DNA of 64,000 bases from Flavobacterium sp. SCGC AAA160-P02 (lineage in GTDB: Bacteria > Bacteroidota > Bacteroidia > Flavobacteriales > Flavobacteriaceae): NCBI GenBank assembly GCA_000383355.1, contig KB911090.1:75502-139501 (forward strand), written 5' to 3'. Positions 1 to 64,000 of the stretch are shown in pieces. The position numbers and the translations under genes were made by a program. Under the pieces are notes generated by a model that saw nothing but the letters and a program-made list of their open reading frames with translations, was not told the origin of the DNA and ran no database searches. Each line of letters starts with the position of its first letter. The stretch's first letter is position 1.

Positions 1-225
1 TGTAAAATAGAGATCCGCTAAACCATCATTATTAAAATCTGCAGCGGCTACTCCGGCTCCGTTATAATAATATAAATAGTTTAAAATATTTAAATCAGTG
101 GTACTTGTTAAGTTATTTTGAAACTGTATTTGAGTTTTATTACTAGGTAAGCTAACAAACAAAGAATCATTGTTGTTACAAGATACTAATAAGAAAAGAA
201 GACTACATACTATAAACTCTTTCAT
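1..225 (-). CDS. FG-GAP/VCBS-repeat lipoprotein, 5' part only (cut by window edge)
   Basis: An open frame runs from an ATG at 225 to the window edge and gives 75 residues. The N-terminus is a short lipoprotein signal ending in LLVSC, so the mature protein would be membrane-anchored. Residues after about 55 read GAGVAAADFNNDGLADLYFT, the calcium-binding-like DxNxDGxxD core of FG-GAP/VCBS blades. Large lipoproteins of this kind (often with a C-terminal ASPIC/UnbV domain) are frequently encoded after SusC/SusD pairs in marine Bacteroidota and are presumed surface glycan-binding or processing partners. It lies 119 bases after susD on the same strand, with a strong hairpin between. The family call is firm; substrate and full length cannot be seen. 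Confidence 0.75.
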   Translation of the reverse strand, partial: MKEFIVCSLLFLLVSCNNNDSLFVSLPSNKTQIQFQNNLTSTTDLNILNYLYYYNGAGVAAADFNNDGLADLYFT

Positions 226-290
226 GTTGTAAGAGGTTATTATATTTAAAGAAGTTTAAACCACTTCAAAGTAAATAAGTTTTGTAAATA

Positions 291-320
291 ATTAAAGAGG
301 GTAAAAATACCCTCTTTAAT
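291..320 (-). terminator. Strong intergenic hairpin between SusD and the FG-GAP gene
   Basis: A perfect 13-base-pair stem (291-303 with 308-320) closes a four-base loop. On the minus strand it follows the SusD stop and is followed by a U-rich but interrupted stretch. It may be a partial terminator, or a 3' stabilising hairpin that lowers expression of the downstream FG-GAP gene relative to SusC/SusD. Confidence 0.6.
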
Positions 321-344
321 TTTAATATCAATAAAAGATAAAAT

Positions 345-1892
345 TTAGTATCCTGGATTCTGAACTAAATTAGGATTTGATAACAATGCTGTTAATGGAA
401 TTGGGAATAAGTTTTTATTCGCATCTCCAACAGCTGCTGGGTCTTTAAACTCCCAGTCTTTTGTAAATTGACCAAATCTAATTAAATCGTTACGTCTAAA
501 AAATTCAACATACAATTCTCTACCTCTTTCGTCTATCATATCATCTAAACTTAGAGATCCTAAAGGAGTTGCATCCCTTAAAACTCTTAATTCATTTACT
601 TCAGCCAAAGCTTCACCGGCATTTCCTGCTCTTAACATTGCTTCTGCTCTCATTAAGTGAGCATCTGCATATCTGAAAATAGTTTCGTGAGCTCTAAAAG
701 AATCTTCATTTGTACCATTAAAAGGGTGGTACTTAATAACTCTAATGGCTTGTGTTTCATTACTATTAGTTAAACTAAAGTCTCTTGAATACACCAAAGG
801 ATTTCCTGCTCTATCTGTTAAAGCTTGTCCAGTACCAGAGTATTGCTGACCTACTAAGAAGCCATACCCCATACCATAGTTGTCTGTATTATTTGCATTT
901 GAAGCGTCTGGTACCCATCCTCTTCTTTCTTCTTGTCCAGAACCTACATAGTTTTCATTGGCATCTCCTTCAAATAAATCATAAAATTCAGCTAACGTAG
1001 AAAAACCATTCCAACCTCCACCTTGGTTAGGCGTTACCATGTTGTAATGCATACCATTCCAGATTCTGTTTCCAATTCCTATGTTTCCAAACAAAACGGT
1101 TTCTGTATTTACAGTTGGTTCAAATAATTTGAAATATCCATCCTGTAAAGCAAATCCACTAGCTTCAACAGCATTTACAGCATTAATTACTTCTTGGTAA
1201 TTAGGTGCTGAACCTGTATAACGTTCGCTGTTTAAAATTAATTTTGCTTTTAGAAAGTTAGCCGCTGCTTTAGATGCGCCGTTTGTTTCCATACTTGGAC
1301 CAGTATTAGGCAATCCTCCAATAGCTTCGTTTAAGTCATTTAAAATATAAGCATAGGCTTCAGATGGTGACAGTACAACTGGTGTTGCAACTGGATCATC
1401 TGTAGCTTCTCTAAATGGATTTTGACCCCACATATCTAACACAAAGAACATGCTGAAAGCTCTTAAAAACTTTGCTTCAGCTACTTGTTGCTGAGATGAA
1501 TTACTCAGAGGATCAATAATTTGACTTGCTTTTAACACCTTAGAGTTTAACTGGTTCCAGGTACTTAATAAGAAACCATGATCTACTTTCCATGTATGAT
1601 TGTGAAGTGAACGCCACAATCCGTTATCTCCCCAGTCACTTCCTCTTGTAGGAATTACTTGCTCGTCTGTAGTTACTTCGTTCAAAGCAAAGAAATTTGC
1701 CTGATCTCCTAACATACCCCATGTTTCACCATACAGTCCGTTTAGCGATTCTTGTGAATCAGCTACCCCTGTAAAAGAAACATCTTGTATCACTGAATCC
1801 GTAGCCTCAAGTTCTAAATCTGAACAAGAATAAAGTGCTGTCATGGAAATAAGTGATAGTAAAACTATTTTTAAATTAAATTGTTTTTTCAT
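345..1892 (-). CDS. SusD/RagB family nutrient-uptake outer membrane lipoprotein
   Basis: A 515-residue SusD-like surface lipoprotein that caps the SusC channel and captures oligosaccharide (or another nutrient) before TonB-dependent import. The signal MKKQFNLKIVLLSLISMTALYSC ends in a lipobox-like cysteine followed by acidic residues (SDLELEATD), as expected for surface-exported Bacteroidota lipoproteins. The family's TPR-like helices are visible, for example AEAKFLRAFSMFFVLDMWG near residue 140 and RADAHLMRAEAMLRAGNAG-like text near 410. The C-terminus carries the usual ELYVEFFRRNDLIRFG and NLFPIPLTAL motifs. It starts 12 bases after susC stops, so the two are co-transcribed. The sequence does not show the substrate. 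Confidence 0.96.
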   Translation of the reverse strand: MKKQFNLKIVLLSLISMTALYSCSDLELEATDSVIQDVSFTGVADSQESLNGLYGETWGMLGDQANFFALNEVTTDEQVIPTRGSDWGDNGLWRSLHNHTWKVDHGFLLSTWNQLNSKVLKASQIIDPLSNSSQQQVAEAKFLRAFSMFFVLDMWGQNPFREATDDPVATPVVLSPSEAYAYILNDLNEAIGGLPNTGPSMETNGASKAAANFLKAKLILNSERYTGSAPNYQEVINAVNAVEASGFALQDGYFKLFEPTVNTETVLFGNIGIGNRIWNGMHYNMVTPNQGGGWNGFSTLAEFYDLFEGDANENYVGSGQEERRGWVPDASNANNTDNYGMGYGFLVGQQYSGTGQALTDRAGNPLVYSRDFSLTNSNETQAIRVIKYHPFNGTNEDSFRAHETIFRYADAHLMRAEAMLRAGNAGEALAEVNELRVLRDATPLGSLSLDDMIDERGRELYVEFFRRNDLIRFGQFTKDWEFKDPAAVGDANKNLFPIPLTALLSNPNLVQNPGY

Positions 1893-1904
1893 CTTTTATA
1901 TTTT

Positions 1905-4900
1905 TTAAAATTTTGCGTTAATTCCAAAAGTAATTGTCGTTGGATTTGGATATGCTCCATAATCCATTCCAATAGAAGGTAAATTACCTCCTGTAGCAGA
2001 ACTAACTTCTGGATCTAATCCTGAATAATCTGTAGATAACCATAGGTTTTGCCCTGTTACAGAGAATACCATAGATTTAAAAACCCCTTCTCCAGATAGT
2101 GGCATGTCATAAGCTAAAGATAAATTTTGCAATCTCACAAAATCTCCTTTTTCTAAAAACCTAGTAGACGCAGCAGCAGATGCTCCTAATGCTTCTCCAC
2201 TTGTTAACGTTTCTGGAAGTACATTTCTAGTTGTATTAAACGCTCCTGCAGTAAAGAATGCATTTGCTGTGTTGTTGTATATGTAGTGACCAAACTGCCC
2301 ATTAAAATAAGCAGACATTGTAAATCTCTTATAACTTAAATTGGTAGATAAACCTCCTGTTAAATTAGGTAAAGCACTTTTTCCAACAAAACTTTTTTCT
2401 TCACTTATAATTGGTTGTCCAGCTCCATCATATCCATCAAACTCTAATAAATAATAAGAAAATAATGAATGTCCTTCTTGCAATCTCATTGCAAAAGCAC
2501 CAGACAATCCTGGTCCGTTTACATTAGCAAAGTCATATTGTCCAGAAAGAGATTCTACCATATTATCATTGTAAGCAATGTTAAAGTTTGCAGACCAGTT
2601 AAAATCTTCTGTTTGAACTAAATCATACCCTAAAGAAAATTCAACCCCTTGATTTACAATTTTTGAATCTGGTAAGTTTCTAAATTTTTGAGATAAAATA
2701 GCCGGTTGAGCTTCATCAACTAAAAATAATAAATCTTGTGTTTCTTTTCTGTATACATCTATACTTCCAGAAAGTCTGTCATTATTAAAACCGAAATCTA
2801 ATCCTGTCGCATATTGTAATGTTGATTCCCATTTAAGGTCATTACCACCAAATGAAACAATACCATTACCGTTACTTAGATCTATCTCCCCGTTATTTTG
2901 AGGATTTAATCCATTCCAACGAGATCTGTTTACATAATTACCATAACCTACTCCTTCTTGGTTTCCAGTTAAACCTGCACTTACACGTAGTTTTAACGTA
3001 GACATATTACTATCACTCATAAAGTCTTCTTCGTTTAACTTCCATGCGAAAGCTCCTGAAGGAAAATAACCATATCTGTTTGCTTCTGGAAAAGCAGAAG
3101 AACCATCAGCTCTTACTGTAGCAGTAAACAAATACTTGTCTGCTATTGTATAATTTACTCTTCCAAAAAATGATTGTAACTCTGTTGTATTATCATAAGA
3201 ATCAACAGCTAAAGATCTTACTCCAGATTTTGATGTTCTTGGTGTAAAGCTAGAAGTTGTAAAATCTAATCCATCAAACCCTCTTACGTATACTCCATCA
3301 ATATTTGGTGCGTAACCAAATTGTTGATACTGACCTGATATTTCGCCAGCAATACCTGTAACAATATTTTTAAGGCTAGATCCCATTAAATCTAAATCTT
3401 TTGTTGAGAAACCCCAAGCTCCAGAATACATTCCTGAACTACGGAAACTTTGGTAAGAAAAACCTCCTAAAACATCTAATCTAGAATTTTTATATTCTTT
3501 ATTGTATGATATTGTAGCTTCTAATAATTCGTTTTGTACTTCTAACACATTATAAGCTCCTCTACCATTACCTGGTATTCCATCTTCTAACCCTAACACA
3601 TCAGCTGAAGTAACAGAAAAGTTGTCAGAATCTGATTGATCTAGACCAACAGATACTTTCGCTTTTAAATTAGAAGTTAAATCATATTCAAGAGATACAT
3701 TGGCTAAGTATCTATTTGTATTTGTTGTTCCTTTTGTATATGCTAATAAGTTAGCAGGGTTTACCAAAGTTCCTCCATCGTAATCTGGGTCATTAGGCCA
3801 AGTAGGATTTGCAGAAAAAGCTGCTCCTAAAATATCTCCTTTGTAACCAGCAGTTCCTCCAGTAGGTGCTAAATTATCATCTACTCTAGATACAGATCCT
3901 TGAAAAGAAAGTGTTAACTTATCATCTAAAAATCGTTGATTAAGATTTAATCTTGCTGTAAGTCTTTCTAAATTTGAATTCTCAACAATACCTGTTTGAT
4001 TTCCAAAACCTAAAGTAGCTATATAAGATCCTTTGTCATGAGACTTAGAATAACTTAAATTTTGATTGTGTGATTGAGCTGTTCTAAAAACAACATCTTG
4101 CCAATCTGTTGAAGATCCAACATTACTTACTGCATCTACAGCCAATCCTAATCTCCTTCTTTCTGAAATAAATTGACTAGCATTTAGTAGATTATAAGTT
4201 TGTCTTGCCTTAGAAGAACTAACATTTGCTTGGTAATTAAACTCCCCTTTTTTAGATCTTCCTTGCTTAGTAGTAACAATAACAACCCCATTTGCTCCTC
4301 TAGAACCATAAATGGCTGTAGCTGATGCATCTTTCAAAATACTAATACTTTCAATATCGTTAGGATTTAAAAAGCTAAGTGGGTTTTTTGCTGGATTTCC
4401 TCCAAGACCAATAACATTTGCTCCTGCAGTTGTTGCACCTCCTGATAAAGGAATCCCATCTACTACAAATAATGGATTGTTATTAGATCTAACAGAGTTA
4501 GAACCTCTAATACGAATATTAACTCCTGCTCCAGGTGCTCCACTTGTGCTTGAGATTTGAACCCCAGCAGTTTTACCCTGTATTAATTGTTCTGGCGAAG
4601 AAATAACACCCTTGTTAAAGTCTTCTGATTTTACAGAAGTAACAGATCCTGTTGCATCTTTAACTGTAGTTGAACCGTACCCAATAACTACTATTTCGTC
4701 TAGCTCTGTAGCGTCTTGCGTCATAGTAACATTTATTACAGCTTCAGAACCTACAGTTCTTTGTTCTGTTTTGTACCCAAGATAGTTGTAAACTAACACA
4801 TCGCCTTGATTAGCGCTAATTGTGTAGTTTCCATCAAAATCTGTTTGTACCCCCGTTGTTGTACCTTTTATGGTAATACTAACGCCTGGTAAACTACCAT

Positions 4901-5000
4901 CGGCATCAGAAACAACTCCTTTAACTGATTGTCCATAGGAAACACTACCTATAAGTAGCATTAAAATCAGTAAAGGTTTTTTAAGTAAACTATTTTTCAT
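1905..5000 (-). CDS. SusC/RagA family TonB-linked outer membrane protein
   Basis: A 1031-residue TonB-dependent transporter of the SusC type. A signal peptide (about 1-23, ending SVSYGQ) precedes a carboxypeptidase-regulatory-like domain (about 24-105, with GVSITIKGTTTGVQTDFDGNY). Next come the SusC signature ELDEIVVIGYGS, a plug domain (about 115-245, with SISILKDASATAIYGSRGA) and a long beta-barrel ending in an aromatic-rich terminal strand (ITFGINAKF). It imports the ligand captured by the SusD protein, powered by TonB-ExbBD. It is the first gene of the susC-susD-FG-GAP unit, behind a 327-base regulatory region that holds a LacI-type palindrome. The linked 3-keto-glycoside genes suggest a glycoside substrate, by inference only. 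Confidence 0.97.
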   Translation of the reverse strand: MKNSLLKKPLLILMLLIGSVSYGQSVKGVVSDADGSLPGVSITIKGTTTGVQTDFDGNYTISANQGDVLVYNYLGYKTEQRTVGSEAVINVTMTQDATELDEIVVIGYGSTTVKDATGSVTSVKSEDFNKGVISSPEQLIQGKTAGVQISSTSGAPGAGVNIRIRGSNSVRSNNNPLFVVDGIPLSGGATTAGANVIGLGGNPAKNPLSFLNPNDIESISILKDASATAIYGSRGANGVVIVTTKQGRSKKGEFNYQANVSSSKARQTYNLLNASQFISERRRLGLAVDAVSNVGSSTDWQDVVFRTAQSHNQNLSYSKSHDKGSYIATLGFGNQTGIVENSNLERLTARLNLNQRFLDDKLTLSFQGSVSRVDDNLAPTGGTAGYKGDILGAAFSANPTWPNDPDYDGGTLVNPANLLAYTKGTTNTNRYLANVSLEYDLTSNLKAKVSVGLDQSDSDNFSVTSADVLGLEDGIPGNGRGAYNVLEVQNELLEATISYNKEYKNSRLDVLGGFSYQSFRSSGMYSGAWGFSTKDLDLMGSSLKNIVTGIAGEISGQYQQFGYAPNIDGVYVRGFDGLDFTTSSFTPRTSKSGVRSLAVDSYDNTTELQSFFGRVNYTIADKYLFTATVRADGSSAFPEANRYGYFPSGAFAWKLNEEDFMSDSNMSTLKLRVSAGLTGNQEGVGYGNYVNRSRWNGLNPQNNGEIDLSNGNGIVSFGGNDLKWESTLQYATGLDFGFNNDRLSGSIDVYRKETQDLLFLVDEAQPAILSQKFRNLPDSKIVNQGVEFSLGYDLVQTEDFNWSANFNIAYNDNMVESLSGQYDFANVNGPGLSGAFAMRLQEGHSLFSYYLLEFDGYDGAGQPIISEEKSFVGKSALPNLTGGLSTNLSYKRFTMSAYFNGQFGHYIYNNTANAFFTAGAFNTTRNVLPETLTSGEALGASAAASTRFLEKGDFVRLQNLSLAYDMPLSGEGVFKSMVFSVTGQNLWLSTDYSGLDPEVSSATGGNLPSIGMDYGAYPNPTTITFGINAKF

Positions 5001-5157
5001 AAAAGTTTAATTTTAATTAATAATGATTTGTTTGTTTTAATTTTTTGAGATTATTGCCAAATTAACACTTTTTTAACTTTAAAAGAAATAAAGTGACAAT
5101 AAGGTTAGCAAATTAACATTTTTCTGAGCTTAAAAAAAGAATTATGTAATAAAATAA

Positions 5158-5173
5158 ACGAAAACGTTTTCGT
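5158..5173. promoter_or_regulatory. 16-base perfect palindrome, LacI-family-type operator candidate
   Basis: ACGAAAACGTTTTCGT is a perfect palindrome with a central CG, the general form of LacI/GalR/CcpA-family operators. It lies about 158 bases upstream of the susC start and is strikingly GC-punctuated in an AT-rich spacer. No LacI-type regulator is encoded in the window, so the binding protein would have to be elsewhere. Confidence 0.55.
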
Positions 5174-5254
5174 GTTTTTTAACGTTAGTATTTACAATAG
5201 AAAATATCTTTAAACTATTGACTACTAGTAGATTATTTAATAAAAAATTTATAT

Positions 5255-5272
5255 TAAAGTACCGCTACTTTA
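5255..5272 (-). terminator. Weak hairpin after the DUF1080 operon
   Basis: TAAAGTA, a four-base loop and TACTTTA form a 7-base-pair stem. On the minus strand it is followed by an A/T-rich stretch with six Ts. It sits about 55 bases after the stop of the DUF1080 gene and may end the minus-strand operon before susC. The stem is AT-rich, so the call is weak. Confidence 0.35.
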
Positions 5273-5327
5273 GATAAAAGAGTTTAAAAAGTTGGTTTTA
5301 TAAATTATAAATTAATAAAATTCTAGC

Positions 5328-6071
5328 TTAAAGCTCTTTAATCCTGATATTTCTGAAGGAAACTTTGTCGCTATGGTCTTGAAGACCTATGTATCCAGTA
5401 GGATATTTACCAAATCCTTCCCAATCTTTAAACTTAGAATTGGCAACCATTTTTTTCCATTCAATTCCATGAAGAGGAAAAGATATTGTTGTTTTTTCAT
5501 TCATAGTAACACGTGCAATATTGGTCGTATGATTCACCTCTAAAACACATTGATTCCATTCTCCAGCCGGATTTATATGGTCTGCTGGATATCCAATCAT
5601 ATCATATAAAGAACCTGCCTTATGAATTCCGTTCCCCACAAATGAATCTGGATGCTTTGCATTATCTAAAACCTGTATCTCTGGACCTGTCATATAGGCT
5701 TCAGAAAACTTTTCACTTTCATGTACGCCCCAAAAAATACCACTATTCCCTGCTTCTGATATTTTCCACTCTAGTGATAAAATAAAATTAGTATAGGTTT
5801 TCTTTGAAATAATATTTTTCCCTCCTTCTTTACCTGGAGTAAATACCATCGCATCATCTTCAATAGTCCATTCTGGGTAAATGTCTTCAGAAAGATAACC
5901 TCGCCAATTATCTAGCGAACTTCCATCAAATAAAATTGTCCAATCACTTTCATTGATTGTTTCACCTGGTGATGAAACTTTCTCTGTTTCGGCTTTTTCT
6001 TGCGATTTTTTTTCTGTTTGGTTACATGCCACTAAAAAGCATAAACACACTAATAAAGTTATTCTTGCCAT
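5328..6071 (-). CDS. DUF1080 (3-keto-disaccharide hydrolase domain) lipoprotein
   Basis: A 247-residue DUF1080 protein. The signal MARITLLVCLCFLVAC ends in a lipobox cysteine, followed by a charged linker and the domain from about residue 42. It opens with the family pattern WTILFDGSSLDNWRG and continues with NSGIFWGV, PEIQVLDNAKHPD, HINPAGEWNQCVLEV and a final GYIGLQDHSDKVSFRNIRIKEL-type strand. DUF1080 enzymes have a concanavalin-like jelly-roll fold, and characterised members act on 3-keto-glycosides by elimination or hydration rather than ordinary hydrolysis. It is the last gene of a minus-strand operon, 10 bases after the isomerase-like gene. A second DUF1080 copy lies at 14147-14956. 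The fold is certain; the exact step (lyase or hydratase) is not visible. Confidence 0.93.
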   Translation of the reverse strand: MARITLLVCLCFLVACNQTEKKSQEKAETEKVSSPGETINESDWTILFDGSSLDNWRGYLSEDIYPEWTIEDDAMVFTPGKEGGKNIISKKTYTNFILSLEWKISEAGNSGIFWGVHESEKFSEAYMTGPEIQVLDNAKHPDSFVGNGIHKAGSLYDMIGYPADHINPAGEWNQCVLEVNHTTNIARVTMNEKTTISFPLHGIEWKKMVANSKFKDWEGFGKYPTGYIGLQDHSDKVSFRNIRIKEL

Positions 6072-6081
6072 ATTTATAATA

Positions 6082-7140
6082 TTAAATTCCTATGATTCTT
6101 TTTAATTGATCTTCATTTTTATCTGCTTCGCTTCCAGCAAAATCATCAAACTTTTTGCTAGTTGTTTCAATGAGATGATTTTTAATGAAAGTTACGCCTT
6201 CTTTGGCTCCTTGTGCTGGACTTTTTATCACACACTCCCATTCTAATACAGCCCATACATCACAACCATATTCTGTTAGTTTTGAAAAAACTTGCTTAAA
6301 ATCTACTTGGCCATCTCCTGGAGAACGATACCTTCCTGCTCTATTTTTCCAATCATTATAACCTCCAAAAGTTCCTTTTTTACCAGTGGAATGAAATTCT
6401 GCATCTTTTACATGAAAAGCTTTTATAAATTGATGATAGTGATCTATGTATTTTAAATAATCTAATTGTTGTAATACAAAATGTGATGGATCATATAAAA
6501 TATTAACTCTCTTATGATTTCCTGTTGCTGCTAAAAAACGTTCAAAAGTATCTCCATCATGAATGTCTTCAACAGGATGTACTTCATAACAAACATCTAC
6601 GCCTTGATCATCAAAGGTGTTTAAAATAGGCAGCCATCTTGATGCCAATTCTTTAAATCCTGTTTCCACAAGTCCTTTAGGTTGTTGCGGCCAAGGATGA
6701 ACCATAGGCCACAATAAAGAACCTGAAAAAGTAGCATGTGTTTTTAAACCTAAACGCCTACTTACAACGGCAGCTTTTTTCATTTGATCTATGGCCCACA
6801 AGGTTCTTTCTTTTGGTTTTCCTTGTAATTCTTTAGGTGCAAAAACATCAAACATTAGGTCGTGAGCTGAATGAACTGCCACTAGTTGTCCTTGAATATG
6901 AGTTGATAATTCTGTAATTTCCAAGCCAAAAGAATTTATTTTTCCTTTAAACTCATCACAGTATGTTTGACTTTCAGAAGCAATATCTAAATCAATAATA
7001 CTTTTGTCTAATGTAGGTATTTGAACACCAATATACCCAAGGTTACTTGCCCATTTACACAGACCTTCTAAAGAGTTAAAAGGTGCTTTTTCATCCATAA
7101 ATTGTGCTAAAAAAACAGCAGGTCCTTTAATTGTTTTCAT
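6082..7140 (-). CDS. Sugar phosphate isomerase/epimerase-like TIM-barrel protein
   Basis: A 352-residue xylose-isomerase-like TIM barrel without a signal peptide, so cytoplasmic. Family features are the N-terminal substrate-loop region (GYIGVQIPTLD), the metal-site strands CYEVHPVEDIHDGDTFERFL and VNILYDPSHFVLQQLDYLKYI, KAFHVKDAEFH and a terminal AVLEWECVIKSP. The conserved E, D, H and E residues at these strands would bind a divalent metal. Related proteins are usually linked to Gfo/Idh/MocA oxidoreductases and handle keto- or inositol-type sugars by isomerisation or epimerisation. It lies between the MocA-like and DUF1080 genes in one operon with gaps of 23 and 10 bases. The specific reaction is not assignable. 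Confidence 0.9.
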   Translation of the reverse strand: MKTIKGPAVFLAQFMDEKAPFNSLEGLCKWASNLGYIGVQIPTLDKSIIDLDIASESQTYCDEFKGKINSFGLEITELSTHIQGQLVAVHSAHDLMFDVFAPKELQGKPKERTLWAIDQMKKAAVVSRRLGLKTHATFSGSLLWPMVHPWPQQPKGLVETGFKELASRWLPILNTFDDQGVDVCYEVHPVEDIHDGDTFERFLAATGNHKRVNILYDPSHFVLQQLDYLKYIDHYHQFIKAFHVKDAEFHSTGKKGTFGGYNDWKNRAGRYRSPGDGQVDFKQVFSKLTEYGCDVWAVLEWECVIKSPAQGAKEGVTFIKNHLIETTSKKFDDFAGSEADKNEDQLKRIIGI

Positions 7141-7163
7141 ATTTTTTATTCAATAATTAAAAA

Positions 7164-8318
7164 TTACAATGCATAGTTTTCATCAATAGCCACCCATACA
7201 TTTCCGTTTTTATGTGATGTAATAGCTTTTTCTATAAAACTCATACCTCTTACACCATCTATAATGGTTGGAAATTCGCCTTTATTATAAGGTTCATTAC
7301 AAATTGCTCTGGCTACTCCTTTATATATGTTACCCATAGCATCAAAAATTCCTTCTGGATGTCCTGGCGGTAATTTTGTTCCATCTAAAGATAGCTCACT
7401 ATTGTATACATGCCCTGGTTTTAAAACTTGTAATGGTTTTCCGTCTTGCATTAAATACAAGTAATTTGGGTTTTCTTGTTCCCATTTGAGCCCTGCTTTA
7501 TCTCCATACACCTTTACTACAAAACTATTTTCTTCACCTGTGGCAATCTGACTTGCACAAATAACTCCTTTGACGTTTTTAGAGCATCGGAGCAAAATAG
7601 TACCGTCTACGTCCATTGGATTATCATCATAAACATGATTTAAATCTGCTAATATGTTTTCAATTTTAACTCCTGAAACATACTCTAACATATCAAAAGC
7701 ATGGGTTCCAATATCTCCAATACAACAACTTGCCCCTGATTTTTCAGGATTTAAACGCCAGGTTGTTTTTCGTTTTTCTACATCATGTATAATAGGATTT
7801 ATCCATCCTTGGTAATATTGTGCATCTACTTTTTGAACGTTCCCTATTTCTCCATTTAAGATCATTTCGCGCATTTGGCGAACCATAGGATATCCTGTAT
7901 AAGTATAGGTGACTGCAAATACCGTTTTCTTTTCTTGAAGAATTGAATAAAGCTCTTGTGCTTCTTGGTAAGTAGTAGTTAATGGTTTTTCACAAATAAC
8001 ATGAAATCCGTTTTCTAACAGTTTTTTTGCCATAGAAAAATGCAAGAAATTAGGCGTTAAAATAGAAACTACTTGCATTCTTTGCTCTTTTGGCAACTGT
8101 AATTCTTGGGCTACTAAAGTTTCAAAATCTATATAAACTCTGTCTGTTGGGAGACCAATTTTTGTAGCAAACTCAATATTTTCATCCCAATTGGGGTTAA
8201 AAACTCCTCCAACAATTTGATATCTATCAAACATTGAGGAAGCAATACGGTGCAACACGCCAATTAAAGAATTGCCACCACCACCTAAAATTCCTAATCT
8301 TATTTTAGAACTACTCAT
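7164..8318 (-). CDS. Gfo/Idh/MocA family NAD(P)-dependent oxidoreductase
   Basis: A 384-residue dehydrogenase. The Rossmann fold starts at residue 6 with RLGILGGGGNSLIG. The family's cofactor/catalytic EKP triplet is at 110-112 (HVICEKPLTT), and the C-terminal alpha/beta substrate domain carries GDIGTHAFDMLEYVSG with the likely catalytic histidine. It would be soluble and cytoplasmic, interconverting a sugar hydroxyl and a keto group. In a 3-keto-sugar pathway, members of this family reduce the released 3-keto sugar to the normal sugar or set up the reverse oxidation. It is 6 bases from the permease gene upstream and 23 from the isomerase-like gene downstream, so co-transcribed. Substrate and direction are inferred from context. 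Confidence 0.93.
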   Translation of the reverse strand: MSSSKIRLGILGGGGNSLIGVLHRIASSMFDRYQIVGGVFNPNWDENIEFATKIGLPTDRVYIDFETLVAQELQLPKEQRMQVVSILTPNFLHFSMAKKLLENGFHVICEKPLTTTYQEAQELYSILQEKKTVFAVTYTYTGYPMVRQMREMILNGEIGNVQKVDAQYYQGWINPIIHDVEKRKTTWRLNPEKSGASCCIGDIGTHAFDMLEYVSGVKIENILADLNHVYDDNPMDVDGTILLRCSKNVKGVICASQIATGEENSFVVKVYGDKAGLKWEQENPNYLYLMQDGKPLQVLKPGHVYNSELSLDGTKLPPGHPEGIFDAMGNIYKGVARAICNEPYNKGEFPTIIDGVRGMSFIEKAITSHKNGNVWVAIDENYAL

Positions 8319-8324
8319 GTGTTA

Positions 8325-9554
8325 CTATCCTTTATATTCTATTTTTTCATCTTTAAACAATACGGCAAAAATTACCATTACTACCACTGCAAATACTGCT
8401 GGAAATATCCATATATCTTGCCAAGCGTGAGAGCCATCTGAAAGTAAATTCTTGTCTACAACTTGTCCTGCAATCCAAAAACCAACCAACATTCCAACAC
8501 CATAAGTTGCCAGTGTTATTAAACCTTGTGCAGCACTTTTAACTTTTTCTCCTGCTTTAGAATCGGTGTAAATTTGACCCGATACAAAAAAGAAGTCATA
8601 GCAAATTCCATGCAAGGCTATTCCAGTAATAATCATGAAAAATAAATCGCCATTATTACCATAAGCAAAAAGTACGTATCTAATTGCCCATGCTAACATA
8701 CCAAAAAGAATGGTTTTTTTGAAGCCAAACTTTTTAAAGAAAAAAGGCAATAATAACATAAATGCTACTTCGGATATTTGACCTAATGAGGCCCAAGCAG
8801 TAGAGTTTTCTACCTGATATTCTGTTAAAAAAGGACTAATATTCTGATAGTAAAAAGCTAATGGAATGCAAATTAAAACTGAAGAGATAAAAAAGACTAA
8901 AAAATTTCTGTCTTTTAATAATTTTAAGGCATCTAAGCCTAAAATATCTTTAATGGTTACATTTTCATCTTTACTTATAGATGGTGGTGTTTTAGGTAAA
9001 GTAAAACTAAAAACCCCTAACACTACAGATGCAATAGCAACCATTGTAAAGGTATTTGACAACATGCCTTGACCAATATTTTCTATTGAATCCCATTTGA
9101 ATAGGAAGCTAATAGCTAAACCAGCTAAAATCCAACCCACTGTACCCCAAACTCTAACCATCGGAAATTGCTTTGCTGGATCGCTCATTTGATGAAACGA
9201 TACTGAATTTACCAATGCCAATGTTGGCATATAGGCAATCATATATCCTAAAACGTAAGGATAAAAAACAGAAAATTCTGTAGATTGAGCCATTAAATAC
9301 ATTAAAACCGCGCCAACAAGATGTAGTACTCCTAGTATTTTTTCAGCATTAAAATATCTATCTGCTATTAAGCCAATAATAAAAGGTGCAATGATAGCTC
9401 CCCAAGATTGTGTAGAATATGCTATAGCTGTTTCTCCCCCTGATGCACCTAGGTTACTTCCTAAAAAAGTACCCATAGTCACAAACCATCCTCCCCAAAT
9501 AAAAAATTCGAGAAACATCATTAATGACAATTGAAATTGAATTGATTTTTTCAT
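8325..9554 (-). CDS. MFS permease of the nucleoside:H+ symporter (NupG/XapB-like) family
   Basis: A 409-residue polytopic membrane protein with about 12 predicted helices. The N-terminus (QLSLMMFLEFFIWGGWFVTMGTF) and the loop IGLIADRYFNAEKIL are typical of the NHS family of the major facilitator superfamily. Related Bacteroidota proteins are commonly annotated as nucleoside permeases but recur next to Gfo/Idh/MocA, TIM-barrel and DUF1080 genes. There a role in moving a (keto-)monosaccharide across the inner membrane is more plausible than nucleoside uptake. It sits inside the catabolic operon, 6 bases before the oxidoreductase gene and 44 bases after the lipoprotein TIM-barrel gene. The sugar role is inference. 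Confidence 0.88.
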   Translation of the reverse strand: MKKSIQFQLSLMMFLEFFIWGGWFVTMGTFLGSNLGASGGETAIAYSTQSWGAIIAPFIIGLIADRYFNAEKILGVLHLVGAVLMYLMAQSTEFSVFYPYVLGYMIAYMPTLALVNSVSFHQMSDPAKQFPMVRVWGTVGWILAGLAISFLFKWDSIENIGQGMLSNTFTMVAIASVVLGVFSFTLPKTPPSISKDENVTIKDILGLDALKLLKDRNFLVFFISSVLICIPLAFYYQNISPFLTEYQVENSTAWASLGQISEVAFMLLLPFFFKKFGFKKTILFGMLAWAIRYVLFAYGNNGDLFFMIITGIALHGICYDFFFVSGQIYTDSKAGEKVKSAAQGLITLATYGVGMLVGFWIAGQVVDKNLLSDGSHAWQDIWIFPAVFAVVVMVIFAVLFKDEKIEYKG

Positions 9555-9598
9555 ACTACTAAAGGTTAATTTGTGATATTATCTAGTTGATTTTAAAA

Positions 9599-10582
9599 TT
9601 ACTTGATTTTTTTTGCTGCTATCAATAACAAATCTTTGGTGGCTTTAATTCCAGCAGGTTCATCTAATCTATCTCCCTCATATTCTACACCTATAAAACC
9701 AGTATATCCAGCATCTTTTACAATTTGTAACATTTTTACAAAATCTATGGTGGTTTCGTTTCCATCAGCATCAAAATCATACGATTTTGCACTCACTGCT
9801 TTCGCTGCAGGCATCATCATTTCAGTTCCTTTATATTTATCTGGATACACTTGAGCACAATCTCCCCATTTTTCATTCATGTTTTTTCTTTTTGTACACC
9901 AATTTCCAAAATCTGGAAGTGTTCCACAATTTTCCATGTTTACATCATTAATAGCAGCCATTAACTTATCAGGATCTGAAGACAACCATCCATGATTTTC
10001 ACATAAGACATTGATGTTTTTTGTTGCGGCGTATTCAGATAGTTTTCTCAATCCATCCACTACAGATGTTTTCCATACCTCCGGGTCGTTGGTTCCAAAA
10101 GTATTGACACGAATAGAATGACATCCTAATATTGCTGCAGCATCTACCCATCGTTTATGATTTTCAACAGCCTGATCTCGCTTAGACTCATCTGGGTCAG
10201 CTAAATCACCTTCATCATCTACCATAATTAAAACATTTTGTATTTTTTCTCTTTCACTTAGGGTTTTTAGCGAATCTATAACAACATCAAATCCTAACTT
10301 TTCAACTTCAAACTTATACAATTGGCTCACATACTCTAAGCCTTCAAAACCCATTTCTTTTGCCTGAGAAGCAAAATGAAACGGTGATTTTTTTTCAGTT
10401 CTTACATATTGGTTTAATGACCACTGCGCTAAAGAAAGTTTAAAAAACGGATCTCCTTTAGTTACTGATGCTGTGGCAGAAGCAACTTCTTTATTCACCT
10501 CTTTTTTGCAACTAGAGATTGTTGTAGATAAAAAAATTATTGAAATAAAAAATAGTGCTTTTGATATAATAGTTGAATTCAT
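9599..10582 (-). CDS. Exported TIM-barrel (sugar phosphate isomerase/epimerase-like) lipoprotein
   Basis: A 327-residue protein with an N-terminal lipoprotein signal (ending STTISSC, then KKE) followed by an AP-endonuclease-2/xylose-isomerase-like TIM barrel from about residue 45. Recognisable strands are FKLSLAQWSLNQYV, GFEGLEYVSQLYKFE, INVLCENHGWLSSDPDKL, NCGTLPDFGNWC and TGFIGVEYEG, which carry the acidic and histidine metal ligands. The lipobox places it in the periplasm or outer membrane, unlike the cytoplasmic homologue at 6082-7140, so one pathway appears to have an isomerase-like enzyme on each side of the inner membrane. It is the first gene of the minus-strand operon. Its reaction is unknown; family membership is clear. 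Confidence 0.88.
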   Translation of the reverse strand: MNSTIISKALFFISIIFLSTTISSCKKEVNKEVASATASVTKGDPFFKLSLAQWSLNQYVRTEKKSPFHFASQAKEMGFEGLEYVSQLYKFEVEKLGFDVVIDSLKTLSEREKIQNVLIMVDDEGDLADPDESKRDQAVENHKRWVDAAAILGCHSIRVNTFGTNDPEVWKTSVVDGLRKLSEYAATKNINVLCENHGWLSSDPDKLMAAINDVNMENCGTLPDFGNWCTKRKNMNEKWGDCAQVYPDKYKGTEMMMPAAKAVSAKSYDFDADGNETTIDFVKMLQIVKDAGYTGFIGVEYEGDRLDEPAGIKATKDLLLIAAKKIK

Positions 10583-10676
10583 TTTAATCTGATTTATATT
10601 ATTCTGTAAATTGAAAGTATAACATAGCGCTTAAAATTATGTGTACAATTGTTCAGTGAAAAATTTTAAACAAAAA

Positions 10677-11696
10677 TTAAGTAGCTCTAATCGCTCTTTT
10701 TCGATAAGCCACAGGAGTACATTTTTCTTGTTTTTTAAACATGGTTGCAAAATACTGACTTGTAGAAAAGCCGCATAAATAAGCTACATCAGAAATATTC
10801 ATTTCAGGTTGTTCTAGCAATACTTTTTTAGACATTTCTACGCGTTTAAGCATCAGATATTTCATGGGCGTTAAATTGGTTAATTGCCTACAATGAAATG
10901 TAAATCTAGTAAGACCAACTCCAGAAGATTTGGCCATCTTTTCTACGGTCCAATTCTCAGATAAATTAACATCTAATTCTTTTAAAAATTGGTGAACACT
11001 TCTAGAACTATTCATTAATTTTTCATCTAACTGAACCTCTTCAACTGCTAACAAATCTAAAAGAAATAGTAATAAATCATTCACTAATAATCGTATTTTT
11101 GAAGCATTACTTCCTTCATTATCAGAATCTACCGCTTTTCCAATTCTCTGAAAACAATCTAAAATACGCTTGTCTGCTTTCCAACAAAATTTTTCATTCT
11201 GTCGTAAGATATTCGTTAGTTTTTCAAGATCTTTGGGCGCCAATATAATCCAATCTGGCCATAACCAATTTTGATGAGGCCTTCTCACATCTAAGTCTAA
11301 AATAATCCAATAAAACTTTCCCATTCCAATAACTGGTCCTCCAACTTTATGAACTTCCCAAGGTCTTGTAATAGTTAAGTTATTGGGTAGTAATTCTAAT
11401 GCTTGATTTTCTTGTGAGTAGGGCATAGAACCAGATTCTAAAAAATGAATCTCAATTCCCTCATTTCTATGCCAATCTAAACCCCAGTCTTGTGGTTCAT
11501 TAGCATCCCAATACCCAATGCTATTAAGGCCTATCGTATCTTCTGTTAATCGCTTCCCAGGATAGGTGTGCCTGGCTAAAGCATTGAATTTTATTTTATT
11601 TCTACTCACCGCGTCAACTAGAGGGATGCAGGTATCTGCATGATACTCTATTCCATTCTCTTTAAAAGGCGATATATTTTGTATATTTATTTTCAC
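10677..11696 (-). CDS. AraC family transcriptional regulator with N-terminal cupin-like domain
   Basis: An AraC-type activator with a C-terminal double helix-turn-helix: VEKMAKSSGVGLTRFTFHCR, then ISDVAYLCGFSTSQYFATMFKK, ending in PVAYRKR. The N-terminal part (about 1-170) looks like a sugar-sensing cupin domain (GLDWHRNEGIEIHFLESG). No ATG lies in the first hundred codons. I chose the GTG at 11696 (start VKINIQN), because the other candidate, a TTG at 11726, would overlap the palindrome and predicted promoter in the divergent spacer. The gene lies between the two operons, on the strand of the isomerase operon and divergent from the GMC operon, so it is the natural regulator of both. The family is certain; the start is uncertain by 30 bases. 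Confidence 0.9.
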   Translation of the reverse strand: MKINIQNISPFKENGIEYHADTCIPLVDAVSRNKIKFNALARHTYPGKRLTEDTIGLNSIGYWDANEPQDWGLDWHRNEGIEIHFLESGSMPYSQENQALELLPNNLTITRPWEVHKVGGPVIGMGKFYWIILDLDVRRPHQNWLWPDWIILAPKDLEKLTNILRQNEKFCWKADKRILDCFQRIGKAVDSDNEGSNASKIRLLVNDLLLFLLDLLAVEEVQLDEKLMNSSRSVHQFLKELDVNLSENWTVEKMAKSSGVGLTRFTFHCRQLTNLTPMKYLMLKRVEMSKKVLLEQPEMNISDVAYLCGFSTSQYFATMFKKQEKCTPVAYRKRAIRAT

Positions 11697-11723
11697 TGAA
11701 AAATATTGAACATAATAAAAGCG

Positions 11724-11739
11724 CAAATTAATTAATTTG
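11724..11739. promoter_or_regulatory. Palindrome in the AraC/GMC divergent spacer (operator or back-to-back -7 elements)
   Basis: CAAATTAATTAATTTG is a perfect 16-base palindrome midway between the divergent genes. Each arm reads TTAATTTG towards its own gene, one mismatch from the Bacteroidota -7 element TAnnTTTG. The flanks extend it to GCGCAAATTAA on one side and GCCAAATTAA on the other, matching the two repeats upstream of susC. It may be a bidirectional promoter, a regulator site, or both. No clear -33 element accompanies it. Confidence 0.4.
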
Positions 11740-11811
11740 GCTTAGAATAATGTAAATTTACGTGTATAAAATTCAGAATTTTACAATAAACAGTCTCTAA
11801 AATTATAATGA

Positions 11812-13530
11812 ATGGACAAAAACAAGGTAAAAACAGAAGATAATCAATTTGATGCTATTGTAGTTGGCACAGGAATTTCTGGAGGTTGGGCAGCAAAAGA
11901 ACTTTGTGAACAAGGATTTAAAACATTGGTGCTTGAGCGAGGTAGAATGGTAAAACATATTGATGATTATCCAACTGCAAATCTAGATCCTTGGGATCTT
12001 CCAAATGGAGGAAAAACTACACAGGAAATAATTAATCGTAAACCAAAACAACATAGAACAGGGTACACTACTCATCCTGCACGAGAACACTTTTTTGTTG
12101 ATGACGTAAAACATCCTTACAACGAAGTAAGGAGATTTGATTGGATGCGCGGCTACCATGTTGGTGGACGTTCTTTAATGTGGGGGAGACAAAGTTACCG
12201 GTTAAGTGATGTTGATTTCGAAGCTAATAAAAAAGATGGCGTTGCAGTAGATTGGCCAGTTCGCTACAAAGAAATAGAACCTTGGTATGATAAGGTTGAA
12301 GAATACATTGGTGTTAGTGGGCAGAATTTAGGATTGAAACATTTCCCAGATCAAAAGCTTCTAAAACCCATGGAATTAAATTGTGTAGAAGAACATTTAC
12401 AAAGTAAAATATCAGAAAACTTTGATGATGAAAGAGTTTTAACAATAGGAAGAACAGCTCACATTACAGAAGGCACTAAAGAAGGACTAGGCAGGAGTAC
12501 TTGTCAATACAGAAGTAGATGTATGAGAGGTTGTCCGTTTGGCGCTTATTTTAGCAGTAACTCTTCTACATTGCCTGCTGCAGACGCTACAGGAAACATG
12601 ACTTTAAGACCCAATTCTATTGTACATGAAGTTATGTACGATGATGCTACAAAACAGGCTACTGGTGTTCGTATTATTGATGCAGAAACTAAAGAAACTC
12701 ATATATATAATGCAAAAGTAGTTTTTTTATGTGCTTCCTCAATAGCTTCTGCTTCTATTCTCTTGCAATCAAAATCTGAAAGATTTCCAAACGGATTAGG
12801 AAATGACAGTGGAGAATTAGGGCATAATATTATGGATCATCATTTTCATGTTGGTGCCACTGCAACAGCAGAAGGCTATGATGATAAGTATGTAAAAGGA
12901 AGAAGACCTAATGGTATTTATATTCCACGATTTAGAAATCTAGGAGGAAACACTACTATGAAAAGTTTTAAAAGAGGCTACGGGTATCAAGGTGGTGCTA
13001 GTAGAGAAGATGCTTCAGAATTGGTCGCAGAATTAAAATATGGACCAAAATTAGCGGAAGCTATTTTAAAACCAGGAGAATGGAACGTAAATTTATTAGC
13101 TTTTGGAGAAACTTTACCAGATCATAACAATAAGATGTATTTAGATGAAAGTAAAAAAGATGAATGGGGCTTGCCTACCATAACTTTTGATGCAGCTTTT
13201 GGAGAAAATGAATTTGAAATGAGAAAAGACATGCAAGAGCAAGCTAAAAAAATGTTAGAAGCCGCAGGTTATAAAAATGTTCAAGGATACGATAATGGCG
13301 GTAAAGCCATGGGATTAGGAATTCACGAAATGGGGACTGCAAGAATGGGAAAAGATCCAAAAACATCTGTTTTAAACAAACACAATCAAATACACGCATG
13401 TAAAAATGTATATGTTACTGATGGCGCATTTATGACTTCTTCAGGCTGTCAAAACCCATCATTAACCTATATGGCTTTTACTGCCAGAGCTGCCAATCAT
13501 GCTGCTAAAAATTTTAAAAAGAACGCTTAA
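11812..13530 (+). CDS. GMC family FAD-dependent oxidoreductase, probable glycoside/sugar dehydrogenase large subunit
   Basis: A 572-residue GMC oxidoreductase. The ADP-binding fold DAIVVGTGISGGWAAKEL is at 14-31, with ERG closing the second strand at 42-44 and HVGGRSLMWGRQSYRL at 116-131. HEMGTARMG and the final DGAFMTSSGCQNPSLT form the FAD/catalytic end with the usual His and Asn. Cysteines 231, 237 and 241 (TCQYRSRCMRGCPFGA) match the cysteine patch that binds an iron-sulfur cluster in FAD-dependent glucose dehydrogenases. There is no signal peptide; such subunits are exported by hitch-hiking with the Tat signal of the small subunit, encoded 11 bases downstream. With two DUF1080 genes nearby, glycoside C3 oxidation is the best guess. 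The cytochrome subunit often paired with it is absent here. Confidence 0.92.
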   Translation: MDKNKVKTEDNQFDAIVVGTGISGGWAAKELCEQGFKTLVLERGRMVKHIDDYPTANLDPWDLPNGGKTTQEIINRKPKQHRTGYTTHPAREHFFVDDVKHPYNEVRRFDWMRGYHVGGRSLMWGRQSYRLSDVDFEANKKDGVAVDWPVRYKEIEPWYDKVEEYIGVSGQNLGLKHFPDQKLLKPMELNCVEEHLQSKISENFDDERVLTIGRTAHITEGTKEGLGRSTCQYRSRCMRGCPFGAYFSSNSSTLPAADATGNMTLRPNSIVHEVMYDDATKQATGVRIIDAETKETHIYNAKVVFLCASSIASASILLQSKSERFPNGLGNDSGELGHNIMDHHFHVGATATAEGYDDKYVKGRRPNGIYIPRFRNLGGNTTMKSFKRGYGYQGGASREDASELVAELKYGPKLAEAILKPGEWNVNLLAFGETLPDHNNKMYLDESKKDEWGLPTITFDAAFGENEFEMRKDMQEQAKKMLEAAGYKNVQGYDNGGKAMGLGIHEMGTARMGKDPKTSVLNKHNQIHACKNVYVTDGAFMTSSGCQNPSLTYMAFTARAANHAAKNFKKNA

Positions 13531-13541
13531 TAAACCAACAT

Positions 13542-14141
13542 ATGAAACGTAGAGACGCATTAAAAAATATAGGATTTGCTGCTGGTTTTGCAATTATAAC
13601 ACCAAGCATTTTTAGTATGTTGCAAGGGTGTACTGGTGATTCTGTTACATGGATTCCAAACTATTTAACTTCGGATGAAAAAATATTTGTAACAAATTTA
13701 GCGGATATTATGATTCCAAAAACTGCTACTACTCCTTCGGCAACTGAAGTAAATGTTCCACAATTTATAGACAAATATATTGATGAAGTTTTAGATACCA
13801 ATGATCAAGAAATAACCAGAGCCGCGTTTGTAAAAGTAATTGCTATTCTAAGACCAGATGCAACAGCTGATTTAGGAGATACAACAACAGAGCAATACAA
13901 AGCATTATTGGATGATCATATGCTTTTAAAAGGAGAAATTGATCAAGAAAGAACTGCAGATCCAGAAGCGATGTTGATGACAACTTCTGAATTTTTGAAT
14001 CAGTTAAAATGGATGATTATTAATGCCTATAAAAATTCTGAAGAAGTAGGTGAAAATATCTTAGCCTATGACCCTGTTCCTGCAGCTTACTATTGTGGTG
14101 ACTTACAAGAATTAACTGGAGGAAAATCTTATTCACTTTAA
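13542..14141 (+). CDS. Gluconate 2-dehydrogenase subunit 3 family protein (small subunit, Tat signal)
   Basis: A 199-residue partner of the GMC dehydrogenase. The N-terminus MKRRDALKNIGFAAGFAII is a twin-arginine signal, and the following SMLQGC could be a lipobox, so it may be a Tat-exported lipoprotein. The mature part has the family pattern LTSDEKIFVTNLADIMIPKT near 42-62, VPQFIDKYIDEVL near 70-85 and a helical C-terminal half. In characterised sugar dehydrogenases this subunit chaperones and exports the FAD subunit. It sits 11 bases after the GMC gene and 5 bases before the second DUF1080 gene, a tight three-gene operon. Confidence 0.92.
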   Translation: MKRRDALKNIGFAAGFAIITPSIFSMLQGCTGDSVTWIPNYLTSDEKIFVTNLADIMIPKTATTPSATEVNVPQFIDKYIDEVLDTNDQEITRAAFVKVIAILRPDATADLGDTTTEQYKALLDDHMLLKGEIDQERTADPEAMLMTTSEFLNQLKWMIINAYKNSEEVGENILAYDPVPAAYYCGDLQELTGGKSYSL

Positions 14142-14146
14142 CAACT

Positions 14147-14956
14147 ATGAAGTATTTTTTTTATAATATCGCTTTAATTATTCTTTTAAGCACTTGCTAT
14201 AGTTGTAAAAAAAGTAACTCAACTAAAATTAAAATTGACGTTAATTCATCTGAAAATTGGAAATCGCTATTTAATGGCGAAAACTTAGATGACTGGATCG
14301 TAAAAATTAATGGCTATAAATTACATGACAACCATCTTAATACCTTTAGAGCTGAAAATGGTATTCTAAAAGTATCCTACGACCAATACGATAATTTTAC
14401 AGACGAATTTGGCCATTTATTTTACAAAACTCCTTTTACTAATTATAGATTAAAATTACAATATAGATTTGTAGGAGATCAAGTTATTGGCGGTGAGCCT
14501 TGGGCAACAAAAAATAGTGGTATTATGATCCATAGCCAAGCTCCAGAAACCATGCTTTTAAAGCAAGGGTTTCCTTTGTCTTTAGAAGTTCAACTCTTAG
14601 GAGGAGTTACTCCTGGTGAGCCTCGCCCTTCTGGAAATTTATGCACTCCTGCTACTCACGTAGTTATGAATGGTGAGCAAATTACAGAACATTGTATCAT
14701 GGCAGAATGTAAAACGTATTACGGGGAAGAATGGATAGATGCAGAGGTTGTTGTAAACAACAATTCTATTACTCATTTTATTGATGGAAAACCTGTAATT
14801 ACCTATTCTATGCCAACTATTGGCGGAGATTTTCTAGACAGCACTTCAAAAGAAATTCAAGCAAAAGACGGTGAGTCACTTAAAGGTGGCTACATCTCAT
14901 TACAGAGTGAAAGCCACCCGATAGAGTTTAAGAATATTCAGATTTTAGAACTCTAA
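14147..14956 (+). CDS. DUF1080 (3-keto-disaccharide hydrolase domain) lipoprotein, second copy
   Basis: A 269-residue DUF1080 lipoprotein with a signal ending LLSTCYSC. The domain starts near residue 36 with the family opening WKSLFNGENLDDW, followed by FGHLFYKTPFTNYRLKLQYR, KNSGIMIHSQAP, SLEVQLLGG and a final GGYISLQSESHPIEFKNIQI. It differs clearly from the copy at 5328-6071, with an extra segment GNLCTPATHVVMNGEQI. It may therefore perform a different step (elimination versus hydration) or act on a different linkage. It closes the plus-strand operon with the GMC dehydrogenase and its subunit, placing a DUF1080 enzyme directly with the oxidase that would create its keto substrate. It ends 15 bases from the convergent azurin-like gene. 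Confidence 0.92.
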   Translation: MKYFFYNIALIILLSTCYSCKKSNSTKIKIDVNSSENWKSLFNGENLDDWIVKINGYKLHDNHLNTFRAENGILKVSYDQYDNFTDEFGHLFYKTPFTNYRLKLQYRFVGDQVIGGEPWATKNSGIMIHSQAPETMLLKQGFPLSLEVQLLGGVTPGEPRPSGNLCTPATHVVMNGEQITEHCIMAECKTYYGEEWIDAEVVVNNNSITHFIDGKPVITYSMPTIGGDFLDSTSKEIQAKDGESLKGGYISLQSESHPIEFKNIQILEL

Positions 14957-14971
14957 AATTAATTATATAAA

Positions 14972-15508
14972 TTATTCTACAATTAATTTTCCTTTCATCA
15001 TGGCATAGTGCCCAGGGAAACTACAAATATAATTATAGGTTCCTGCTTCAGGTGCTATAAACTCAATAACGGTAGTTTCTCCTCCTCCAATCATTTTTGT
15101 ATGTGCAATAACTTCTGTAGTTCCCTTAGGTATATAGTCATTGTCTCTTGCAGCAGCAGCCTTCACAGCAAATGCAGATGGTTTCACTCCATTTGTTAAG
15201 AAAACTACATTATGTCCCATAATTCTTTTATCTAATTTTCCTGTATGAGTTAGAGTTACTCTTACTTTCTGACCTGAACTCACATTAATTTTTCTAACAT
15301 CAAACCTCATTCCATCATTTGAAGTAATGGTAACATTGGCAACACCATTGGCATCTACAACAACAGTTTTGTCTTCGGTTTTATTTTTCTTTTTTGTGGT
15401 AACTACTTTAGTTTCCTTTGATGTTTTCTGAAGGGTATTTACCTGTTGATCTTTACCACAACTAACTAAAAACAATAATCCTAATGCTAGTGTTATTTTG
15501 TATTTCAT
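14972..15508 (-). CDS. Azurin-like blue copper lipoprotein
   Basis: A 178-residue cupredoxin with start ATG at 15508. An upstream in-frame start at 15559 would bury the signal peptide MKYKITLALGLLFLVSC, so I reject it. After a charged linker (about 20-55), the plastocyanin/azurin fold shows the first copper histidine in GHNVVFLTNG and the C-terminal CSFPGHYAMMKGKLIVE, supplying the Cys, His and Met ligands in azurin order. It would be a lipid-anchored periplasmic one-electron carrier. It is convergent with, and 15 bases from, the DUF1080/GMC operon, whose dehydrogenase has no cytochrome partner in the window. A role as its electron acceptor is possible but unproven. Confidence 0.92.
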   Translation of the reverse strand: MKYKITLALGLLFLVSCGKDQQVNTLQKTSKETKVVTTKKKNKTEDKTVVVDANGVANVTITSNDGMRFDVRKINVSSGQKVRVTLTHTGKLDKRIMGHNVVFLTNGVKPSAFAVKAAAARDNDYIPKGTTEVIAHTKMIGGGETTVIEFIAPEAGTYNYICSFPGHYAMMKGKLIVE

Positions 15509-15606
15509 TTCTTTTAATTTAAGAACTATAAAAATACGAAATTCTGGATTTAGAGTCAAAAAAAAGCACCTGTAAAAACAAATTTAAACTCTTTTATTAG
15601 TTGCAA

Positions 15607-15638
15607 TTTGCCACTCTTTATTAAAATTAGTACATTTA
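15607..15638 (+). promoter_or_regulatory. Bacteroidota-type promoter for the NTF2-like lipoprotein gene
   Basis: TTTG at 15607-15610, a 20-base spacer and TACATTTA at 15631-15638 fit the -33/-7 consensus TTTG-N19-21-TAnnTTTG, with one mismatch at the last base. Transcription would start near 15642, about 18 bases before the ATG at 15660. Confidence 0.5.
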
Positions 15639-15659
15639 GAGAACTAAAATTTTATTAAA

Positions 15660-16160
15660 ATGAAAAAAATAATTTTTTGTGCATTCGCTTTTGCACTTTT
15701 AGTTGGTTGTCAAGAAAACAACCAAACTTCAGTAAATTCTAAAATGAGTGTTTTTAAGAAAAATACTGAAACAACTAAAGCTTGGCTAGGTGCATTTATG
15801 CAAAATGATTCTACTGCCTTCTTTTCAGATAAATATATGAGTGAAGACTTTATTTGGTCTCCTCCAGCAGTAGGAATGGATTCTCTTCCCAAAGCTGAAT
15901 GGAAAAAAGCCTTTCGTGCTTTCATGGTAAACTATGATAATAAAAAACTTACGAACCCTCAATATTATGCTGCCCTAGGTGAGGATAATTTACCTGACGG
16001 AAATGTAAGAGCCTATGGAACATGGACTTCTAATTTTGCTGCTACTGGAAAAAAAAGCATGCTTAAGTGGTATGCTGTTTTACAATTTAATGAAGAAGGT
16101 AAATTAGCTCACTATATGGAATGGTATGACTCGGCAGATCTTTCAAAAGAATTTGACTAA
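15660..16160 (+). CDS. NTF2/SnoaL-like lipoprotein
   Basis: A 166-residue exported protein. The signal MKKIIFCAFAFALLVGC has a lipobox cysteine at 17. The mature domain reads like an NTF2/SnoaL-type cone: the helix TTKAWLGAFMQNDSTAFFSD, then SEDFIWSPPAVGMDSLPKAEW, a strand with NVRAYGTWTSNF, and MLKWYAVLQFNEEGKLAHYMEWYD. Such folds bind small ligands or act as isomerases and dehydratases, and sequence alone does not show which. It has its own predicted promoter and is followed 25 bases later by the unrecognised 211-residue lipoprotein, likely one transcript. Whether it belongs to the sugar locus is open. Confidence 0.72.
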   Translation: MKKIIFCAFAFALLVGCQENNQTSVNSKMSVFKKNTETTKAWLGAFMQNDSTAFFSDKYMSEDFIWSPPAVGMDSLPKAEWKKAFRAFMVNYDNKKLTNPQYYAALGEDNLPDGNVRAYGTWTSNFAATGKKSMLKWYAVLQFNEEGKLAHYMEWYDSADLSKEFD

Positions 16161-16185
16161 ATAATCAATTTTAAATTTTATAAAA

Positions 16186-16821
16186 ATGAAAAAACTACTA
16201 TTTTTAATGTTTAGTATCGCTTTGTTTATAAGCTGTACTCAAGTAACTGCTCCAGCTGAAGTGGTTAGTTTAAATGGAGAACCTGATGGGCCTCATACTT
16301 CAATAGAATGGAAAGTTTGGGCTTACAGTACTGCCGCTCCATCTTATATTGCTGCTAATTGCACTGTAGTTGATGTGGACGGAACAGTATTAAGAGAGGG
16401 AACTAACGGATGGACTGCTATGGCCGCAAACCCAAGAGGAATGTCTGATCCTGAAAATGGCTGGAAAGACCCGCATGAAGCAATGCCAATGGTTGGTGAT
16501 GGTCCTGCAATGCTATGGGCTATGGCTTATATGGGAGGTAAAACTCCTCAAATGGATACAGACGGATGGGCATGGATGCTTCACGGCGATATGGGAGAAG
16601 ACAACACAAAGCAGTTAGTTTTCAATAAAGAAGATGCCGCAGAAGGTCAATGGATTGAATCTGGAGCACATTTGATGCTGTTCCCTAAAGATCCAGCTTC
16701 ACTTGAAGGCCAAACCACCAATTTTAATAGCGGAGCTCCATATGTGATGTTTAAAGGGACTGGATATGATCATTTAATGATTCCAGTTGAAGGGTATTAT
16801 AACTATCAAGACGCTAAATAA
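16186..16821 (+). CDS. Lipoprotein of unknown function, Trp/Met/Gly-rich
   Basis: I do not recognise a family. The 211 residues begin with a lipoprotein signal (MKKLLFLMFSIALFISC). The mature part is unusually rich in Trp, Met, Gly and Asp in the middle (roughly 65-140), with stretches such as GWTAMAANPRGMSD, DGPAMLWAMAYMGG and DGWAWMLHGDMGED. It ends HLMIPVEGYYNY. The even pattern suggests one compact beta-rich domain without transmembrane segments. It follows the NTF2-like lipoprotein gene at 25 bases and ends at a strong bidirectional terminator, so the two probably form a small operon. A ligand-binding role is only a guess. Confidence 0.75.
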   Translation: MKKLLFLMFSIALFISCTQVTAPAEVVSLNGEPDGPHTSIEWKVWAYSTAAPSYIAANCTVVDVDGTVLREGTNGWTAMAANPRGMSDPENGWKDPHEAMPMVGDGPAMLWAMAYMGGKTPQMDTDGWAWMLHGDMGEDNTKQLVFNKEDAAEGQWIESGAHLMLFPKDPASLEGQTTNFNSGAPYVMFKGTGYDHLMIPVEGYYNYQDAK

Positions 16822-16830
16822 GATTTATAG

Positions 16831-16857
16831 AAAAAACCTCCTAGCGGAGGTTTTTTT
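16831..16857. terminator. Bidirectional Rho-independent terminator
   Basis: An 11-base-pair stem (AAAAAACCTCC with GGAGGTTTTTT) and a four-base loop, with T-runs on both strands. It separates the plus-strand lipoprotein gene from the convergent remB. Confidence 0.9.
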
Positions 16858-16859
16858 AA

Positions 16860-18260
16860 CTAAAAATCAAAATACCAATTAAATAAATCAGCTCTTATAC
16901 CAGCGCTAACCCATATATTATTACTAGTAGAAAACCCATTAGTTGTTGCCTCTAATGAAAAATTACGATAATTAAATCCTGCAAATAAACTTAAATTATT
17001 AGAAGGATTTAGTAAATAATCTCCTTGTAAATTTATAGTGAAAATTGTTGCAGCATTTCCTTGAGCAATAGCATTTCCAGTATCTCCTTGTCTATCTTCA
17101 TACGATTGAAAGATATTTCCTCCATAACTAATACTTTCATCAATAAAATCGAATCCTTTCTTTCCAAAAACTACCTTGGCGCTTCCACTCCAACGGTCTT
17201 TTTTATATCTAGCGATACCAACTAATTCCCAAAAATTTGCACCCCAAAGATGACCAAGTGCTTGGTTGTTGTTCCCGTAATTTAAAACAGATGTTTTGTG
17301 AGCAAAAGTATAAGGTCTTGCATAGTTAAACTCTCCTTGAATAAAAAGATTCTCTACATTGAAAGCATCAAAGTATTTTGCCCCAAATTGAAGTGAAAAT
17401 TTATTTCTCCAATCTCCTAAATTGGTGAGGTTTCCAACAGAAAATTCATCTATAACTAATTGTGAATATAAAGAAGCCTGATCAGATAATTTATATTTAG
17501 CTGTAATTCCAACTAAAGCATTTCCCGCATCTTCACCTCTATTAAATTCTACAGATCTATAAAACATAACCGGATTTAAAAACCCTGCGTCTATGCCTGT
17601 TTCACTAGAACTAATTGCAGCTTCAAACAAGCCTAAATTAAACCTCTCTGTAATGTTAATACTCAAATAATGAATTGCAATGTATTTTCTTGCGTGCTCA
17701 TTATTTATTACTGTTCTAGATCTTAAGTCATTTCCCCATATCCACAGATTCGTGTATTTAAATTTCCAAAAATCAACTGAGGCTTTTAAATATAAAGACG
17801 GGGCTGCAACATCTGAAAGAATAAATGATCTATATCCATCACCAATAAAATTCTTTCCGTGCCCAAACTGAAATTGCAAAAATTTATTAGGGGTATATGA
17901 TAGATACCCTTCAGCAACAGGATAATCAAACGCGTCTTCTTTAAATCCTTTTGCTTTTCCTCTACCAGGAACAAGTCCTTCAGAAAAAGCAGGTCTATTT
18001 ACTAATGACCTGTTTGAAATAAATTCATTTACAAACCCTGCAAATCTAGCCTGACTTTCATAGATAGTTGCTGAGTATGAAAATTTATCTCCCAAACCAC
18101 CATTTATTTGTAAAATTCTAGAATTATTATAGGTAAAGGAAACATCATCAGAATTATCTTTTCCTAATTGAACGTCAAATAAAACATCTAAATTAAACCA
18201 ATAATCTTTTTCTTGAATAGCTAGTAAATGCTCATTCCAAACTTTTTTACCTACCCACGT
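16860..18260 (-). CDS. remB: Gliding motility protein RemB, C-terminal part (out of frame with its 5' part)
   Basis: The C-terminal 466 residues of a RemB-like outer-membrane protein. The reading frame can be followed from a threonine codon at 18260 (TWVGKKVWNEHLLAIQEKDYWF) through NGGLGDKFSYSATIYESQARF, FGHGKNFIGDGYRSFIL, NPVMFYRSVEFNRG and GHLWGANFWELVGIARYK to a terminal aromatic strand, NWYFDF. These resemble RemB of Flavobacterium johnsoniae, which supports gliding. The frame has no ATG; a TTG at 18095 is the only easy start and would cut off conserved sequence. It joins the 5' part (18247-18921) if one A is removed from the run of nine at 18260-18268, giving one protein of 686 residues. 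This is either a real frameshift or a sequencing error. Confidence 0.82.
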   Translation of the reverse strand, partial: TWVGKKVWNEHLLAIQEKDYWFNLDVLFDVQLGKDNSDDVSFTYNNSRILQINGGLGDKFSYSATIYESQARFAGFVNEFISNRSLVNRPAFSEGLVPGRGKAKGFKEDAFDYPVAEGYLSYTPNKFLQFQFGHGKNFIGDGYRSFILSDVAAPSLYLKASVDFWKFKYTNLWIWGNDLRSRTVINNEHARKYIAIHYLSINITERFNLGLFEAAISSSETGIDAGFLNPVMFYRSVEFNRGEDAGNALVGITAKYKLSDQASLYSQLVIDEFSVGNLTNLGDWRNKFSLQFGAKYFDAFNVENLFIQGEFNYARPYTFAHKTSVLNYGNNNQALGHLWGANFWELVGIARYKKDRWSGSAKVVFGKKGFDFIDESISYGGNIFQSYEDRQGDTGNAIAQGNAATIFTINLQGDYLLNPSNNLSLFAGFNYRNFSLEATTNGFSTSNNIWVSAGIRADLFNWYFDF

Positions 18261-18921
18261 TTTTTTTTGCTGGCTTTAAAAATTTATTTTTTATAGAATC
18301 TAGGTTAATGAATTGATTTACATCCTTATACAAATAGGGCTTACTACCTGTGTGCTTATTATTTTTGTGCATTGCATATTCATAATCTACATAGCGTTGA
18401 TGGGTAAATGGAATGTTTAAATGGCTTTTATATAACGAATTCTTAGAAGTGATTATTTCTTTTTCTAAAACATCATTAATGTCTTTTTTTGGAGTTACAA
18501 CAATGGAAATAGGGTCTGATTGTATATCATTAGATAACGGAAAACTTAGAGGAAATACAAACTGCATTTCTACCCTATGATTATTATAAAATGCAGGTGT
18601 TATTTTTGGGAATTTTGCAAAAACTCTTGCCACCTCTTTTTTAAGTTCTTCGAAGGGAGTATTGAGATAAATTAACTTAAAAAAGCCATCATTGGTCACT
18701 ACAAAAATAGCATTTACAGTTCCTTTAAAACTCTCCTTCTTTATAATTAAAGGCTCTTTAAACTCTTTGTAAAAAATTTCTTTGGTTTTTTTGTAAAAAC
18801 AATTACTGCTATTGTCTAGTATTTCTTCTTTACATTCAACAAAAGTAGGATACTTTTCTTGTTGAGAAAAAGAGATTAACGGCAGTAAAAAAACATAGAT
18901 TAAGAGGGTTATTTTCTTCAT
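18247..18921 (-). CDS. remB: Gliding motility protein RemB, N-terminal part (frameshifted)
   Basis: A 224-residue open frame with a signal peptide (MKKITLLIYVFLLPLISFSQ). It is followed by a TonB-C-terminal-like domain (about 60-135: FKGTVNAIFVVTNDGFFKLIYL, ARVFAKFPKITPAFYNN) and the RemB-type linker HLNIPFTHQRYVDYEYAM. It ends prematurely after KPAKKNVGR, because the nine-A run shifts the frame just before a conserved WVGKKVWNEH stretch that continues in another frame. Its ATG directly abuts the stop of the acetyltransferase gene (TAAATG), so translation is probably coupled. Without the shift the full gene would span 16860-18921. Alone, this piece lacks the outer-membrane barrel and should not function as RemB. 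Confidence 0.82.
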   Translation of the reverse strand: MKKITLLIYVFLLPLISFSQQEKYPTFVECKEEILDNSSNCFYKKTKEIFYKEFKEPLIIKKESFKGTVNAIFVVTNDGFFKLIYLNTPFEELKKEVARVFAKFPKITPAFYNNHRVEMQFVFPLSFPLSNDIQSDPISIVVTPKKDINDVLEKEIITSKNSLYKSHLNIPFTHQRYVDYEYAMHKNNKHTGSKPYLYKDVNQFINLDSIKNKFLKPAKKNVGR

Positions 18922-19500
18922 TTAGGGACTAATCTTTAGTACGGTATTATTTTTTAATTGATATTCTTCTTTACTCTCAGAACATACTGCATGTCCAAAT
19001 TCATTAAACTCTAATTTGTGACCATATTCACTAATCCAACCAATTTGTTTTGAAGGATTTCCAACAACTAAAGTATAGGGTAATACTTCTTTTAAGACCA
19101 CAGCTCCTGCGCCTACAAAAGCATATTCTCCAATAGTAATTCCACAAACAATGGTAGCATTAGCACCAATACTTGCTCCTTTTTTTACAACTGTTTTTAA
19201 ATACTGGTCTTTTCTTTTAATAGCGCTTCTTGGGTTTATAATATTTGTAAAGACCATGGAAGGACCAAGAAATACATCATCTTCACAAATAACTCCTGTA
19301 TAAATAGAAACATTATTTTGTACTTTCACATTATTGCCAAGCACTACCTCTGGTGAAATAACAACATTCTGGCCAAGATTACAGTTCTCTCCAATAGTAC
19401 AATTAGACATAATATGGCTAAAATGCCAAATACTTGTTCCTTTACCAATTTTGCAGTCAGAATCTATGACAGATGTTTCATGTGCAAAGAATGATTTCAT
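18922..19500 (-). CDS. Hexapeptide-repeat acyltransferase, WbpD/PglD-like sugar N-acetyltransferase
   Basis: A 192-residue left-handed beta-helix transferase. Successive [LIV]GxxxX hexads run through most of the protein: [68 protein letters not shown] and [11 protein letters not shown]. It ends with the nucleotide-sugar acetyltransferase-like [14 protein letters not shown]. Close relatives N-acetylate UDP-amino-sugar uronates or dTDP-amino sugars for surface polysaccharide. Its stop abuts the remB start codon, so the genes share a transcript although no functional link is obvious. The class is certain; the exact amino sugar is not. Confidence 0.88.
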
Positions 19501-19572
19501 ATCCTATATGATGTTTTTAAATATACTTCGAAAATACAATTTATTATTGAAATCTTAATTAGAGACTACAAT

Positions 19573-19600
19573 CAAAAAAAAGCAAGCCTAGGCTTGCTTA
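19573..19600 (-). terminator. Rho-independent terminator after the 217-residue lipoprotein gene
   Basis: A perfect palindrome, AAGCAAGCCTAGGCTTGCTT (19580-19599), is followed on the minus strand by eight Ts. It lies 27 bases past the stop of the gene ending at 19627. Confidence 0.88.
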
Positions 19601-19626
19601 TTATAATTTGAATATAATTAGTCAGC

Positions 19627-20280
19627 TTATAATTCTCTGACAATCATAATGCCATTTGCATTAGTGCAAAGACCTGGTAAAGCAACGCCACCCCAACTAA
19701 TATTGAAATTCATTACAAAAGGAGCATAGCCTACTTTTGTTGATGTCCAATAGGTTAGATTCTCATTAAAATCACCCATACCAATTGCATGTAAATTATC
19801 ATAAATAGCTTGCATAGAATCTTTACTTGGAATAAACCAATCATTAAAATTTTTATAGTCTAAATCTTGTACTGTTTTAAAAGCGTAATCGCCAACATGC
19901 TCAACACCAGTTGCAGAATTATCATTTGCATTTCCATTAACAATTTGCTGGGTATTTTCAAGCCCAGAACCAATTATTGAATTGGTATCTAAATCAAATA
20001 TATCTCCCCAAGCAAAAATTCCAGCATTAGAATAATCAGTGGCAACTAAAGCTGTTCCAGAAGTCTCATTTATATGAAATATAAAACCTCCTCCGTATTC
20101 TAAACCATAAAAAGGAGTTACTCCTACTTGCGCAACAATATTTAAAACGGTTACTTCATTGTCTAAATTTTGAACAATTGACAATTCGGGATTGTATACC
20201 GTTACATCTATAGAATCTTCATCTGAGCAACCAACAAAAGCAAGCAATACGATAGTACTAAAGAATATGTTTTTTATCAT
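19627..20280 (-). CDS. DUF1566-like lipoprotein, function unknown
   Basis: A 217-residue lipoprotein with start ATG at 20280. An in-frame upstream start at 20328 would place 16 polar residues before the signal MIKNIFFSTIVLLAFVGC, so it is rejected. The mature domain has the pattern of DUF1566/Fibrobacter-type repeats: GGGFIFHINETSGTALVATDYS, AIFAWG-like text, DYKNFNDWFIPSKDSMQAIYDNL and TYWTSTK. Such proteins are surface or periplasmic lipoproteins with no established activity. It stands alone between two terminators, so it is monocistronic. Confidence 0.78.
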   Translation of the reverse strand: MIKNIFFSTIVLLAFVGCSDEDSIDVTVYNPELSIVQNLDNEVTVLNIVAQVGVTPFYGLEYGGGFIFHINETSGTALVATDYSNAGIFAWGDIFDLDTNSIIGSGLENTQQIVNGNANDNSATGVEHVGDYAFKTVQDLDYKNFNDWFIPSKDSMQAIYDNLHAIGMGDFNENLTYWTSTKVGYAPFVMNFNISWGGVALPGLCTNANGIMIVREL

Positions 20281-20376
20281 TTTTAATGTATTTAAATTAG
20301 ATGTGTTTTTAGTATCATAATTACGCAATATTAATGAAAAATTATTTAGTTCGAATAGTAAACGGTTTATAACAAA

Positions 20377-20402
20377 AAATCCCAGCTTTTAAGCTGGGAT
20401 TT
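20377..20402. terminator. Rho-independent terminator after the TonB-like gene
   Basis: AAATCCCAGCTT, a two-base loop and AAGCTGGGATTT form a 12-base-pair stem, with a run of six As on the plus strand (Us in the minus transcript). It lies 26 bases past the stop of the TonB-like gene. Confidence 0.88.
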
Positions 20403-20427
20403 GATAATTTAATATTTTTAAGTAAGA

Positions 20428-21147
20428 CTATTCTACTTCTATTCTCATAGGTAGTGTGTACTTTACACCAACTGCCTTACCTCTTTGTCTTCCTGGTTTC
20501 ATTTTTGGAAGTAATTTAATAATTCGGATGGCTTCTTTCTGTAATTTTGGGTGTGGGGCTTTTGCTCTAATGTCAACAATATTTCCAACTTTATCTATCT
20601 TAAAAAGCATAATTATTCGCTTCTTTCCTGGAGACATGCCTAAATCGTTAGGCAAATCTGCATTAAATTTTCTTTGAAAATGTTTTTGCATTTTCTTGTT
20701 GAAACAAGATTTCAATTCTTTTTTGTTTCCTTTACACCCTGGGAATACAGGCACATCTTCTATAATGGTAAAAGGCACATCTTCAATTACCTCTTCAGCT
20801 TCTTCAACTTCTTCTATCTCTTCAACTTCAACAGCCTCAGTTTCATCTGTTTCCGTAGATTCTATAACGGTTTCTTCAACTTCTTTTTCATCTTCAACAA
20901 CTTCAATTTTTTCTGGTGTTGGTGGTGGTGGAGTTTTAGGAATTTCTGGCTCAATACGTTCTGTAATTGGAATTTCCTCTTCCATATCTGCGTTCATGTT
21001 TACATCTCCTAAATCACCAAACTGGCGATCAAAAGTCTTTTTTTCAATGGCTACGTATGTAACAAAAAGGGCTAAAACTAAGCCTAATTGCATGAACAAT
21101 TTACTGTAGTTCTCTAAGTTTGATTTTGGATTCTTCTTAATTTCCAT
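20428..21147 (-). CDS. Energy transducer TonB-like protein
   Basis: A 239-residue TonB-family protein. It has a short cytoplasmic N-terminus, one transmembrane helix (about 17-34, LFMQLGLVLALFVTYVAI), a proline segment KTPPPPTPEK at about 73-82, a long Glu/Val-rich spacer (about 82-125) and a TonB C-terminal domain (about 145-239, with FKIDKVGNIVDIRAKAPHPKLQKEA and VKYTLPMRIEVE). It transmits proton-motive energy from ExbBD to outer-membrane transporters such as SusC. ExbB and ExbD are not in the window. It is a single gene between a terminator and the VanZ-like gene. The spacer is extremely acidic and generates long open frames on the opposite strand that are not genes. Confidence 0.92.
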   Translation of the reverse strand: MEIKKNPKSNLENYSKLFMQLGLVLALFVTYVAIEKKTFDRQFGDLGDVNMNADMEEEIPITERIEPEIPKTPPPPTPEKIEVVEDEKEVEETVIESTETDETEAVEVEEIEEVEEAEEVIEDVPFTIIEDVPVFPGCKGNKKELKSCFNKKMQKHFQRKFNADLPNDLGMSPGKKRIIMLFKIDKVGNIVDIRAKAPHPKLQKEAIRIIKLLPKMKPGRQRGKAVGVKYTLPMRIEVE

Positions 21148-21212
21148 TACTGAAAGTTTTTTTATAGTTCGCTAATTTAACTAAATTATTATTTGATTTA
21201 CAAGATTTAACC

Positions 21213-21602
21213 TTAAAATACACTAATTTTTTTTTCAAAAACATGAAATATTACTACTGCTAACAAGACTCCGATGGTATTGGCTACTATATCTAAATAA
21301 CTAGCTGTTCTATACGAAGTAACTACACCCTGCAATATTTCAATAATAATGCCAAAAATGATACAGCCTAAAATTATATATTTTACATTTCTTTGAAGCG
21401 TTTCTTTTTTACAAAAAACATACAACCATGAAAGCATTAATAAAAAATAAGCAATTAAATGATAGGCTTTATCTGATACTGATATAGACTTTACAACAAT
21501 AAAATCTGACTTAACAAGACTGCCAATAGTTATTGAAATTGTAAAAAAGATAGCGATGTATATAGCATTATCCTCCAATAAGCTCTTGATAGGCTTGAGC
21601 AT
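21213..21602 (-). CDS. VanZ-like family membrane protein
   Basis: A 129-residue protein with four predicted transmembrane helices and the VanZ-like signatures [20 protein letters not shown] (about 42-61) and [20 protein letters not shown] (about 99-118). The function of this small family in Bacteroidota is not established. The start codon lies inside gcvH: the two genes overlap by 35 bases in different frames, and no later ATG would retain the first helix, so translational coupling to gcvH is likely. Confidence 0.88.
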
Positions 21603-21948
21603 CTAATAAGTCTTCTATTTGTGAATTGTCTGTGAATGAGATTTTAATCATCCATCCTTTACCGTATGGATCTTTATTAACTATTTCTGGATCATCTTCT
21701 AATCCTTCGTTAAACTCAATAACTTCTCCAGTCAGTGGCATGAATAAATCTGATACTGTTTTTACAGCTTCTACAGAACCAAAAACATCGTCTTTATCTA
21801 CTGTATCGTCTAAAGTGTCTACGTCTACATAGACAATGTCACCTAATTCTCCTTGTGCAAAATCAGTAACTCCTATAGTTGCTGTATTGCCTTCAATCTT
21901 AACCCACTCGTGGTCTTTTGTGTATTTTAAATCTGCTGGGATATTCAT
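21568..21948 (-). CDS. gcvH: Glycine cleavage system H protein
   Basis: A 126-residue lipoyl carrier of the glycine cleavage complex; it shuttles the aminomethyl group between the P, T and L proteins. The start [18 protein letters not shown] and the lipoylation loop [20 protein letters not shown], with the modified lysine at 63, are diagnostic. Length is normal. It follows sprA by 15 bases and overlaps the VanZ-like gene; gcvP and gcvT are not in the window. The sprA-gcvH order is typical of flavobacteria. Confidence 0.98.
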
Positions 21949-21963
21949 AATTAAATAATTTTA

Positions 21964-24900
21964 TTAGTTTCCTCCTAAATTGTAAATAAAGTTAAATCCG
22001 GCGTTTATTGACTGTCTTGGAAATGTTGTTGAAATAGCATATCTAGACGTTTGATGGTTGTAATAAAACGACGCTGTTAAATTACTATTTAATCTATAAT
22101 CTGCCGTAAATTTTATTGAAAATAATTTTTGCCCCCCACTAATTTGATCATTGTCAGAATTTACAGATCTAACAAGGGTTAAGTTATCTCTTAATGAAAC
22201 ATCTGCTCTTAGGTTGATATCTCCCTTTAGGGTCTGTTTTTTTCCTGTAAAAGATGTTTTCATCTTTACATCTTTAAAAACATATCCAAAACCAAAAATA
22301 TATTCTGTGCCTTTAATATCTGTTAGGGTACTATTATTAAAATTCATGGTTAGCGTTCTATCTCTTTTTAGTTCTCCTCTCATAGAAAATGAATTTTTCA
22401 TTTTCATATCTACTCTAATAAGAGGCGAAAACTCATCTACTAATGTTGCTGAAGACACTAGAGTGCTAGATTCAAAATCACCGGCTGCATTTGTAATTGT
22501 TGGATCGTTAGAATCAAACTGTAAATTGTTTGTAAAGCTAGATACTGTGTAGGATGATTTATATCCATGACTAATACTGAAGCTACTAAAATTACTTTTA
22601 AACCACTTGTACTTCATCAATCCTGTATAACGTAGATTCCATGCTGGAATAGGAATCTCTCTAAAAATCCCTAAATTAACATTGTTTGCATCTTTTCCAG
22701 AATAGGCTGCCAAAAATGAGGGTAATAATACATCTTGACTGCTAGCGCCATATCCAATAACTGTTCCGTCTACTGGATCTATATTGGTAGGGTCGTTAAC
22801 GTTAATTCCCGCTTGCTCTCCTAGTCTTCTAGAGACAGCAATTCTATTTGTTCTTAACTGATTAAACAGTTGATCTCCATCTTTAAAAGCAGTAGAAAAC
22901 ATAGAATAACTAGTGCTATAATTTCCTGTTATAAAGGCTGGAATTGTTTCATCTATATAACCGTTTCCACCAGGATCATTGGTATCTACTCTAATATCTA
23001 ATTGTTGTGCTAAGCTTCTTGTTTTAATTTTATTTCCAGTAACTTCTATCGTTAAATCTTTTACTGGTTTTAACGAAAAGTTGTAGTCCAATTTATTGAA
23101 ATGAGTTCTCGTGTAGGTTTTATCATAATAATCTTCTCCATCTGCTCTTGGGGTAACTAGCCAACCATTTACTAATGCTGTATTTCTAATATCTACCTGA
23201 CTACCAAAAACAAATCCTAAAGAAGGTGCTAAACCTCCTCCAAAGTTATTTCTTCCTAAAAAACCAACTTCTGGCTCATATCCTGGCAATAATTGTCCAT
23301 TATTTTCTGTATAGCTTATTTTCCCTGTTTTTAAAGACGTGATTAGGTCATAAAATCCTTTGACAACTTTTCTTCCTATGGGTTCATTCTTTCTTTTTCT
23401 TTCAGAAACTTGACTGGGAGATTTTGGTGTTTGTAAAGAAACAGGTCCTGATTTTTTTCTATTTTTTTTCTTTAAAAATAAGCTTTCAAATTTTGTGTCT
23501 TTATAGAGCTTGGCAAAATTTAAAGACCCAGTTACATTGTGTGTATTTGCATTCTGAATTAAATTTCCAACCCTTTCTACAATTGTAGCGTCTTGAGAAG
23601 TAGCTTTCCAATCAAAATCTGCAGTATAAGCGTAGTCTACACCAATAAAACTTAAATATGGTATTTTATTGAGTGGTATTTTATACGTTGAATTTAATTT
23701 TTGGCTGTATTGAGTGGGTCTTCCTACATTAAAGAAATTATTAAAAATCTCTAAATCATCTCCATTACCAAAAGCATCATAAATATAACTATTGGATGCA
23801 TTAAAGTTAATTGCTAATGATTTTGTAAAATTAAACGCCAATGCATAATCCCAATCAAATAAAAACCTTCGCTGCTTTAATGTTGGCTGAGGGCTTAATC
23901 CTTCAACCAGGTTTCTTGATCGTTGTTCATTAAAACTTCTATTGATTCTGGAATTAATGGCAAGACTTGTTGGCACTGGATTAAAATTAATATCTCTTAT
24001 TAATTGTAGGTACTTGCTTTTAAACAGCTCTTTTTTCTTGAATGGTTCTAAGAACTTAGGCTTAAATGTAAAGTTATAGGATGCTGCTGCCATCACTTTT
24101 TGATTCAATGCTCCTTCTATATTGTAATCTCTATGTGACTCTTCGTTAAAAGAATAAGAAACTGATAGGTTTTCTACGTCGTAAAATTTTGGTTTTTTTG
24201 ATGACTCTGGATTTCTGTTTTTTCTTACGTTCATAAAACTAATACTTGAACGCTTTGTATAGTTTCTTGAAACATCTGTTCCTCTAGGTAGGTTAGAAGG
24301 AAGGTTTGCTGCTTCTACTGCTGCAAGTTCTACGTCTTGGTACTGAGGGTCAAATTTTGGATCTATAAATTGCTCTCCAACACTATAATTCATTGGTAAT
24401 TCTATGCCCCATTTCTTAGGCATCATTTTACCTAAATTAATACTAGTAGAAATATCATATTCTTTAGTTTCATCTAAAGATCGCTGACTTACTCTGTCTT
24501 CTACATTTCCAAATCCAACGGTTTGCATCCTACCCGTCATAGAAAGAGTAGCTACATCAGCAAAATTTGCATCTGCACTTATAACTGCAGCCCAACCACC
24601 ATCATTATCAAACCCTGCAGAGCGAAGCTCATTAAACCAAATTTCTGCACTTTTTTCTAAAGGACTGTTATTTCTAACACCTAACATAATAGTTCTAATC
24701 TGAGACAGTGTTGGGTTTCCTTTAACCCTAAGAACCAACTCTCCCGAGTCACTACTAGAAGCTGTAAATAACTCATTAATTGGTGCATTTGCTACATCTC
24801 TAGCTAATTTTATTTTTCCTAATTTTTCTAAAGTTGCATCTAGATTATTAGCTTCTGGCCAAACATCTAATGGAGCTAAACTTCCGTAGGTAGATATTTT

Positions 24901-27900
24901 TAAAGGAATTTCTATCTGATAAAAGTTATCGTTTAAATCTGTTCCTAATCGAATAATTGCTGTTAATTCATCATCGTCAACACCATTTACAATAACTGGC
25001 TCGGCATGTAAGAACATTTTTAATTCTTTATACCTTCGTAAATCAACACTAATGTTTTTATAGATAGCTCTTACTTTATCTTGAGGAAGATTTGTTACTT
25101 TTAAAGTTACCGATTGTTCATTTTGCTGTTGAACAGTTGTACTTCCTTGCAAACGTTCTCTTTCTATTCCTGGAGGCAATACGTATCTACCTTCATTTTG
25201 TTCTATATTCACTACTCCAACTTCAAAATCGTTTAAATCTTGTTGTTCTAATGGTAGATCTGGAGTAATTTCCGGGTCTAAAGTTCTGGTATATCTTCTC
25301 CAATCACCTCTAACTAAGTCTAATTCTCCAAAACGAAGAATTACTGGCATTTTAAAATTGGTCATAAACATTCTAATAAAACGAATGCTATTAAAATCTG
25401 AAATATTATTAATGGGTATTCCGCTTCTAATTGGAATTCTAAATTGATACCATTTAGCCGTTTGAGCCTCTCCATTTTTAAGAGTTACCTGTGTCTCTTT
25501 TTGATCAACAATATAGTTTTGACCAACCACCAAGTCTGAACTGTTTAAGGATACTTTATATTCAAAAAAGCTTTCAACCGTATTCATGGTTTGATCCTTA
25601 TTAATATCTTCTACATCTGGATATGTTGTTGATGAGGTTGGAAAAGATTCTGAAGATTGATTTAATGTTGGTGAATTTCCTTGAGTATTATTAAATAGCT
25701 TATATCTGGAGATAATTGAGGCATCTGTAGCATCAAAATCTCCACCTCTATAGTATCTATAATTATCTGAGGCAGGATCTTCTAGTGCTGCCAATGAAGG
25801 AAATTTTATTCTTTCCTCTTCATCTGTTAATCCGTCTAAACCAATATCTTGTTTTGTTCTTGAAGCATCTTCTTGATCAAAAGCATAAATTATTGATGGA
25901 TTTGTTGGAACTTTTCCCCAAATAGTTGAGGTTGTGTTGGAAGATAAATCATCTAATGGCAATCCATTTTCATACATTTTCCGATTATCTTTTAAGATAT
26001 CTTCAGAAATGTTTCCTAGATTTATATAAAGGTCTCCCACCTGATTTTGAAGATCTTGCGGATTCATACCTGATGGTAAACCTTCTTCATTGGTAATAGA
26101 ATAATTAGTGTAAGGGTCCATAACCCAAAACTGAATATACTCTACATTAGCTTGTTCAAAATTATTAGTAGTTAAAGGACGCATGATTCCTGCCCAACGA
26201 TCTTGAGGGCTCTCAAGCATTGCTGGATTTGTAATATCTGTTGGTTCTTCAAAATTATAAGGGCCACGTTCACTGGGGAAATACGCTAAATCTAAGGTTC
26301 TTATCAAAGACTGTTGTGTAACATCTAATTCTTGATTTGGAAACAACTCATCAAAATTAATCTGTCTTGTTTCTGCTCTGGAGAGCGCATCTGCATCTAT
26401 ATTTCCTGGAGTATCTCCAGCACCATAAAAAATAGGATCTATGGTATACCAAGCCAATCTAGATCGTTGATCATTATAACTTATATCACTACTTAAGTTT
26501 CCGTTAAAATTTGGAAATGTTGGAGTATCTGGAGTACTTGCTGTATACCATTGCAAGGGAGTTAATAAACTAATAGGAATTTGAGAAGCTTCAAAATCGT
26601 CTATATAGGCAGTTGCAGAACCAGCAACATCTATTCCTTTTGGTGAACCTGGAATTAGATAAGCCATATCTGCTCTCACAGATAAATTTGAAGGCACATC
26701 TGTATCTACAAAAGGTAACTTGTTGGCTAATTTGGTAAAAAAGGGCATTTCTGTTGAAAAATCTATGTTCATACCCAACATAGTGTTGTTAATTGGCTCA
26801 CCACCAAAATTTACTTTTGGTGTTAAGGGTCTTTCGTTTACATTTAAAATAGTGGCTCCTAAAATAAAGTTTTCGTTAAAATTGTGTTCAACATCTACTC
26901 CCATAAATGTTTTTCTTTGCTGATTAAACACCGCATTATTTTCTGTTGAAACATTGATTGGAATTCCAGATGATTGCAACCCTGGATCTAGTATTTGAAC
27001 ACGACCAGCCATGTAATCTACCACATAATCAACTCCTTCAACCAATTGTCTTCCTCCTGCTGTAACAGTTACAGAGCCCCTTGGGACATTGTATGCGTTT
27101 AGTGGAATACCCCCACTTTGTTCAGATTTAAAATATCCTTTCAACAAAAACTTATCTTTATTCTGATGGTTGTTTTTTACATTAATTTTTGTGTCTAAAT
27201 ACAGCTCGTCAAATACATATAAATCTATATCTGATGAAACATTTAAAGAGGATTCTAATCCGTTTCCAAAAGGTTCTGCTTGAGGAAAAATAACGTATCC
27301 GTTTTGAGAATTAATAGTAATTCCTTCTACATAATCAAAATATCCGTCTGGAGTTTGGTATTGAGTTTGATCTAATCTATCTAAATTGAATACTTGCAAA
27401 AGTGGTTTGGTAGCTACATCTGTACTTTGAGCATTTTGAAGTGTATTAGAAGAAATTCCGGTTTGATCGTCTCTGTATTGAAGCTCAAAACGAAAGCCAT
27501 CTGGAGATAATGGAGATGCTCCTAAAGCGTAAATGTTTTTCATCATTAGATTCCATGTAGGAAATGCTTCTTCAGTACCTGCAACAGTTCTCTTGGTGGT
27601 TAGAATTTCACTTCTTAGCAACTTAACTGCCAAGTTTTCTGGAGATGAAATTCCATCATTTGAAAACTCTCCAACTTTAAAGGATGTCTCTCCGTTGGAA
27701 GCACCTACCACAGTATATTCGAAAGAAACAGCTAAAACCTCTCCATCATTTAATCTTCTGTTTAATGAAATAAATCCTAATCTAGAGTTTAATGTATATT
27801 CGTTGGGTTGTAATTTTCTTGCGTTTTGCAACAAACTATAATCAGAACCCTGACTCATGCCATAGGTGCCAGAAAGATAATTATCTACAGTTGCTATATC

Positions 27901-29130
27901 TCTTATTTGCGGGCTGGTTAGGGCGTTAGAAATATTATTAGACTGGTTTGTTGGCAATGCAACTCCGTTTACGGTAGGAGCACTTAATGATGGTATTACC
28001 AGACCATCTAAGCTAACATAGTTATCTGCTACTGGTTCTGCAATATCTGCTAAAGCAACAATACTTCTAAAATCTTCTACAGAAGCATTTCTATTGGTAA
28101 TCCAAATTTCAATTCTTGTAATATTAACCGGGCTACTTATTAGTGGATAATTTTGTAAAGATCTAGCATAGTTTTCTCTAAAGTATTGCGATAAAAAAAA
28201 GTGCCTATCGTTGTCATAATCTGTAGCTCTTAATTCAAATTCTTGAATAGAAGAACCACCTTCTGCTGTAACAGTAGTGCTCTCAGAATTTTGCTGAGAA
28301 AAGACCGCTGTAATATTTGTTTTCCCAAATTGAAGTTTGGTCTTTAATCCAAAAAGGCTTTGTGCTCCATTAATTAAAGAGTTTTTTATTGGCATTGAAA
28401 TATTACCTGCTTCAATTCCTTGTATAATACCATCTTCACCATATTTAACATCAGAAAGTGATGGTGGTATAAATTCTACCTTAATTAAGTTTTGAAAATC
28501 GAAAGTAGATTGCGTGTCATAATTAGCGGTAAACTTTAAACGCTTTCCAACTTGAGCTTGAATTCCTGCATTTATTTGCTGATCAAAATCAAGTGTAAAA
28601 CTACTCCTGTTTTGTTCCGATAATTGTGGATTTTCAGTATTTTGATAAATGAAGCCAAGTTTTAAATTGATATTTCCTGTTGGTGTTATTTTTATTTCGT
28701 TTCCTCCAAAAATGGTTTCAAAGAATTTAGAATTTACATAATAAGTAGGTAGTAAATCTTTCTTATCTGAGGAGTTTTTACTTTTTTGCGCTGCAACCTT
28801 GCTCTTAAAGTACTCCAACATATCTCTTCGTAATCGATATTTTTCATACTCTTTAGGAGTCATGTAAATTGGAGTTTTAATATAATAATCACCAACTTTT
28901 TCTACAAAAACATATGTATCTAGAACTTTATCATAAATCACTTCTATTTTAGAAGGATAGTTTAACAGCATTTTACCTGTTCGCAAATGATTAAAATTAT
29001 ATTTTAATTCAAGAGTATCTTTGGCAACAAGAACAGAGTCTTTATTTTCTGGACTTGTTTGCGCAATTAGTGTAGTCGCAAAGCAAGCAAAAAATAAAAA
29101 AAATACAATGTGTTTTTGAAACTGATTCAA
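21964..29130 (-). CDS. sprA: Type IX secretion translocon / cell-surface protein SprA (Sov)
   Basis: A giant outer-membrane protein of 2388 residues. A signal peptide (about 1-24, ending TTLIAQ) precedes a long series of beta-strands with no transmembrane helices. The typical motifs TYYVNSKFFETIFGGNEIKITPTGNINLKLG and RLKFTANYDTQSTFDFQNLIKVEF are near the N-terminus, and the barrel ends YNLGGN. SprA forms the very large single-chain barrel through which T9SS cargo with C-terminal sorting domains crosses the outer membrane; it is also required for flavobacterial gliding. It lies between ruvA (4 bases upstream) and gcvH (15 bases downstream). Length agrees with the family (about 2300-2500). Confidence 0.97.
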   Translation of the reverse strand: MNQFQKHIVFFLFFACFATTLIAQTSPENKDSVLVAKDTLELKYNFNHLRTGKMLLNYPSKIEVIYDKVLDTYVFVEKVGDYYIKTPIYMTPKEYEKYRLRRDMLEYFKSKVAAQKSKNSSDKKDLLPTYYVNSKFFETIFGGNEIKITPTGNINLKLGFIYQNTENPQLSEQNRSSFTLDFDQQINAGIQAQVGKRLKFTANYDTQSTFDFQNLIKVEFIPPSLSDVKYGEDGIIQGIEAGNISMPIKNSLINGAQSLFGLKTKLQFGKTNITAVFSQQNSESTTVTAEGGSSIQEFELRATDYDNDRHFFLSQYFRENYARSLQNYPLISSPVNITRIEIWITNRNASVEDFRSIVALADIAEPVADNYVSLDGLVIPSLSAPTVNGVALPTNQSNNISNALTSPQIRDIATVDNYLSGTYGMSQGSDYSLLQNARKLQPNEYTLNSRLGFISLNRRLNDGEVLAVSFEYTVVGASNGETSFKVGEFSNDGISSPENLAVKLLRSEILTTKRTVAGTEEAFPTWNLMMKNIYALGASPLSPDGFRFELQYRDDQTGISSNTLQNAQSTDVATKPLLQVFNLDRLDQTQYQTPDGYFDYVEGITINSQNGYVIFPQAEPFGNGLESSLNVSSDIDLYVFDELYLDTKINVKNNHQNKDKFLLKGYFKSEQSGGIPLNAYNVPRGSVTVTAGGRQLVEGVDYVVDYMAGRVQILDPGLQSSGIPINVSTENNAVFNQQRKTFMGVDVEHNFNENFILGATILNVNERPLTPKVNFGGEPINNTMLGMNIDFSTEMPFFTKLANKLPFVDTDVPSNLSVRADMAYLIPGSPKGIDVAGSATAYIDDFEASQIPISLLTPLQWYTASTPDTPTFPNFNGNLSSDISYNDQRSRLAWYTIDPIFYGAGDTPGNIDADALSRAETRQINFDELFPNQELDVTQQSLIRTLDLAYFPSERGPYNFEEPTDITNPAMLESPQDRWAGIMRPLTTNNFEQANVEYIQFWVMDPYTNYSITNEEGLPSGMNPQDLQNQVGDLYINLGNISEDILKDNRKMYENGLPLDDLSSNTTSTIWGKVPTNPSIIYAFDQEDASRTKQDIGLDGLTDEEERIKFPSLAALEDPASDNYRYYRGGDFDATDASIISRYKLFNNTQGNSPTLNQSSESFPTSSTTYPDVEDINKDQTMNTVESFFEYKVSLNSSDLVVGQNYIVDQKETQVTLKNGEAQTAKWYQFRIPIRSGIPINNISDFNSIRFIRMFMTNFKMPVILRFGELDLVRGDWRRYTRTLDPEITPDLPLEQQDLNDFEVGVVNIEQNEGRYVLPPGIERERLQGSTTVQQQNEQSVTLKVTNLPQDKVRAIYKNISVDLRRYKELKMFLHAEPVIVNGVDDDELTAIIRLGTDLNDNFYQIEIPLKISTYGSLAPLDVWPEANNLDATLEKLGKIKLARDVANAPINELFTASSSDSGELVLRVKGNPTLSQIRTIMLGVRNNSPLEKSAEIWFNELRSAGFDNDGGWAAVISADANFADVATLSMTGRMQTVGFGNVEDRVSQRSLDETKEYDISTSINLGKMMPKKWGIELPMNYSVGEQFIDPKFDPQYQDVELAAVEAANLPSNLPRGTDVSRNYTKRSSISFMNVRKNRNPESSKKPKFYDVENLSVSYSFNEESHRDYNIEGALNQKVMAAASYNFTFKPKFLEPFKKKELFKSKYLQLIRDINFNPVPTSLAINSRINRSFNEQRSRNLVEGLSPQPTLKQRRFLFDWDYALAFNFTKSLAINFNASNSYIYDAFGNGDDLEIFNNFFNVGRPTQYSQKLNSTYKIPLNKIPYLSFIGVDYAYTADFDWKATSQDATIVERVGNLIQNANTHNVTGSLNFAKLYKDTKFESLFLKKKNRKKSGPVSLQTPKSPSQVSERKRKNEPIGRKVVKGFYDLITSLKTGKISYTENNGQLLPGYEPEVGFLGRNNFGGGLAPSLGFVFGSQVDIRNTALVNGWLVTPRADGEDYYDKTYTRTHFNKLDYNFSLKPVKDLTIEVTGNKIKTRSLAQQLDIRVDTNDPGGNGYIDETIPAFITGNYSTSYSMFSTAFKDGDQLFNQLRTNRIAVSRRLGEQAGINVNDPTNIDPVDGTVIGYGASSQDVLLPSFLAAYSGKDANNVNLGIFREIPIPAWNLRYTGLMKYKWFKSNFSSFSISHGYKSSYTVSSFTNNLQFDSNDPTITNAAGDFESSTLVSSATLVDEFSPLIRVDMKMKNSFSMRGELKRDRTLTMNFNNSTLTDIKGTEYIFGFGYVFKDVKMKTSFTGKKQTLKGDINLRADVSLRDNLTLVRSVNSDNDQISGGQKLFSIKFTADYRLNSNLTASFYYNHQTSRYAISTTFPRQSINAGFNFIYNLGGN

Positions 29131-29134
29131 TTGA

Positions 29135-29716
29135 CTATAAATTCTTTAGTGCTTTTTTAATTAACAGTTCTACTGTTTCATTTGGAGAATCTTTAAGAAT
29201 AACTGCAATTGCTTTTTCAGATTGCTTTCTGTTAAACCCTAAAACTTCTAATGCAGATAACGCTTCTTCTTTGTTAGTATTGTTTGTGTTTAGGGAAAGT
29301 TCATCAATATCAAAGGTTTTTAAGATTTTATCCTTTAAATCTACAATAACACGCTGTGCTGTTTTTAAGCCAATACCTTTTACAGATTGTATTAAGGTAA
29401 CATTTTCTGAGGCTATTGCGTTTTGTACTTCTTCTGAACTCATAGATGACAACATTGTTCTGGCAATACTTGGCCCAACTCCAGATACAGAAATCAATAA
29501 TTTAAATACTTCTCTTTCGGTTTTGCTGATAAATCCATAAAGTGTGTGAGCGTCCTCTCTTACAGAAAGATGAGCAAATAATCGCACATTCTCATCGTCT
29601 GAAAGTGCCGAAAAAGTTTGTAGTGAAATGTGTAACATATAACCAACTCCAGCACAATCTACAACTACATATGTTGGGTTTTTTTCTACAAGTCTTCCTC
29701 TAATTTGTGTAATCAT
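29135..29716 (-). CDS. ruvA: Holliday junction branch migration complex subunit RuvA
   Basis: A 193-residue RuvA that binds four-way junctions and loads the RuvB helicase. Domain I is an OB fold (about 1-64: MITQIRGRLVEKNPTYVVVD). Domain II has two helix-hairpin-helix motifs, VSGVGPSIARTMLS and VKGIGLKTAQRVI. Domain III (about 145-193) is the RuvB-contacting three-helix bundle EEALSALEVLGFNRKQSEKAI. Length is normal. It lies 33 bases after the malic enzyme gene and 4 bases before sprA, so probably in one operon; ruvB is not in the window. Confidence 0.97.
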   Translation of the reverse strand: MITQIRGRLVEKNPTYVVVDCAGVGYMLHISLQTFSALSDDENVRLFAHLSVREDAHTLYGFISKTEREVFKLLISVSGVGPSIARTMLSSMSSEEVQNAIASENVTLIQSVKGIGLKTAQRVIVDLKDKILKTFDIDELSLNTNNTNKEEALSALEVLGFNRKQSEKAIAVILKDSPNETVELLIKKALKNL

Positions 29717-29749
29717 ATTCTTGTTTCTTCTTCTAATGTAATAAATTAT

Positions 29750-32026
29750 TTATTCCTTTCGTTGTTTTTGTTGAGCATCTACAACCGCAACAGCCGCCAT
29801 ATTCACCATTTCATCTACACTTGCTCCTAATTGGATAATATGTGCAGGCTTTTTAAACCCAAGAATAATAGGCCCAACAGACTCAGAACCATCAATTTGT
29901 TTCAATAATTTATAGGTAATGTTCGCAGATTCTAAGTTGGGAAATATAAGAACATTTACTTTCTTTCCATTTAATTTAGAAAAAGGAAATTCTTTAGCAA
30001 GCATTTCTGGATTTAAAGCAAAATCTGCTTGTAATTCTCCGTCTATATTAACATTAGGAAAATGCCTGTGAATATACGAGACTGCATCCTGAATTTTTCT
30101 TGAACTATCTGAGTTAGATGATCCAAAGTTAGAAAAAGAAAGCATTGCAATATTTGGTTTCATCCCAAACATTTTAGCAATCTTATACGTCATTTGAGAA
30201 ATCTTAGCTAAATCTTTTGCTGATGGATTTATGTTAATGGTTGTATCTGCCAAAAACATAGGCCCTTGTTTTGTTAGCATTAAATTGGTGGCAGCAATTC
30301 TTGAGACTCCCTTGTCTTTACCAATTAACTCAATCATTGGCTTAACAACCGTAGGGTAAGGTCTAGAATATCCTGTTATTAAAGAATCTGCTTCACCTTC
30401 ATTTACCATCATTGCTGCGAAGTAATTTCGTTCTCGCATTAACTTTTTTGCTTGATGTAAACTAATCCCTTTACGTTGTCTAGTTTCCCAATATTTGGTA
30501 GCAAAATAATCTCTACGTTCTGTTTCTTCGTCTGTTTTAGGGTCATAAATTGGAATCTCTGCTGTAAAGCCTAGCTCTTCTTTTAAGGCTAAAATAACAT
30601 CTTTTCTACCTAATAAAATTGGATGACCTATTTTTTCCTCGTGTACTCTTTGTGCTGCTTTCAATACATCTAAATGATCTGCTTCTGCAAAAACAATACT
30701 CTTTGGGCTTCTTTTGGCTCTGTTGTGTAGCAGTCTAATTTCTTTACTTCCAATACCAGACCTGTCCATTAATTGCTCTCTATACTTATCCCAATCTTCA
30801 ATAGGCTCTTGGGCAACTCCAGATTCAATGGCTGCTTTGGCAATTGCTGGAGGAATTTCATAAATTAGTCTTGGATCAAATGGTTTTGGAATAATATATT
30901 CTTTCCCAAAAGACAAGCTTACTTCATCATATACAATGTTTACTTGTTCTGGAACCGATTGTTTGGCTAAATCTGCTAATGCATTTACAGCAGCCATTTT
31001 CATTTCTTCATTAATTTTTGTGGCTCTAACATCTAGAGCTCCTCTAAAAATAAAAGGAAAGCCTAATACATTGTTTACCTGGTTAGGATGATCTGATCTT
31101 CCTGTAGCCATAATAATATCATCTCTCGTAGCACAAGCAACATCATATGAAATCTCTGGTACTGGATTTGCCATGGCAAAAACTATTGGATCTTTTGTCA
31201 TAGAAAGCAGCATCTCTGGAGTAACTACATCTCCTTTAGACAAGCCAATAAATACATCTGCATTTTGCATGGCTTCTTCTAGAGTATTGATATCTTTTGT
31301 TGTAGCAAACTCTTGTTTTTGAGATGTTAAATTATCTCTATCTTTTTTAATAACTCCTTTGCTATCACACATAACAATATTCTCATTCTTTGCTCCTAAT
31401 CTAAGGTACAATCGGGTACAAGATATAGCTGCTGCTCCAGCTCCGTTTACAACTATCTGAACTTTAGAAATATCTTTTTGAGTAATTTCTAAGGCATTTT
31501 TAAGCGCTGCTGCAGAAATTATAGCAGTACCGTGCTGATCATCATGCATCACAGGAATATCTAATTCTTCTACGAGCCTTCTTTCAATTTCAAAAGCTTC
31601 AGGAGCTTTAATATCTTCTAAGTTTATTCCACCAAAAGTAGGTGATATCGCCTTTACTGTTTCTACAAACTTATCTACATCTGTTGCATCTATCTCAATA
31701 TCAAAGACATCTATGTCTGCAAATATTTTAAATAATAAACCTTTTCCTTCCATTACAGGCTTTGAAGCCAAAGGACCAATATCTCCCAAACCTAAAACAG
31801 CTGTCCCATTTGTAATAACTGCTACTAAGTTTCCTTTAGCAGTATACTTGTATGCGTTATTCTTATCTTTTACAATTTCTAAGCAAGGTTCTGCAACTCC
31901 TGGAGAATACGCCAAAGCCAAATCATGTTGGGTAGCATATTTTTTAGTAGGTACAACCTCTATTTTTCCTGGTTTTGGCTTTGCATGGTATAGCAAAGCT
32001 TCATGCCTTTTTCTAGAATCACTCAT
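29750..32026 (-). CDS. maeB: NADP-dependent malic enzyme with phosphotransacetylase-like C-terminal domain
   Basis: A 758-residue MaeB-type enzyme that decarboxylates malate to pyruvate with NADP reduction. The malic domain covers about 1-425 ([20 protein letters not shown], metal-site EDIKAPEAF and [15 protein letters not shown]-binding [12 protein letters not shown]). The C-terminal 430-758 is homologous to phosphate acetyltransferase ([32 protein letters not shown]); in MaeB proteins this part is regulatory or structural rather than proven catalytic. Length matches the family (about 750-765). It is the first gene of the run maeB-ruvA-sprA-gcvH-vanZ. Confidence 0.96.
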
Positions 32027-32185
32027 CTAATCATTTTTTGTTTGAGACTTACAAATATAGCCTTTATCAAAGAAAAGAGGTCTATAGAATATTAAGACTT
32101 TATTGTATCTTGTTTAACAAAAATTATAGTTCTTGATAGGTTGGTATCCTATATGTTTGCTATTATAAAACCAATAGATTTTGAT

Positions 32186-34645
32186 ATGAAAAAAATCACC
32201 CTATGTACGCTCTTATTGTGTTGCTTTTCATCTTTTGCTCAGATTACTGGAAGAATTACAGACACAAAACAAAACCCACTATCTTTTGTGAGTGTTTACC
32301 TAGATAAGACAGTAGCTGGAACGACCTCTAATGACAATGGAAATTATGAGTTAAATATTAAAAAAACTGGTGACTATAGTGTTGTTTTTCAGTTTTTAGG
32401 ATATAAAACTATCAAAAAAACAGTTTCTATTGCTAGTTTTCCTTTTCAATTAGATGTTATTTTAGAAGATGAACAAATAATTTTAGATGAAATTTCTATT
32501 TCAGCAAAAGACAATCCTGCCAATAAAATTATTAGAAATGCTATTGATAGTAAAGATAAAAATACAGATAACTTTAGAGAATTTACAACCAATTTCTATT
32601 CTAGAGGTTTATTTAAAGTAAAAGAGGCTCCAGAAAAAATTCTTGGGCAGAGCTTAGGTGATTTAGGAGGAGGATTAGATTCTACAAGAACCGGAATCAT
32701 TTATTTATCTGAAACGGTTTCAGAGATAACTTTTCAAAAAAAGCCTAGAAATTTTAAAGAAAAAATTATTGCTTCAAAGGTTAGTGGTTCAAATAACGGA
32801 ATTAGTTTTAACAGAGCTGAAGAAGCTGATTTTGATTTTTATGGAAACACTGTTTTTGTAGCGGAAAGTAATTTGGTTTCTCCAATTTCTGATGTTGCTT
32901 TTGGGTATTACACATTTATACTAGAAGGTTCTTTTTATGATAAAAACGGACGGTTAATTAACAAGGTAAAGGTGCTCCCTAAAAGAGATAATGATAGAGT
33001 TTTTGGTGGTTTTATATATATCGTTGAAGATGATTGGGCTATTTATGGTATTGATTTAATTGCTACTGGAAAGCAAGTTGGTATTCCAATTATTGATGAA
33101 TTAAAATTCAAACAAAATTACAATTATTCAGAAACAAATAATGCTTGGATTAAAATTTCACAAACCATCGATTTTAAGTTTGGACTCTTTGGCTTTAATA
33201 TTGATGGGCGGTTTTCCGCAGGATATTCTAACTATAATTTTAACCCTGAATTTACAAAAAAAACATTTACAAAAGAGGTCTTATCATTTGAAAAGGGTGC
33301 TACAGAAAAAGACACTGTTTTTTGGAATCTATTAAGGCCCGTACCTCTAACACTAGAAGAAACTGAAGACTATACCTTAAAAGACAGTATTAAAGTGGTA
33401 AGAAAGTCTAAGAAATATTTAGATTCTGTTGATGTAAAACGAAATAAATTTAACTTACTATCGCCTATTACAGGTTATACGTATAGTAATTCATATAAGA
33501 AATGGTCCGTATCTTTTAATTCTCCTCTAGCAAGTTTAGCCTATAATACTGTTAAAGGATGGAACGTATTTACAGGTGTTAGATATTTTAAACGTTTAAA
33601 TGATAAAGGAAAATGGATTAACACCGGTGTTACTTTTAATTATGGCATCTCAGAAAAGAAAATCCGACCTGTATTTTTTTTTACTAAAAAATGGAACAGC
33701 CTAGAGAGACCTAGGTTTTCTATTTCTGGCGGAATTACGACTCCTCAATTTAATAACAGAAACCCTATTTCTAGGCTTAATAATACAGTCTATTCTTTAG
33801 TTAGAAAAGAAAACTACTTAAAAATATACGAACAAACATTTGGTAAAATTGAGTATTCTCAAGAAGTAACCAACGGTTTTTCTATGTCTGGCTCTCTAGA
33901 ATACGCCAATAGAAAACCGTTGTTTAATACTACAGACTATGTTACTTTAGGAAGAAATATTGCATTTCAATCTAACAATCCTTTAGATCCTACAGGTTTT
34001 ACAGCTCCATTTGTACAACATAATATTGCCAGCTTAAACATTGGCGCAAAGATTGTTTTTGATCAAAAATACTTGTCATATCCAGACAGAAAATTTGCAA
34101 TTGGTAACTCTAAATACCCAGCTGTATCTATTAACTATCGTAAAAATTTCGGAGCAAGTTCTAGTGAGTTTAATTCTGATTTATTTACTGCTAATCTTCG
34201 CCAATTTGTTTCTTTAGGAAACTTTGGTAATTTTAGATACAATGTGCGTTCTGGAATTTTCTTACAACAGAAAGACATTCCATTTATGGATTATTTACAT
34301 GCTAATGGAAATCAAGTAAAATTAGCTCCCTCTAACAAAATGACTAGCTTTGGATTGCTAAATTACTACCAATTTAGCACCAACGATAAATATGCTGAGG
34401 CTCATCTAGAACATAACTTTAAAGGTTTTTTATTAGGTAAAATTCCATTAATTAACAAACTAAATTTTCATTTGGTTACCGGAGCAAAAGGCTTGTTTAC
34501 AGGAGAAAGAAAACCCTATGCTGAATATTCTATTGGATTAGATAATATAGGGGTTGGAAAATGGCGATTTTTACGGGTAGATTACGTAAAATCTAATTTT
34601 AACGGAACAAAAGGAGATGGTTTCTTATTTGGTATTACCTTCTAA
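32186..34645 (+). CDS. DUF5686 outer-membrane protein with carboxypeptidase-regulatory-like N-terminal domain
   Basis: An 819-residue protein. I place the start at the ATG at 32186, which begins the signal peptide MKKITLCTLLLCCFSSFAQ; an in-frame start at 32141 would add 15 residues before it. Residues about 20-105 are a CarboxypepD-regulatory-like beta-sandwich (GRITDTKQNPLSFVSVYLDK, VFQFLGYKTIKKTV). The rest is DUF5686, with EISISAKDNPANKIIRNAI, GIDLIATGKQVGIP and a long C-terminal beta-barrel ending in DGFLFGITF. The family is abundant in Bacteroidota outer membranes and has no established function. It is divergent from maeB and 26 bases upstream of moaD. Confidence 0.9.
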   Translation: MKKITLCTLLLCCFSSFAQITGRITDTKQNPLSFVSVYLDKTVAGTTSNDNGNYELNIKKTGDYSVVFQFLGYKTIKKTVSIASFPFQLDVILEDEQIILDEISISAKDNPANKIIRNAIDSKDKNTDNFREFTTNFYSRGLFKVKEAPEKILGQSLGDLGGGLDSTRTGIIYLSETVSEITFQKKPRNFKEKIIASKVSGSNNGISFNRAEEADFDFYGNTVFVAESNLVSPISDVAFGYYTFILEGSFYDKNGRLINKVKVLPKRDNDRVFGGFIYIVEDDWAIYGIDLIATGKQVGIPIIDELKFKQNYNYSETNNAWIKISQTIDFKFGLFGFNIDGRFSAGYSNYNFNPEFTKKTFTKEVLSFEKGATEKDTVFWNLLRPVPLTLEETEDYTLKDSIKVVRKSKKYLDSVDVKRNKFNLLSPITGYTYSNSYKKWSVSFNSPLASLAYNTVKGWNVFTGVRYFKRLNDKGKWINTGVTFNYGISEKKIRPVFFFTKKWNSLERPRFSISGGITTPQFNNRNPISRLNNTVYSLVRKENYLKIYEQTFGKIEYSQEVTNGFSMSGSLEYANRKPLFNTTDYVTLGRNIAFQSNNPLDPTGFTAPFVQHNIASLNIGAKIVFDQKYLSYPDRKFAIGNSKYPAVSINYRKNFGASSSEFNSDLFTANLRQFVSLGNFGNFRYNVRSGIFLQQKDIPFMDYLHANGNQVKLAPSNKMTSFGLLNYYQFSTNDKYAEAHLEHNFKGFLLGKIPLINKLNFHLVTGAKGLFTGERKPYAEYSIGLDNIGVGKWRFLRVDYVKSNFNGTKGDGFLFGITF

Positions 34646-34658
34646 TTAAAATATCCGT

Positions 34659-34666
34659 TATCTTTG
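34659..34666 (+). promoter_or_regulatory. -7 promoter element right in front of moaD
   Basis: TATCTTTG is an exact match to TAnnTTTG and ends 5 bases before the moaD ATG. Transcription would start essentially at the start codon, so a leaderless or near-leaderless mRNA is predicted. No obvious -33 motif was found. Confidence 0.4.
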
Positions 34667-34671
34667 ACTTT

Positions 34672-34914
34672 ATGAACTTAAAAGTGCTTTTTTTTGGAAT
34701 ATCAACAGACCTGGTAGGTGCAACAAGCATGGTTTTTTCTATTTCTCCAAACACAACTATTTTAGAGTTTAAGACACAGTTACAAGAACAATATCCTCAA
34801 TTGACCGATATTAATTCATACGCAATAGCTGTAAATGAGAGCTACGCGCGTAACGAAACTGTCTTAAAAGAAAATGATATAGTTGCTATTATTCCGCCAG
34901 TAAGCGGAGGGTAA
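34672..34914 (+). CDS. moaD: Molybdopterin synthase small subunit (MoaD/ThiS family)
   Basis: An 80-residue beta-grasp sulfur carrier. It starts LKVLFFGISTDLVGA and ends in IIPPVSGG, the required C-terminal Gly-Gly that MoeB adenylates and that then carries the thiocarboxylate used to make the molybdopterin dithiolene. MoaD rather than ThiS is supported by the PPVSGG tail and by moaE 400 bases downstream. It lies 26 bases after the DUF5686 gene but has its own -7 element. A small DUF3817 gene on the opposite strand separates it from moaE. Confidence 0.96.
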   Translation: MNLKVLFFGISTDLVGATSMVFSISPNTTILEFKTQLQEQYPQLTDINSYAIAVNESYARNETVLKENDIVAIIPPVSGG

Positions 34915-34972
34915 AGTATCATAATGTAAAAAATAGAATTACTAATTCATTTTTTCATTAGATCATGTATAA

Positions 34973-35245
34973 TTATCGGAGATACTTCTTATCTACATAG
35001 AAAGTTCCAAAGGGAAGAATTGATGCCAATAAAATAACTGAAAAATTCTTTATACTCCATTTCATCTCAGATTTCAATAAAAAAGCTACTACTAAATATC
35101 CTACAAATAACAATCCGTGTGGCATGCCTAAAAGCTTTACATATTGAGGGTCATTCATCCAATACTTAATAGGGACGGCTACAAAGAGTAATAATAAATA
35201 AGAGGTTCCTTCTAAAAAACTAACAACTCTAAAAAAGGTTTTCAT
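34973..35245 (-). CDS. DUF3817 domain membrane protein
   Basis: A 90-residue protein with three predicted transmembrane helices. The start is ATG at 35245 (MKTFFRVVSFLEGTSYLLLLFV); an extended frame to 35260 would need a TTG start. The motifs FLEGTSYLLLLFVAVPIKY, MPHGLLFVGYLVVAF and the terminal LASILPFGTFYVDKKYL are characteristic of DUF3817 (YdzA-like), a family of unknown function. It is encoded against the flow of moaD and moaE and sits between them. Confidence 0.88.
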   Translation of the reverse strand: MKTFFRVVSFLEGTSYLLLLFVAVPIKYWMNDPQYVKLLGMPHGLLFVGYLVVAFLLKSEMKWSIKNFSVILLASILPFGTFYVDKKYLR

Positions 35246-35294
35246 GATAATTGATGTCAAAAATTATTATTGCAAAGATACGTGCTAGATTTCC

Positions 35295-35302
35295 TATTTT
35301 TG
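35295..35302 (+). promoter_or_regulatory. -7 promoter element right in front of moaE
   Basis: TATTTTTG matches TAnnTTTG exactly and ends 7 bases before the moaE ATG, again predicting an almost leaderless transcript. A TTG at 35270-35272 could be a -33 partner, but its spacing of 22 bases is slightly long. Confidence 0.42.
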
Positions 35303-35309
35303 TAGAACT

Positions 35310-35732
35310 ATGGGCAATACTTATATTAAAATTACTTCAGAAAAATTACGTTTAGACGAATGTTACGAATTTGTAACAGATGATTCTTGTGGTGGAATTG
35401 TAGCTTTTGTAGGAACTGTAAGAAATACTACCCAGAGCAAAGAAGTAACTCAGTTAGATTTTTCTACTTATAAACCCATGGCAATTAAAGAAATGAACCA
35501 TATTGCAGAAATTGCTCTAGAAAAGTTTGCCATTAAAAAAATAGCCATTCATCATGCAGAAGGTATGTTACAAATTGGTGATATTCCGGTAATTATAACC
35601 GTTGCTGCTCCGCATAGGAAAGCCGCTTTTGAGGCCTGTGAGTTTGCTATTGATACTCTAAAAGAATCTGTTCCTATTTGGAAAAAAGAACATTTTTCTG
35701 ATGGTGAGGTTTGGGTAAATGCACATCCATAA
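35310..35732 (+). CDS. moaE: Molybdopterin synthase catalytic subunit
   Basis: A 140-residue MoaE. The family pattern GGIVAFVGTVRNTTQSKEVTQLDFSTY (about 28-54) is followed by AIHHAEGMLQIGDIPVIITVAAPHRKAAFEACEFAIDTLK with the active-site region, and by the catalytic lysine loop PIWKKEHFSDGEVW. It transfers sulfur from the MoaD thiocarboxylate to precursor Z (cyclic pyranopterin monophosphate). Length is normal. It is read alone on the plus strand and meets the MutS-like gene tail to tail. Confidence 0.96.
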   Translation: MGNTYIKITSEKLRLDECYEFVTDDSCGGIVAFVGTVRNTTQSKEVTQLDFSTYKPMAIKEMNHIAEIALEKFAIKKIAIHHAEGMLQIGDIPVIITVAAPHRKAAFEACEFAIDTLKESVPIWKKEHFSDGEVWVNAHP

Positions 35733-35761
35733 TTAATAAGAAAGTGAAAATGATTTAATGA

Positions 35762-37531
35762 TTAAATAATCTCCATTTTCTTTAATAAGAAAGAAGCATT
35801 CATATTTTTACACACTCCTTTTTTAAAGAGATAATCAAAATATAATTCATCATTACTAATTTCTGCATCAAAATAATAGTTCTTAATTTCTGAAAAATCA
35901 GTGGCTAGCTCACATAAACTCACATCGTGTGTCGCAATAATTCCTGTAGATTTAGATGATACTAATTTTTCAATAAATTTCTTCGATCCAATAGCTTTGT
36001 CTTTGCTATTGGTGCCTTTTAAGATTTCATCTAAAATGATAAAGTAATCATCCTTATCTATGGTATCTACAATAAATTTTAATCGTTTTAATTCTGAATA
36101 AAAATACGATTCATCATCAGCCAAAGAATCTGATGTTCTCATACTTGTAATTAATTTAACAGGACTATATATATATGATTTGGCACAAACAGGCAATCCA
36201 ACATTTGCCATTACAATAGACAGAGAGACTGTTCGTAAAAAAGTGCTCTTTCCTGCCATATTTGCTCCTGTGACAATAAAAAATTCTTGATCGTAAATCT
36301 TTAAATCATTATCAATTCTTTTCTCTGAATTTAATAACGGATGTCCTAATCCAACAGCCTTTATAATGGCATCTTGTTTTTGAACTTTTGGAAACGTATA
36401 TTCTGGATGATTATACTGGAAGTTTGCCAATGAATTTTGTGCATCAAAGAAAGCAATGACTTCAAACCATTTTTTTACCGTGTGTTTATAGTTAGTAATC
36501 CAGATTTCTACCTTAACTGCATTTCTGAGATCCCATAAGAAAAATGCATTTCCAACAAAGGCTATTAATAAATTATTTCGTTGATCAAACGCATCTAAAA
36601 TTTTAGAAAATTGTTTAAAAATTACAGAAGCTTGTAACTTTTCTGATTGAATAATTTGTTGCTTTTCTTGCAACTTTGCTGATGAAAACTTTCTGTTTTC
36701 TATTTCCTGCAATAGCAAATAATACTGCTTAAAAGTAGCTTTAGCCTTATCTGCCTGTACATATATTTCTTGAGTTTTTTTAAAGAAAAAAGCGGTAATT
36801 CCTAAGCCTATAAAAACCCAGAGAATTAGAATACTAAATGGAATAATTGCAAAAGAAACCAATGCTATTAATACAATACTTATTAGTGAAAAAACAGTGG
36901 GTAACTTTGAAATTATTGTTGAAAAAACTGCAGAATAGTTCTGAATAAAATCTAGAATTTCCTTTGTTGAATACCTTGTTGTAACCAAACTTGCTAGTGC
37001 AGAAAAATGCTGCCTCCAGGCTACTTTCTGTGATAATTCTTTTAGTACCTCTTGTTTTTTATCAATAGAAAGAATATGATTTTCAGTAATTGTTTTCGCT
37101 AATTCTTTTGCTCCCTGCTGTGTTGAAGTTCTATTGATGTATTGAAAGAAAGAACCTTTTCCAAACAAATCAATATCATTGCTATAAACATGAGTAGGAT
37201 CTATAAACTCCTCTCCTGTTTTTAGAAATGAAAAATTACCTTCCAAGACTCTAATTTCTGTCTCATTTATTTTAATCTTAGTGATTAAAAGTATTTTTGA
37301 TTCTTTAGCATCTAAATACTTTATTAATAAAATACCGAAAACAATAACTCCAACTGCTCCAATAACTCCAACAATTCTAAGGGTATCAAACAAAAAATAA
37401 ATTCCTGCAGAAGTGAGTACAAAAACAATCAACCGTAAAATACTGAGATTGGCTAACTTGTTTTTTGTTTCCTTTAATTCTGTCTCTAAGCGTTGTTTCT
37501 CTTCTGTATAAAAATGCACTAGTTTCTTCAT
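35762..37531 (-). CDS. Membrane-anchored MutS-family ATPase
   Basis: A 589-residue protein with the MutS C-terminal ATPase but none of the mismatch-recognition domains. Walker A is GANMAGKST at 422-430, followed by DDESYFYSELKRLKFI, the Walker B region YFIILDEILKGTNSKDK and the GIIATHDVSLCELA switch. Two pairs of hydrophobic helices (about 30-70 and 210-250) flank a short N-terminal coiled coil, so it is probably inner-membrane bound. This short membrane MutS class is common in Bacteroidota and has no assigned role. It is the last gene of the Moco run, overlapping the moeB stop by one base (TAATG). It should not be called mutS. Confidence 0.88.
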   Translation of the reverse strand: MKKLVHFYTEEKQRLETELKETKNKLANLSILRLIVFVLTSAGIYFLFDTLRIVGVIGAVGVIVFGILLIKYLDAKESKILLITKIKINETEIRVLEGNFSFLKTGEEFIDPTHVYSNDIDLFGKGSFFQYINRTSTQQGAKELAKTITENHILSIDKKQEVLKELSQKVAWRQHFSALASLVTTRYSTKEILDFIQNYSAVFSTIISKLPTVFSLISIVLIALVSFAIIPFSILILWVFIGLGITAFFFKKTQEIYVQADKAKATFKQYYLLLQEIENRKFSSAKLQEKQQIIQSEKLQASVIFKQFSKILDAFDQRNNLLIAFVGNAFFLWDLRNAVKVEIWITNYKHTVKKWFEVIAFFDAQNSLANFQYNHPEYTFPKVQKQDAIIKAVGLGHPLLNSEKRIDNDLKIYDQEFFIVTGANMAGKSTFLRTVSLSIVMANVGLPVCAKSYIYSPVKLITSMRTSDSLADDESYFYSELKRLKFIVDTIDKDDYFIILDEILKGTNSKDKAIGSKKFIEKLVSSKSTGIIATHDVSLCELATDFSEIKNYYFDAEISNDELYFDYLFKKGVCKNMNASFLLKKMEII

Positions 37532-38622
37532 TAATAACTTCGTATTCCTCCTGTTAAATTTAAGACATCCAATGTTGGATATTTTGCTTTTAATTTTTTA
37601 GTTGCCAGATAACTATTAACTCCTTTTTGGCATACCATCACATAGGTTTTTAGCGGATTAATAGTAAAAGTACTGGCATCAAATTCTTCTATTGGTATAG
37701 TTTGAGATACTTTAAAAGGTACTTTTAAATTAGGTACTACAGCAATTAATTCTAAACTTAAACTACGCTCAGTGTCTAACAATCTTACTTTTAATGCTGC
37801 TGGTGATATTTGCCAATCTGGATTTTGTGTTCCACAAGCAGCATCAAAATAGGTTTCTATTTTAAATAATGATGCTATTTGTTCTTTCTCTATTATAGAT
37901 GAGATTTTCATCTTTAATTGCCTATTTTGAAGTGCATTGTATACTAACAATTTATTTGCTAATGGTTTTCCAATACCTGTAATAATTTTTAAGACTTCAT
38001 TTACTTGTGCTGTAGCAATCATTCCTACAATTGCATTAAGTATTCCGGCTTCTTCACAATTGGGAACATCTGTATTCATTACAGGAAATGCATCTCTTAA
38101 ATTTGCTGAATAACTCCCGTCTTCTTGTAAAAGATTAAAGCTACTTACATAGCCATCAAATTTATATAAAGAACCATATACTAGTGGCTTTCCTTCTAAA
38201 ACACACACATCATTTAATAGGTATTTTGTAGGCAAGCTATCGGTTCCGTCTATAATGATATCATAATCAGAAATTAACATACTTGCATTCTCTTTTGTAA
38301 GTGCTTGTGTTGAAAAACTTACCTGGGTAAAAGGCGCCCTTTGTTGAATGAAATTTGATAAACATTCAGATTTATAGTGATCAACGTCATCTAACGAATA
38401 AAAAACTTGCCTATGTAAATTAGTAATAGCTACCGTGTCAAAATCTATCAAATGAAGCTTCCCTATTCCGCTTGAAGCTAAATACACAGCAATAGGGCTT
38501 CCCAAACCTCCGCAACCTACTACCAAGACTTTTGCGTCTTGGAGTTTTTGTTGTCCTAATTCACCTATCTCCGATAAAGTGATTTGACGTTTGAATAGAT
38601 CTGATTTAGAAATTATAGACAT
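37531..38622 (-). CDS. moeB: Molybdopterin-synthase adenylyltransferase MoeB/ThiF family with C-terminal rhodanese domain
   Basis: A 363-residue E1-like enzyme that adenylates the C-terminus of MoaD. The ATP-binding VLVVGCGGLGSPIAVYLASSG is at 33-51, with HLIDFDTVAITNLHRQVFY, DGTDSLPTKYLLND and the active-site VPNCEEAGILNAIVGMI. The C-terminal third (about 275-363) is rhodanese-like with the active-site loop CQKGVNS and terminal LNLTGGIRSY, suggesting that it also delivers the sulfur. I do not see the paired CxxC zinc motifs of canonical MoeB. It sits 3 bases after mobA and overlaps the MutS-like gene by one base. Confidence 0.92.
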   Translation of the reverse strand: MSIISKSDLFKRQITLSEIGELGQQKLQDAKVLVVGCGGLGSPIAVYLASSGIGKLHLIDFDTVAITNLHRQVFYSLDDVDHYKSECLSNFIQQRAPFTQVSFSTQALTKENASMLISDYDIIIDGTDSLPTKYLLNDVCVLEGKPLVYGSLYKFDGYVSSFNLLQEDGSYSANLRDAFPVMNTDVPNCEEAGILNAIVGMIATAQVNEVLKIITGIGKPLANKLLVYNALQNRQLKMKISSIIEKEQIASLFKIETYFDAACGTQNPDWQISPAALKVRLLDTERSLSLELIAVVPNLKVPFKVSQTIPIEEFDASTFTINPLKTYVMVCQKGVNSYLATKKLKAKYPTLDVLNLTGGIRSY

Positions 38623-38625
38623 CTT

Positions 38626-39741
38626 TTAATTTAATTCATTTTTTGCAGCAGCATATTCTTCAGGTGTATTTATGTTTCTAATCAATTCATCATCAACTTC
38701 AACAATTTCTACTTCAGAGTTAATCAACATTTTACGCGGGCAAGAATACCCCTGTGCTAGATATTGTAATAAAACCGGATATGCTTTTGGTTCGTAAATA
38801 GTAATTAATGGTTCTGGAAATTGTTTTCCTTTTCCTTTAATAGCAGTAGCTACTTTGGCTGGGTTTCTTTTTTCTAATAATAACTTCACCAAGTGTTCAT
38901 CTACAAATGGCAAGTCGGTTGCTAACACCATCCAAGCAGAATTTGGATCTTTTTGAAAGGCAGAACATATTCCGCCAAACGGTCCTAAGTTGAAAAATGT
39001 ATCGTGAATTTCTTCAAGGATTTCATCAGTATTTGCATTGTTCCTTTGAACAGAATAATAGGTTTTCAGCCCCACATTTTCTAATAGTTCTTTTACAACC
39101 AGTTTTTGAGGTTTCCCGTGGTAATTTAATTCAGATTTATCTGTTCCCATTCTAGTGCTTTTCCCTCCAGTTAAGACCAATGCTTTAATTGTTGGGACTG
39201 TCTCTGAAATGAGTTTACTAATATGATTGGTAATTTTTTCAACATCATTAATTTGGTAACAAGGTATTTCTCTCCAATTAAGAAATGCATCTTTTAATGA
39301 TTGAAATGGTTCTATGTCTTGAGTAAGTTTTACAAAAAACTGAACCTCAGAAATCTGATTTATTCGTTTGTTGATGGAGGCTTCTTTTTCTGGATCTAAG
39401 AAAATAATTTGTTTTTCGCCTGCATAATGATTTCCATTAATAAATAGATAATCGAACTGAGAAAATTGAATGCGTTGCAAATACTCATTTATAGGACTAG
39501 ATGTTGTAATACTTAAATTACCATCGTGGTGAAATGTAAAATCTGTCAATAGGTTTGCTGAGACATCTTTGGCATGAGAAGCATCAAAATAGGCAAGATT
39601 GTAATGCGTTAAACATTGAGAAACTTTTTGAACTAAATCAGAAATAATACTGCATTTTGCTCCTAGAATAGCTATTTCATTTGGAGCAAAATTTCCATTT
39701 TTCCTTCTAACTAGGTTTGTATGTTTTTGATGTTTAGCCAT
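38626..39741 (-). CDS. mobA: Molybdenum cofactor guanylyltransferase MobA with extra N-terminal domain
   Basis: A 371-residue protein, nearly twice the usual MobA length. The nucleotidyltransferase is the C-terminal half, with KALVLTGGKSTRMGTDKSEL at 187-205, GPFGGICSAF and WMVLATDLPFVDEHLVKLL; it transfers GMP from GTP to Mo-molybdopterin. Residues 1-185 form a separate domain (FAPNEIAILGAKCSIISDL, FDYLFINGNHYAGEKQIIF, NHISKLISETV) resembling a degenerate MobB-type P-loop domain, but I see no Walker A motif. Its start overlaps the moaC stop by 8 bases. The MobA function is well supported; the N-terminal role is unknown. Confidence 0.92.
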   Translation of the reverse strand: MAKHQKHTNLVRRKNGNFAPNEIAILGAKCSIISDLVQKVSQCLTHYNLAYFDASHAKDVSANLLTDFTFHHDGNLSITTSSPINEYLQRIQFSQFDYLFINGNHYAGEKQIIFLDPEKEASINKRINQISEVQFFVKLTQDIEPFQSLKDAFLNWREIPCYQINDVEKITNHISKLISETVPTIKALVLTGGKSTRMGTDKSELNYHGKPQKLVVKELLENVGLKTYYSVQRNNANTDEILEEIHDTFFNLGPFGGICSAFQKDPNSAWMVLATDLPFVDEHLVKLLLEKRNPAKVATAIKGKGKQFPEPLITIYEPKAYPVLLQYLAQGYSCPRKMLINSEVEIVEVDDELIRNINTPEEYAAAKNELN

Positions 39742-40210
39742 TTTTTATATCTGATTTCCCTCCTGTTTTTTCCAACAATTTCACTTCTTTAATAATCATC
39801 TCTTGACTAATGCTTTTACACATATCATAAATAGTTAAACAGGTTATATTTGCTCCTGTTAAGGCTTCCATTTCAACACCTGTTTTACCTTCAATGATTA
39901 CTTTACAGAAAACTTCAATATGTTCATCATCTACAATATTAATATCTATATCTACTCCATTAATCAATAAAGAATGACACATCGGAATAAGTTCAGAAGT
40001 TTTCTTTACGGCCTGAATTCCAGCTATAATAGCAGTTTGAAAAACTGGTCCTTTTTTAGTGATTAACTCATCATTTGTAAAATGAGAAATCACTTCTGTT
40101 CCTAAAAACATGCTTGCTTTTGCAATGGCGGTTCTTTTGGTAATTTTCTTATCAGAAACGTTTACCATTGTAGGATTATTTTTTTGGTTAAGATGATTAA
40201 AACTGCTCAT
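39734..40210 (-). CDS. moaC: Cyclic pyranopterin monophosphate synthase MoaC
   Basis: A 158-residue MoaC that converts the MoaA product (3',8-cyclo-7,8-dihydro-GTP) to cyclic pyranopterin monophosphate. The conserved text MVNVSDKKITKRTAIA, the active-site PMCHSLLINGVDIDI and GKTGVEMEALTGANITCLTIYDMCKS are all present. The first 14 residues precede the usual start (MVNVSDK), so an internal ATG at 40168 is an alternative. The stop overlaps mobA by 8 bases, and the start meets the moeA stop at 40210. Confidence 0.97.
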   Translation of the reverse strand: MSSFNHLNQKNNPTMVNVSDKKITKRTAIAKASMFLGTEVISHFTNDELITKKGPVFQTAIIAGIQAVKKTSELIPMCHSLLINGVDIDINIVDDEHIEVFCKVIIEGKTGVEMEALTGANITCLTIYDMCKSISQEMIIKEVKLLEKTGGKSDIKNG

Positions 40211-41397
40211 TATCTATATCTTATTACTGGGTAATTTTCGCCTTTTTTAAAGGTAGTTTGTTTTCTTGGAAGTTCAATAAACCCATCTGCCTCTACCAAA
40301 CTTGCTAAGTCTCCAGAACCATTTCCTTTTACTGGAAATGCAACTAAATGCCCAAATTTAATATCAACTCTTACTTGTAAAAAGTACGTCAATTGAGGTT
40401 TAAAAGAAACGTCTTCTCCAAGGATGACTGTTTCTTCTTTTAACTCAAATCCAACTGATTTTGCAAACCATGGATAAAAGTACACCAAACAATTTACATA
40501 GGTTGAAATTGGATTTCCAGGGAATCCAAATACCTTACAATTATTTGTTTTCCCAAAGAAAAAAGGTTTCCCAGGTCTTTGTGCCACTCTATGAAAAAGT
40601 TTTTCAACCCCCAATTCTTCAAAAACCTCAGGCAAAAAATCAAATTTTCCTTTACTTACTGCACCGCTAAACAATAAGACATCATACTCTTTTAAAAAGG
40701 TTTCAATTTTTTGTTTGAGGAGTTCTTTATTGTCTGTGATATGAGCGGTTTTAGCTTGAATATTTAGTCTTTCTAGCAAAGAAACCAGCGTAAATGCATT
40801 GCTTCTTCTAATCTGATGTGCTAATGGAATTTCATCAACCTCAACCAATTCATCTCCAGTAGAAACAATCATCACATTCGGCATTTTAGCAACTTTTACC
40901 GTAGGTTTTCCAACCGTGGCAAGCACTCCTATTTCTGCCGCAGAAATGATGCTGTTTTTTGAAATTAGTAAATCTCCTTGAGCTCTGTCTTTTCCTTTTG
41001 AATGAATATTTTTACCTAGTTCTAGAATGTGTACACTAATTGTTGCAATTCCATTTTCAATAACCACATCTTCATAACGAATTATAGTATCTGTATTTTC
41101 TGGCAAAACAGCTCCAGTCATTACTTCCATGCAATTAGAAGCTACTTTCATTGTTTTCTGTTCTGCACCTGCAGCCTGAACTCCTTCAATAAAAAATGCT
41201 CTAGTTCCTTGATCAAAAAAACGATGATTAACGGCTATTCCATCCATAGATACTCTGTTAAATGGTGGAAAATCTCTGTCTGCAAGAATATCTTCTTTTA
41301 AAGTACGGCCTACAGATTTTAAAAATGGAATTTCTTCTACTCCAAAATCTTGAGTGTTATTTAAAATAGTTTGTAAAGCTTCTTGTACTGAAATCAT
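40210..41397 (-). CDS. moeA: Molybdopterin molybdenumtransferase MoeA
   Basis: A 395-residue MoeA that inserts molybdate into adenylylated molybdopterin. Conserved elements are the N-terminal RDFPPFNRVSMDGIAV, VMTGAVLPENTDTIIRYED, the MoCF-domain VMIVSTGDELVEV, VLLFSGAVSKGKFDFLPEV and RPGKPFFFGKTNNCKVFGFPGNPIST. Length is normal. It lies 95 bases after moaA and overlaps moaC by one base. The third motif reads SGAVSKGKFD where many relatives have SGGVSxGxxD. Confidence 0.97.
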   Translation of the reverse strand: MISVQEALQTILNNTQDFGVEEIPFLKSVGRTLKEDILADRDFPPFNRVSMDGIAVNHRFFDQGTRAFFIEGVQAAGAEQKTMKVASNCMEVMTGAVLPENTDTIIRYEDVVIENGIATISVHILELGKNIHSKGKDRAQGDLLISKNSIISAAEIGVLATVGKPTVKVAKMPNVMIVSTGDELVEVDEIPLAHQIRRSNAFTLVSLLERLNIQAKTAHITDNKELLKQKIETFLKEYDVLLFSGAVSKGKFDFLPEVFEELGVEKLFHRVAQRPGKPFFFGKTNNCKVFGFPGNPISTYVNCLVYFYPWFAKSVGFELKEETVILGEDVSFKPQLTYFLQVRVDIKFGHLVAFPVKGNGSGDLASLVEADGFIELPRKQTTFKKGENYPVIRYR

Positions 41398-41492
41398 AGA
41401 TTTCTGTTGATTTATTTTTTTGGTTGTTTGTTTAAATTTATCATAGATCCTTTACTAAGTTAGAAAGTACATTAATTCATTCTCACATTATA

Positions 41493-42494
41493 TTAACCAC
41501 CGATTGTACTCATGCTTTCGGAAACATTTCCTTCTTTTCTATTGGCTTCAGCTATAAAACCATTTGCTGGTTTTTCTTTTACCAGTTTTAAGAAGAGTTC
41601 TTTTAATTGGTCATTACTGGCTCCGTTTCTCAAGAAATCTCTGATATTAAAAACACCATCATCAAACAAACAGTTTTTAAATGTTCCTATGGGTGTAATT
41701 CTAATTCTATTGCAATCTCCGCAAATAGTTCTGGTAAAAGCTGGAATAATTCCCACGGTTCCTTTGTGCCCGTCTACTCTAAAATTCTTTGAGGTTGAAG
41801 ATTTTTCAGAAACAATAGGCTTCGCATCAAATTTGGTTTTTATCTCTTCTAAAATTCGAATATAATTCCAGTTTTCTTTCATCTCTCGCTGACCTTTTCC
41901 ATTAAAAGGCATTTCTTCAATAAAACGAACAGCCACATTATTGTTTTTTGTTAAGGCTACAAAATCAACAATTTCGTCTGTATTAAATCCTGGCTGAACA
42001 ACAACATTTAGTTTTAAATTCAAACTACTTTTTTCTAATGCTTTAAACGTTTCATACACTTCTGGAAACACATCTCGTCTGGTAATTTTATTAAACTTCT
42101 CTTTCTGTAAGCTATCTATACTTAAATTAATGTGTTTTATTTTATCCATCTTTTCCAAGACCGGAATATGCTTAGAAATCATAGCGCCATTAGTGGTAAT
42201 ATTAATAGCTTCTAATAAATCATTAAAAGAAAGCATTTCTAAAAATCCAACAAAATCTTTTCTTACAAAAGGCTCTCCTCCTGTTAACCTAATTTTTGTG
42301 ACACCCAATTCTGTTAGCACACGAATAATTCGATACATTTCTTTGAACGTTAATAAATCTGCACGAGGAGCAATTTCTATTCCATGAGCAGGCATACAGT
42401 ACTGACAACGTAAATTACAACGGTCTGTAACCGCTAAACGAACATAGTCCATTTGTCTTCCAAAACTATCTATCAATTGTTGCTGCATGTTCAA
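41493..42494 (-). CDS. moaA: GTP 3',8-cyclase MoaA (radical SAM)
   Basis: A 333-residue radical-SAM enzyme for the first step of molybdenum cofactor synthesis. The SAM cluster cysteines are C26, C30 and C33 in TDRCNLRCQYCMP, with TGGEP at 71-75. The second, substrate-binding cluster is C258, C261 and C275 (CGDCNRIRITPIGTFKNC). The C-terminus ends STIGG, supplying the double glycine needed for activity. An ATG two codons in (MQQQL) is an alternative start. It follows the DUF6691/YedE gene by 26 bases. Confidence 0.97.
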   Translation of the reverse strand: MNMQQQLIDSFGRQMDYVRLAVTDRCNLRCQYCMPAHGIEIAPRADLLTFKEMYRIIRVLTELGVTKIRLTGGEPFVRKDFVGFLEMLSFNDLLEAINITTNGAMISKHIPVLEKMDKIKHINLSIDSLQKEKFNKITRRDVFPEVYETFKALEKSSLNLKLNVVVQPGFNTDEIVDFVALTKNNNVAVRFIEEMPFNGKGQREMKENWNYIRILEEIKTKFDAKPIVSEKSSTSKNFRVDGHKGTVGIIPAFTRTICGDCNRIRITPIGTFKNCLFDDGVFNIRDFLRNGASNDQLKELFLKLVKEKPANGFIAEANRKEGNVSESMSTIGG

Positions 42495-42520
42495 CTGGTT
42501 TATATCAACCTTTTTTAAAT

Positions 42521-42934
42521 TTAACTCGGTAATTTCTTGTGTAACAATCCAAAAATAAATGCCCCTAAAATAGCTCCTAATAACACAACTAAAATACTAA
42601 CCGCTCCATGACCAATTAATACAAAAATTGGTCCGGGGCAAGCTCCTGCTAAGGCCCATCCTAGGCCAAAAATACTCCCTCCTACAAAGGTTCTAATAAA
42701 TCCTTTTTTCTTGGGTTTTACAGTAATTTTATTTCCTTGAAAGTCTTTAATAATGCCTCTTTTAAATAACTGCATTAGTACAATTCCTATAGCTACAGCA
42801 GAACCTATAACCCCGTACATATGAAATGATTGAAACTTAAACATTTCATAAATTCTATACCAAGAAACCACTTCAGACTTGCTTAAAATGATTCCAAATA
42901 TAATTCCGATAATTAAAAATTTTAGATGCTTCAT
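42521..42934 (-). CDS. YeeE/YedE-type (DUF6691) sulfur-transport half protein
   Basis: A 137-residue inner-membrane protein with about four helices, homologous to one half of YeeE/YedE thiosulfate transporters. The conserved cysteine motif is GWALAGACPGPIFVLIGHG at about 95-113. YeeE-type proteins are thought to relay thiosulfate-type sulfur along conserved cysteines. Its start is 3 bases after the stop of the other half (42938-43495), so the two probably assemble as one transporter. It is followed by moaA at 26 bases, a context that suggests sulfur supply, though this is not proven. Confidence 0.9.
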   Translation of the reverse strand: MKHLKFLIIGIIFGIILSKSEVVSWYRIYEMFKFQSFHMYGVIGSAVAIGIVLMQLFKRGIIKDFQGNKITVKPKKKGFIRTFVGGSIFGLGWALAGACPGPIFVLIGHGAVSILVVLLGAILGAFIFGLLHKKLPS

Positions 42935-42937
42935 AAG

Positions 42938-43495
42938 TTAAAAGAGTAAAGGGAATAAAAACCAAACCATTAGTAAACCTCCTGCAAAGAAACCAATAAC
43001 AGCTACTAAAGAAGGTAATTGTAAATTACTCAATCCAGTAATTGCATGTCCGGAGGTGCATCCTCCTGCATAACGAGTTCCAAATCCAATACACAATCCG
43101 GCAACTAACAAGATTAAAATTCCTTTGAGTGATCCCAAATTAGCTACACTAAAAATTTCTGCGGGTAAATAATCACTTCCTGCATTAGCAAAACCAAGTG
43201 CTGCCAATTCTTTTACTGTTTCTGGATTTAAAGCAATAGCATTTGAAGACATTAAATATTGACTAGAAATAACCCCTCCTATGATAATACCAAGTACAAA
43301 AACCAAACTCCATTTTCTTGCCTTCCAGTCAGTTTTAAAATAGTCTGAAAATTTTCCTGCACCACCTATGGTACAAAAAGTTTCTAGATTGGTAGAAACT
43401 CCAAAGGCTCTTCCGTAATAGAACATTAAAAATAGCACAAAAGCAATTGCAGGACCTGCAACATACCATGGCCAAGGTTGTAAAATAAATTCCAT
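42938..43495 (-). CDS. YeeE/YedE family sulfur-transport protein
   Basis: A 185-residue inner-membrane protein with about four or five helices (WPWYVAGPAIAFVLFLMFYYG; WSLVFVLGIIIGGVIS; LGSLKGILILLVAGLCIGFG). It carries the hallmark cysteine motif RYAGGCTSGHAITGLSNLQ near 145-163. It pairs with the shorter DUF6691 half encoded 3 bases downstream. It starts 2 bases from the waaA stop, so it is translated from the same transcript as this Kdo transferase gene, a combination with no obvious functional reason. Confidence 0.92.
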   Translation of the reverse strand: MEFILQPWPWYVAGPAIAFVLFLMFYYGRAFGVSTNLETFCTIGGAGKFSDYFKTDWKARKWSLVFVLGIIIGGVISSQYLMSSNAIALNPETVKELAALGFANAGSDYLPAEIFSVANLGSLKGILILLVAGLCIGFGTRYAGGCTSGHAITGLSNLQLPSLVAVIGFFAGGLLMVWFLFPLLF

Positions 43496-43497
43496 AA

Positions 43498-44733
43498 TTA
43501 TGATTTTATTTGTTTCTGTATATACTGCATAATTTGAGTTGTAGCGCCAATATTTTCTTTAATATAAGAGTCGTTTATTGCACCCGTTTGCTTTCTAAAA
43601 TTCACATCATTTTTTAATTTATTAAAGGTACTCGAAAATGCTGATTGATTGCCAACAGAAATACATCCACCTAAGTTCACTAAATCTACAGCTTCTTTAA
43701 ACTTATTGTATACTGGACCGATAACAACAGGAATACCAAATGTGGCTGGTTCTAAAATGTTGTGCAACCCTGTTTTAAAACCTCCTCCTACGTAAGTAGC
43801 GTCTGCGTACGCATATGTTTTGGTAAGTAATCCTATGGTATCTAAAATAAAAACCGTGTATTCTGATAGATTTTCTCCGTCTTTTTCAGAATATAAAATA
43901 GTTTCTTTTTCAAGAGAATCTTTTAGTTTTTGAATTGATTTTGCATCTATGGTATGTGGTGCAATAATAAATTTTTGGTCTTTAGATTTATTAATATAGC
44001 TTACTAAGAGTTCTTCGTCTTCTTTCCAAGTGCTTCCAGCAACAACAGTGTACTGATTATTTTTAAATGCTGAAATATATGGCAATGAATTGTCTTGCTC
44101 TAAAATTTTTGCAACACGGTCAAAGCGAGTATCGCCACTTAAAGAAATATTCTTACAATTTATAGATTCTAGTAAATTCTTTGAAGATGAGTCTTGCACA
44201 AAAAAATGATGAAATGCTTTTAACGATTTTCGCATCCATTTTCCTGTAGGTTTAAAAAAAACTTGATTTTCTCTAAAAATACCAGACACCAAAATTGTTG
44301 GAATAGATTGTTTTTTAAGCTGCTGAAGTAAATTAGGCCAAAATTCATATTTAACAATAATGGCAATTTTTGGATGAACCATTGCTACAAACCGTTTCAT
44401 GTTTGCTTTAGTATCAAAAGGCAAATAGCAAATAATATCTGCCAGATTAGAATTCTTTCTAATTTCATATCCAGAAGGTGAAAAAAAAGTAACTATAATT
44501 TTATGATCTTGATAGCGCTTTTTAACGGCTTCTATAATTGGTATCGCCTGTTCAAATTCACCCAATGAAGCTACATGAAACCATACCGTTTGATCTTCTT
44601 TTTTAATTGAAGAAAGCTTTTGAAAAGTTTCTTTCCTTCCGCTTACAAATAATTTCATTTTTGGATTAAACAATGCATACGTTCTTAAAAAGAAAAAAGT
44701 AAGATGCGCTGTAAAATTATAGATAAAATTCAT
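43498..44733 (-). CDS. waaA: 3-deoxy-D-manno-octulosonic acid (Kdo) transferase
   Basis: A 411-residue GT30 glycosyltransferase that adds Kdo to lipid A precursor at the inner membrane. An N-terminal membrane anchor (about 1-20) is followed by VWFHVASLGEFEQAIPIIEAV with the catalytic glutamate, IVTFFSPSGYEIRKN, KYEFWPNLLQQLKKQSIPTILVSGIFR, VAGSTWKEDEELL and the C-terminal nucleotide-binding VGGGFKTGLHNILEPATFGIPVVIGP. Length is normal. It is the first gene of the minus-strand run that continues with yedE genes and the Moco genes, only 2 bases upstream of the first yedE. Confidence 0.95.
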   Translation of the reverse strand: MNFIYNFTAHLTFFFLRTYALFNPKMKLFVSGRKETFQKLSSIKKEDQTVWFHVASLGEFEQAIPIIEAVKKRYQDHKIIVTFFSPSGYEIRKNSNLADIICYLPFDTKANMKRFVAMVHPKIAIIVKYEFWPNLLQQLKKQSIPTILVSGIFRENQVFFKPTGKWMRKSLKAFHHFFVQDSSSKNLLESINCKNISLSGDTRFDRVAKILEQDNSLPYISAFKNNQYTVVAGSTWKEDEELLVSYINKSKDQKFIIAPHTIDAKSIQKLKDSLEKETILYSEKDGENLSEYTVFILDTIGLLTKTYAYADATYVGGGFKTGLHNILEPATFGIPVVIGPVYNKFKEAVDLVNLGGCISVGNQSAFSSTFNKLKNDVNFRKQTGAINDSYIKENIGATTQIMQYIQKQIKS

Positions 44734-44763
44734 CTTTGTAAATGTACAAAATAGCGCATAAAA

Positions 44764-44792
44764 AAAACGTCCAAACTATGTTTGGACGTTTT
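44764..44792. terminator. Rho-independent terminator after rpmA
   Basis: AAAACGTCCAAAC, a three-base loop and GTTTGGACGTTTT give a perfect 13-base-pair stem, with A/T runs on both sides. It ends the rplU-rpmA transcript before waaA. Confidence 0.9.
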
Positions 44793-44812
44793 ATATTTTT
44801 ATGCATTATTTC

Positions 44813-45073
44813 TTATGCCTCGAAAGGAACAATAGAAACATATGATCTGTTATCTTTTTTCTTTCTAAAAGCAACAACTCCATCAACTTTAGCATGTAAT
44901 GTATGGTCTTTTCCCATATATACATTTTCGCCTGGGTTGTGAGTAGTTCCTCTTTGACGAACAATAATATTACCAGCTATTGCTGCTTGTCCTCCAAAAA
45001 TTTTAACTCCTAGTCTTTTCGATTCTGATTCTCTACCATTCTTCGAACTACCTACTCCTTTTTTATGTGCCAT
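44813..45073 (-). CDS. rpmA: 50S ribosomal protein L27
   Basis: An 86-residue bL27 of the large subunit near the peptidyl-transferase centre. The conserved start [20 protein letters not shown] lacks the cleaved N-terminal extension of Firmicutes, and [26 protein letters not shown] is diagnostic. It lies 27 bases after rplU, the usual pairing. Confidence 0.99.
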
Positions 45074-45100
45074 GATCTTATGGTTTTAAAATTGAAATTT

Positions 45101-45622
45101 TTATTTACTTAATGCATCAATTAATTCAGCCTTTTTTAAAGAAGTATATCCTGAGATACCTTTTTCTTTTGCTAAAGCTTTTAATTGAGCTACGGTCATA
45201 GAACTTACATCGTTAGATGTTGTTTCTTTAACTTCAGCTTTTGGAGCTTCTACTGCTTTTTCTTCCTTTTTAGGAGCAGCTGCTTTTTTTGCTGGAGCTT
45301 TCTTTGCGCCCGATGCAGCGATACTCTCAATTTGAATTTCGCTTAAAAACTGACGATGTCCGTTTTTCTTTTTGTAACCTTTTCTTCTTTTCTTTTTGAA
45401 GACAATTACTTTATCACCTTTAAGATGACCTAAAATTTTGGCCGTTACTGCGGCTCCTTCTATAGCTGGGGCGCCAATAGTTACATTTTTACCATCTTCT
45501 ACAAGCATTACCTTATCGAAAGTTATTTTAGAACCTTCTGCTTCTTTTAAACGGTGAACGTATACTTTTTGGTCTTTTGCTACTTTAAACTGCTGCCCTG
45601 CTATCTCTACAATTGCGTACAT
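45101..45622 (-). CDS. rplU: 50S ribosomal protein L21 with C-terminal SAP-like extension
   Basis: A 173-residue bL21. The start is ATG at 45622 (MYAIVEIAGQQFKVAKDQK); a longer in-frame reading to 45730 adds 36 residues that are not part of L21. The normal domain ends near residue 102 (KKKRRKGYKKKNGHRQFLSEIQI). A Lys/Ala/Pro-rich linker and a final 35-residue helix-extended-helix follow (SSMTVAQLKALAKEKGISGY), resembling SAP or Rho-N nucleic-acid-binding motifs. It is the first gene of rplU-rpmA. Confidence 0.97.
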   Translation of the reverse strand: MYAIVEIAGQQFKVAKDQKVYVHRLKEAEGSKITFDKVMLVEDGKNVTIGAPAIEGAAVTAKILGHLKGDKVIVFKKKRRKGYKKKNGHRQFLSEIQIESIAASGAKKAPAKKAAAPKKEEKAVEAPKAEVKETTSNDVSSMTVAQLKALAKEKGISGYTSLKKAELIDALSK

Positions 45623-45892
45623 ACTGTTGTGTTTGTTATTAGCTTTTTGATTAAAATTCTGCTTTTCATTGCTGAAAATGCGGGTGCAAATATACTCTTT
45701 TTTTAAAATAAAGCAATAGCTAGTAGTCAAAAAAACAGGGAATTATAAAAGAAGAAAAACTTTAGTTATTAGGGATTGTAAAGGATAGTCCTTATTTTTG
45801 GTCAAATTGTTTTTTAACTTTTCTTTTTTAACTGTAACAAAAGACAATAGTTGTCGTCAAACAATAAATTTACATAATCTAAAATTTAATCA

Positions 45893-47212
45893 ATGAAAAG
45901 AAGTATTTTAACACTGGCTTCAGTGTTTTTAGTAGCATTTTCTTCAAATGCACAAAAAGTGGAATTTGAAGAATATGATTTGAATAATGGCATGCATGTT
46001 ATTTTGCATCAAGATAATGCTGCTCCTGTAGTAACAACATCTGTAATGTATCATGTTGGAGCTAAAGACGAACAGCCAGACAGAACTGGAATGGCTCACT
46101 TCTTTGAACATCTACTGTTTGAAGGAACAAAAAACATTAAAAAAGGTGAGTGGTTTAAATTAGTTTCGTCTAATGGCGGAAAGAACAATGCCAACACAAC
46201 TGATGACAGAACTTATTACTATGAAGTATTCCCTTCAAATAAACTAGAACTAGGTTTATGGTTAGAGTCCGAAAGGTTATTACATCCAATTATAAAACAA
46301 GAGGGTGTTGATACCCAAAATGAGGTAGTAAAAGAAGAAAAAAGATTACGTGTAGACAACCAGCCTTATGGACGTTTTTTAGAATATGTTAAGCAAAATA
46401 TGTTTAAAAAACATCCTTATAAGGGAACTACTATTGGTAAAATGGCTCATTTAGATGATGCTACATTAGAAGAATTTTTAGCATTTAATAAAAAGTTCTA
46501 TGTTCCTAACAATGCAACATTAGTTGTTGCTGGCGATATTGATATTGCATCTGCAAAGAAATTAATTGAAGATTATTTTGGACCTATTCCAAGAGGAAAA
46601 GATATTGAAAGAAGTTTTCCAAAAGAAGATCCTATTACAGAAGCCATTTCAGCGAAAGGATATGATTCAAATATTCAAATACCAGCAATTATGGCGGCCT
46701 ATAGAACTCCTTCAATGAAGACAAGAGACTCTAGAGTATTAGACATGATTTCTAGTTATTTTAGTAGTGGCAAAAGTTCTATCCTTTATAAAAAATTAGT
46801 TGATACTAAAAAAATGGCTCTGCAAGTTGGTGCTATCAACTTAAGTCAAGAAGACTACGGAACCTATATCTTATTTGGATTACCACAGGGTGAAACTAAA
46901 TTAGCTGATATTATCTCAGAAATAGATGAAGAAGTGCTAAAAATGCAAACAGATTTAATTTCTGAAAAAGCATATCAAAAACTTCAAAATCAGTTTGAAA
47001 ACAATTATGTAGACTCTAATTCTAGTGTTGAGGGAATTGCAAACTCACTCGCCAGATATAACGTTTTATATGGCGATACAAATCTCATCAACACTGAAAT
47101 TGATATTTATAGATCTATCACCAGAGAAGAAATTAGAGATGTAGCCAAAAAATATTTAAATCCTAACCAACGATTGATTTTAGAGTATTTACCTGAATCA
47201 GCAAAACAATAA
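45893..47212 (+). CDS. M16 family zinc metallopeptidase, catalytic partner
   Basis: A 439-residue exported insulinase-type peptidase. A signal peptide (about 1-20, ending FSSNAQ) precedes the inverted zinc site HFFEH with H69, E72 and H73. The third ligand glutamate lies in the downstream helix TQNEVVKEEKRLRVD. The second M16 half follows (AATLVVAGDIDIASAKKLIEDYFGPI). Active M16 proteins degrade small peptides in a clamshell, often as a heterodimer with an inactive partner, which is encoded 19 bases downstream. Confidence 0.95.
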   Translation: MKRSILTLASVFLVAFSSNAQKVEFEEYDLNNGMHVILHQDNAAPVVTTSVMYHVGAKDEQPDRTGMAHFFEHLLFEGTKNIKKGEWFKLVSSNGGKNNANTTDDRTYYYEVFPSNKLELGLWLESERLLHPIIKQEGVDTQNEVVKEEKRLRVDNQPYGRFLEYVKQNMFKKHPYKGTTIGKMAHLDDATLEEFLAFNKKFYVPNNATLVVAGDIDIASAKKLIEDYFGPIPRGKDIERSFPKEDPITEAISAKGYDSNIQIPAIMAAYRTPSMKTRDSRVLDMISSYFSSGKSSILYKKLVDTKKMALQVGAINLSQEDYGTYILFGLPQGETKLADIISEIDEEVLKMQTDLISEKAYQKLQNQFENNYVDSNSSVEGIANSLARYNVLYGDTNLINTEIDIYRSITREEIRDVAKKYLNPNQRLILEYLPESAKQ

Positions 47213-47231
47213 TTAAAAGACATAAAAGATT

Positions 47232-49283
47232 ATGAAAACAAAAATTTTATCGTTCGTAGCCATTTTAGCAATGTCTTTTGCTGCCAGTGCTCAAATTGAC
47301 CGAAGTAAAATGCCTGAACCAGGACCGGCTCCAAAAGTTAAACTTGGAGAATCTAAAAGATTTACTTTAAAAAACGGATTAACTGTAATTATGGTTGAAA
47401 ATCACAAGCTTCCAAGAGCTTCTATTAATTTAACCATAGACAACCCTCCTTCTTTTGAAGGTGATAAAGCAGGGGTTTCCTCTATGATGGGAAGTTTATT
47501 AGGAAGAGGTACTGCCAATATTTCTAAAGATGAATTTAATGAAAGAGTAGATTATTTAGGAGCCTACCTCGGTTTTTCAAGTGGAGGCGCTTATGGAGCT
47601 TCTTTAAAAAAATATTTTCCTGAAATTTTAGAATTGATGGCAGATGGCGTTAAAAACTCTCAATTTACTCAAGAAGAATTTGACAAAGAGCAGAAAATTA
47701 CTTTAGACGGTATTAAGAGTAATGAAAAAAGCGTGACTTCGGCTGCAAGAAGAGTAGAAGATGCTTTAACATTTGGTAAAAATCATCCTTATGGAGAGTT
47801 TATCACAAAAGAAACTGTTAACAATATTACACTTAAAGATGTAGAAAAAAGATACAATAGTTATTACAAGCCAAATAATGCATATTTAATTATCATTGGA
47901 GATATTAACCCAAAGAAAATTAAAAAAATGGTGAAAACCCTTTTTAGTGATTGGAAGTCTGGAAATATACCCGAGTATAACATGCCTAAAGTTAACAATG
48001 TTGAAACTACAGAAATTGATTTTATTAATATGGACAATGCTGTACAATCTGAAATTGCAGTTGTTAATAGTTTAGATCTTACTTTGGGAGATAAAGATTA
48101 CTATGCAGCATTATTGGCTAATCAGATTCTTGGAGGAGGAGGAACTGCAAGGTTATTCCAAAATTTACGTGAAGACAAAGCATATACCTATGGTTCTTAC
48201 TCTAGAGTAAGACAAAGCAGATATGTTGGTACTTTTAAGGCTACTGCAAGTGTTCGTAATATGGTAACGGATAGTTCTGTTGTAGAAATGCAGAAAGAAA
48301 TTAATAAGATTCGTTATCAAAAAGTATCTGAACAAGATTTAAAAGATGCTAAAGAACTATACATTGGTAATTTTGTTATGGATGTTCAAAAACCAGCAAC
48401 AGCTGCTAGATATGCCTTAAATAGAGAGTTGTACAATCTTCCTGAAGATTATTACGAAACTTACTTAGAGAAAATTAATGCTGTAACTATAGACGACGTT
48501 CAAAATGCAGCGATTAAATACTTTAAAGGCGATAAAGCAAGAATTATAATTACTGGAAAAGGGATTGATGTTCTTAAAAATTTAGAAAAAAACTCGGATT
48601 ACAAAATTAACTATTTTGATAAGTATGGTAATCCTTCAGAGAAACCTGAAATGACATTACCAATACCTGATGGAATGACAGCAACAGCTGTTGTAAACAA
48701 GTACTTTGAAGCTATTGGAGGGAAGGAAAAAGCAATGGCTGTAAAAACCACAATGATGGTTTCTAACGCAACTATTCAGGGAACGCCATTAGTTATGACA
48801 ACCAAAGCATCTGCTCCGAACAAAACTTTAATGACAATTTCTGTGATGGGGAACACAATGCAGAAAGTAGTTTTTGATGGAGAAAAAGGATATCAAGAGG
48901 CACAGGGCAGAAAAACGGATATGAAACCTGAGGATATTACTGAAGGAAAAGAGGCAAATGCTATCTTTAACGATTTAAATTACACTTCTGGAAAACTAAC
49001 AAGAATTGAGCCTATAGATGGTAAAAATACAATTGTTTTAAAAATCGGTAATGAAGAGATTTTTTATGATATGACTTCAGGCTTAAAAGTAAAAACAGTA
49101 AAAACAGGAAAAACACCCGACGGAAAAGAAGTAAAAGTTCCTACTACATACGGAGATTATAAAGCTGTAGAAGGGATTATGTTTCCGCATTCTATTGAAA
49201 TAAAATCGGGTCCAATGAATTTAAATTTCAAAATCGTAGAAATTAAAATCAATGAAGGTGTAGAAGACAAAGATTTCGAATAA
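47232..49283 (+). CDS. M16 family protein, non-catalytic partner with C-terminal extension
   Basis: A 683-residue exported M16-like protein (signal about 1-20, ending SFAASAQ). The position equivalent to HxxEH reads SSMMGSLLGRGT, so it cannot bind zinc. The second half has RTDYA-like substrate-site text, LREDKAYTYGSYSRVRQSRYVGTF, near 315-338. Residues about 490-683 are an extra domain (VVNKYFEAIGGKEKAMAVKT, VFDGEKGYQEAQGR, SIEIKSGPMNLNFKI) resembling lipoprotein-carrier/LolA-like folds found in similar Bacteroidota proteins. It is co-transcribed with the active peptidase and probably forms its heterodimer. Confidence 0.92.
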   Translation: MKTKILSFVAILAMSFAASAQIDRSKMPEPGPAPKVKLGESKRFTLKNGLTVIMVENHKLPRASINLTIDNPPSFEGDKAGVSSMMGSLLGRGTANISKDEFNERVDYLGAYLGFSSGGAYGASLKKYFPEILELMADGVKNSQFTQEEFDKEQKITLDGIKSNEKSVTSAARRVEDALTFGKNHPYGEFITKETVNNITLKDVEKRYNSYYKPNNAYLIIIGDINPKKIKKMVKTLFSDWKSGNIPEYNMPKVNNVETTEIDFINMDNAVQSEIAVVNSLDLTLGDKDYYAALLANQILGGGGTARLFQNLREDKAYTYGSYSRVRQSRYVGTFKATASVRNMVTDSSVVEMQKEINKIRYQKVSEQDLKDAKELYIGNFVMDVQKPATAARYALNRELYNLPEDYYETYLEKINAVTIDDVQNAAIKYFKGDKARIIITGKGIDVLKNLEKNSDYKINYFDKYGNPSEKPEMTLPIPDGMTATAVVNKYFEAIGGKEKAMAVKTTMMVSNATIQGTPLVMTTKASAPNKTLMTISVMGNTMQKVVFDGEKGYQEAQGRKTDMKPEDITEGKEANAIFNDLNYTSGKLTRIEPIDGKNTIVLKIGNEEIFYDMTSGLKVKTVKTGKTPDGKEVKVPTTYGDYKAVEGIMFPHSIEIKSGPMNLNFKIVEIKINEGVEDKDFE

Positions 49284-49307
49284 TTTTCTTCAAAACACAA
49301 CAATCAT

Positions 49308-49338
49308 AAAAGGCTGCAGTTTTATAAACTGTGGCTTT
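49308..49338. terminator. Bidirectional terminator between M16 and EamA genes
   Basis: AAAGGCTGCAGTTT pairs with AAACTGTGGCTTT (with some G-T pairs) around a short loop. The stem is followed by a T-run on the plus strand and U-rich sequence on the minus strand. It lies between two convergent genes. Confidence 0.8.
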
Positions 49339-49339
49339 T

Positions 49340-50212
49340 TTATTTTACTTTATTTACAATATAGATTCCTGTTAGAATAATTACACCAGCTAATAACTGA
49401 AGATAACTTACTTTTTCTCCATCTATAAAGCCCCAAATAATTGCAACTATTGGAATTAAATACGCAACTGAAGTAGAAAAAACTGGCGTAGATATTTGTA
49501 TTAACTTATTAAACATAATTTTTGCTAAACCTGTGCCTACAATCGAAAGAACAATTAAATACATGATTGACGTATTTGTTGTAGGAGTAAATTCTACTGA
49601 GATAAAAAAACCTGAAAACACCAGTATCAAAAATACAGGAATAATCAATAAAATAAAGTGCCCTGCAGTAATACTCATCGCAGGAATATCTGATAAATAT
49701 TTTTTAATAATATTTACATTAAAAGCATATCCTAAAGAAGCTGTAAGAACAAAAATTGCATACCAATAATTCTGATTGGGATTTAAAGAAGAACTTTCTA
49801 AAATTAACAAGGTTGTTCCCACAAGACCAATAAGTACTCCAACTAATTGAATTCTCTTAAATACAACTCCAAAAAACAAGGTCGCTACAATCAAAGCATT
49901 TAAAGAAGTCATAGAATTTAAGATAGAAGCAACAGAACTATCTATTCCTGTAATAGCAAACGCAAAAAAGAACGCTGGAAATAATGTGCCAAGCAATGAA
50001 CTAACAACAATGTATTTCCAATGGTGTTTTTGAATTTTTTTTAGACTCTTAAACCCTATAGAAAGAATGAATATCCCTGCAATAAATGTTCTTAAAGCTC
50101 CTAACTGAACTGGAGTTAAACCAATTAAGGATTTTTTAATTAGTATAAAAGAGCTTCCCCACACCATTGCTAAAACAATCAGATAGATCCATTTTTTGTG
50201 ATCGTTATTCAT
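49340..50212 (-). CDS. EamA/DMT family transporter
   Basis: A 290-residue inner-membrane protein with ten predicted helices in two EamA repeats. The first repeat opens WIYLIVLAMVWGSSFILIKK, and the repeat junction is near residue 150 (NYWYAIFVLTASLGYAFNV). Proteins of the drug/metabolite transporter superfamily export amino acids, metabolites or drugs; specificity cannot be read here. It is a single gene, convergent with the M16 pair and divergent from the heavy-metal-binding lipoprotein gene. Confidence 0.9.
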   Translation of the reverse strand: MNNDHKKWIYLIVLAMVWGSSFILIKKSLIGLTPVQLGALRTFIAGIFILSIGFKSLKKIQKHHWKYIVVSSLLGTLFPAFFFAFAITGIDSSVASILNSMTSLNALIVATLFFGVVFKRIQLVGVLIGLVGTTLLILESSSLNPNQNYWYAIFVLTASLGYAFNVNIIKKYLSDIPAMSITAGHFILLIIPVFLILVFSGFFISVEFTPTTNTSIMYLIVLSIVGTGLAKIMFNKLIQISTPVFSTSVAYLIPIVAIIWGFIDGEKVSYLQLLAGVIILTGIYIVNKVK

Positions 50213-50310
50213 TCTCTATTTTTAAATATTAGGCAAAAATGAAACAATTCTTAAGATATAAATCATTAATTACATAAATTTGTATGATCAAACAATCACA
50301 AAAAGCAATC

Positions 50311-50673
50311 ATGAACAAAAAAGCAATTTTTCTATTACTTGCAATTAGCGCTCTTTTAATTATATCTTGTTCTGTTAATGATGAAAAGGGAAAAACTAAA
50401 GACATAAAAAGTGATGTTCTTCAAATTGCTAAAATGGAGACTGTTTCTCTTGCTATTTCTGGGATGACCTGCCAAATTGGTTGTGCTAAAGCAATTCAAT
50501 CTAAACTTTCAAAAAAAGAAGGTGTTGCAGCTGCAGTAGTAGTTTTTACAGATAGTATTGCCACCATTACATTTGATAGCAATAAAACCTCTGCAGAAAA
50601 TCTAAGCTCTTTTATTACTGGAATTGCGGGGGGTAATCTTTATACCGCTTCTGAAATTAGATTAAATGAATAA
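50311..50673 (+). CDS. Heavy-metal-associated (HMA) domain lipoprotein
   Basis: A 120-residue protein with start ATG at 50311 (MNKKAIFLLLAISALLIISC, lipobox cysteine at 20); an in-frame start at 50284 precedes the signal by nine residues. The mature part carries one HMA-like ferredoxin fold with AISGMTCQIGCAKAIQSKLSK. The metal loop is CxxxC rather than the classic CxxC, as in several Bacteroidota homologues. It would bind Cu(I) or another soft metal in the periplasm, and ctaA (94 bases downstream) suggests a link to copper for cytochrome oxidase, which is only contextual. Confidence 0.85.
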   Translation: MNKKAIFLLLAISALLIISCSVNDEKGKTKDIKSDVLQIAKMETVSLAISGMTCQIGCAKAIQSKLSKKEGVAAAVVVFTDSIATITFDSNKTSAENLSSFITGIAGGNLYTASEIRLNE

Positions 50674-50702
50674 TCATAATTTAAACTCATTATAAAGAAA
50701 AG

Positions 50703-50729
50703 GCTTCTAAGCACAGAAGTCATTTTTAG
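50703..50729 (+). terminator. Weak terminator after the HMA lipoprotein gene
   Basis: GGCTTCT and AGAAGTC form a 7-base-pair stem with one G-T pair around a six-base loop, followed by ATTTTTAG. It is weak, but it sits properly between the HMA gene and the ctaA promoter. Confidence 0.4.
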
Positions 50730-50741
50730 TTGTTTTTGATT

Positions 50742-50749
50742 TATCTTTG
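50742..50749 (+). promoter_or_regulatory. -7 promoter element of ctaA
   Basis: TATCTTTG, followed by C, is an exact match to the Bacteroidota TAnnTTTG(C) element. It ends 17 bases before the ctaA ATG. No clear -33 motif is visible. Confidence 0.5.
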
Positions 50750-50766
50750 CAGAAATATTCAGTCAG

Positions 50767-51789
50767 ATGAAAAATCGATTTCCAACGATCGTTAAAATCA
50801 CGTTAGCAAGTCTTTATTTAATCTTTTTTGCCGGGTCTATTGTAAGAATGACTGGCTCTGGAATGGGTTGTCCAGATTGGCCAAAATGTTTTGGGTATTA
50901 TATTCCGCCAACTTCTGAAGAACAAATTACATGGCAGCCAAATTCTACCTATGAAGAAGGCATGATTATCATTAAAGATGAAGTGTTGTTTGTAGCTGAA
51001 CAAGAAGTGAAAACTGCTTTAATTTTTGATGAAAACAATTGGGAAGAATATACCAAACACGAGTATGCAACATTTAATAAATTTCATACCTGGGTAGAGT
51101 ATATTAACAGATTGGTAACGGTACTCTCTGGTTTTATTTTTCTGTTTTTGTTGGCTGGATCACTAAAATTCAGAAAAGAAAATAAATGGATTCCTATTAT
51201 TTCATTTATTGCTTTTTTCTTTATGTTGGTGGAAGCTGTGTTAGGTAAAATGGTGGTTGATAGCAATTTAAAACCTACGATGATTACCATTCACATGGTT
51301 ATTGGGTTATTAATCATTGGATTAGTTTTACGACTATTATTTATCATTCGAAAAGAAAAAACAAGCTATAAATATCATGCATTGTTCAATAAGCTTTTAA
51401 TACTATCTGTCATTTTTTCTTTAATTCAAATAGCAATGGGAACCCAGGTGCGTCAGTTTATTGATGAGCAAGTAAAGCTGTTTGGTTTTGAAAATAAAGA
51501 ATATAGTTTAATGAATCCTAGTTTTAAATTCTATTTTCACAGATCGTTTACCATTGCAATCATTTTGGTGAATTTTGGATTATTTTACTTAAACCAACTT
51601 CATAAATTAGGCTATAAGTTAGTAAGCTGGATTCTTGTATTGCTGTTTTTAGAAACCATGACTGGAATCTTAATGTACTATGCAGAGTTTCCGCTAGGAA
51701 CGCAAGCTATTCACTTACTTTCTGGTGCTTTGTTATTTGGTGTGCAATTTTACTTGTGGATGCAGAGTAGAAAGGTTGCTATAGAGTAA
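50767..51789 (+). CDS. ctaA: Heme A synthase (COX15/CtaA family)
   Basis: A 340-residue inner-membrane enzyme that oxidises heme O to heme A for terminal oxidases. It has eight predicted helices. The first ends in the conserved GSIVRMTGSGMGCPDWPKCFG with its cysteine pair. The heme histidines are recognisable in FHTWVEYINRL, IHMVIGLLIIG, FYFHRSFTIA and IHLLSGALLFG. A hydrophilic insert of about 60 residues separates helix 1 from the EYINRL motif, longer than in many proteobacterial CtaA proteins. It is transcribed alone from its own -7 element. Confidence 0.95.
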   Translation: MKNRFPTIVKITLASLYLIFFAGSIVRMTGSGMGCPDWPKCFGYYIPPTSEEQITWQPNSTYEEGMIIIKDEVLFVAEQEVKTALIFDENNWEEYTKHEYATFNKFHTWVEYINRLVTVLSGFIFLFLLAGSLKFRKENKWIPIISFIAFFFMLVEAVLGKMVVDSNLKPTMITIHMVIGLLIIGLVLRLLFIIRKEKTSYKYHALFNKLLILSVIFSLIQIAMGTQVRQFIDEQVKLFGFENKEYSLMNPSFKFYFHRSFTIAIILVNFGLFYLNQLHKLGYKLVSWILVLLFLETMTGILMYYAEFPLGTQAIHLLSGALLFGVQFYLWMQSRKVAIE

Positions 51790-51952
51790 AAAATGGTATT
51801 ATTTCTTTTTTAGTGTTGCTTTCCAAATTTTATTGGATGTTCTAGATTTTCTTGGACTATAAATTCCTGAATTAGACTCAAAAGCTTCTATTCCTAAAAA
51901 AATATATAACCAAAAATACGTCAGAGTCTCCAAACTTAGAAATGTCTAAAAA

Positions 51953-52006
51953 TTCTGTTTCTGTTTCTGTTTCTGTTTCTGTTTCTGTTTCTGTTTCTGT
52001 TTCTGT
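51953..52006. repeat. Nine-copy TTCTGT hexanucleotide tandem repeat
   Basis: Nine perfect consecutive copies of TTCTGT occupy 54 bases. The unit is a multiple of three, so copy changes would not shift a reading frame. It falls inside non-coding or decayed sequence; on the minus strand it would encode alternating Thr-Glu. Confidence 0.95.
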
Positions 52007-52061
52007 TAATTTAAAAAAAATTATTTTACGCTTATTGTATTTGCATAGAGGGTAGATAAAA

Positions 52062-52095
52062 AACAGGGCATATGTTTCAATAAATAGGCCCTGTT
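52062..52095 (-). terminator. Hairpin with T-run in the ctaA-gldD gap
   Basis: AACAGGGC and GCCCTGTT form a perfect 8-base-pair stem around an 18-base loop. On the minus strand the stem is followed by TTTTATC. It could be a second terminator for the gldD transcript. The large loop lowers confidence. Confidence 0.4.
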
Positions 52096-52169
52096 ATAGA
52101 TATTTTCTCTTTCATAAGAAATTTTGTAGATATTTTATTAAAATATCACAAGGCAATTTACATAACAAA

Positions 52170-52199
52170 AAAAACAAAAAACTGAGTATTTATACTCAT
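52170..52199 (-). terminator. Terminator after gldD
   Basis: GAGTA, a four-base loop and TACTC form a short stem, extended by flanking A-T pairs. In the minus-strand transcript it is followed by a U-rich tract (an A-run at 52168-52180 on the plus strand). It lies about 25 bases past the gldD stop. Confidence 0.55.
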
Positions 52200-52221
52200 T
52201 TTAAAAAAAAGGTATAAATAC

Positions 52222-52773
52222 TTATTTTTTCCATTGTAGTGTTTCCATTAAATGAAGAATATCTTTCTTAATATGATGCACCGCTGGCAAAAGAGAATCG
52301 TAATTTGGTTTTGTGTTAAAATATAAGGCTCCTTTTATGAAATGATCTGTACTATCTGTGATGTGAAATTGAATTTGAGAAGCTGCATTTCCTGTGATGT
52401 CGTGAAGGGTTCCAAATACCTTATTTTGATCATTTATATAGTCATTTGATGAAATTTTTGCTGCCCTTGATGTGTGTTTAAAGACTAGTTTTTCTGATTC
52501 TATTAATAATTCTCTTAGATTATCATCAATTTTTCTGTAAGTTATATCTATAGAAGCTTTCAATTTTGGGTATTCTATCTTAAGCCAATTTTTAGGAGCG
52601 TCCTTTAATTCTGCACTTTCAGAAACCTCAAATACATAAGGTCTTTGCAAAGTCAATTCTTGGTATATTGTTGTATCATATTCTAAATTCAAAAAAGCTT
52701 TAGGCTTTGGTAACGTTTCTTCTGAACAAGAAGCAAATGAAATAAAAATAATGCTAAAAAATATTCTATGCAT
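52222..52773 (-). CDS. gldD: Gliding motility lipoprotein GldD
   Basis: A 183-residue lipoprotein (signal MHRIFFSIIFISFASC). The family pattern is LPKPKAFLNLEYDTTIYQ just after the cysteine, then RPYVFEVSESAELK, WLKIEYPKLKASIDITYR and GNAASQIQFHITDSTDHFIKGALYFNTKPNYDSLLPAV. GldD is needed for flavobacterial gliding and chitin use in Flavobacterium johnsoniae, with unknown biochemical role. Its start overlaps the gldE stop by 8 bases, and the order mutY-ssb-gldE-gldD is the classical one. Confidence 0.95.
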   Translation of the reverse strand: MHRIFFSIIFISFASCSEETLPKPKAFLNLEYDTTIYQELTLQRPYVFEVSESAELKDAPKNWLKIEYPKLKASIDITYRKIDDNLRELLIESEKLVFKHTSRAAKISSNDYINDQNKVFGTLHDITGNAASQIQFHITDSTDHFIKGALYFNTKPNYDSLLPAVHHIKKDILHLMETLQWKK

Positions 52774-54106
52774 TTTGTCTTGTAACTTTTAATTGTTTGA
52801 TGCGCTTTCTATCTAAAGCCTCTATGGTAAAAGTATAAATATCAAAATTTATTTTCTCGCCTATTTTTGGAAACTTTCCTGAGAGCTCTAGTATAAATCC
52901 TGCTATTGTTTCTGATTCTCCTTTATAGTCCTCAAACTTTTCTTCGTTAGTATCCTCTAAAACTTTACAAAAATCTTTAATTGTAATTTTACCGTCAAAA
53001 ATATAATTATTAGCATCTATTTTTGAATACGAAAGATCATCGGTGTCAAACTCGTCATTAATTTCTCCAACAATTTCTTCTATAACATCTTCTAAGGTAA
53101 CTAGACCGCTAGTCCCTCCATATTCGTCTACAACAATTGCTAAGTGGTTCTTTCTTTCTCTAAACTCTCCTAGAAGGTCGTCTAGTTTTTTATTTTCAGG
53201 AACAAAAAATGGGGTTCTAAGTAATTCTTGCCACTTAAAATTTTTATGATCTAAATACCCCAATAAATCTTTTGAATATAAAATACCTACAATATTATCT
53301 ATAGAACCTTTGTAAACCGGATTTCTAGAATACCCATGCTTTAAAATTTTAGTTAAAACTTCATCATAAGGCTCTGTCTCAGATAAAGCAAAAATATCTA
53401 TTCTTGGCTTCATTATCTGAACAGTTTCTGTGGCTCCAAAACTGACGATTCCTTCTAAAATTTTTTGTTCCTCTTTGGTAGTTGCTCCCTCTGAGGTAAG
53501 CTCTAATGCTTTTGATAATATTTCTACTGAAAAATTAGAGTTTTTACTCCCTAGCCTTTTTTCAATAATTTTAGTTAAATTAATTAAAGGGTAGCTTAAA
53601 GGTGTTAAAACAATCGTTAATAACTGAAGTGGTTTACTCATAAAATTACAAAACTTTAAGGCTCTTCTTGAAGCATATACTTTGGGTAAAACTTCTCCAA
53701 AAAGAAGAATAAGAAACGTAACTAAAATTACTTCAATTGAAAATTTCACAATGCCGGAAGGAATTGTAAATCCTATTATTTTTAATGATAGGTTTTGATC
53801 TTTTAAAAACACTGCTCCTAAAGACGCAAAAATTAATACAATAAGTATGTTTAAAAAATTATTGGCTATAAGAATTGTTGCTAATAACTTTCTTGGTTTT
53901 TGCAACAGGGTAACTACAGGGTTACTTTCTTTTGTTTGCTCAGAAATTTTAATAATATCTGTTTTAGAAAGAGAAAAAAAAGCTACTTCTGTACCAGAGA
54001 TTAAAGCAGAAAAAAAAAGTAATAAAAAAAGAAAAAGGATTGCTACCATAGACATGCTGTCTATTTGAGATATATATTGTAAAAAAAGTTCGGGATCTGA
54101 ATCCAA
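52766..54106 (-). CDS. gldE: Gliding motility-associated protein GldE (CNNM/CBS/CorC-HlyC)
   Basis: A 446-residue membrane protein of the CNNM transporter-like family. The transmembrane domain (about 10-185, starting LFLFLLLFFSALISGTEVAF) is followed by a CBS pair (about 205-330, including DEYGGTSGLVTLEDVIEEIVGEI) and the CorC/HlyC domain (about 350-446). GldE resembles Mg2+/Co2+ efflux proteins and partly supports GldD function. It overlaps gldD by 8 bases and follows ssb by 20. Length is usual. Confidence 0.95.
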   Translation of the reverse strand: MDSDPELFLQYISQIDSMSMVAILFLFLLLFFSALISGTEVAFFSLSKTDIIKISEQTKESNPVVTLLQKPRKLLATILIANNFLNILIVLIFASLGAVFLKDQNLSLKIIGFTIPSGIVKFSIEVILVTFLILLFGEVLPKVYASRRALKFCNFMSKPLQLLTIVLTPLSYPLINLTKIIEKRLGSKNSNFSVEILSKALELTSEGATTKEEQKILEGIVSFGATETVQIMKPRIDIFALSETEPYDEVLTKILKHGYSRNPVYKGSIDNIVGILYSKDLLGYLDHKNFKWQELLRTPFFVPENKKLDDLLGEFRERKNHLAIVVDEYGGTSGLVTLEDVIEEIVGEINDEFDTDDLSYSKIDANNYIFDGKITIKDFCKVLEDTNEEKFEDYKGESETIAGFILELSGKFPKIGEKINFDIYTFTIEALDRKRIKQLKVTRQNA

Positions 54107-54126
54107 ATAATAGAATTTATTAATTT

Positions 54127-54558
54127 TTAAAATGGCAAATCGTCATCAATAGGTGTATTCTTAGGTTGTACAGGTATTTCTGAAGGAGTTTCGTTACTAG
54201 AGGTTGCCGGAGCTCCAGTTTCTTTTTTAGTAGATAAAAAAGTCATGTTAGCTACATGTATTTCTGTTGTATACCGTTTTATACCTTCTTGCTCCCATTG
54301 GCGAGTTTTAATGCGTCCCTCACAGTAAACTTTGTCTCCTTTAGATAAATATTTTTCGCATATTTCGGCAAGTTTATTTCTAACAACTAAGGTATGCCAT
54401 TCTGTATTGGTAACTTTTTGTCCGGTTTGTTTACTCGTGTAACTTTCATTGGTTGCTATGGGAAAACGACCAATAGAATTTCCTCCTTCAAAATAGTTCA
54501 TCTTTACTTCATCTCCTAAATGACCTATTAATATTACTTTATTGATTGTGCCAGACAT
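54127..54558 (-). CDS. ssb: Single-stranded DNA-binding protein
   Basis: A 143-residue SSB with an OB fold (about 1-108: GTINKVILIGHLGDEVKMNY, TNTEWHTLVVRNKLAEICEKYL, GRIKTRQWEQEGIKRYTTEI), a short disordered linker, and the acidic C-terminal tip DDDLPF that recruits repair and replication proteins. It lies 30 bases after mutY. Confidence 0.97.
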   Translation of the reverse strand: MSGTINKVILIGHLGDEVKMNYFEGGNSIGRFPIATNESYTSKQTGQKVTNTEWHTLVVRNKLAEICEKYLSKGDKVYCEGRIKTRQWEQEGIKRYTTEIHVANMTFLSTKKETGAPATSSNETPSEIPVQPKNTPIDDDLPF

Positions 54559-54588
54559 TACTATTTATTAATTATTATATCAAATGTA

Positions 54589-55644
54589 CTAAAAAATTTC
54601 CTTGAATTTTGAGTTGTATTCTTTCAAGAAGTTGGCAATTAAAACAGGCACAGGAAATAATTCTATTTCTTGCCAATTGATCAATGCTTTTTGATGATGA
54701 TCTGTACTTAGTATCCAAAATTTTGTAAATAAATGTTGATGAGAGAGCTTGTGTACAATTGAAATTTCATTAAATAGCTGAATGCTAGCATTCATTGGCA
54801 CAAGAGTTTGAAAATCTGTAGAATCTACTAATTCATCTAAAGCAACCTCTGTTGCTGTTTCAATTAGAGGAAATTGATAGAGTCCTTGCCAAATTCCTTT
54901 ACCTTTTCGCTCTTCAAAAATTGTTTTTTTCTCTTTAGTGACAACTACAATATAATTAAAATACTTCTTTTTTACCTTTAGTTTCTTTTCCTTAACAGGG
55001 AGCTCTTTGACCAGTTTTTTGTCAAAAGCCAAACAACTTGAACTAATTGGACAATGATGACAGTCTGGGTTTTGTGGTTTGCATTGCAAAGCCCCAAAGT
55101 CCATAATTGCTTGATTATATACCCCAGACTGAGTCTTGTCTAGCAAAGATTGCGCTAGGTTCTTAAACTCTTTAATTCCTTTGGTACTGTTTATTGGAGT
55201 ATGTATTTGAAAATACCTAGCTAAAACCCTATAAACATTACCATCCACAACAGCTGTAGGTTCATTAAAGCATATAGATGCAATTGCTGAAGCTGTATAA
55301 TCACCAATTCCTTTTAGCTTAATTAACTCTTTGTAGGTTGTTGGAAATGCACCATTTAACTCTGTTGAAATGTATTTAGCAGTAAAGTGTAAGTTCCTAG
55401 CCCTAGAATAATACCCCAATCCTTGCCACATTTTTAAGACCTTACTTTCTTCTGCATTTGCAAGATCTTCAACTGTTGGAAAAACAGTTGAAAAAGCCAG
55501 GTAATAACTCATTCCTTGAGCTACTCTTGTTTGCTGTAACATGATTTCAGATAGCCAAACCAAATAAGGGTCTTTAGTTTTACGCCATGGTAAATCTCTT
55601 TTTATCTGTAAATACCAGTAAATTAATATGTTAGAAAAACTCAT
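54589..55644 (-). CDS. mutY: A/G-specific adenine DNA glycosylase
   Basis: A 351-residue MutY that removes adenine mispaired with 8-oxoguanine. The catalytic EIMLQQTRV (Glu33) and the helix-hairpin-helix LKGIGDYTASAI with Asp134 (AVVDGNVYRV) are present. The [4Fe-4S] cysteines are C188, C195, C198 and C204 (spacing 6-2-5), and the C-terminal NUDIX-like domain (about 225-345) recognises 8-oxoG. It heads the operon mutY-ssb-gldE-gldD and is divergent from the HU gene. Confidence 0.97.
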   Translation of the reverse strand: MSFSNILIYWYLQIKRDLPWRKTKDPYLVWLSEIMLQQTRVAQGMSYYLAFSTVFPTVEDLANAEESKVLKMWQGLGYYSRARNLHFTAKYISTELNGAFPTTYKELIKLKGIGDYTASAIASICFNEPTAVVDGNVYRVLARYFQIHTPINSTKGIKEFKNLAQSLLDKTQSGVYNQAIMDFGALQCKPQNPDCHHCPISSSCLAFDKKLVKELPVKEKKLKVKKKYFNYIVVVTKEKKTIFEERKGKGIWQGLYQFPLIETATEVALDELVDSTDFQTLVPMNASIQLFNEISIVHKLSHQHLFTKFWILSTDHHQKALINWQEIELFPVPVLIANFLKEYNSKFKEIF

Positions 55645-55727
55645 TGAAAATCTTTACAGTTGCAATATTACGTCTTAAAATTGATTTATTTTTAACTGTT
55701 TCCTTTTACGGAATAGATTAATTATCA

Positions 55728-55735
55728 TATATTTG
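55728..55735 (+). promoter_or_regulatory. -7 promoter element of the HU gene
   Basis: TATATTTG is an exact TAnnTTTG match 39 bases before the HU ATG. A run of Ts at 55704-55707 is at the right distance (20 bases) for a weak -33 element. Confidence 0.5.
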
Positions 55736-55774
55736 CCAGCGAATTTTTAGGAAAAAAATATAAATTATAGTAAC

Positions 55775-56065
55775 ATGACGAAAGCAGATATTGTATCGAA
55801 AATCTCGGACAAATCAGGAATTGAGAAAGCAGATGTATTAGCAACAGTAGAGGCATTTATGACAGAGGTTAAAGGTGCTTTAGAACAAGGAGAAAATGTT
55901 TATTTAAGAGGTTTTGGTAGCTTTATTATCAAAACAAGAGCTGAAAAAACAGGAAGAAATATTTCTAAAAACACTACTATCAAAATTCCAGCTCATAATA
56001 TTCCAGCTTTTAAACCAGCAAAAACTTTTACTGAAGGAGTAAAAAGCAAAGTGGTAGTAAAGTAA
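55775..56065 (+). CDS. HU family DNA-binding protein
   Basis: A 96-residue HU/IHF-fold nucleoid protein. The helical N-terminal half (TKADIVSKISDKSGIEKADV) is followed by the signature LRGFGSFIIKTRAEKTGRN and the DNA-grasping arm ending PAFKPAKTF. It bends and compacts DNA as a dimer. It has its own promoter and is followed after 44 bases by a 29-residue basic gene and a terminator, a compact highly expressed-looking unit. Confidence 0.96.
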   Translation: MTKADIVSKISDKSGIEKADVLATVEAFMTEVKGALEQGENVYLRGFGSFIIKTRAEKTGRNISKNTTIKIPAHNIPAFKPAKTFTEGVKSKVVVK

Positions 56066-56109
56066 TTATACAAATCTAAATCGAAAGATTTATAAAAAAT
56101 TAGACAATT

Positions 56110-56199
56110 ATGCCAAGTGGTAAAAAAAGAAAGAGATCAAAGATCTCAACACACAAACGCAAGAAAAGAGCTAGAGCAAACAGACACAAGAAGAAGTAA
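56110..56199 (+). CDS. Tiny, extremely basic conserved-type protein (29 residues)
   Basis: The frame reads MPSGKKRKRSKISTHKRKKR, then ARANRHKKK. More than half the residues are Lys or Arg, and there are no acidic residues. It has an ATG 44 bases after HU and a stop embedded in a perfect terminator stem, so it is the last gene of the HU transcript. The composition resembles small ribosomal proteins of the bTHX/L36 kind, and similar short ORFs recur in this position in flavobacteria (from memory). A ribosome- or RNA-binding role is inferred only. Confidence 0.8.
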   Translation: MPSGKKRKRSKISTHKRKKRARANRHKKK

Positions 56200-56219
56200 G
56201 GTCTAGACCTTACTTTTTC
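56194..56219 (+). terminator. Terminator overlapping the stop of the 29-residue gene
   Basis: AAGTAAGGTC-TA-GACCTTACTT is a perfect 22-base palindrome followed by TTTCT. The TAA stop codon lies inside the left arm (56197-56199), so ribosome termination and hairpin formation are closely linked. Confidence 0.85.
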
Positions 56220-56228
56220 TGTATTGCT

Positions 56229-56309
56229 TTAAAACAAAATACGTTCATTGAAATAGAGGTATTTATTCTGCATCAGGCAGAAGCCTCGTATGGTATTAAA
56301 ACAAAATAC
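56229..56309. repeat. Two 14-base direct repeats flanking a small hairpin, HU-rng spacer
   Basis: TTAAAACAAAATAC occurs exactly at 56229-56242 and 56296-56309. Between them, AGGC-AGAA-GCCT (56275-56286) can form a tetraloop hairpin. This is the leader region of rng. The role is unknown; it could be a 5' UTR element or a chance duplication. Confidence 0.5.
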
Positions 56310-56368
56310 CTGTTTAAAATTAATCCATTATCTGTCATTATTGACATTTAGTATAAAACCATTTCAGT

Positions 56369-57898
56369 ATGAAAACAGAATTAATAATTCGTTCAAATTC
56401 ATCTGATATTGATTTTGCCTTATTAAAAGATGGAAAACTTATAGAATTAAATAAAGAAACAACTGATAATAAATTCTCTGTTGGCGACATATTTTTAGCC
56501 AAGATTGGAAAAGTATTAACAGGGCTTAATGCTTCTTTTGTTAATGTAGGATACCCTAAAGACGGTTTTTTACATTATCATGATTTAGGAGCAAAAGTGC
56601 AATCTTTAAATAATTTTATTAAGAAAGTAAGCACAGGTAAGTATAAAGAATTCACTTTAAAAAACTTTCGCTTTGAGAAAGACATTCACAAAGACGGAAG
56701 TATTAACGACGTACTAAAATCAGGTCAAAATTTATTAGTACAAATTGTAAAAGAACCTATTTCTACCAAAGGACCTAGATTAAGCTCAGAGCTTTCTATA
56801 GCAGGTAGATTTTTGGTATTAGTTCCTTTTTCTGACAGAATTTCTGTTTCTCAAAAAATAGAAGATTCAAAAGAAAAAGAACGATTAAAAAGATTAGTAA
56901 AAAGCATTAAGCCAAAGGGCTTTGGTGTTATTTTAAGAACTGTTGCTGAAGGAAAAAAAGTGGCAGAATTAGATAAAGATTTACAAAATTCATTAGACCG
57001 TTGGAAAACAATGTGTAAGCGAATTGCCAACACAAACACACCAACAAAAGTATTAAGCGAATTAAACAGAGCTTCTTCAATTTTAAGAGATCTAATGAAT
57101 GATTCTTTTACAAATATTGTTACCAATGATGAAACTCTTAAAGTAGAAATTAAAGAGTATCTTCAAGAGATCTATCCTGAAAAGGAAAAGATTGTAAAAC
57201 TTCATACATCAGCAACTCCTATCTTTGAAAAATACGGAATAGAACGCCAAATAAAAACATCTTTTGGTAAGACTGTTTCTATGAGTAGAGGGGCTTATTT
57301 AGTGATAGAACACACTGAAGCATTACACGTAATAGATGTAAACAGTGGTAATCGTTCTAACAAAGCTGGTTCTCAAGAAGAAACTGCATTAGAAGTAAAT
57401 TTAATTGCTGCTACTGAAATTGCAAGACAATTGCAATTAAGAGACATGGGAGGAATTATAGTAATTGACTTCATTGATATGCACCGTGCAGAAAATAGAA
57501 ATAAATTATTTCAGCATTTAAAAGAGCACATGTCTTTAGACAGAACAAAGCATAAAATTTTACCGCCAAGTAAATTTGGGTTAATCCAAATTACAAGGCA
57601 AAGAGTTCGGCCTGAACTCAGTATTAAAACAACAGAACCAAACCCTAATAGCAATGGAGAAGTAGAAGCTCCTATTGTTTTGTTAGACAAAATTGAAGCC
57701 GATTTGGAACGTGTTATTTCAAATCCTAAAAATAAAAACGTGGTGTTGAACGTACATCCTTTTATTGCTTCTTATTTGACTAAAGGAATATCGTCGATTC
57801 GTTTCCGATGGTATTTAAAACACAAAAAGTGGATAACTATTATACCTAGAGATGCTTACAACTATTTGCAGTACAAATTTAAAATTGTACGTAAGTAA
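56369..57898 (+). CDS. rng: Ribonuclease G/E family endoribonuclease
   Basis: A 509-residue RNase G-like enzyme for rRNA and mRNA processing. The S1 domain (about 36-128) is interrupted by an insertion and is followed by the RNase H-like and 5'-sensor regions. The catalytic aspartates are D323 in VIDVNSGNRS and D367 in GIIVIDFIDM. The C-terminal small domain ends near 509, with no long RNase E-type scaffold tail. I do not see the CPxCxG zinc-link in its normal form: the corresponding region reads LIQITRQRVRPELSI with no cysteine pair. It stands alone, ending at a strong terminator. Confidence 0.94.
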   Translation: MKTELIIRSNSSDIDFALLKDGKLIELNKETTDNKFSVGDIFLAKIGKVLTGLNASFVNVGYPKDGFLHYHDLGAKVQSLNNFIKKVSTGKYKEFTLKNFRFEKDIHKDGSINDVLKSGQNLLVQIVKEPISTKGPRLSSELSIAGRFLVLVPFSDRISVSQKIEDSKEKERLKRLVKSIKPKGFGVILRTVAEGKKVAELDKDLQNSLDRWKTMCKRIANTNTPTKVLSELNRASSILRDLMNDSFTNIVTNDETLKVEIKEYLQEIYPEKEKIVKLHTSATPIFEKYGIERQIKTSFGKTVSMSRGAYLVIEHTEALHVIDVNSGNRSNKAGSQEETALEVNLIAATEIARQLQLRDMGGIIVIDFIDMHRAENRNKLFQHLKEHMSLDRTKHKILPPSKFGLIQITRQRVRPELSIKTTEPNPNSNGEVEAPIVLLDKIEADLERVISNPKNKNVVLNVHPFIASYLTKGISSIRFRWYLKHKKWITIIPRDAYNYLQYKFKIVRK

Positions 57899-57915
57899 GG
57901 CACATATATATCAAC

Positions 57916-57947
57916 AAAAACCCACATTGTTTTCAATGTGGGTTTTT
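57916..57947. terminator. Bidirectional terminator between rng and uvrC
   Basis: AAAAACCCACATTG, a four-base loop and CAATGTGGGTTTTT form a 14-base-pair stem with T-runs in both directions, between convergent genes. Confidence 0.93.
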
Positions 57948-57969
57948 TATTTTTTACGCTATAAACAAG

Positions 57970-59760
57970 CTACTTAGAGTTAAAATACTGATAGATTTTT
58001 TTAGCTCTCGCATCACCAACAATTTCCTGCAACTCTTCAAATGTGGCTGTCTTAACTCGTTTTGCTGATTTAAATTTTCGCAATAAAGACGTAATTGTTT
58101 GTTTCCCAATATTAGGGATCTGTTCTAATTCTGATTGAATAGCACTCTTACTTCTCTTATTTCTATGTAATGTTATTCCAAATCTATGTGCTTCATTTCT
58201 TAAAAACTGAATAATTTTTAATGTTTCAGATCGTTTATCTAAATACATAGGAATTGGATCTCCTGGGTAATAAATTTCTTCCAATCTCTTTGCAATTCCA
58301 ATAATAGCTATTTTACCTCTTAAGCCAAGTAAGTCTAAACTTTTTAATGCGGAAGATAGCTGCCCCTTCCCTCCATCTATAACAATTAATTGGGGAAGTG
58401 GCTCGTCTTCAGACAAAAGCCTCTTATAACGCCTAAAAACAACCTCCTCCATAGAGGCAAAATCATCTGGTCCATCTACTGTTTTTATGTTATAATGACG
58501 GTATTCTTTTTTAGTTGGTTTCCCATCTTTAAAAACAACACAAGCTGCTACAGGATGTGTACCTTGTATATTAGAATTATCAAAACATTCTATATGCCTA
58601 GGTTCTTCAGACAATCGTAAATCTTTTTGCATTTGAGTCATAATTCTTTTTACATGACGATCTGGATCTGCAATTTTTATTTGCTTAAACTGTTCTTGTC
58701 TATAATACTTAGCATTGCGTTCTGAGAGCTCTATAATCCGTTTTTTATCTCCAAGTTTTGGAACTGTTACTTTAATGCCATTCCCTAAATCAATTTCAAA
58801 AGGAACATAGACTTCTTTAGACATAGAATTAAATCGTTGTCTAATTTCTACAATCGCTATCTCTAAGATTCTTTTATCTGATTCATCTAACTTTTTTTTA
58901 ATTTCAGTAGTATGAGATTGAATGATAGAACCATTTGCAATTTTAAAGAAATTAACATAGCCATAACTTTCATCAGAAATAATGGAAAAAACATCTACAT
59001 TGTTTATAGAAGGGTTTACAATGGTAGATTTAGATTGATAGTTAGATAGTAAGTTTAATTTTTCCTTTACTTTCTGAGCCTCCTCAAATTCCATTTTCTC
59101 TGCTAACACTTGCATTATTTCCTGAAACTTATCTAGACTTTCTTTAAAATTTCCTTTTACAATATTTCTAATTGCTTTAATAGTTTCGTTATAACGTTCT
59201 TCTTCTTGAAAATCTTCACAGGGGCCATTGCAGTTTCCCAAATGATATTCTAAACAAACCTTGTATTTTTTTGTTGCTATTTTTTCTCTAGATAAATCAT
59301 ATTTACAAGTTCTTAATGGGTATAACTCTCTTATTAAATCTAATAAGACTTTTACTGTTCTAACATTTGTATAGGGTCCAAAATACTCAGACCCATCTTT
59401 GATAACTCTTCGAGTCATGAAAATTCTAGGAAACCGCTCTTTTTTAATACAAATCCAAGGATAGGTTTTATCATCTTTTAACATGATATTATATCTTGGC
59501 TGGTATTTTTTAATCAGGTTGTTTTCTAATAATAATGCATCTGTTTCTGTATCTACAACAATATGCTTAATACTAACAATTTTCTTTACAAGAATTCTAG
59601 TTTTTGCATTCTCGTGATTTTTTGTAAAATACGATGCAACTCTTTTCTTTAAATTCTTTGCTTTTCCAACATATAAAATCTTGTCTTCTTTATCATAATA
59701 CTGATAAACTCCAGGAGAGTCTGGGATTGTTTTTAATTGAATTTCTAGAGAAGTTGGCAT
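57970..59760 (-). CDS. uvrC: Excinuclease ABC subunit C
   Basis: A 596-residue UvrC that makes both incisions in nucleotide excision repair. The GIY-YIG nuclease (about 12-95) has GVYQYYDKEDKILYVGKA. The UVR motif is near 205-240 (EKMEFEEAQKVKEKLNLL). The RNase H-like C-terminal nuclease has ECFDNSNIQGTHPVAACVVF and LIVIDGGKGQLSSAL, and two HhH motifs end the protein (IPNIGKQTITSLL). Length is normal. It is a single gene. Confidence 0.97.
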   Translation of the reverse strand: MPTSLEIQLKTIPDSPGVYQYYDKEDKILYVGKAKNLKKRVASYFTKNHENAKTRILVKKIVSIKHIVVDTETDALLLENNLIKKYQPRYNIMLKDDKTYPWICIKKERFPRIFMTRRVIKDGSEYFGPYTNVRTVKVLLDLIRELYPLRTCKYDLSREKIATKKYKVCLEYHLGNCNGPCEDFQEEERYNETIKAIRNIVKGNFKESLDKFQEIMQVLAEKMEFEEAQKVKEKLNLLSNYQSKSTIVNPSINNVDVFSIISDESYGYVNFFKIANGSIIQSHTTEIKKKLDESDKRILEIAIVEIRQRFNSMSKEVYVPFEIDLGNGIKVTVPKLGDKKRIIELSERNAKYYRQEQFKQIKIADPDRHVKRIMTQMQKDLRLSEEPRHIECFDNSNIQGTHPVAACVVFKDGKPTKKEYRHYNIKTVDGPDDFASMEEVVFRRYKRLLSEDEPLPQLIVIDGGKGQLSSALKSLDLLGLRGKIAIIGIAKRLEEIYYPGDPIPMYLDKRSETLKIIQFLRNEAHRFGITLHRNKRSKSAIQSELEQIPNIGKQTITSLLRKFKSAKRVKTATFEELQEIVGDARAKKIYQYFNSK

Positions 59761-59918
59761 AGAACGAAAATACTATTTTATTTTTTCTTAATGAGTTATA
59801 AAGTGAATTGGACTGTGCAATAAGGAAGGTTTTAAAAAAAATAGTCAGTCATTTTAATAGCTCGTGCTAAAAAAAAGAACCGTGTTTAAGGAGTTGAAAT
59901 TCTTGTAATTTATAACTG

Positions 59919-60536
59919 TTATTCTATTACTTTTTCTTCTTTAGGAAACGCTGTTTTACTGAAAATAAAAAGCAAGGCTACTCCAGTAGTAATATAGGCA
60001 TCTGCAGGATTAAAAATATAATTAAAAAATCTAAAAAAATCCCCTCCTATAAAAGGAATCCAGTCCGGAAGATTGCCTTCCCAGATAGGAAAGTAAAACA
60101 TATCTACCACTTTCCCATAAAACAATTCTCCGTATGGCCTATCAGAAAACAATGTTGCTAGATTAGTACCTATTGGAGTATCAAAAACAACACCGTAAAA
60201 AACAGAGTCTATAATATTACCAACTGCACCAGAGAAGATTAAAGCTATTGCAAAAATTACTGCATTGTGTGTGCCTTTTTTTATATGCTGGGCTAACCAA
60301 TAAATAATACCAGAAACAGCTACCAATCTAAATAGTGTTAAAAACAGCTTTCCTGCTTTTCCTCCAAACTCAAAACCCATAGCCATTCCGTTATTTTCAA
60401 CAAAATGAATTCTAAACCAATTAAATACTTTTACTTCTTCACCTAAAAAAAAGTTTGTTTTAATATAAATTTTTACAATTTGATCTATTAGTATTGCTAA
60501 GATTACCGTTAATAAAGCAATGTTTTTTTTAGACAT
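59919..60536 (-). CDS. lspA: Lipoprotein signal peptidase (signal peptidase II)
   Basis: A 205-residue inner-membrane aspartic protease that cleaves prolipoproteins; its many substrates include the lipoproteins in this window. Four helices are predicted, with FVENNGMAMGFEFGG, and the catalytic aspartates in GAVGNIIDSVFYG and FNPADAYITTGV. It is slightly longer than typical E. coli-type LspA (about 164), mainly because of a loop of about 35 residues (TLFSDRPYGELFYGKVVDMFYFPIWEG region), as in other Bacteroidota. It lies between uvrC and the DksA-like gene. Confidence 0.95.
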   Translation of the reverse strand: MSKKNIALLTVILAILIDQIVKIYIKTNFFLGEEVKVFNWFRIHFVENNGMAMGFEFGGKAGKLFLTLFRLVAVSGIIYWLAQHIKKGTHNAVIFAIALIFSGAVGNIIDSVFYGVVFDTPIGTNLATLFSDRPYGELFYGKVVDMFYFPIWEGNLPDWIPFIGGDFFRFFNYIFNPADAYITTGVALLFIFSKTAFPKEEKVIE

Positions 60537-60647
60537 ATTTCTAGAATTATTATGGAAACAAAAATAAGAATATTATTGTATTTGAGGTTTGTGTTAACAA
60601 AACATTGGTACTCTTACAAATGAAATTGTGCTATTTTGAAAAAATAA

Positions 60648-60673
60648 AAAAGCTTCCTAATTAGGAAGCTTTT
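60648..60673. terminator. Terminator after the DksA/TraR-like gene
   Basis: AAAAGCTTCCTAATTAGGAAGCTTTT is a perfect 26-base palindrome with A-rich sequence on the plus-strand left side, i.e. U-rich after the stem in the minus transcript. It starts only 4 bases past the gene's stop codon. Confidence 0.87.
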
Positions 60674-60676
60674 GAT

Positions 60677-61054
60677 TTACTGTCGTCTTTTTGCCTCTAT
60701 GCTTAAAGTAGCATGCGGCACTAGCTTTAATCGTTCTTTCTGAATGAGTTTTCCTGTAACTCTGCAAACTCCATACGTTTTGTTTTCTATTCTTATTAAG
60801 GCATTATTTAAATCCCTAATAAATTTTTCTTGGCGAATTGCTAACTGAACATTAGCTTCTTTACTCATGGTTTCAGAACCTTCTTCAAAAGATTTAAACT
60901 GAGGTGAAGTATCGTCTGTACCGTTATTTAATCCATTTTTATATGAACTTTGTAATAAGGCTAAATCTTCTTCAGCTCTTTCTATTTTCTTTAGGATGAT
61001 TTCTTTAAACTCTTGTAAATCTTCATCAGAATATTTTGTGCTTGTATTCGACAT
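60677..61054 (-). CDS. TraR/DksA family protein lacking the canonical zinc-finger cysteines
   Basis: A 125-residue DksA/TraR-like regulator. The coiled-coil N-terminal half (about 8-60: DLQEFKEIILKKIERAEEDL) is followed by LAIRQEKFIRDLNNALIRIENKTYGVC, the usual run into the C4 zinc finger. The expected pattern CxxCG...CxxC is degenerate: it reads CRVTGKLIQKERLKLVPHAT and then SIEAKRRQ, so only the first cysteine remains. DksA binds RNA polymerase in the secondary channel; zinc-less variants of this type are known in several phyla. It lies 5 bases after ileS, likely on the same transcript. Confidence 0.88.
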   Translation of the reverse strand: MSNTSTKYSDEDLQEFKEIILKKIERAEEDLALLQSSYKNGLNNGTDDTSPQFKSFEEGSETMSKEANVQLAIRQEKFIRDLNNALIRIENKTYGVCRVTGKLIQKERLKLVPHATLSIEAKRRQ

Positions 61055-61059
61055 GATTC

Positions 61060-64000
61060 TTACATTTTATGAATTAATATTTTACTTTTGATGGTGTCAA
61101 ACTCTATCTCTGAACCATCTATTAATTGATCAACAAAAACCAATTCATCGGTTAGTGTTTCACTCATAATATACTCTTTATTATTATTGATAGATTCTTC
61201 CAAATCTTCAAATTTTAAAACCGTTAATTTAATTCTATCTGTTACCTCAAGACCCTTGTCTTTTCTGGCATTTTGAATTCTATTAATCAGTTCTCTTGCA
61301 ACTCCTTCTTTACGCAGTTCTTCAGAAATAGTAACATCTAAAGCTACTGTAATGGATCCTTCATTTGCTACCAACCAGCCCTCTATGTCTTTAGATGATA
61401 TCTCTACATCTGAAAGGTCTAAGTTAATAATTTTTCCTTCAAGTTCAATAGCTATTTTTTCGTTGAATTCTATTTTGGCAATATCTTCTTTTGTAAAGTT
61501 TCGAATGGCATTGGCTATGAACTTCATTTCTTTCCCAAATTTTGGCCCTAAGGTTTTAAAATTTGGCTTAATTTGTTTTACTAAAATATCTGAAGCATCT
61601 TCTAATAAGACAATTTCTTTAATATTTACCTCGTGTTTAATTAAGTTAGCAACAGCTAATATTGATGATTTTTGCTCTGTACTTTCTACAGGGATCATTA
61701 TTTTCTGAAGTGGTTGTCTAACTTTTATTTTTTCTTTTGCTCTTAACGATAAAACTAAAGAAGAAATAGTCTGTGCGTCTTCCATTTTACGCTCTAAAGA
61801 TTTATCTATAAATGAATCTTTAAAAACAGGAAAATGAGCTAAATGAACACTTTCAAAGGTTTCTTTTTTAGAAACAGCATTTAAATCTAAATACAGTTTG
61901 TCCATAAAAAATGGAGCAATTGGAGCTGCTATTTTTGCAATTGTAACCATACAGGTGTACAATGTCTGATAGGCAGAAATCTTATCTTGTTGGTAATCTC
62001 CTTTCCAAAACCTTCTTCTACTTAAGCGAACATACCAATTACTCAAATAATCTTGGGTAAAATCTGAGATAGCTCTTGCTGCTTTTGTTGGCTCATATTC
62101 TTCATAGAACTTATCTACTTTTTGAATTAATGTATGTAATTCTGATAAAATCCAACGATCTAATTCTGGTCTTTCAAGCAATGGAATGTCTTCTTCTAAA
62201 TAAGAAAACCCGTCTATGTTCGTATACAAGGTAAAGAATGAGTAGGTGTTGTAAAGTGTTCCAAAGAACTTACGCTTCACCTCTTCAATTCCTTCTTTAT
62301 CAAATTTTAAGTTATCCCAAGGATTTGCATTAGAAATCATATACCAACGTGTAGCATCTGCACCATAAGTCTCTAAAGTTTCAAAAGGGTCTGCGGCATT
62401 TCCAAGGCGCTTAGACATTTTTTGTCCGTTTTTGTCTAATACTAATCCGTTAGAAACAACGTTTTTGTAGGCTACAGAATCAAAAACCATGGTTCCAATA
62501 GCGTGCAGCGTATAAAACCAACCACGTGTTTGATCTACTCCTTCAGCTATAAAATCTGCAGGAAATGATTTATTTTCATCAATTAGTTCTTTATTTTCAA
62601 AAGGATAGTGCCATTGAGCATAAGGCATTGATCCAGAATCAAACCAAACATCTATCAAATCACTTTCTCGTTGCATTGGTTTACCTGAAGGTGAAACCAA
62701 TATAATTTGATCAACAATATTCTTGTGTAAATCTATGGTTGCATAGTTTTCATCAGACATGTTTCCAACTTCAAAGTTGGCATAAATATCTTCTGAAATA
62801 ATCCCTGCTTCAACAGATTTTTGAATTTCAGCTTTCAACTCAGCTACAGAACCAATACAAATTTCTTCTTTCTTGTCTTCTGTTCTCCATATAGGTAATG
62901 GAATCCCCCAGTAACGAGAACGCGATAAATTCCAATCATTTGCATTTGCCAGCCAGTTTCCAAAACGTCCTTCTCCTGTTGATACTGGTTTCCAGTTAAT
63001 GGTTTTATTCAGCTCATGCATGCGATCTTTTACATCGGTAACTTTAATAAACCAAGAATCTAATGGATAATATAAAATTGGCTTATCTGTTCTCCAACAG
63101 TTTGGATAGCTATGCTTGTATTTTTCAACCTTAAAGGCTTTATTCTCTTCTTTTAATTTAATGGCAAGCTCTACATCTATAGATTTTTCTGGTGCTTCGC
63201 CGTCTTTGTAGTATTCATTCTTTACATACTTTCCTCCAAATTCACCAAGTTCTTTTACGAACTTTCCTTGCAAATCTACTAATGGAACTAAATTATCGTT
63301 CTCATCTTTAATTAGCATTGGTGGAATTTCTGGCGTTGCTTGTTTTGCAACCAAGGCATCATCTGCTCCAAAAGTGGGAGATGTATGTACAATTCCTGTT
63401 CCGTCTTCTGTAGTTACAAAATCTCCAGAAATTACTCTAAATGCATCTTGCGGATTGTCATTTGGTAATACATACTGAAGTAATTGCTCATACCTAATAC
63501 CAACCAAATCTTTTCCAACAAATTCTTTTACAACATAAAAAGGAATCTTTTTATTCCCAGAAGTGTACTCTTTTAATTCTTCAGTAGTATCAACTTTAAA
63601 GGAGTTCTTCCCTCCAAATTGTTTGCCAACTAACTTTTTAGCTAAAATTACTTTTGTTGGCTCAAAGGTGTATTGATTAAAAGTATCAACCAATACATAT
63701 TCAATTTTTGATCCAACAGTTAAAGCGGTATTACTTGGCAATGTCCAGGGTGTTGTTGTCCATGCTAAAAAATAAACAGCACCTTGTTTTTGTAAAAAGC
63801 TAGGAAGTGTTTCATTGATTGCTTTAAACTGAGCAACAACGGTAGTGTCTGTAACATCTTGGTAGGTACCCGGTTGATTTAATTCGTGTGAACTTAATCC
63901 AGTTCCTGCTTTTGGTGAATATGGCTGAATGGTGTATCCTTTGTACATCAAATTCTTTTCATATATCTGCTTTAGCAGCCACCAAACACTTTCCATGTAT
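61060..64000 (-). CDS. ileS: Isoleucine--tRNA ligase, N-terminus outside window
   Basis: About 980 C-terminal residues of a class I aminoacyl-tRNA synthetase. The frame stays open to the last base, and the HIGH motif lies beyond the edge. The CP1 editing domain (TTPWTLPSNTALTVG, EDGTGIVHTSPTFGADD), IDVWFDSGSMPYAQWHYP and the signature KMSKRLGN are clear. The anticodon-binding domain (PELDRWILSELHTLIQ, NWYVRLSRRRFWKG) is followed by the long C-terminal tail of the eukaryote-like IleS type (ARELINRIQNARKDKGLEV). It charges tRNA-Ile. The DksA-like gene follows at 5 bases. Confidence 0.97.
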   Translation of the reverse strand, partial: YMESVWWLLKQIYEKNLMYKGYTIQPYSPKAGTGLSSHELNQPGTYQDVTDTTVVAQFKAINETLPSFLQKQGAVYFLAWTTTPWTLPSNTALTVGSKIEYVLVDTFNQYTFEPTKVILAKKLVGKQFGGKNSFKVDTTEELKEYTSGNKKIPFYVVKEFVGKDLVGIRYEQLLQYVLPNDNPQDAFRVISGDFVTTEDGTGIVHTSPTFGADDALVAKQATPEIPPMLIKDENDNLVPLVDLQGKFVKELGEFGGKYVKNEYYKDGEAPEKSIDVELAIKLKEENKAFKVEKYKHSYPNCWRTDKPILYYPLDSWFIKVTDVKDRMHELNKTINWKPVSTGEGRFGNWLANANDWNLSRSRYWGIPLPIWRTEDKKEEICIGSVAELKAEIQKSVEAGIISEDIYANFEVGNMSDENYATIDLHKNIVDQIILVSPSGKPMQRESDLIDVWFDSGSMPYAQWHYPFENKELIDENKSFPADFIAEGVDQTRGWFYTLHAIGTMVFDSVAYKNVVSNGLVLDKNGQKMSKRLGNAADPFETLETYGADATRWYMISNANPWDNLKFDKEGIEEVKRKFFGTLYNTYSFFTLYTNIDGFSYLEEDIPLLERPELDRWILSELHTLIQKVDKFYEEYEPTKAARAISDFTQDYLSNWYVRLSRRRFWKGDYQQDKISAYQTLYTCMVTIAKIAAPIAPFFMDKLYLDLNAVSKKETFESVHLAHFPVFKDSFIDKSLERKMEDAQTISSLVLSLRAKEKIKVRQPLQKIMIPVESTEQKSSILAVANLIKHEVNIKEIVLLEDASDILVKQIKPNFKTLGPKFGKEMKFIANAIRNFTKEDIAKIEFNEKIAIELEGKIINLDLSDVEISSKDIEGWLVANEGSITVALDVTISEELRKEGVARELINRIQNARKDKGLEVTDRIKLTVLKFEDLEESINNNKEYIMSETLTDELVFVDQLIDGSEIEFDTIKSKILIHKM

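Follow-up and report, generated by a model that had tools for sequence, protein, structure and literature searches.

A putative two-compartment, non-hydrolytic glycoside catabolic locus with a neighbouring azurin gene in Flavobacterium sp. SCGC AAA160-P02

The window, a stretch of 64,000 nucleotides from Flavobacterium sp. SCGC AAA160-P02, contains two divergent operons separated by a regulator and neighboured by a SusCD pair and an azurin gene (Table 1). The nine genes of positions 5328-14956 described in a first-pass annotation are intact in the ORF list at the coordinates given there, and Pfam matches to the operon genes comprise PF06439 (twice), PF01261 (twice), Gfo/Idh/MocA, PF03825, AraC HTH, the N- and C-terminal GMC domains and PF13618. 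The azurin gene falls beyond the range of that annotation and was missed there. Scanning with what we take to be a Bacteroidota promoter pattern gave no match in the locus and one in the window, versus 6.9 expected. Among 80 loci with the lipoprotein TIM barrel (lipo-TIM), 24 have genes for GMC, permease and/or hydratase as well, L107 and L113 having been removed by hand as loci with distant matches alone (38% and 22%); the gene set is therefore not a chance arrangement.

Table 1. Genes of the locus and its neighbours, with positions in the window and supporting matches
Feature	Position	Strand	Match or remark
SusD-like lipoprotein (optional uptake module)	345-1892	-	PF07980, 71.8 bits
SusC/RagA TonB-dependent receptor (optional uptake module)	1905-5000	-	TIGR04056, 666.8 bits
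DUF1080 lipoprotein a, 3-keto-glycoside eliminase/hydratase type	5328-6071	-	PF06439, 152.7 bits
Cytoplasmic TIM barrel, 2-hydroxy-3-keto-glucal hydratase by homology	6082-7140	-	PDB 8ro4
Gfo/Idh/MocA oxidoreductase	7164-8318	-	Pfam; PDB 3v5n, 303.7 bits
NupG-like MFS permease	8325-9554	-	PF03825, 407.7 bits
Lipoprotein TIM barrel, 4OVX family	9599-10582	-	4ovx, 246 bits
AraC-family regulator	10677-11726	-	PF12833, 58.6 bits; start codon uncertain
GMC dehydrogenase large subunit	11812-13530	+	PF00732/PF05199
Gluconate_2-dh3 subunit (subunit 3)	13542-14141	+	PF13618, 77.8 bits
DUF1080 lipoprotein b, divergent subfamily	14147-14956	+	PF06439, 116.3 bits
Azurin-type cupredoxin lipoprotein	14972-15508	-	PF00127, 66.6 bits

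The cytoplasmic TIM barrel matches PDB 8RO4, which we take to be AtHYD, over residues 1-342 (512.6 bits, E 5.7e-153), pointing to a 2-hydroxy-3-keto-glucal hydratase. In 19/19 lipo-TIM loci that show the hydratase, its gene adjoins that of the Gfo/Idh/MocA enzyme, a probable candidate for the 3-keto-sugar reductase. Besides its family match, the latter reached no equivalog cut-off among the models searched. The levoglucosan route was rejected on the best of these (LevoglcsnDh, 101.6 bits versus a cut-off of 650), as was oxidation of the BT_2158/BT_2159 type (37.3 and 24.7 bits versus cut-offs of 750 and 650). The NupG-like permease probably imports the keto-sugar or glycal released by cleavage; MFS-like proteins in L123 and L128 have no BLAST match to it. 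In Croceicoccus (L122), hydratase, Gfo, GMC and subunit 3 genes adjoin a GH3 gene and a TIM-DUF6379 pair.

By family, the GMC and PF13618 pair would be a C3 glycoside dehydrogenase. Three cysteines of the large subunit align with a Cys-rich stretch of fructose dehydrogenase (8k6k alignment), and the leader of the small subunit, read by eye, has a twin-arginine signal and a lipobox-like Cys. We take Caulobacter LacA to belong to the GMC family, LacC to the subunit 3 family and LacB to be a cytochrome c. LacA-type and LacC-type families are both present in the window, by Pfam family match alone; for a LacB-type cytochrome, no CxxCH ORF of at least 100 aa occurs within 6.5 kb of the window GMC. 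GlycDH is presumably also of the GMC type. The Rhizobium GlycDH, together with a TAT protein, oxidises glucosides at C3 and, as far as the consulted part of that paper describes it, is the same kind of dehydrogenase (PMC10628242).

Both DUF1080 proteins exceed the cut-off of PF06439 (26.8 bits), whose current Pfam name is '3-keto-disaccharide hydrolase', and may by family act as 3-keto-glycoside lyases, with lipo-TIM as a further candidate. Protein a matches PDB entries 3h3l, 4jqt, 8rr2 and 8tda. Among DUF1080 structures, 8RR2 and 9FBE are titled '3-keto-glycoside eliminase/hydratase', and 8TDA and 8V31 '3-Keto-2-hydroxy-glucal-hydratase'. For protein b the proposed assignment comes from Pfam; its model reaches a medium pLDDT of 72.9, with 9fbe as the best structure match (Z 12.4, 184 residues, 3.9 A), and the top fold rows (Z 12.4) barely exceed those of beta-glucanases (about 11).

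Lipo-TIM has the AP_endonuc_2 TIM fold (PF01261, 95 bits) and a structure model with pLDDT 89.7. Residues E195-N-H197, D224 and E300 are invariant in 46/46 sequences, lie on model strands 5, 6 and 8 and align with 7xrf and 9m3b. In the available part of the description of eliminases, their site consists of a strand-5 metal ligand, a catalytic His two residues later and two further ligands (PMC10628242). Lipo-TIM shows the corresponding predicted site, with a strand-5 ligand, a His two positions on, a strand-6 Asp and a strand-8 Glu, and is likely a periplasmic 3-keto-glycoside lyase. The strand-7 metal-binding His of eliminases is missing, and because an invariant S264 replaces it, the protein is not filed as a C-glycoside or O-glycoside eliminase (CGE, OGE); AtOGE by name is absent among its PDB matches. 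A plasmid search with lipo-TIM returned three records.

The azurin residues C17, H99, C162, H167 and M171 are invariant in 21/21 sequences, and the last four fit the His, Cys, His, Met order that we take to be the type 1 copper ligand pattern, suggesting a type 1 copper site. Among 28 Bacteroidota loci, azurin accompanies 21 and a monoheme cytochrome c four, with both at none. Neither carrier occurs in the available sequence of 3/28 loci (L054, L055, L099), although 'neither' is weak for L055, where little sequence lies beyond the DUF1080 gene. The count was made by hand after removal of duplicate contigs (L134, L135, L136, L139, L140, L160, L161), contig-end loci (L042, L053, L060, L064, L112, L143, L144) and the Pseudomonadota loci L122 and L123; in these two, no azurin or cytochrome turned up by BLAST or motif test at up to 6.5 kb from GMC. 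In the uncounted L060, a cytochrome c follows the DUF1080 gene. Fifteen control GMC loci without hydratase and lipo-TIM (L145-L159; no subunit-3 match in L153, L156 and L157, and just 1.85 kb of sequence beyond GMC in L151) had azurin or cytochrome c within 6.5 kb in 0/15 cases. Genome G026 has two GMC loci, L133 with azurin and L145 without. Across genomes of the genus, hydratase and azurin co-occur in 17, hydratase alone is found in 6, azurin alone in 11 and neither in 132, omitting azurin matches below 50 bits (G011, G092 and second matches in G097 and G127) and lipo-TIM matches below 24 bits (G064, G086, G140); Fisher values for this co-occurrence are descriptive only, because related genomes are not independent. 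In G118, G111 and G075, which belong to the genomes with azurin and no hydratase, azurin lies far from the GMC genes. Among the open-licence papers listed by literature searches that covered azurin, no title or abstract opening links it to a GMC glycoside dehydrogenase.

Several known systems resemble the locus in part. Work of 2024 by Nasseri (Nature) and Kastner (Angew. Chem.) reportedly defines the pathway in Bacteroides, with BT2156-BT2160 of Bacteroides thetaiotaomicron and the 'glycoside utilization loci'. There, BT2157 is a DUF1080 protein acting on 3-keto-glycosides, as proposed for the window, whereas C3 oxidation falls to BT_2158/BT_2159 (NCBIfam 'glycoside 3-dehydrogenase' and 'disaccharide 3-dehydrogenase') instead of GMC. 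The Pseudoalteromonas donghaensis plasmid NZ_CP032091 carries AraC, Gfo, hydratase, MFS, DUF1080, GMC, subunit 3 and a signal-bearing TIM in one run. Its hydratase is 64% identical to that of the window, whereas its MFS and second TIM have no BLAST match to the window's, and neither azurin nor cytochrome lies within 6.5 kb of GMC. The earlier idea that pairing two TIM barrels across the membrane is novel fails on this plasmid, which has a hydratase and a TIM with a signal peptide (by eye). Nor is there support for a division of labour that simpler versions lack: in the consulted part of the report on Caulobacter crescentus, the lactose cluster contains LacABC, with LacB required, a reductase, a transporter and pairs of DUF1080 proteins and 'sugar epimerases', and fitness data give CCNA_01705 and CCNA_01698 (DUF1080) distinct roles on lactose and raffinose (PMC9007349). 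Likened by description, not sequence, this cluster has counterparts in the window in a putative C3 dehydrogenase, two DUF1080 proteins, two TIM barrels, a probable reductase and a transporter; the window differs in having azurin and no CxxCH ORF (at least 100 aa, within 6.5 kb of GMC), and, in its clade, in divergent operons and SusCD. In Agrobacterium tumefaciens, the operon of GlycDH also encodes AtOGE, AtHYD and Gfo and shares with the window the hydratase, the Gfo reductase and a dehydrogenase presumably of the GMC type; DUF1080 is not among the genes named for it in the available text, whereas the window has two (PMC10628242). The levoglucosan pathway of Bacillus smithii (LgdA/B1/B2/C) proceeds by oxidation, elimination, hydration and reduction, the order proposed here, with two 'sugar phosphate isomerase'-type enzymes; neither GMC nor DUF1080, both present in the window, is among its four enzymes as described in the part consulted (PMC7676230). 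Hydratase and reductase occur together in A. tumefaciens and B. smithii, as in the window.

The hydratase homology, together with Gfo and permease alongside DUF1080, indicates that the locus probably encodes an oxidation, elimination, hydration and reduction pathway, and we give the two-compartment, non-hydrolytic reading as a whole a probability of about 0.78. The earlier view, in which the locus serves to catabolise 3-keto-glycosides through exported enzymes for oxidation and cleavage and a cytoplasmic Gfo, is supported and is strengthened by the match to 8RO4. From the observed gene content, homology, conservation and azurin/cytochrome exchange, we infer the reactions and where each takes place, which way electrons flow and what the substrate is, as follows. 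The GMC/subunit-3 flavoprotein, exported by Tat, would oxidise a glycoside at C3 in the periplasm, passing electrons to the membrane-anchored azurin, its proposed acceptor, instead of cytochrome c. The 3-keto-glycoside would then be cleaved there via beta-elimination by a DUF1080 protein and/or lipo-TIM, giving 2-hydroxy-3-keto-glucal (or 3-keto-glucose) along with an aglycone or second sugar. The former product would pass through the NupG-like permease into the cytoplasm. There the hydratase would add water, and the Gfo/Idh/MocA enzyme would use NAD(P)H to reduce the 3-keto sugar. We hold the steps assigned to azurin and lipo-TIM with less confidence than the whole. Two points count against this pathway: the permease belongs to a family whose name refers to nucleosides, and if the glycal is already hydrated by DUF1080, a second hydratase in the cytoplasm would be superfluous.

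For lipo-TIM, the rival role is that of a 3-keto-glycoside epimerase like YcjR, or of a second, periplasmic hydratase, leaving cleavage to DUF1080 alone. We place this somewhat short of even odds. Fold comparison of the model did not separate the eliminase from the epimerase option: behind 4OVX, the isomerase Art22 (Z 28.7) and the tagatose-epimerase-like 3wqo (26.6) rank first, followed by eliminases (25.5 to 23.9) mixed with epimerases such as YcjR (6wn6, Z 24.4). The lost strand-7 His and the E-x-H motif common to hydratase and lipo-TIM (8RO4 alignment) fit it too, whereas the profile search argues for a lyase, since C-glycoside deglycosidase chains make up 8/12 matches (best E 3.5e-13) and tagatose epimerases two, and the hydratase 8RO4 is absent among the twelve. 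As for azurin, it might be merely a frequent neighbour in the same pathway, with the quinone pool or a shared cytochrome receiving the electrons. This option, plausible if on the doubtful side, would suit the three Bacteroidota loci and all control loci lacking an adjacent carrier, the 11 genus genomes with azurin and no hydratase, and the opposite strand of the azurin gene, whose convergent orientation sets it outside the operon. However, azurin is still found next door where identity has fallen to 48% for azurin and 68% for GMC, and at the four loci where cytochrome c takes that place GMC identity is 70-72%, with the cytochrome gene of L124 and L125 directly behind subunit 3 on the same strand. 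We read azurin as replacing the cytochrome as carrier at the locus, with less certainty than the pathway as a whole.

The locus had also been called SusCD-fed and thought to rely wholly on the keto route. SusC lies within 6 kb in only 5/18 testable loci, window included, and that of L044 is a different SusC (38% identical), so SusCD feeding is not supported; SusD lies beside the core in L039, L040 and L045 and is diverged in L044. The statement that no glycoside hydrolase is visible holds for the operons (Pfam) and for other window ORFs (by eye only). Two GH13 genes are nevertheless found upstream of the window (G000:C1:58364-62814), about 13 kb past the SusD end, and a single locus devoid of hydrolases does not show sole reliance on the keto route. 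A true SusCD polysaccharide locus, whose keto route trims oligosaccharides released by these GH13 enzymes, would agree with SusCD adjoining the locus in the window and with GH13-MFS-GH13, PAP2 and three FG-GAP-like proteins lying beyond SusCD in the same order in G010; the scarcity of SusC near the core and its divergence in L044 make this unlikely. Catabolism of inositol or another polyol by GMC, an IolE-like TIM and Gfo is very improbable: the matches to IolE (62.3 bits versus a cut-off of 290, on which this route was rejected) and IolG (50.7 versus 355) fall far below threshold, while those of the hydratase and DUF1080 are specific.

The pathway itself is already published, and the picture of it is unchanged by this locus. 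What sets the locus apart from known clusters of the kind is the small copper protein next to it, which may take up the electrons in the place of the cytochrome of some relatives. Tentatively, and with the odds slightly against, a lipid-anchored azurin would have taken over from a dedicated cytochrome c in this flavobacterial clade, making the carrier an exchangeable cassette, and the Ser-bearing lipo-TIM would form a new class of periplasmic 3-keto-glycoside lyase beside DUF1080. The 4OVX family, known here only from one unassigned structure, thereby gains a concrete candidate reaction, and the neighbouring azurin becomes a candidate carrier for GMC sugar dehydrogenases without a cytochrome subunit. 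For flavobacteria, the locus indicates a complete route to oxidise, cleave, hydrate and reduce glycosides, split across the inner membrane.

All nine genes named by the first-pass annotation proved to be intact open reading frames lying where it had placed them, and Pfam bore out the families that it had guessed, namely PF06439 (twice), AP_endonuc_2 (twice), Gfo/Idh/MocA, Nuc_H_symport, AraC, GMC and Gluconate_2-dh3. The proposed topology agrees with the leader sequences as read by eye: both DUF1080 proteins and one TIM barrel carry a lipobox-like Cys and the Gluconate_2-dh3 protein (subunit 3) a twin-arginine signal, and no leader signal was seen on the other TIM barrel, the Gfo enzyme or the GMC protein. 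The window belongs to contig C1 of a draft genome of 2.54 Mb that is 89% complete; the two DUF1080 proteins are the only PF06439 members found in that genome.

Features of the locus and its surroundings (positions in the window unless a locus or contig is named; L003 is the stretch of contig C1 with the SusD-side flank, G000 the genome)
Feature	Position	Remark
DUF1080a	5328-6071	
Cytoplasmic TIM barrel (predicted hydratase)	6082-7140	
Gfo/Idh/MocA enzyme	7164-8318	
NupG-like permease	8325-9554	
Lipoprotein TIM barrel	9599-10582	
GMC protein	11812-13530	
Subunit 3 (Gluconate_2-dh3)	13542-14141	
DUF1080b	14147-14956	
Plastocyanin/azurin-family lipoprotein	14972-15508	convergent with DUF1080b
Two small exported-looking proteins	15660-16821	no Pfam match at E 0.001
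Two GH13 proteins with MFS transporter between	L003:863-5313 = G000:C1:58364-62814	also in genome G010
Three FG-GAP/ASPIC-UnbV-like proteins and PAP2-superfamily protein	L003:6993-18225 = G000:C1:64494-75726	directly after SusD

As judged from sequence, the decisive match for the pathway assignment is that of the cytoplasmic TIM barrel to PDB 8RO4, '2-hydroxy-3-keto-glucal hydratase' (512.6 bits, residues 1-342). PDB entries for solved DUF1080 relatives bear the titles '3-keto-glycoside eliminase/hydratase' or '3-Keto-2-hydroxy-glucal-hydratase', which disagree on whether to call the family eliminase or hydratase. In an alignment, the GMC protein keeps three Cys matching the Cys-rich stretch of fructose dehydrogenase, which presumably hold a 3Fe-4S cluster. 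Combined with the GMC/subunit-3 dehydrogenase, the DUF1080 proteins and the Gfo/Idh/MocA enzyme, the hydratase match indicates a predicted route of oxidation, elimination, hydration and reduction, as reported for A. tumefaciens (PMC10628242) and B. smithii (PMC7676230). The broad function first proposed, catabolism of 3-keto-glycosides, is probably right.

A scan with the lipoprotein TIM barrel returned 80 loci, 24 of which also contain the GMC, permease and/or hydratase genes (L107 and L113 were left out of this core set). As far as contigs reach, the recurring order is subunit 3 and GMC, then, divergently, [AraC], TIM barrel, permease, Gfo, hydratase and DUF1080. Some loci depart from it, L060 and L112 among them, by having GMC at another place. 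The slot after subunit 3 varies, being filled by DUF1080b in the window and elsewhere by a TIM barrel or a Gfo/Idh/MocA enzyme with a twin-arginine-like leader. Of the 18 loci whose sequence extends 4 kb or more on the relevant side of the hydratase, five have SusC no further than 6 kb away from it, one of them at only 38% identity. Beyond SusCD, upstream of the window, lie three large proteins (one FG-GAP/ASPIC-UnbV by Pfam, the other two alike by eye), a PAP2 protein that we take to be haloperoxidase-like, and two GH13 enzymes flanking an MFS transporter; the same order is found in G010. The GH13-MFS-GH13 genes may form an alpha-glucoside set of their own on this contig.

Loci of other make-up were also encountered. 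L128 and L129, from the same genus, have a hydratase and no GMC in the stretch covered, together with AraC, another MFS, a Gfo enzyme, DUF1080, azurin-like genes and a TonB-receptor-like protein of ~935 aa (by eye); in L128 a CxxCH motif also occurs in a DUF7133 protein, which might be an alternative dehydrogenase. On a Croceicoccus marinus plasmid (L122), Gfo-hydratase-subunit 3-GMC lies next to GH3 and to a TIM barrel accompanied by a DUF6379 protein, a combination familiar from C-glycoside eliminases.

The closest structure to the lipoprotein TIM barrel is 4OVX (48% identity, Z 40.6), whose title says no more than xylose isomerase domain protein. A profile built from 46 relatives retrieved 12 PDB sequences: 4OVX, then eight C-glycoside deglycosidase chains (the first being 7XRF and 7BVR, E about 4e-13), Art22 and two tagatose epimerases. 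For the eliminase site, PMC10628242 names a ligand on strand 5 with the catalytic His two positions further along, and an Asp, a His and a Glu on strands 6, 7 and 8, respectively. E195-N-H197, D224 and E300 occur in 46/46 relatives, on strands 5, 6 and 8 of the model; S264 occupies the column of the strand-7 His, and in fold comparison epimerase- and isomerase-type chains are level with or above the eliminases. A lyase is favoured, at odds slightly better than even, and the protein is not assigned to the eliminase family. In L087, L092, L093, L131 and L132 a relative directly adjoins a DUF1080 gene, as would be expected if the two acted together on one substrate; no GMC, permease or hydratase match was found in the stretches covered, and the first three include a distant Gfo match. 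One relative's match (G174:C2:433813-434766) contains an internal TAA.

The azurin gene recurs next to core genes in related loci. Electron carriers were counted by hand in 28 distinct Bacteroidota loci, including the window, having GMC, subunit 3, the hydratase or lipoprotein TIM barrel and at least 1.8 kb beyond GMC: azurin is present in 21, a single-CxxCH cytochrome c lipoprotein in four (L124-L127), both in none, and neither, in the sequence covered, in three (L054, L055 and L099). Relatives with azurin in the locus include the single-contig genomes G024, G104 and G107, whereas Lutibacter oceani and L. flavus have a locus lacking a carrier. In L124 and L125 the gene for the cytochrome comes immediately after subunit 3 in the same orientation, and the lipobox Cys, H99, C162, H167 and M171 are invariant across the 21 aligned azurins. 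Fifteen same-genus GMC loci without hydratase and lipoprotein TIM barrel (L145-L159) showed no azurin or cytochrome c within 6.5 kb; L145, among these fifteen, shares a genome with azurin-bearing L133. The azurin is read as a stand-in for such a cytochrome c. Against this reading count the 3/28 loci devoid of a carrier in the sequence covered, the location of the azurin gene outside the operon, and the occurrence of azurins elsewhere. Among 166 genomes of the genus, 17 have hydratase and azurin, six hydratase alone, 11 azurin alone and 132 neither, and in three (G118, G111, G075) the azurin and GMC genes are far apart. On a GMC tree of 37 rows, whose deep forks are poorly resolved, the azurin label requires four changes and the cytochrome label two. 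Of the small exported-looking proteins near the azurin, the first (166 aa) recurs beside azurin in L039-L041, L043, L045 and L046.

The unusual division of labour suggested by the first-pass annotation was not borne out. A Pseudoalteromonas plasmid already carries, in a single run, AraC, Gfo, hydratase, MFS, DUF1080, GMC, subunit 3 and a signal-bearing TIM barrel; the exported and cytoplasmic TIM barrel pair and the two DUF1080 copies are features of a known kind of locus. Across 30 loci having both the hydratase and the NupG-like permease, counting those truncated at a contig end, zero to three DUF1080 genes were found per locus. The pathway is a known one, of which this locus represents a flavobacterial variant, and its azurin is the one feature that deserves an experiment.
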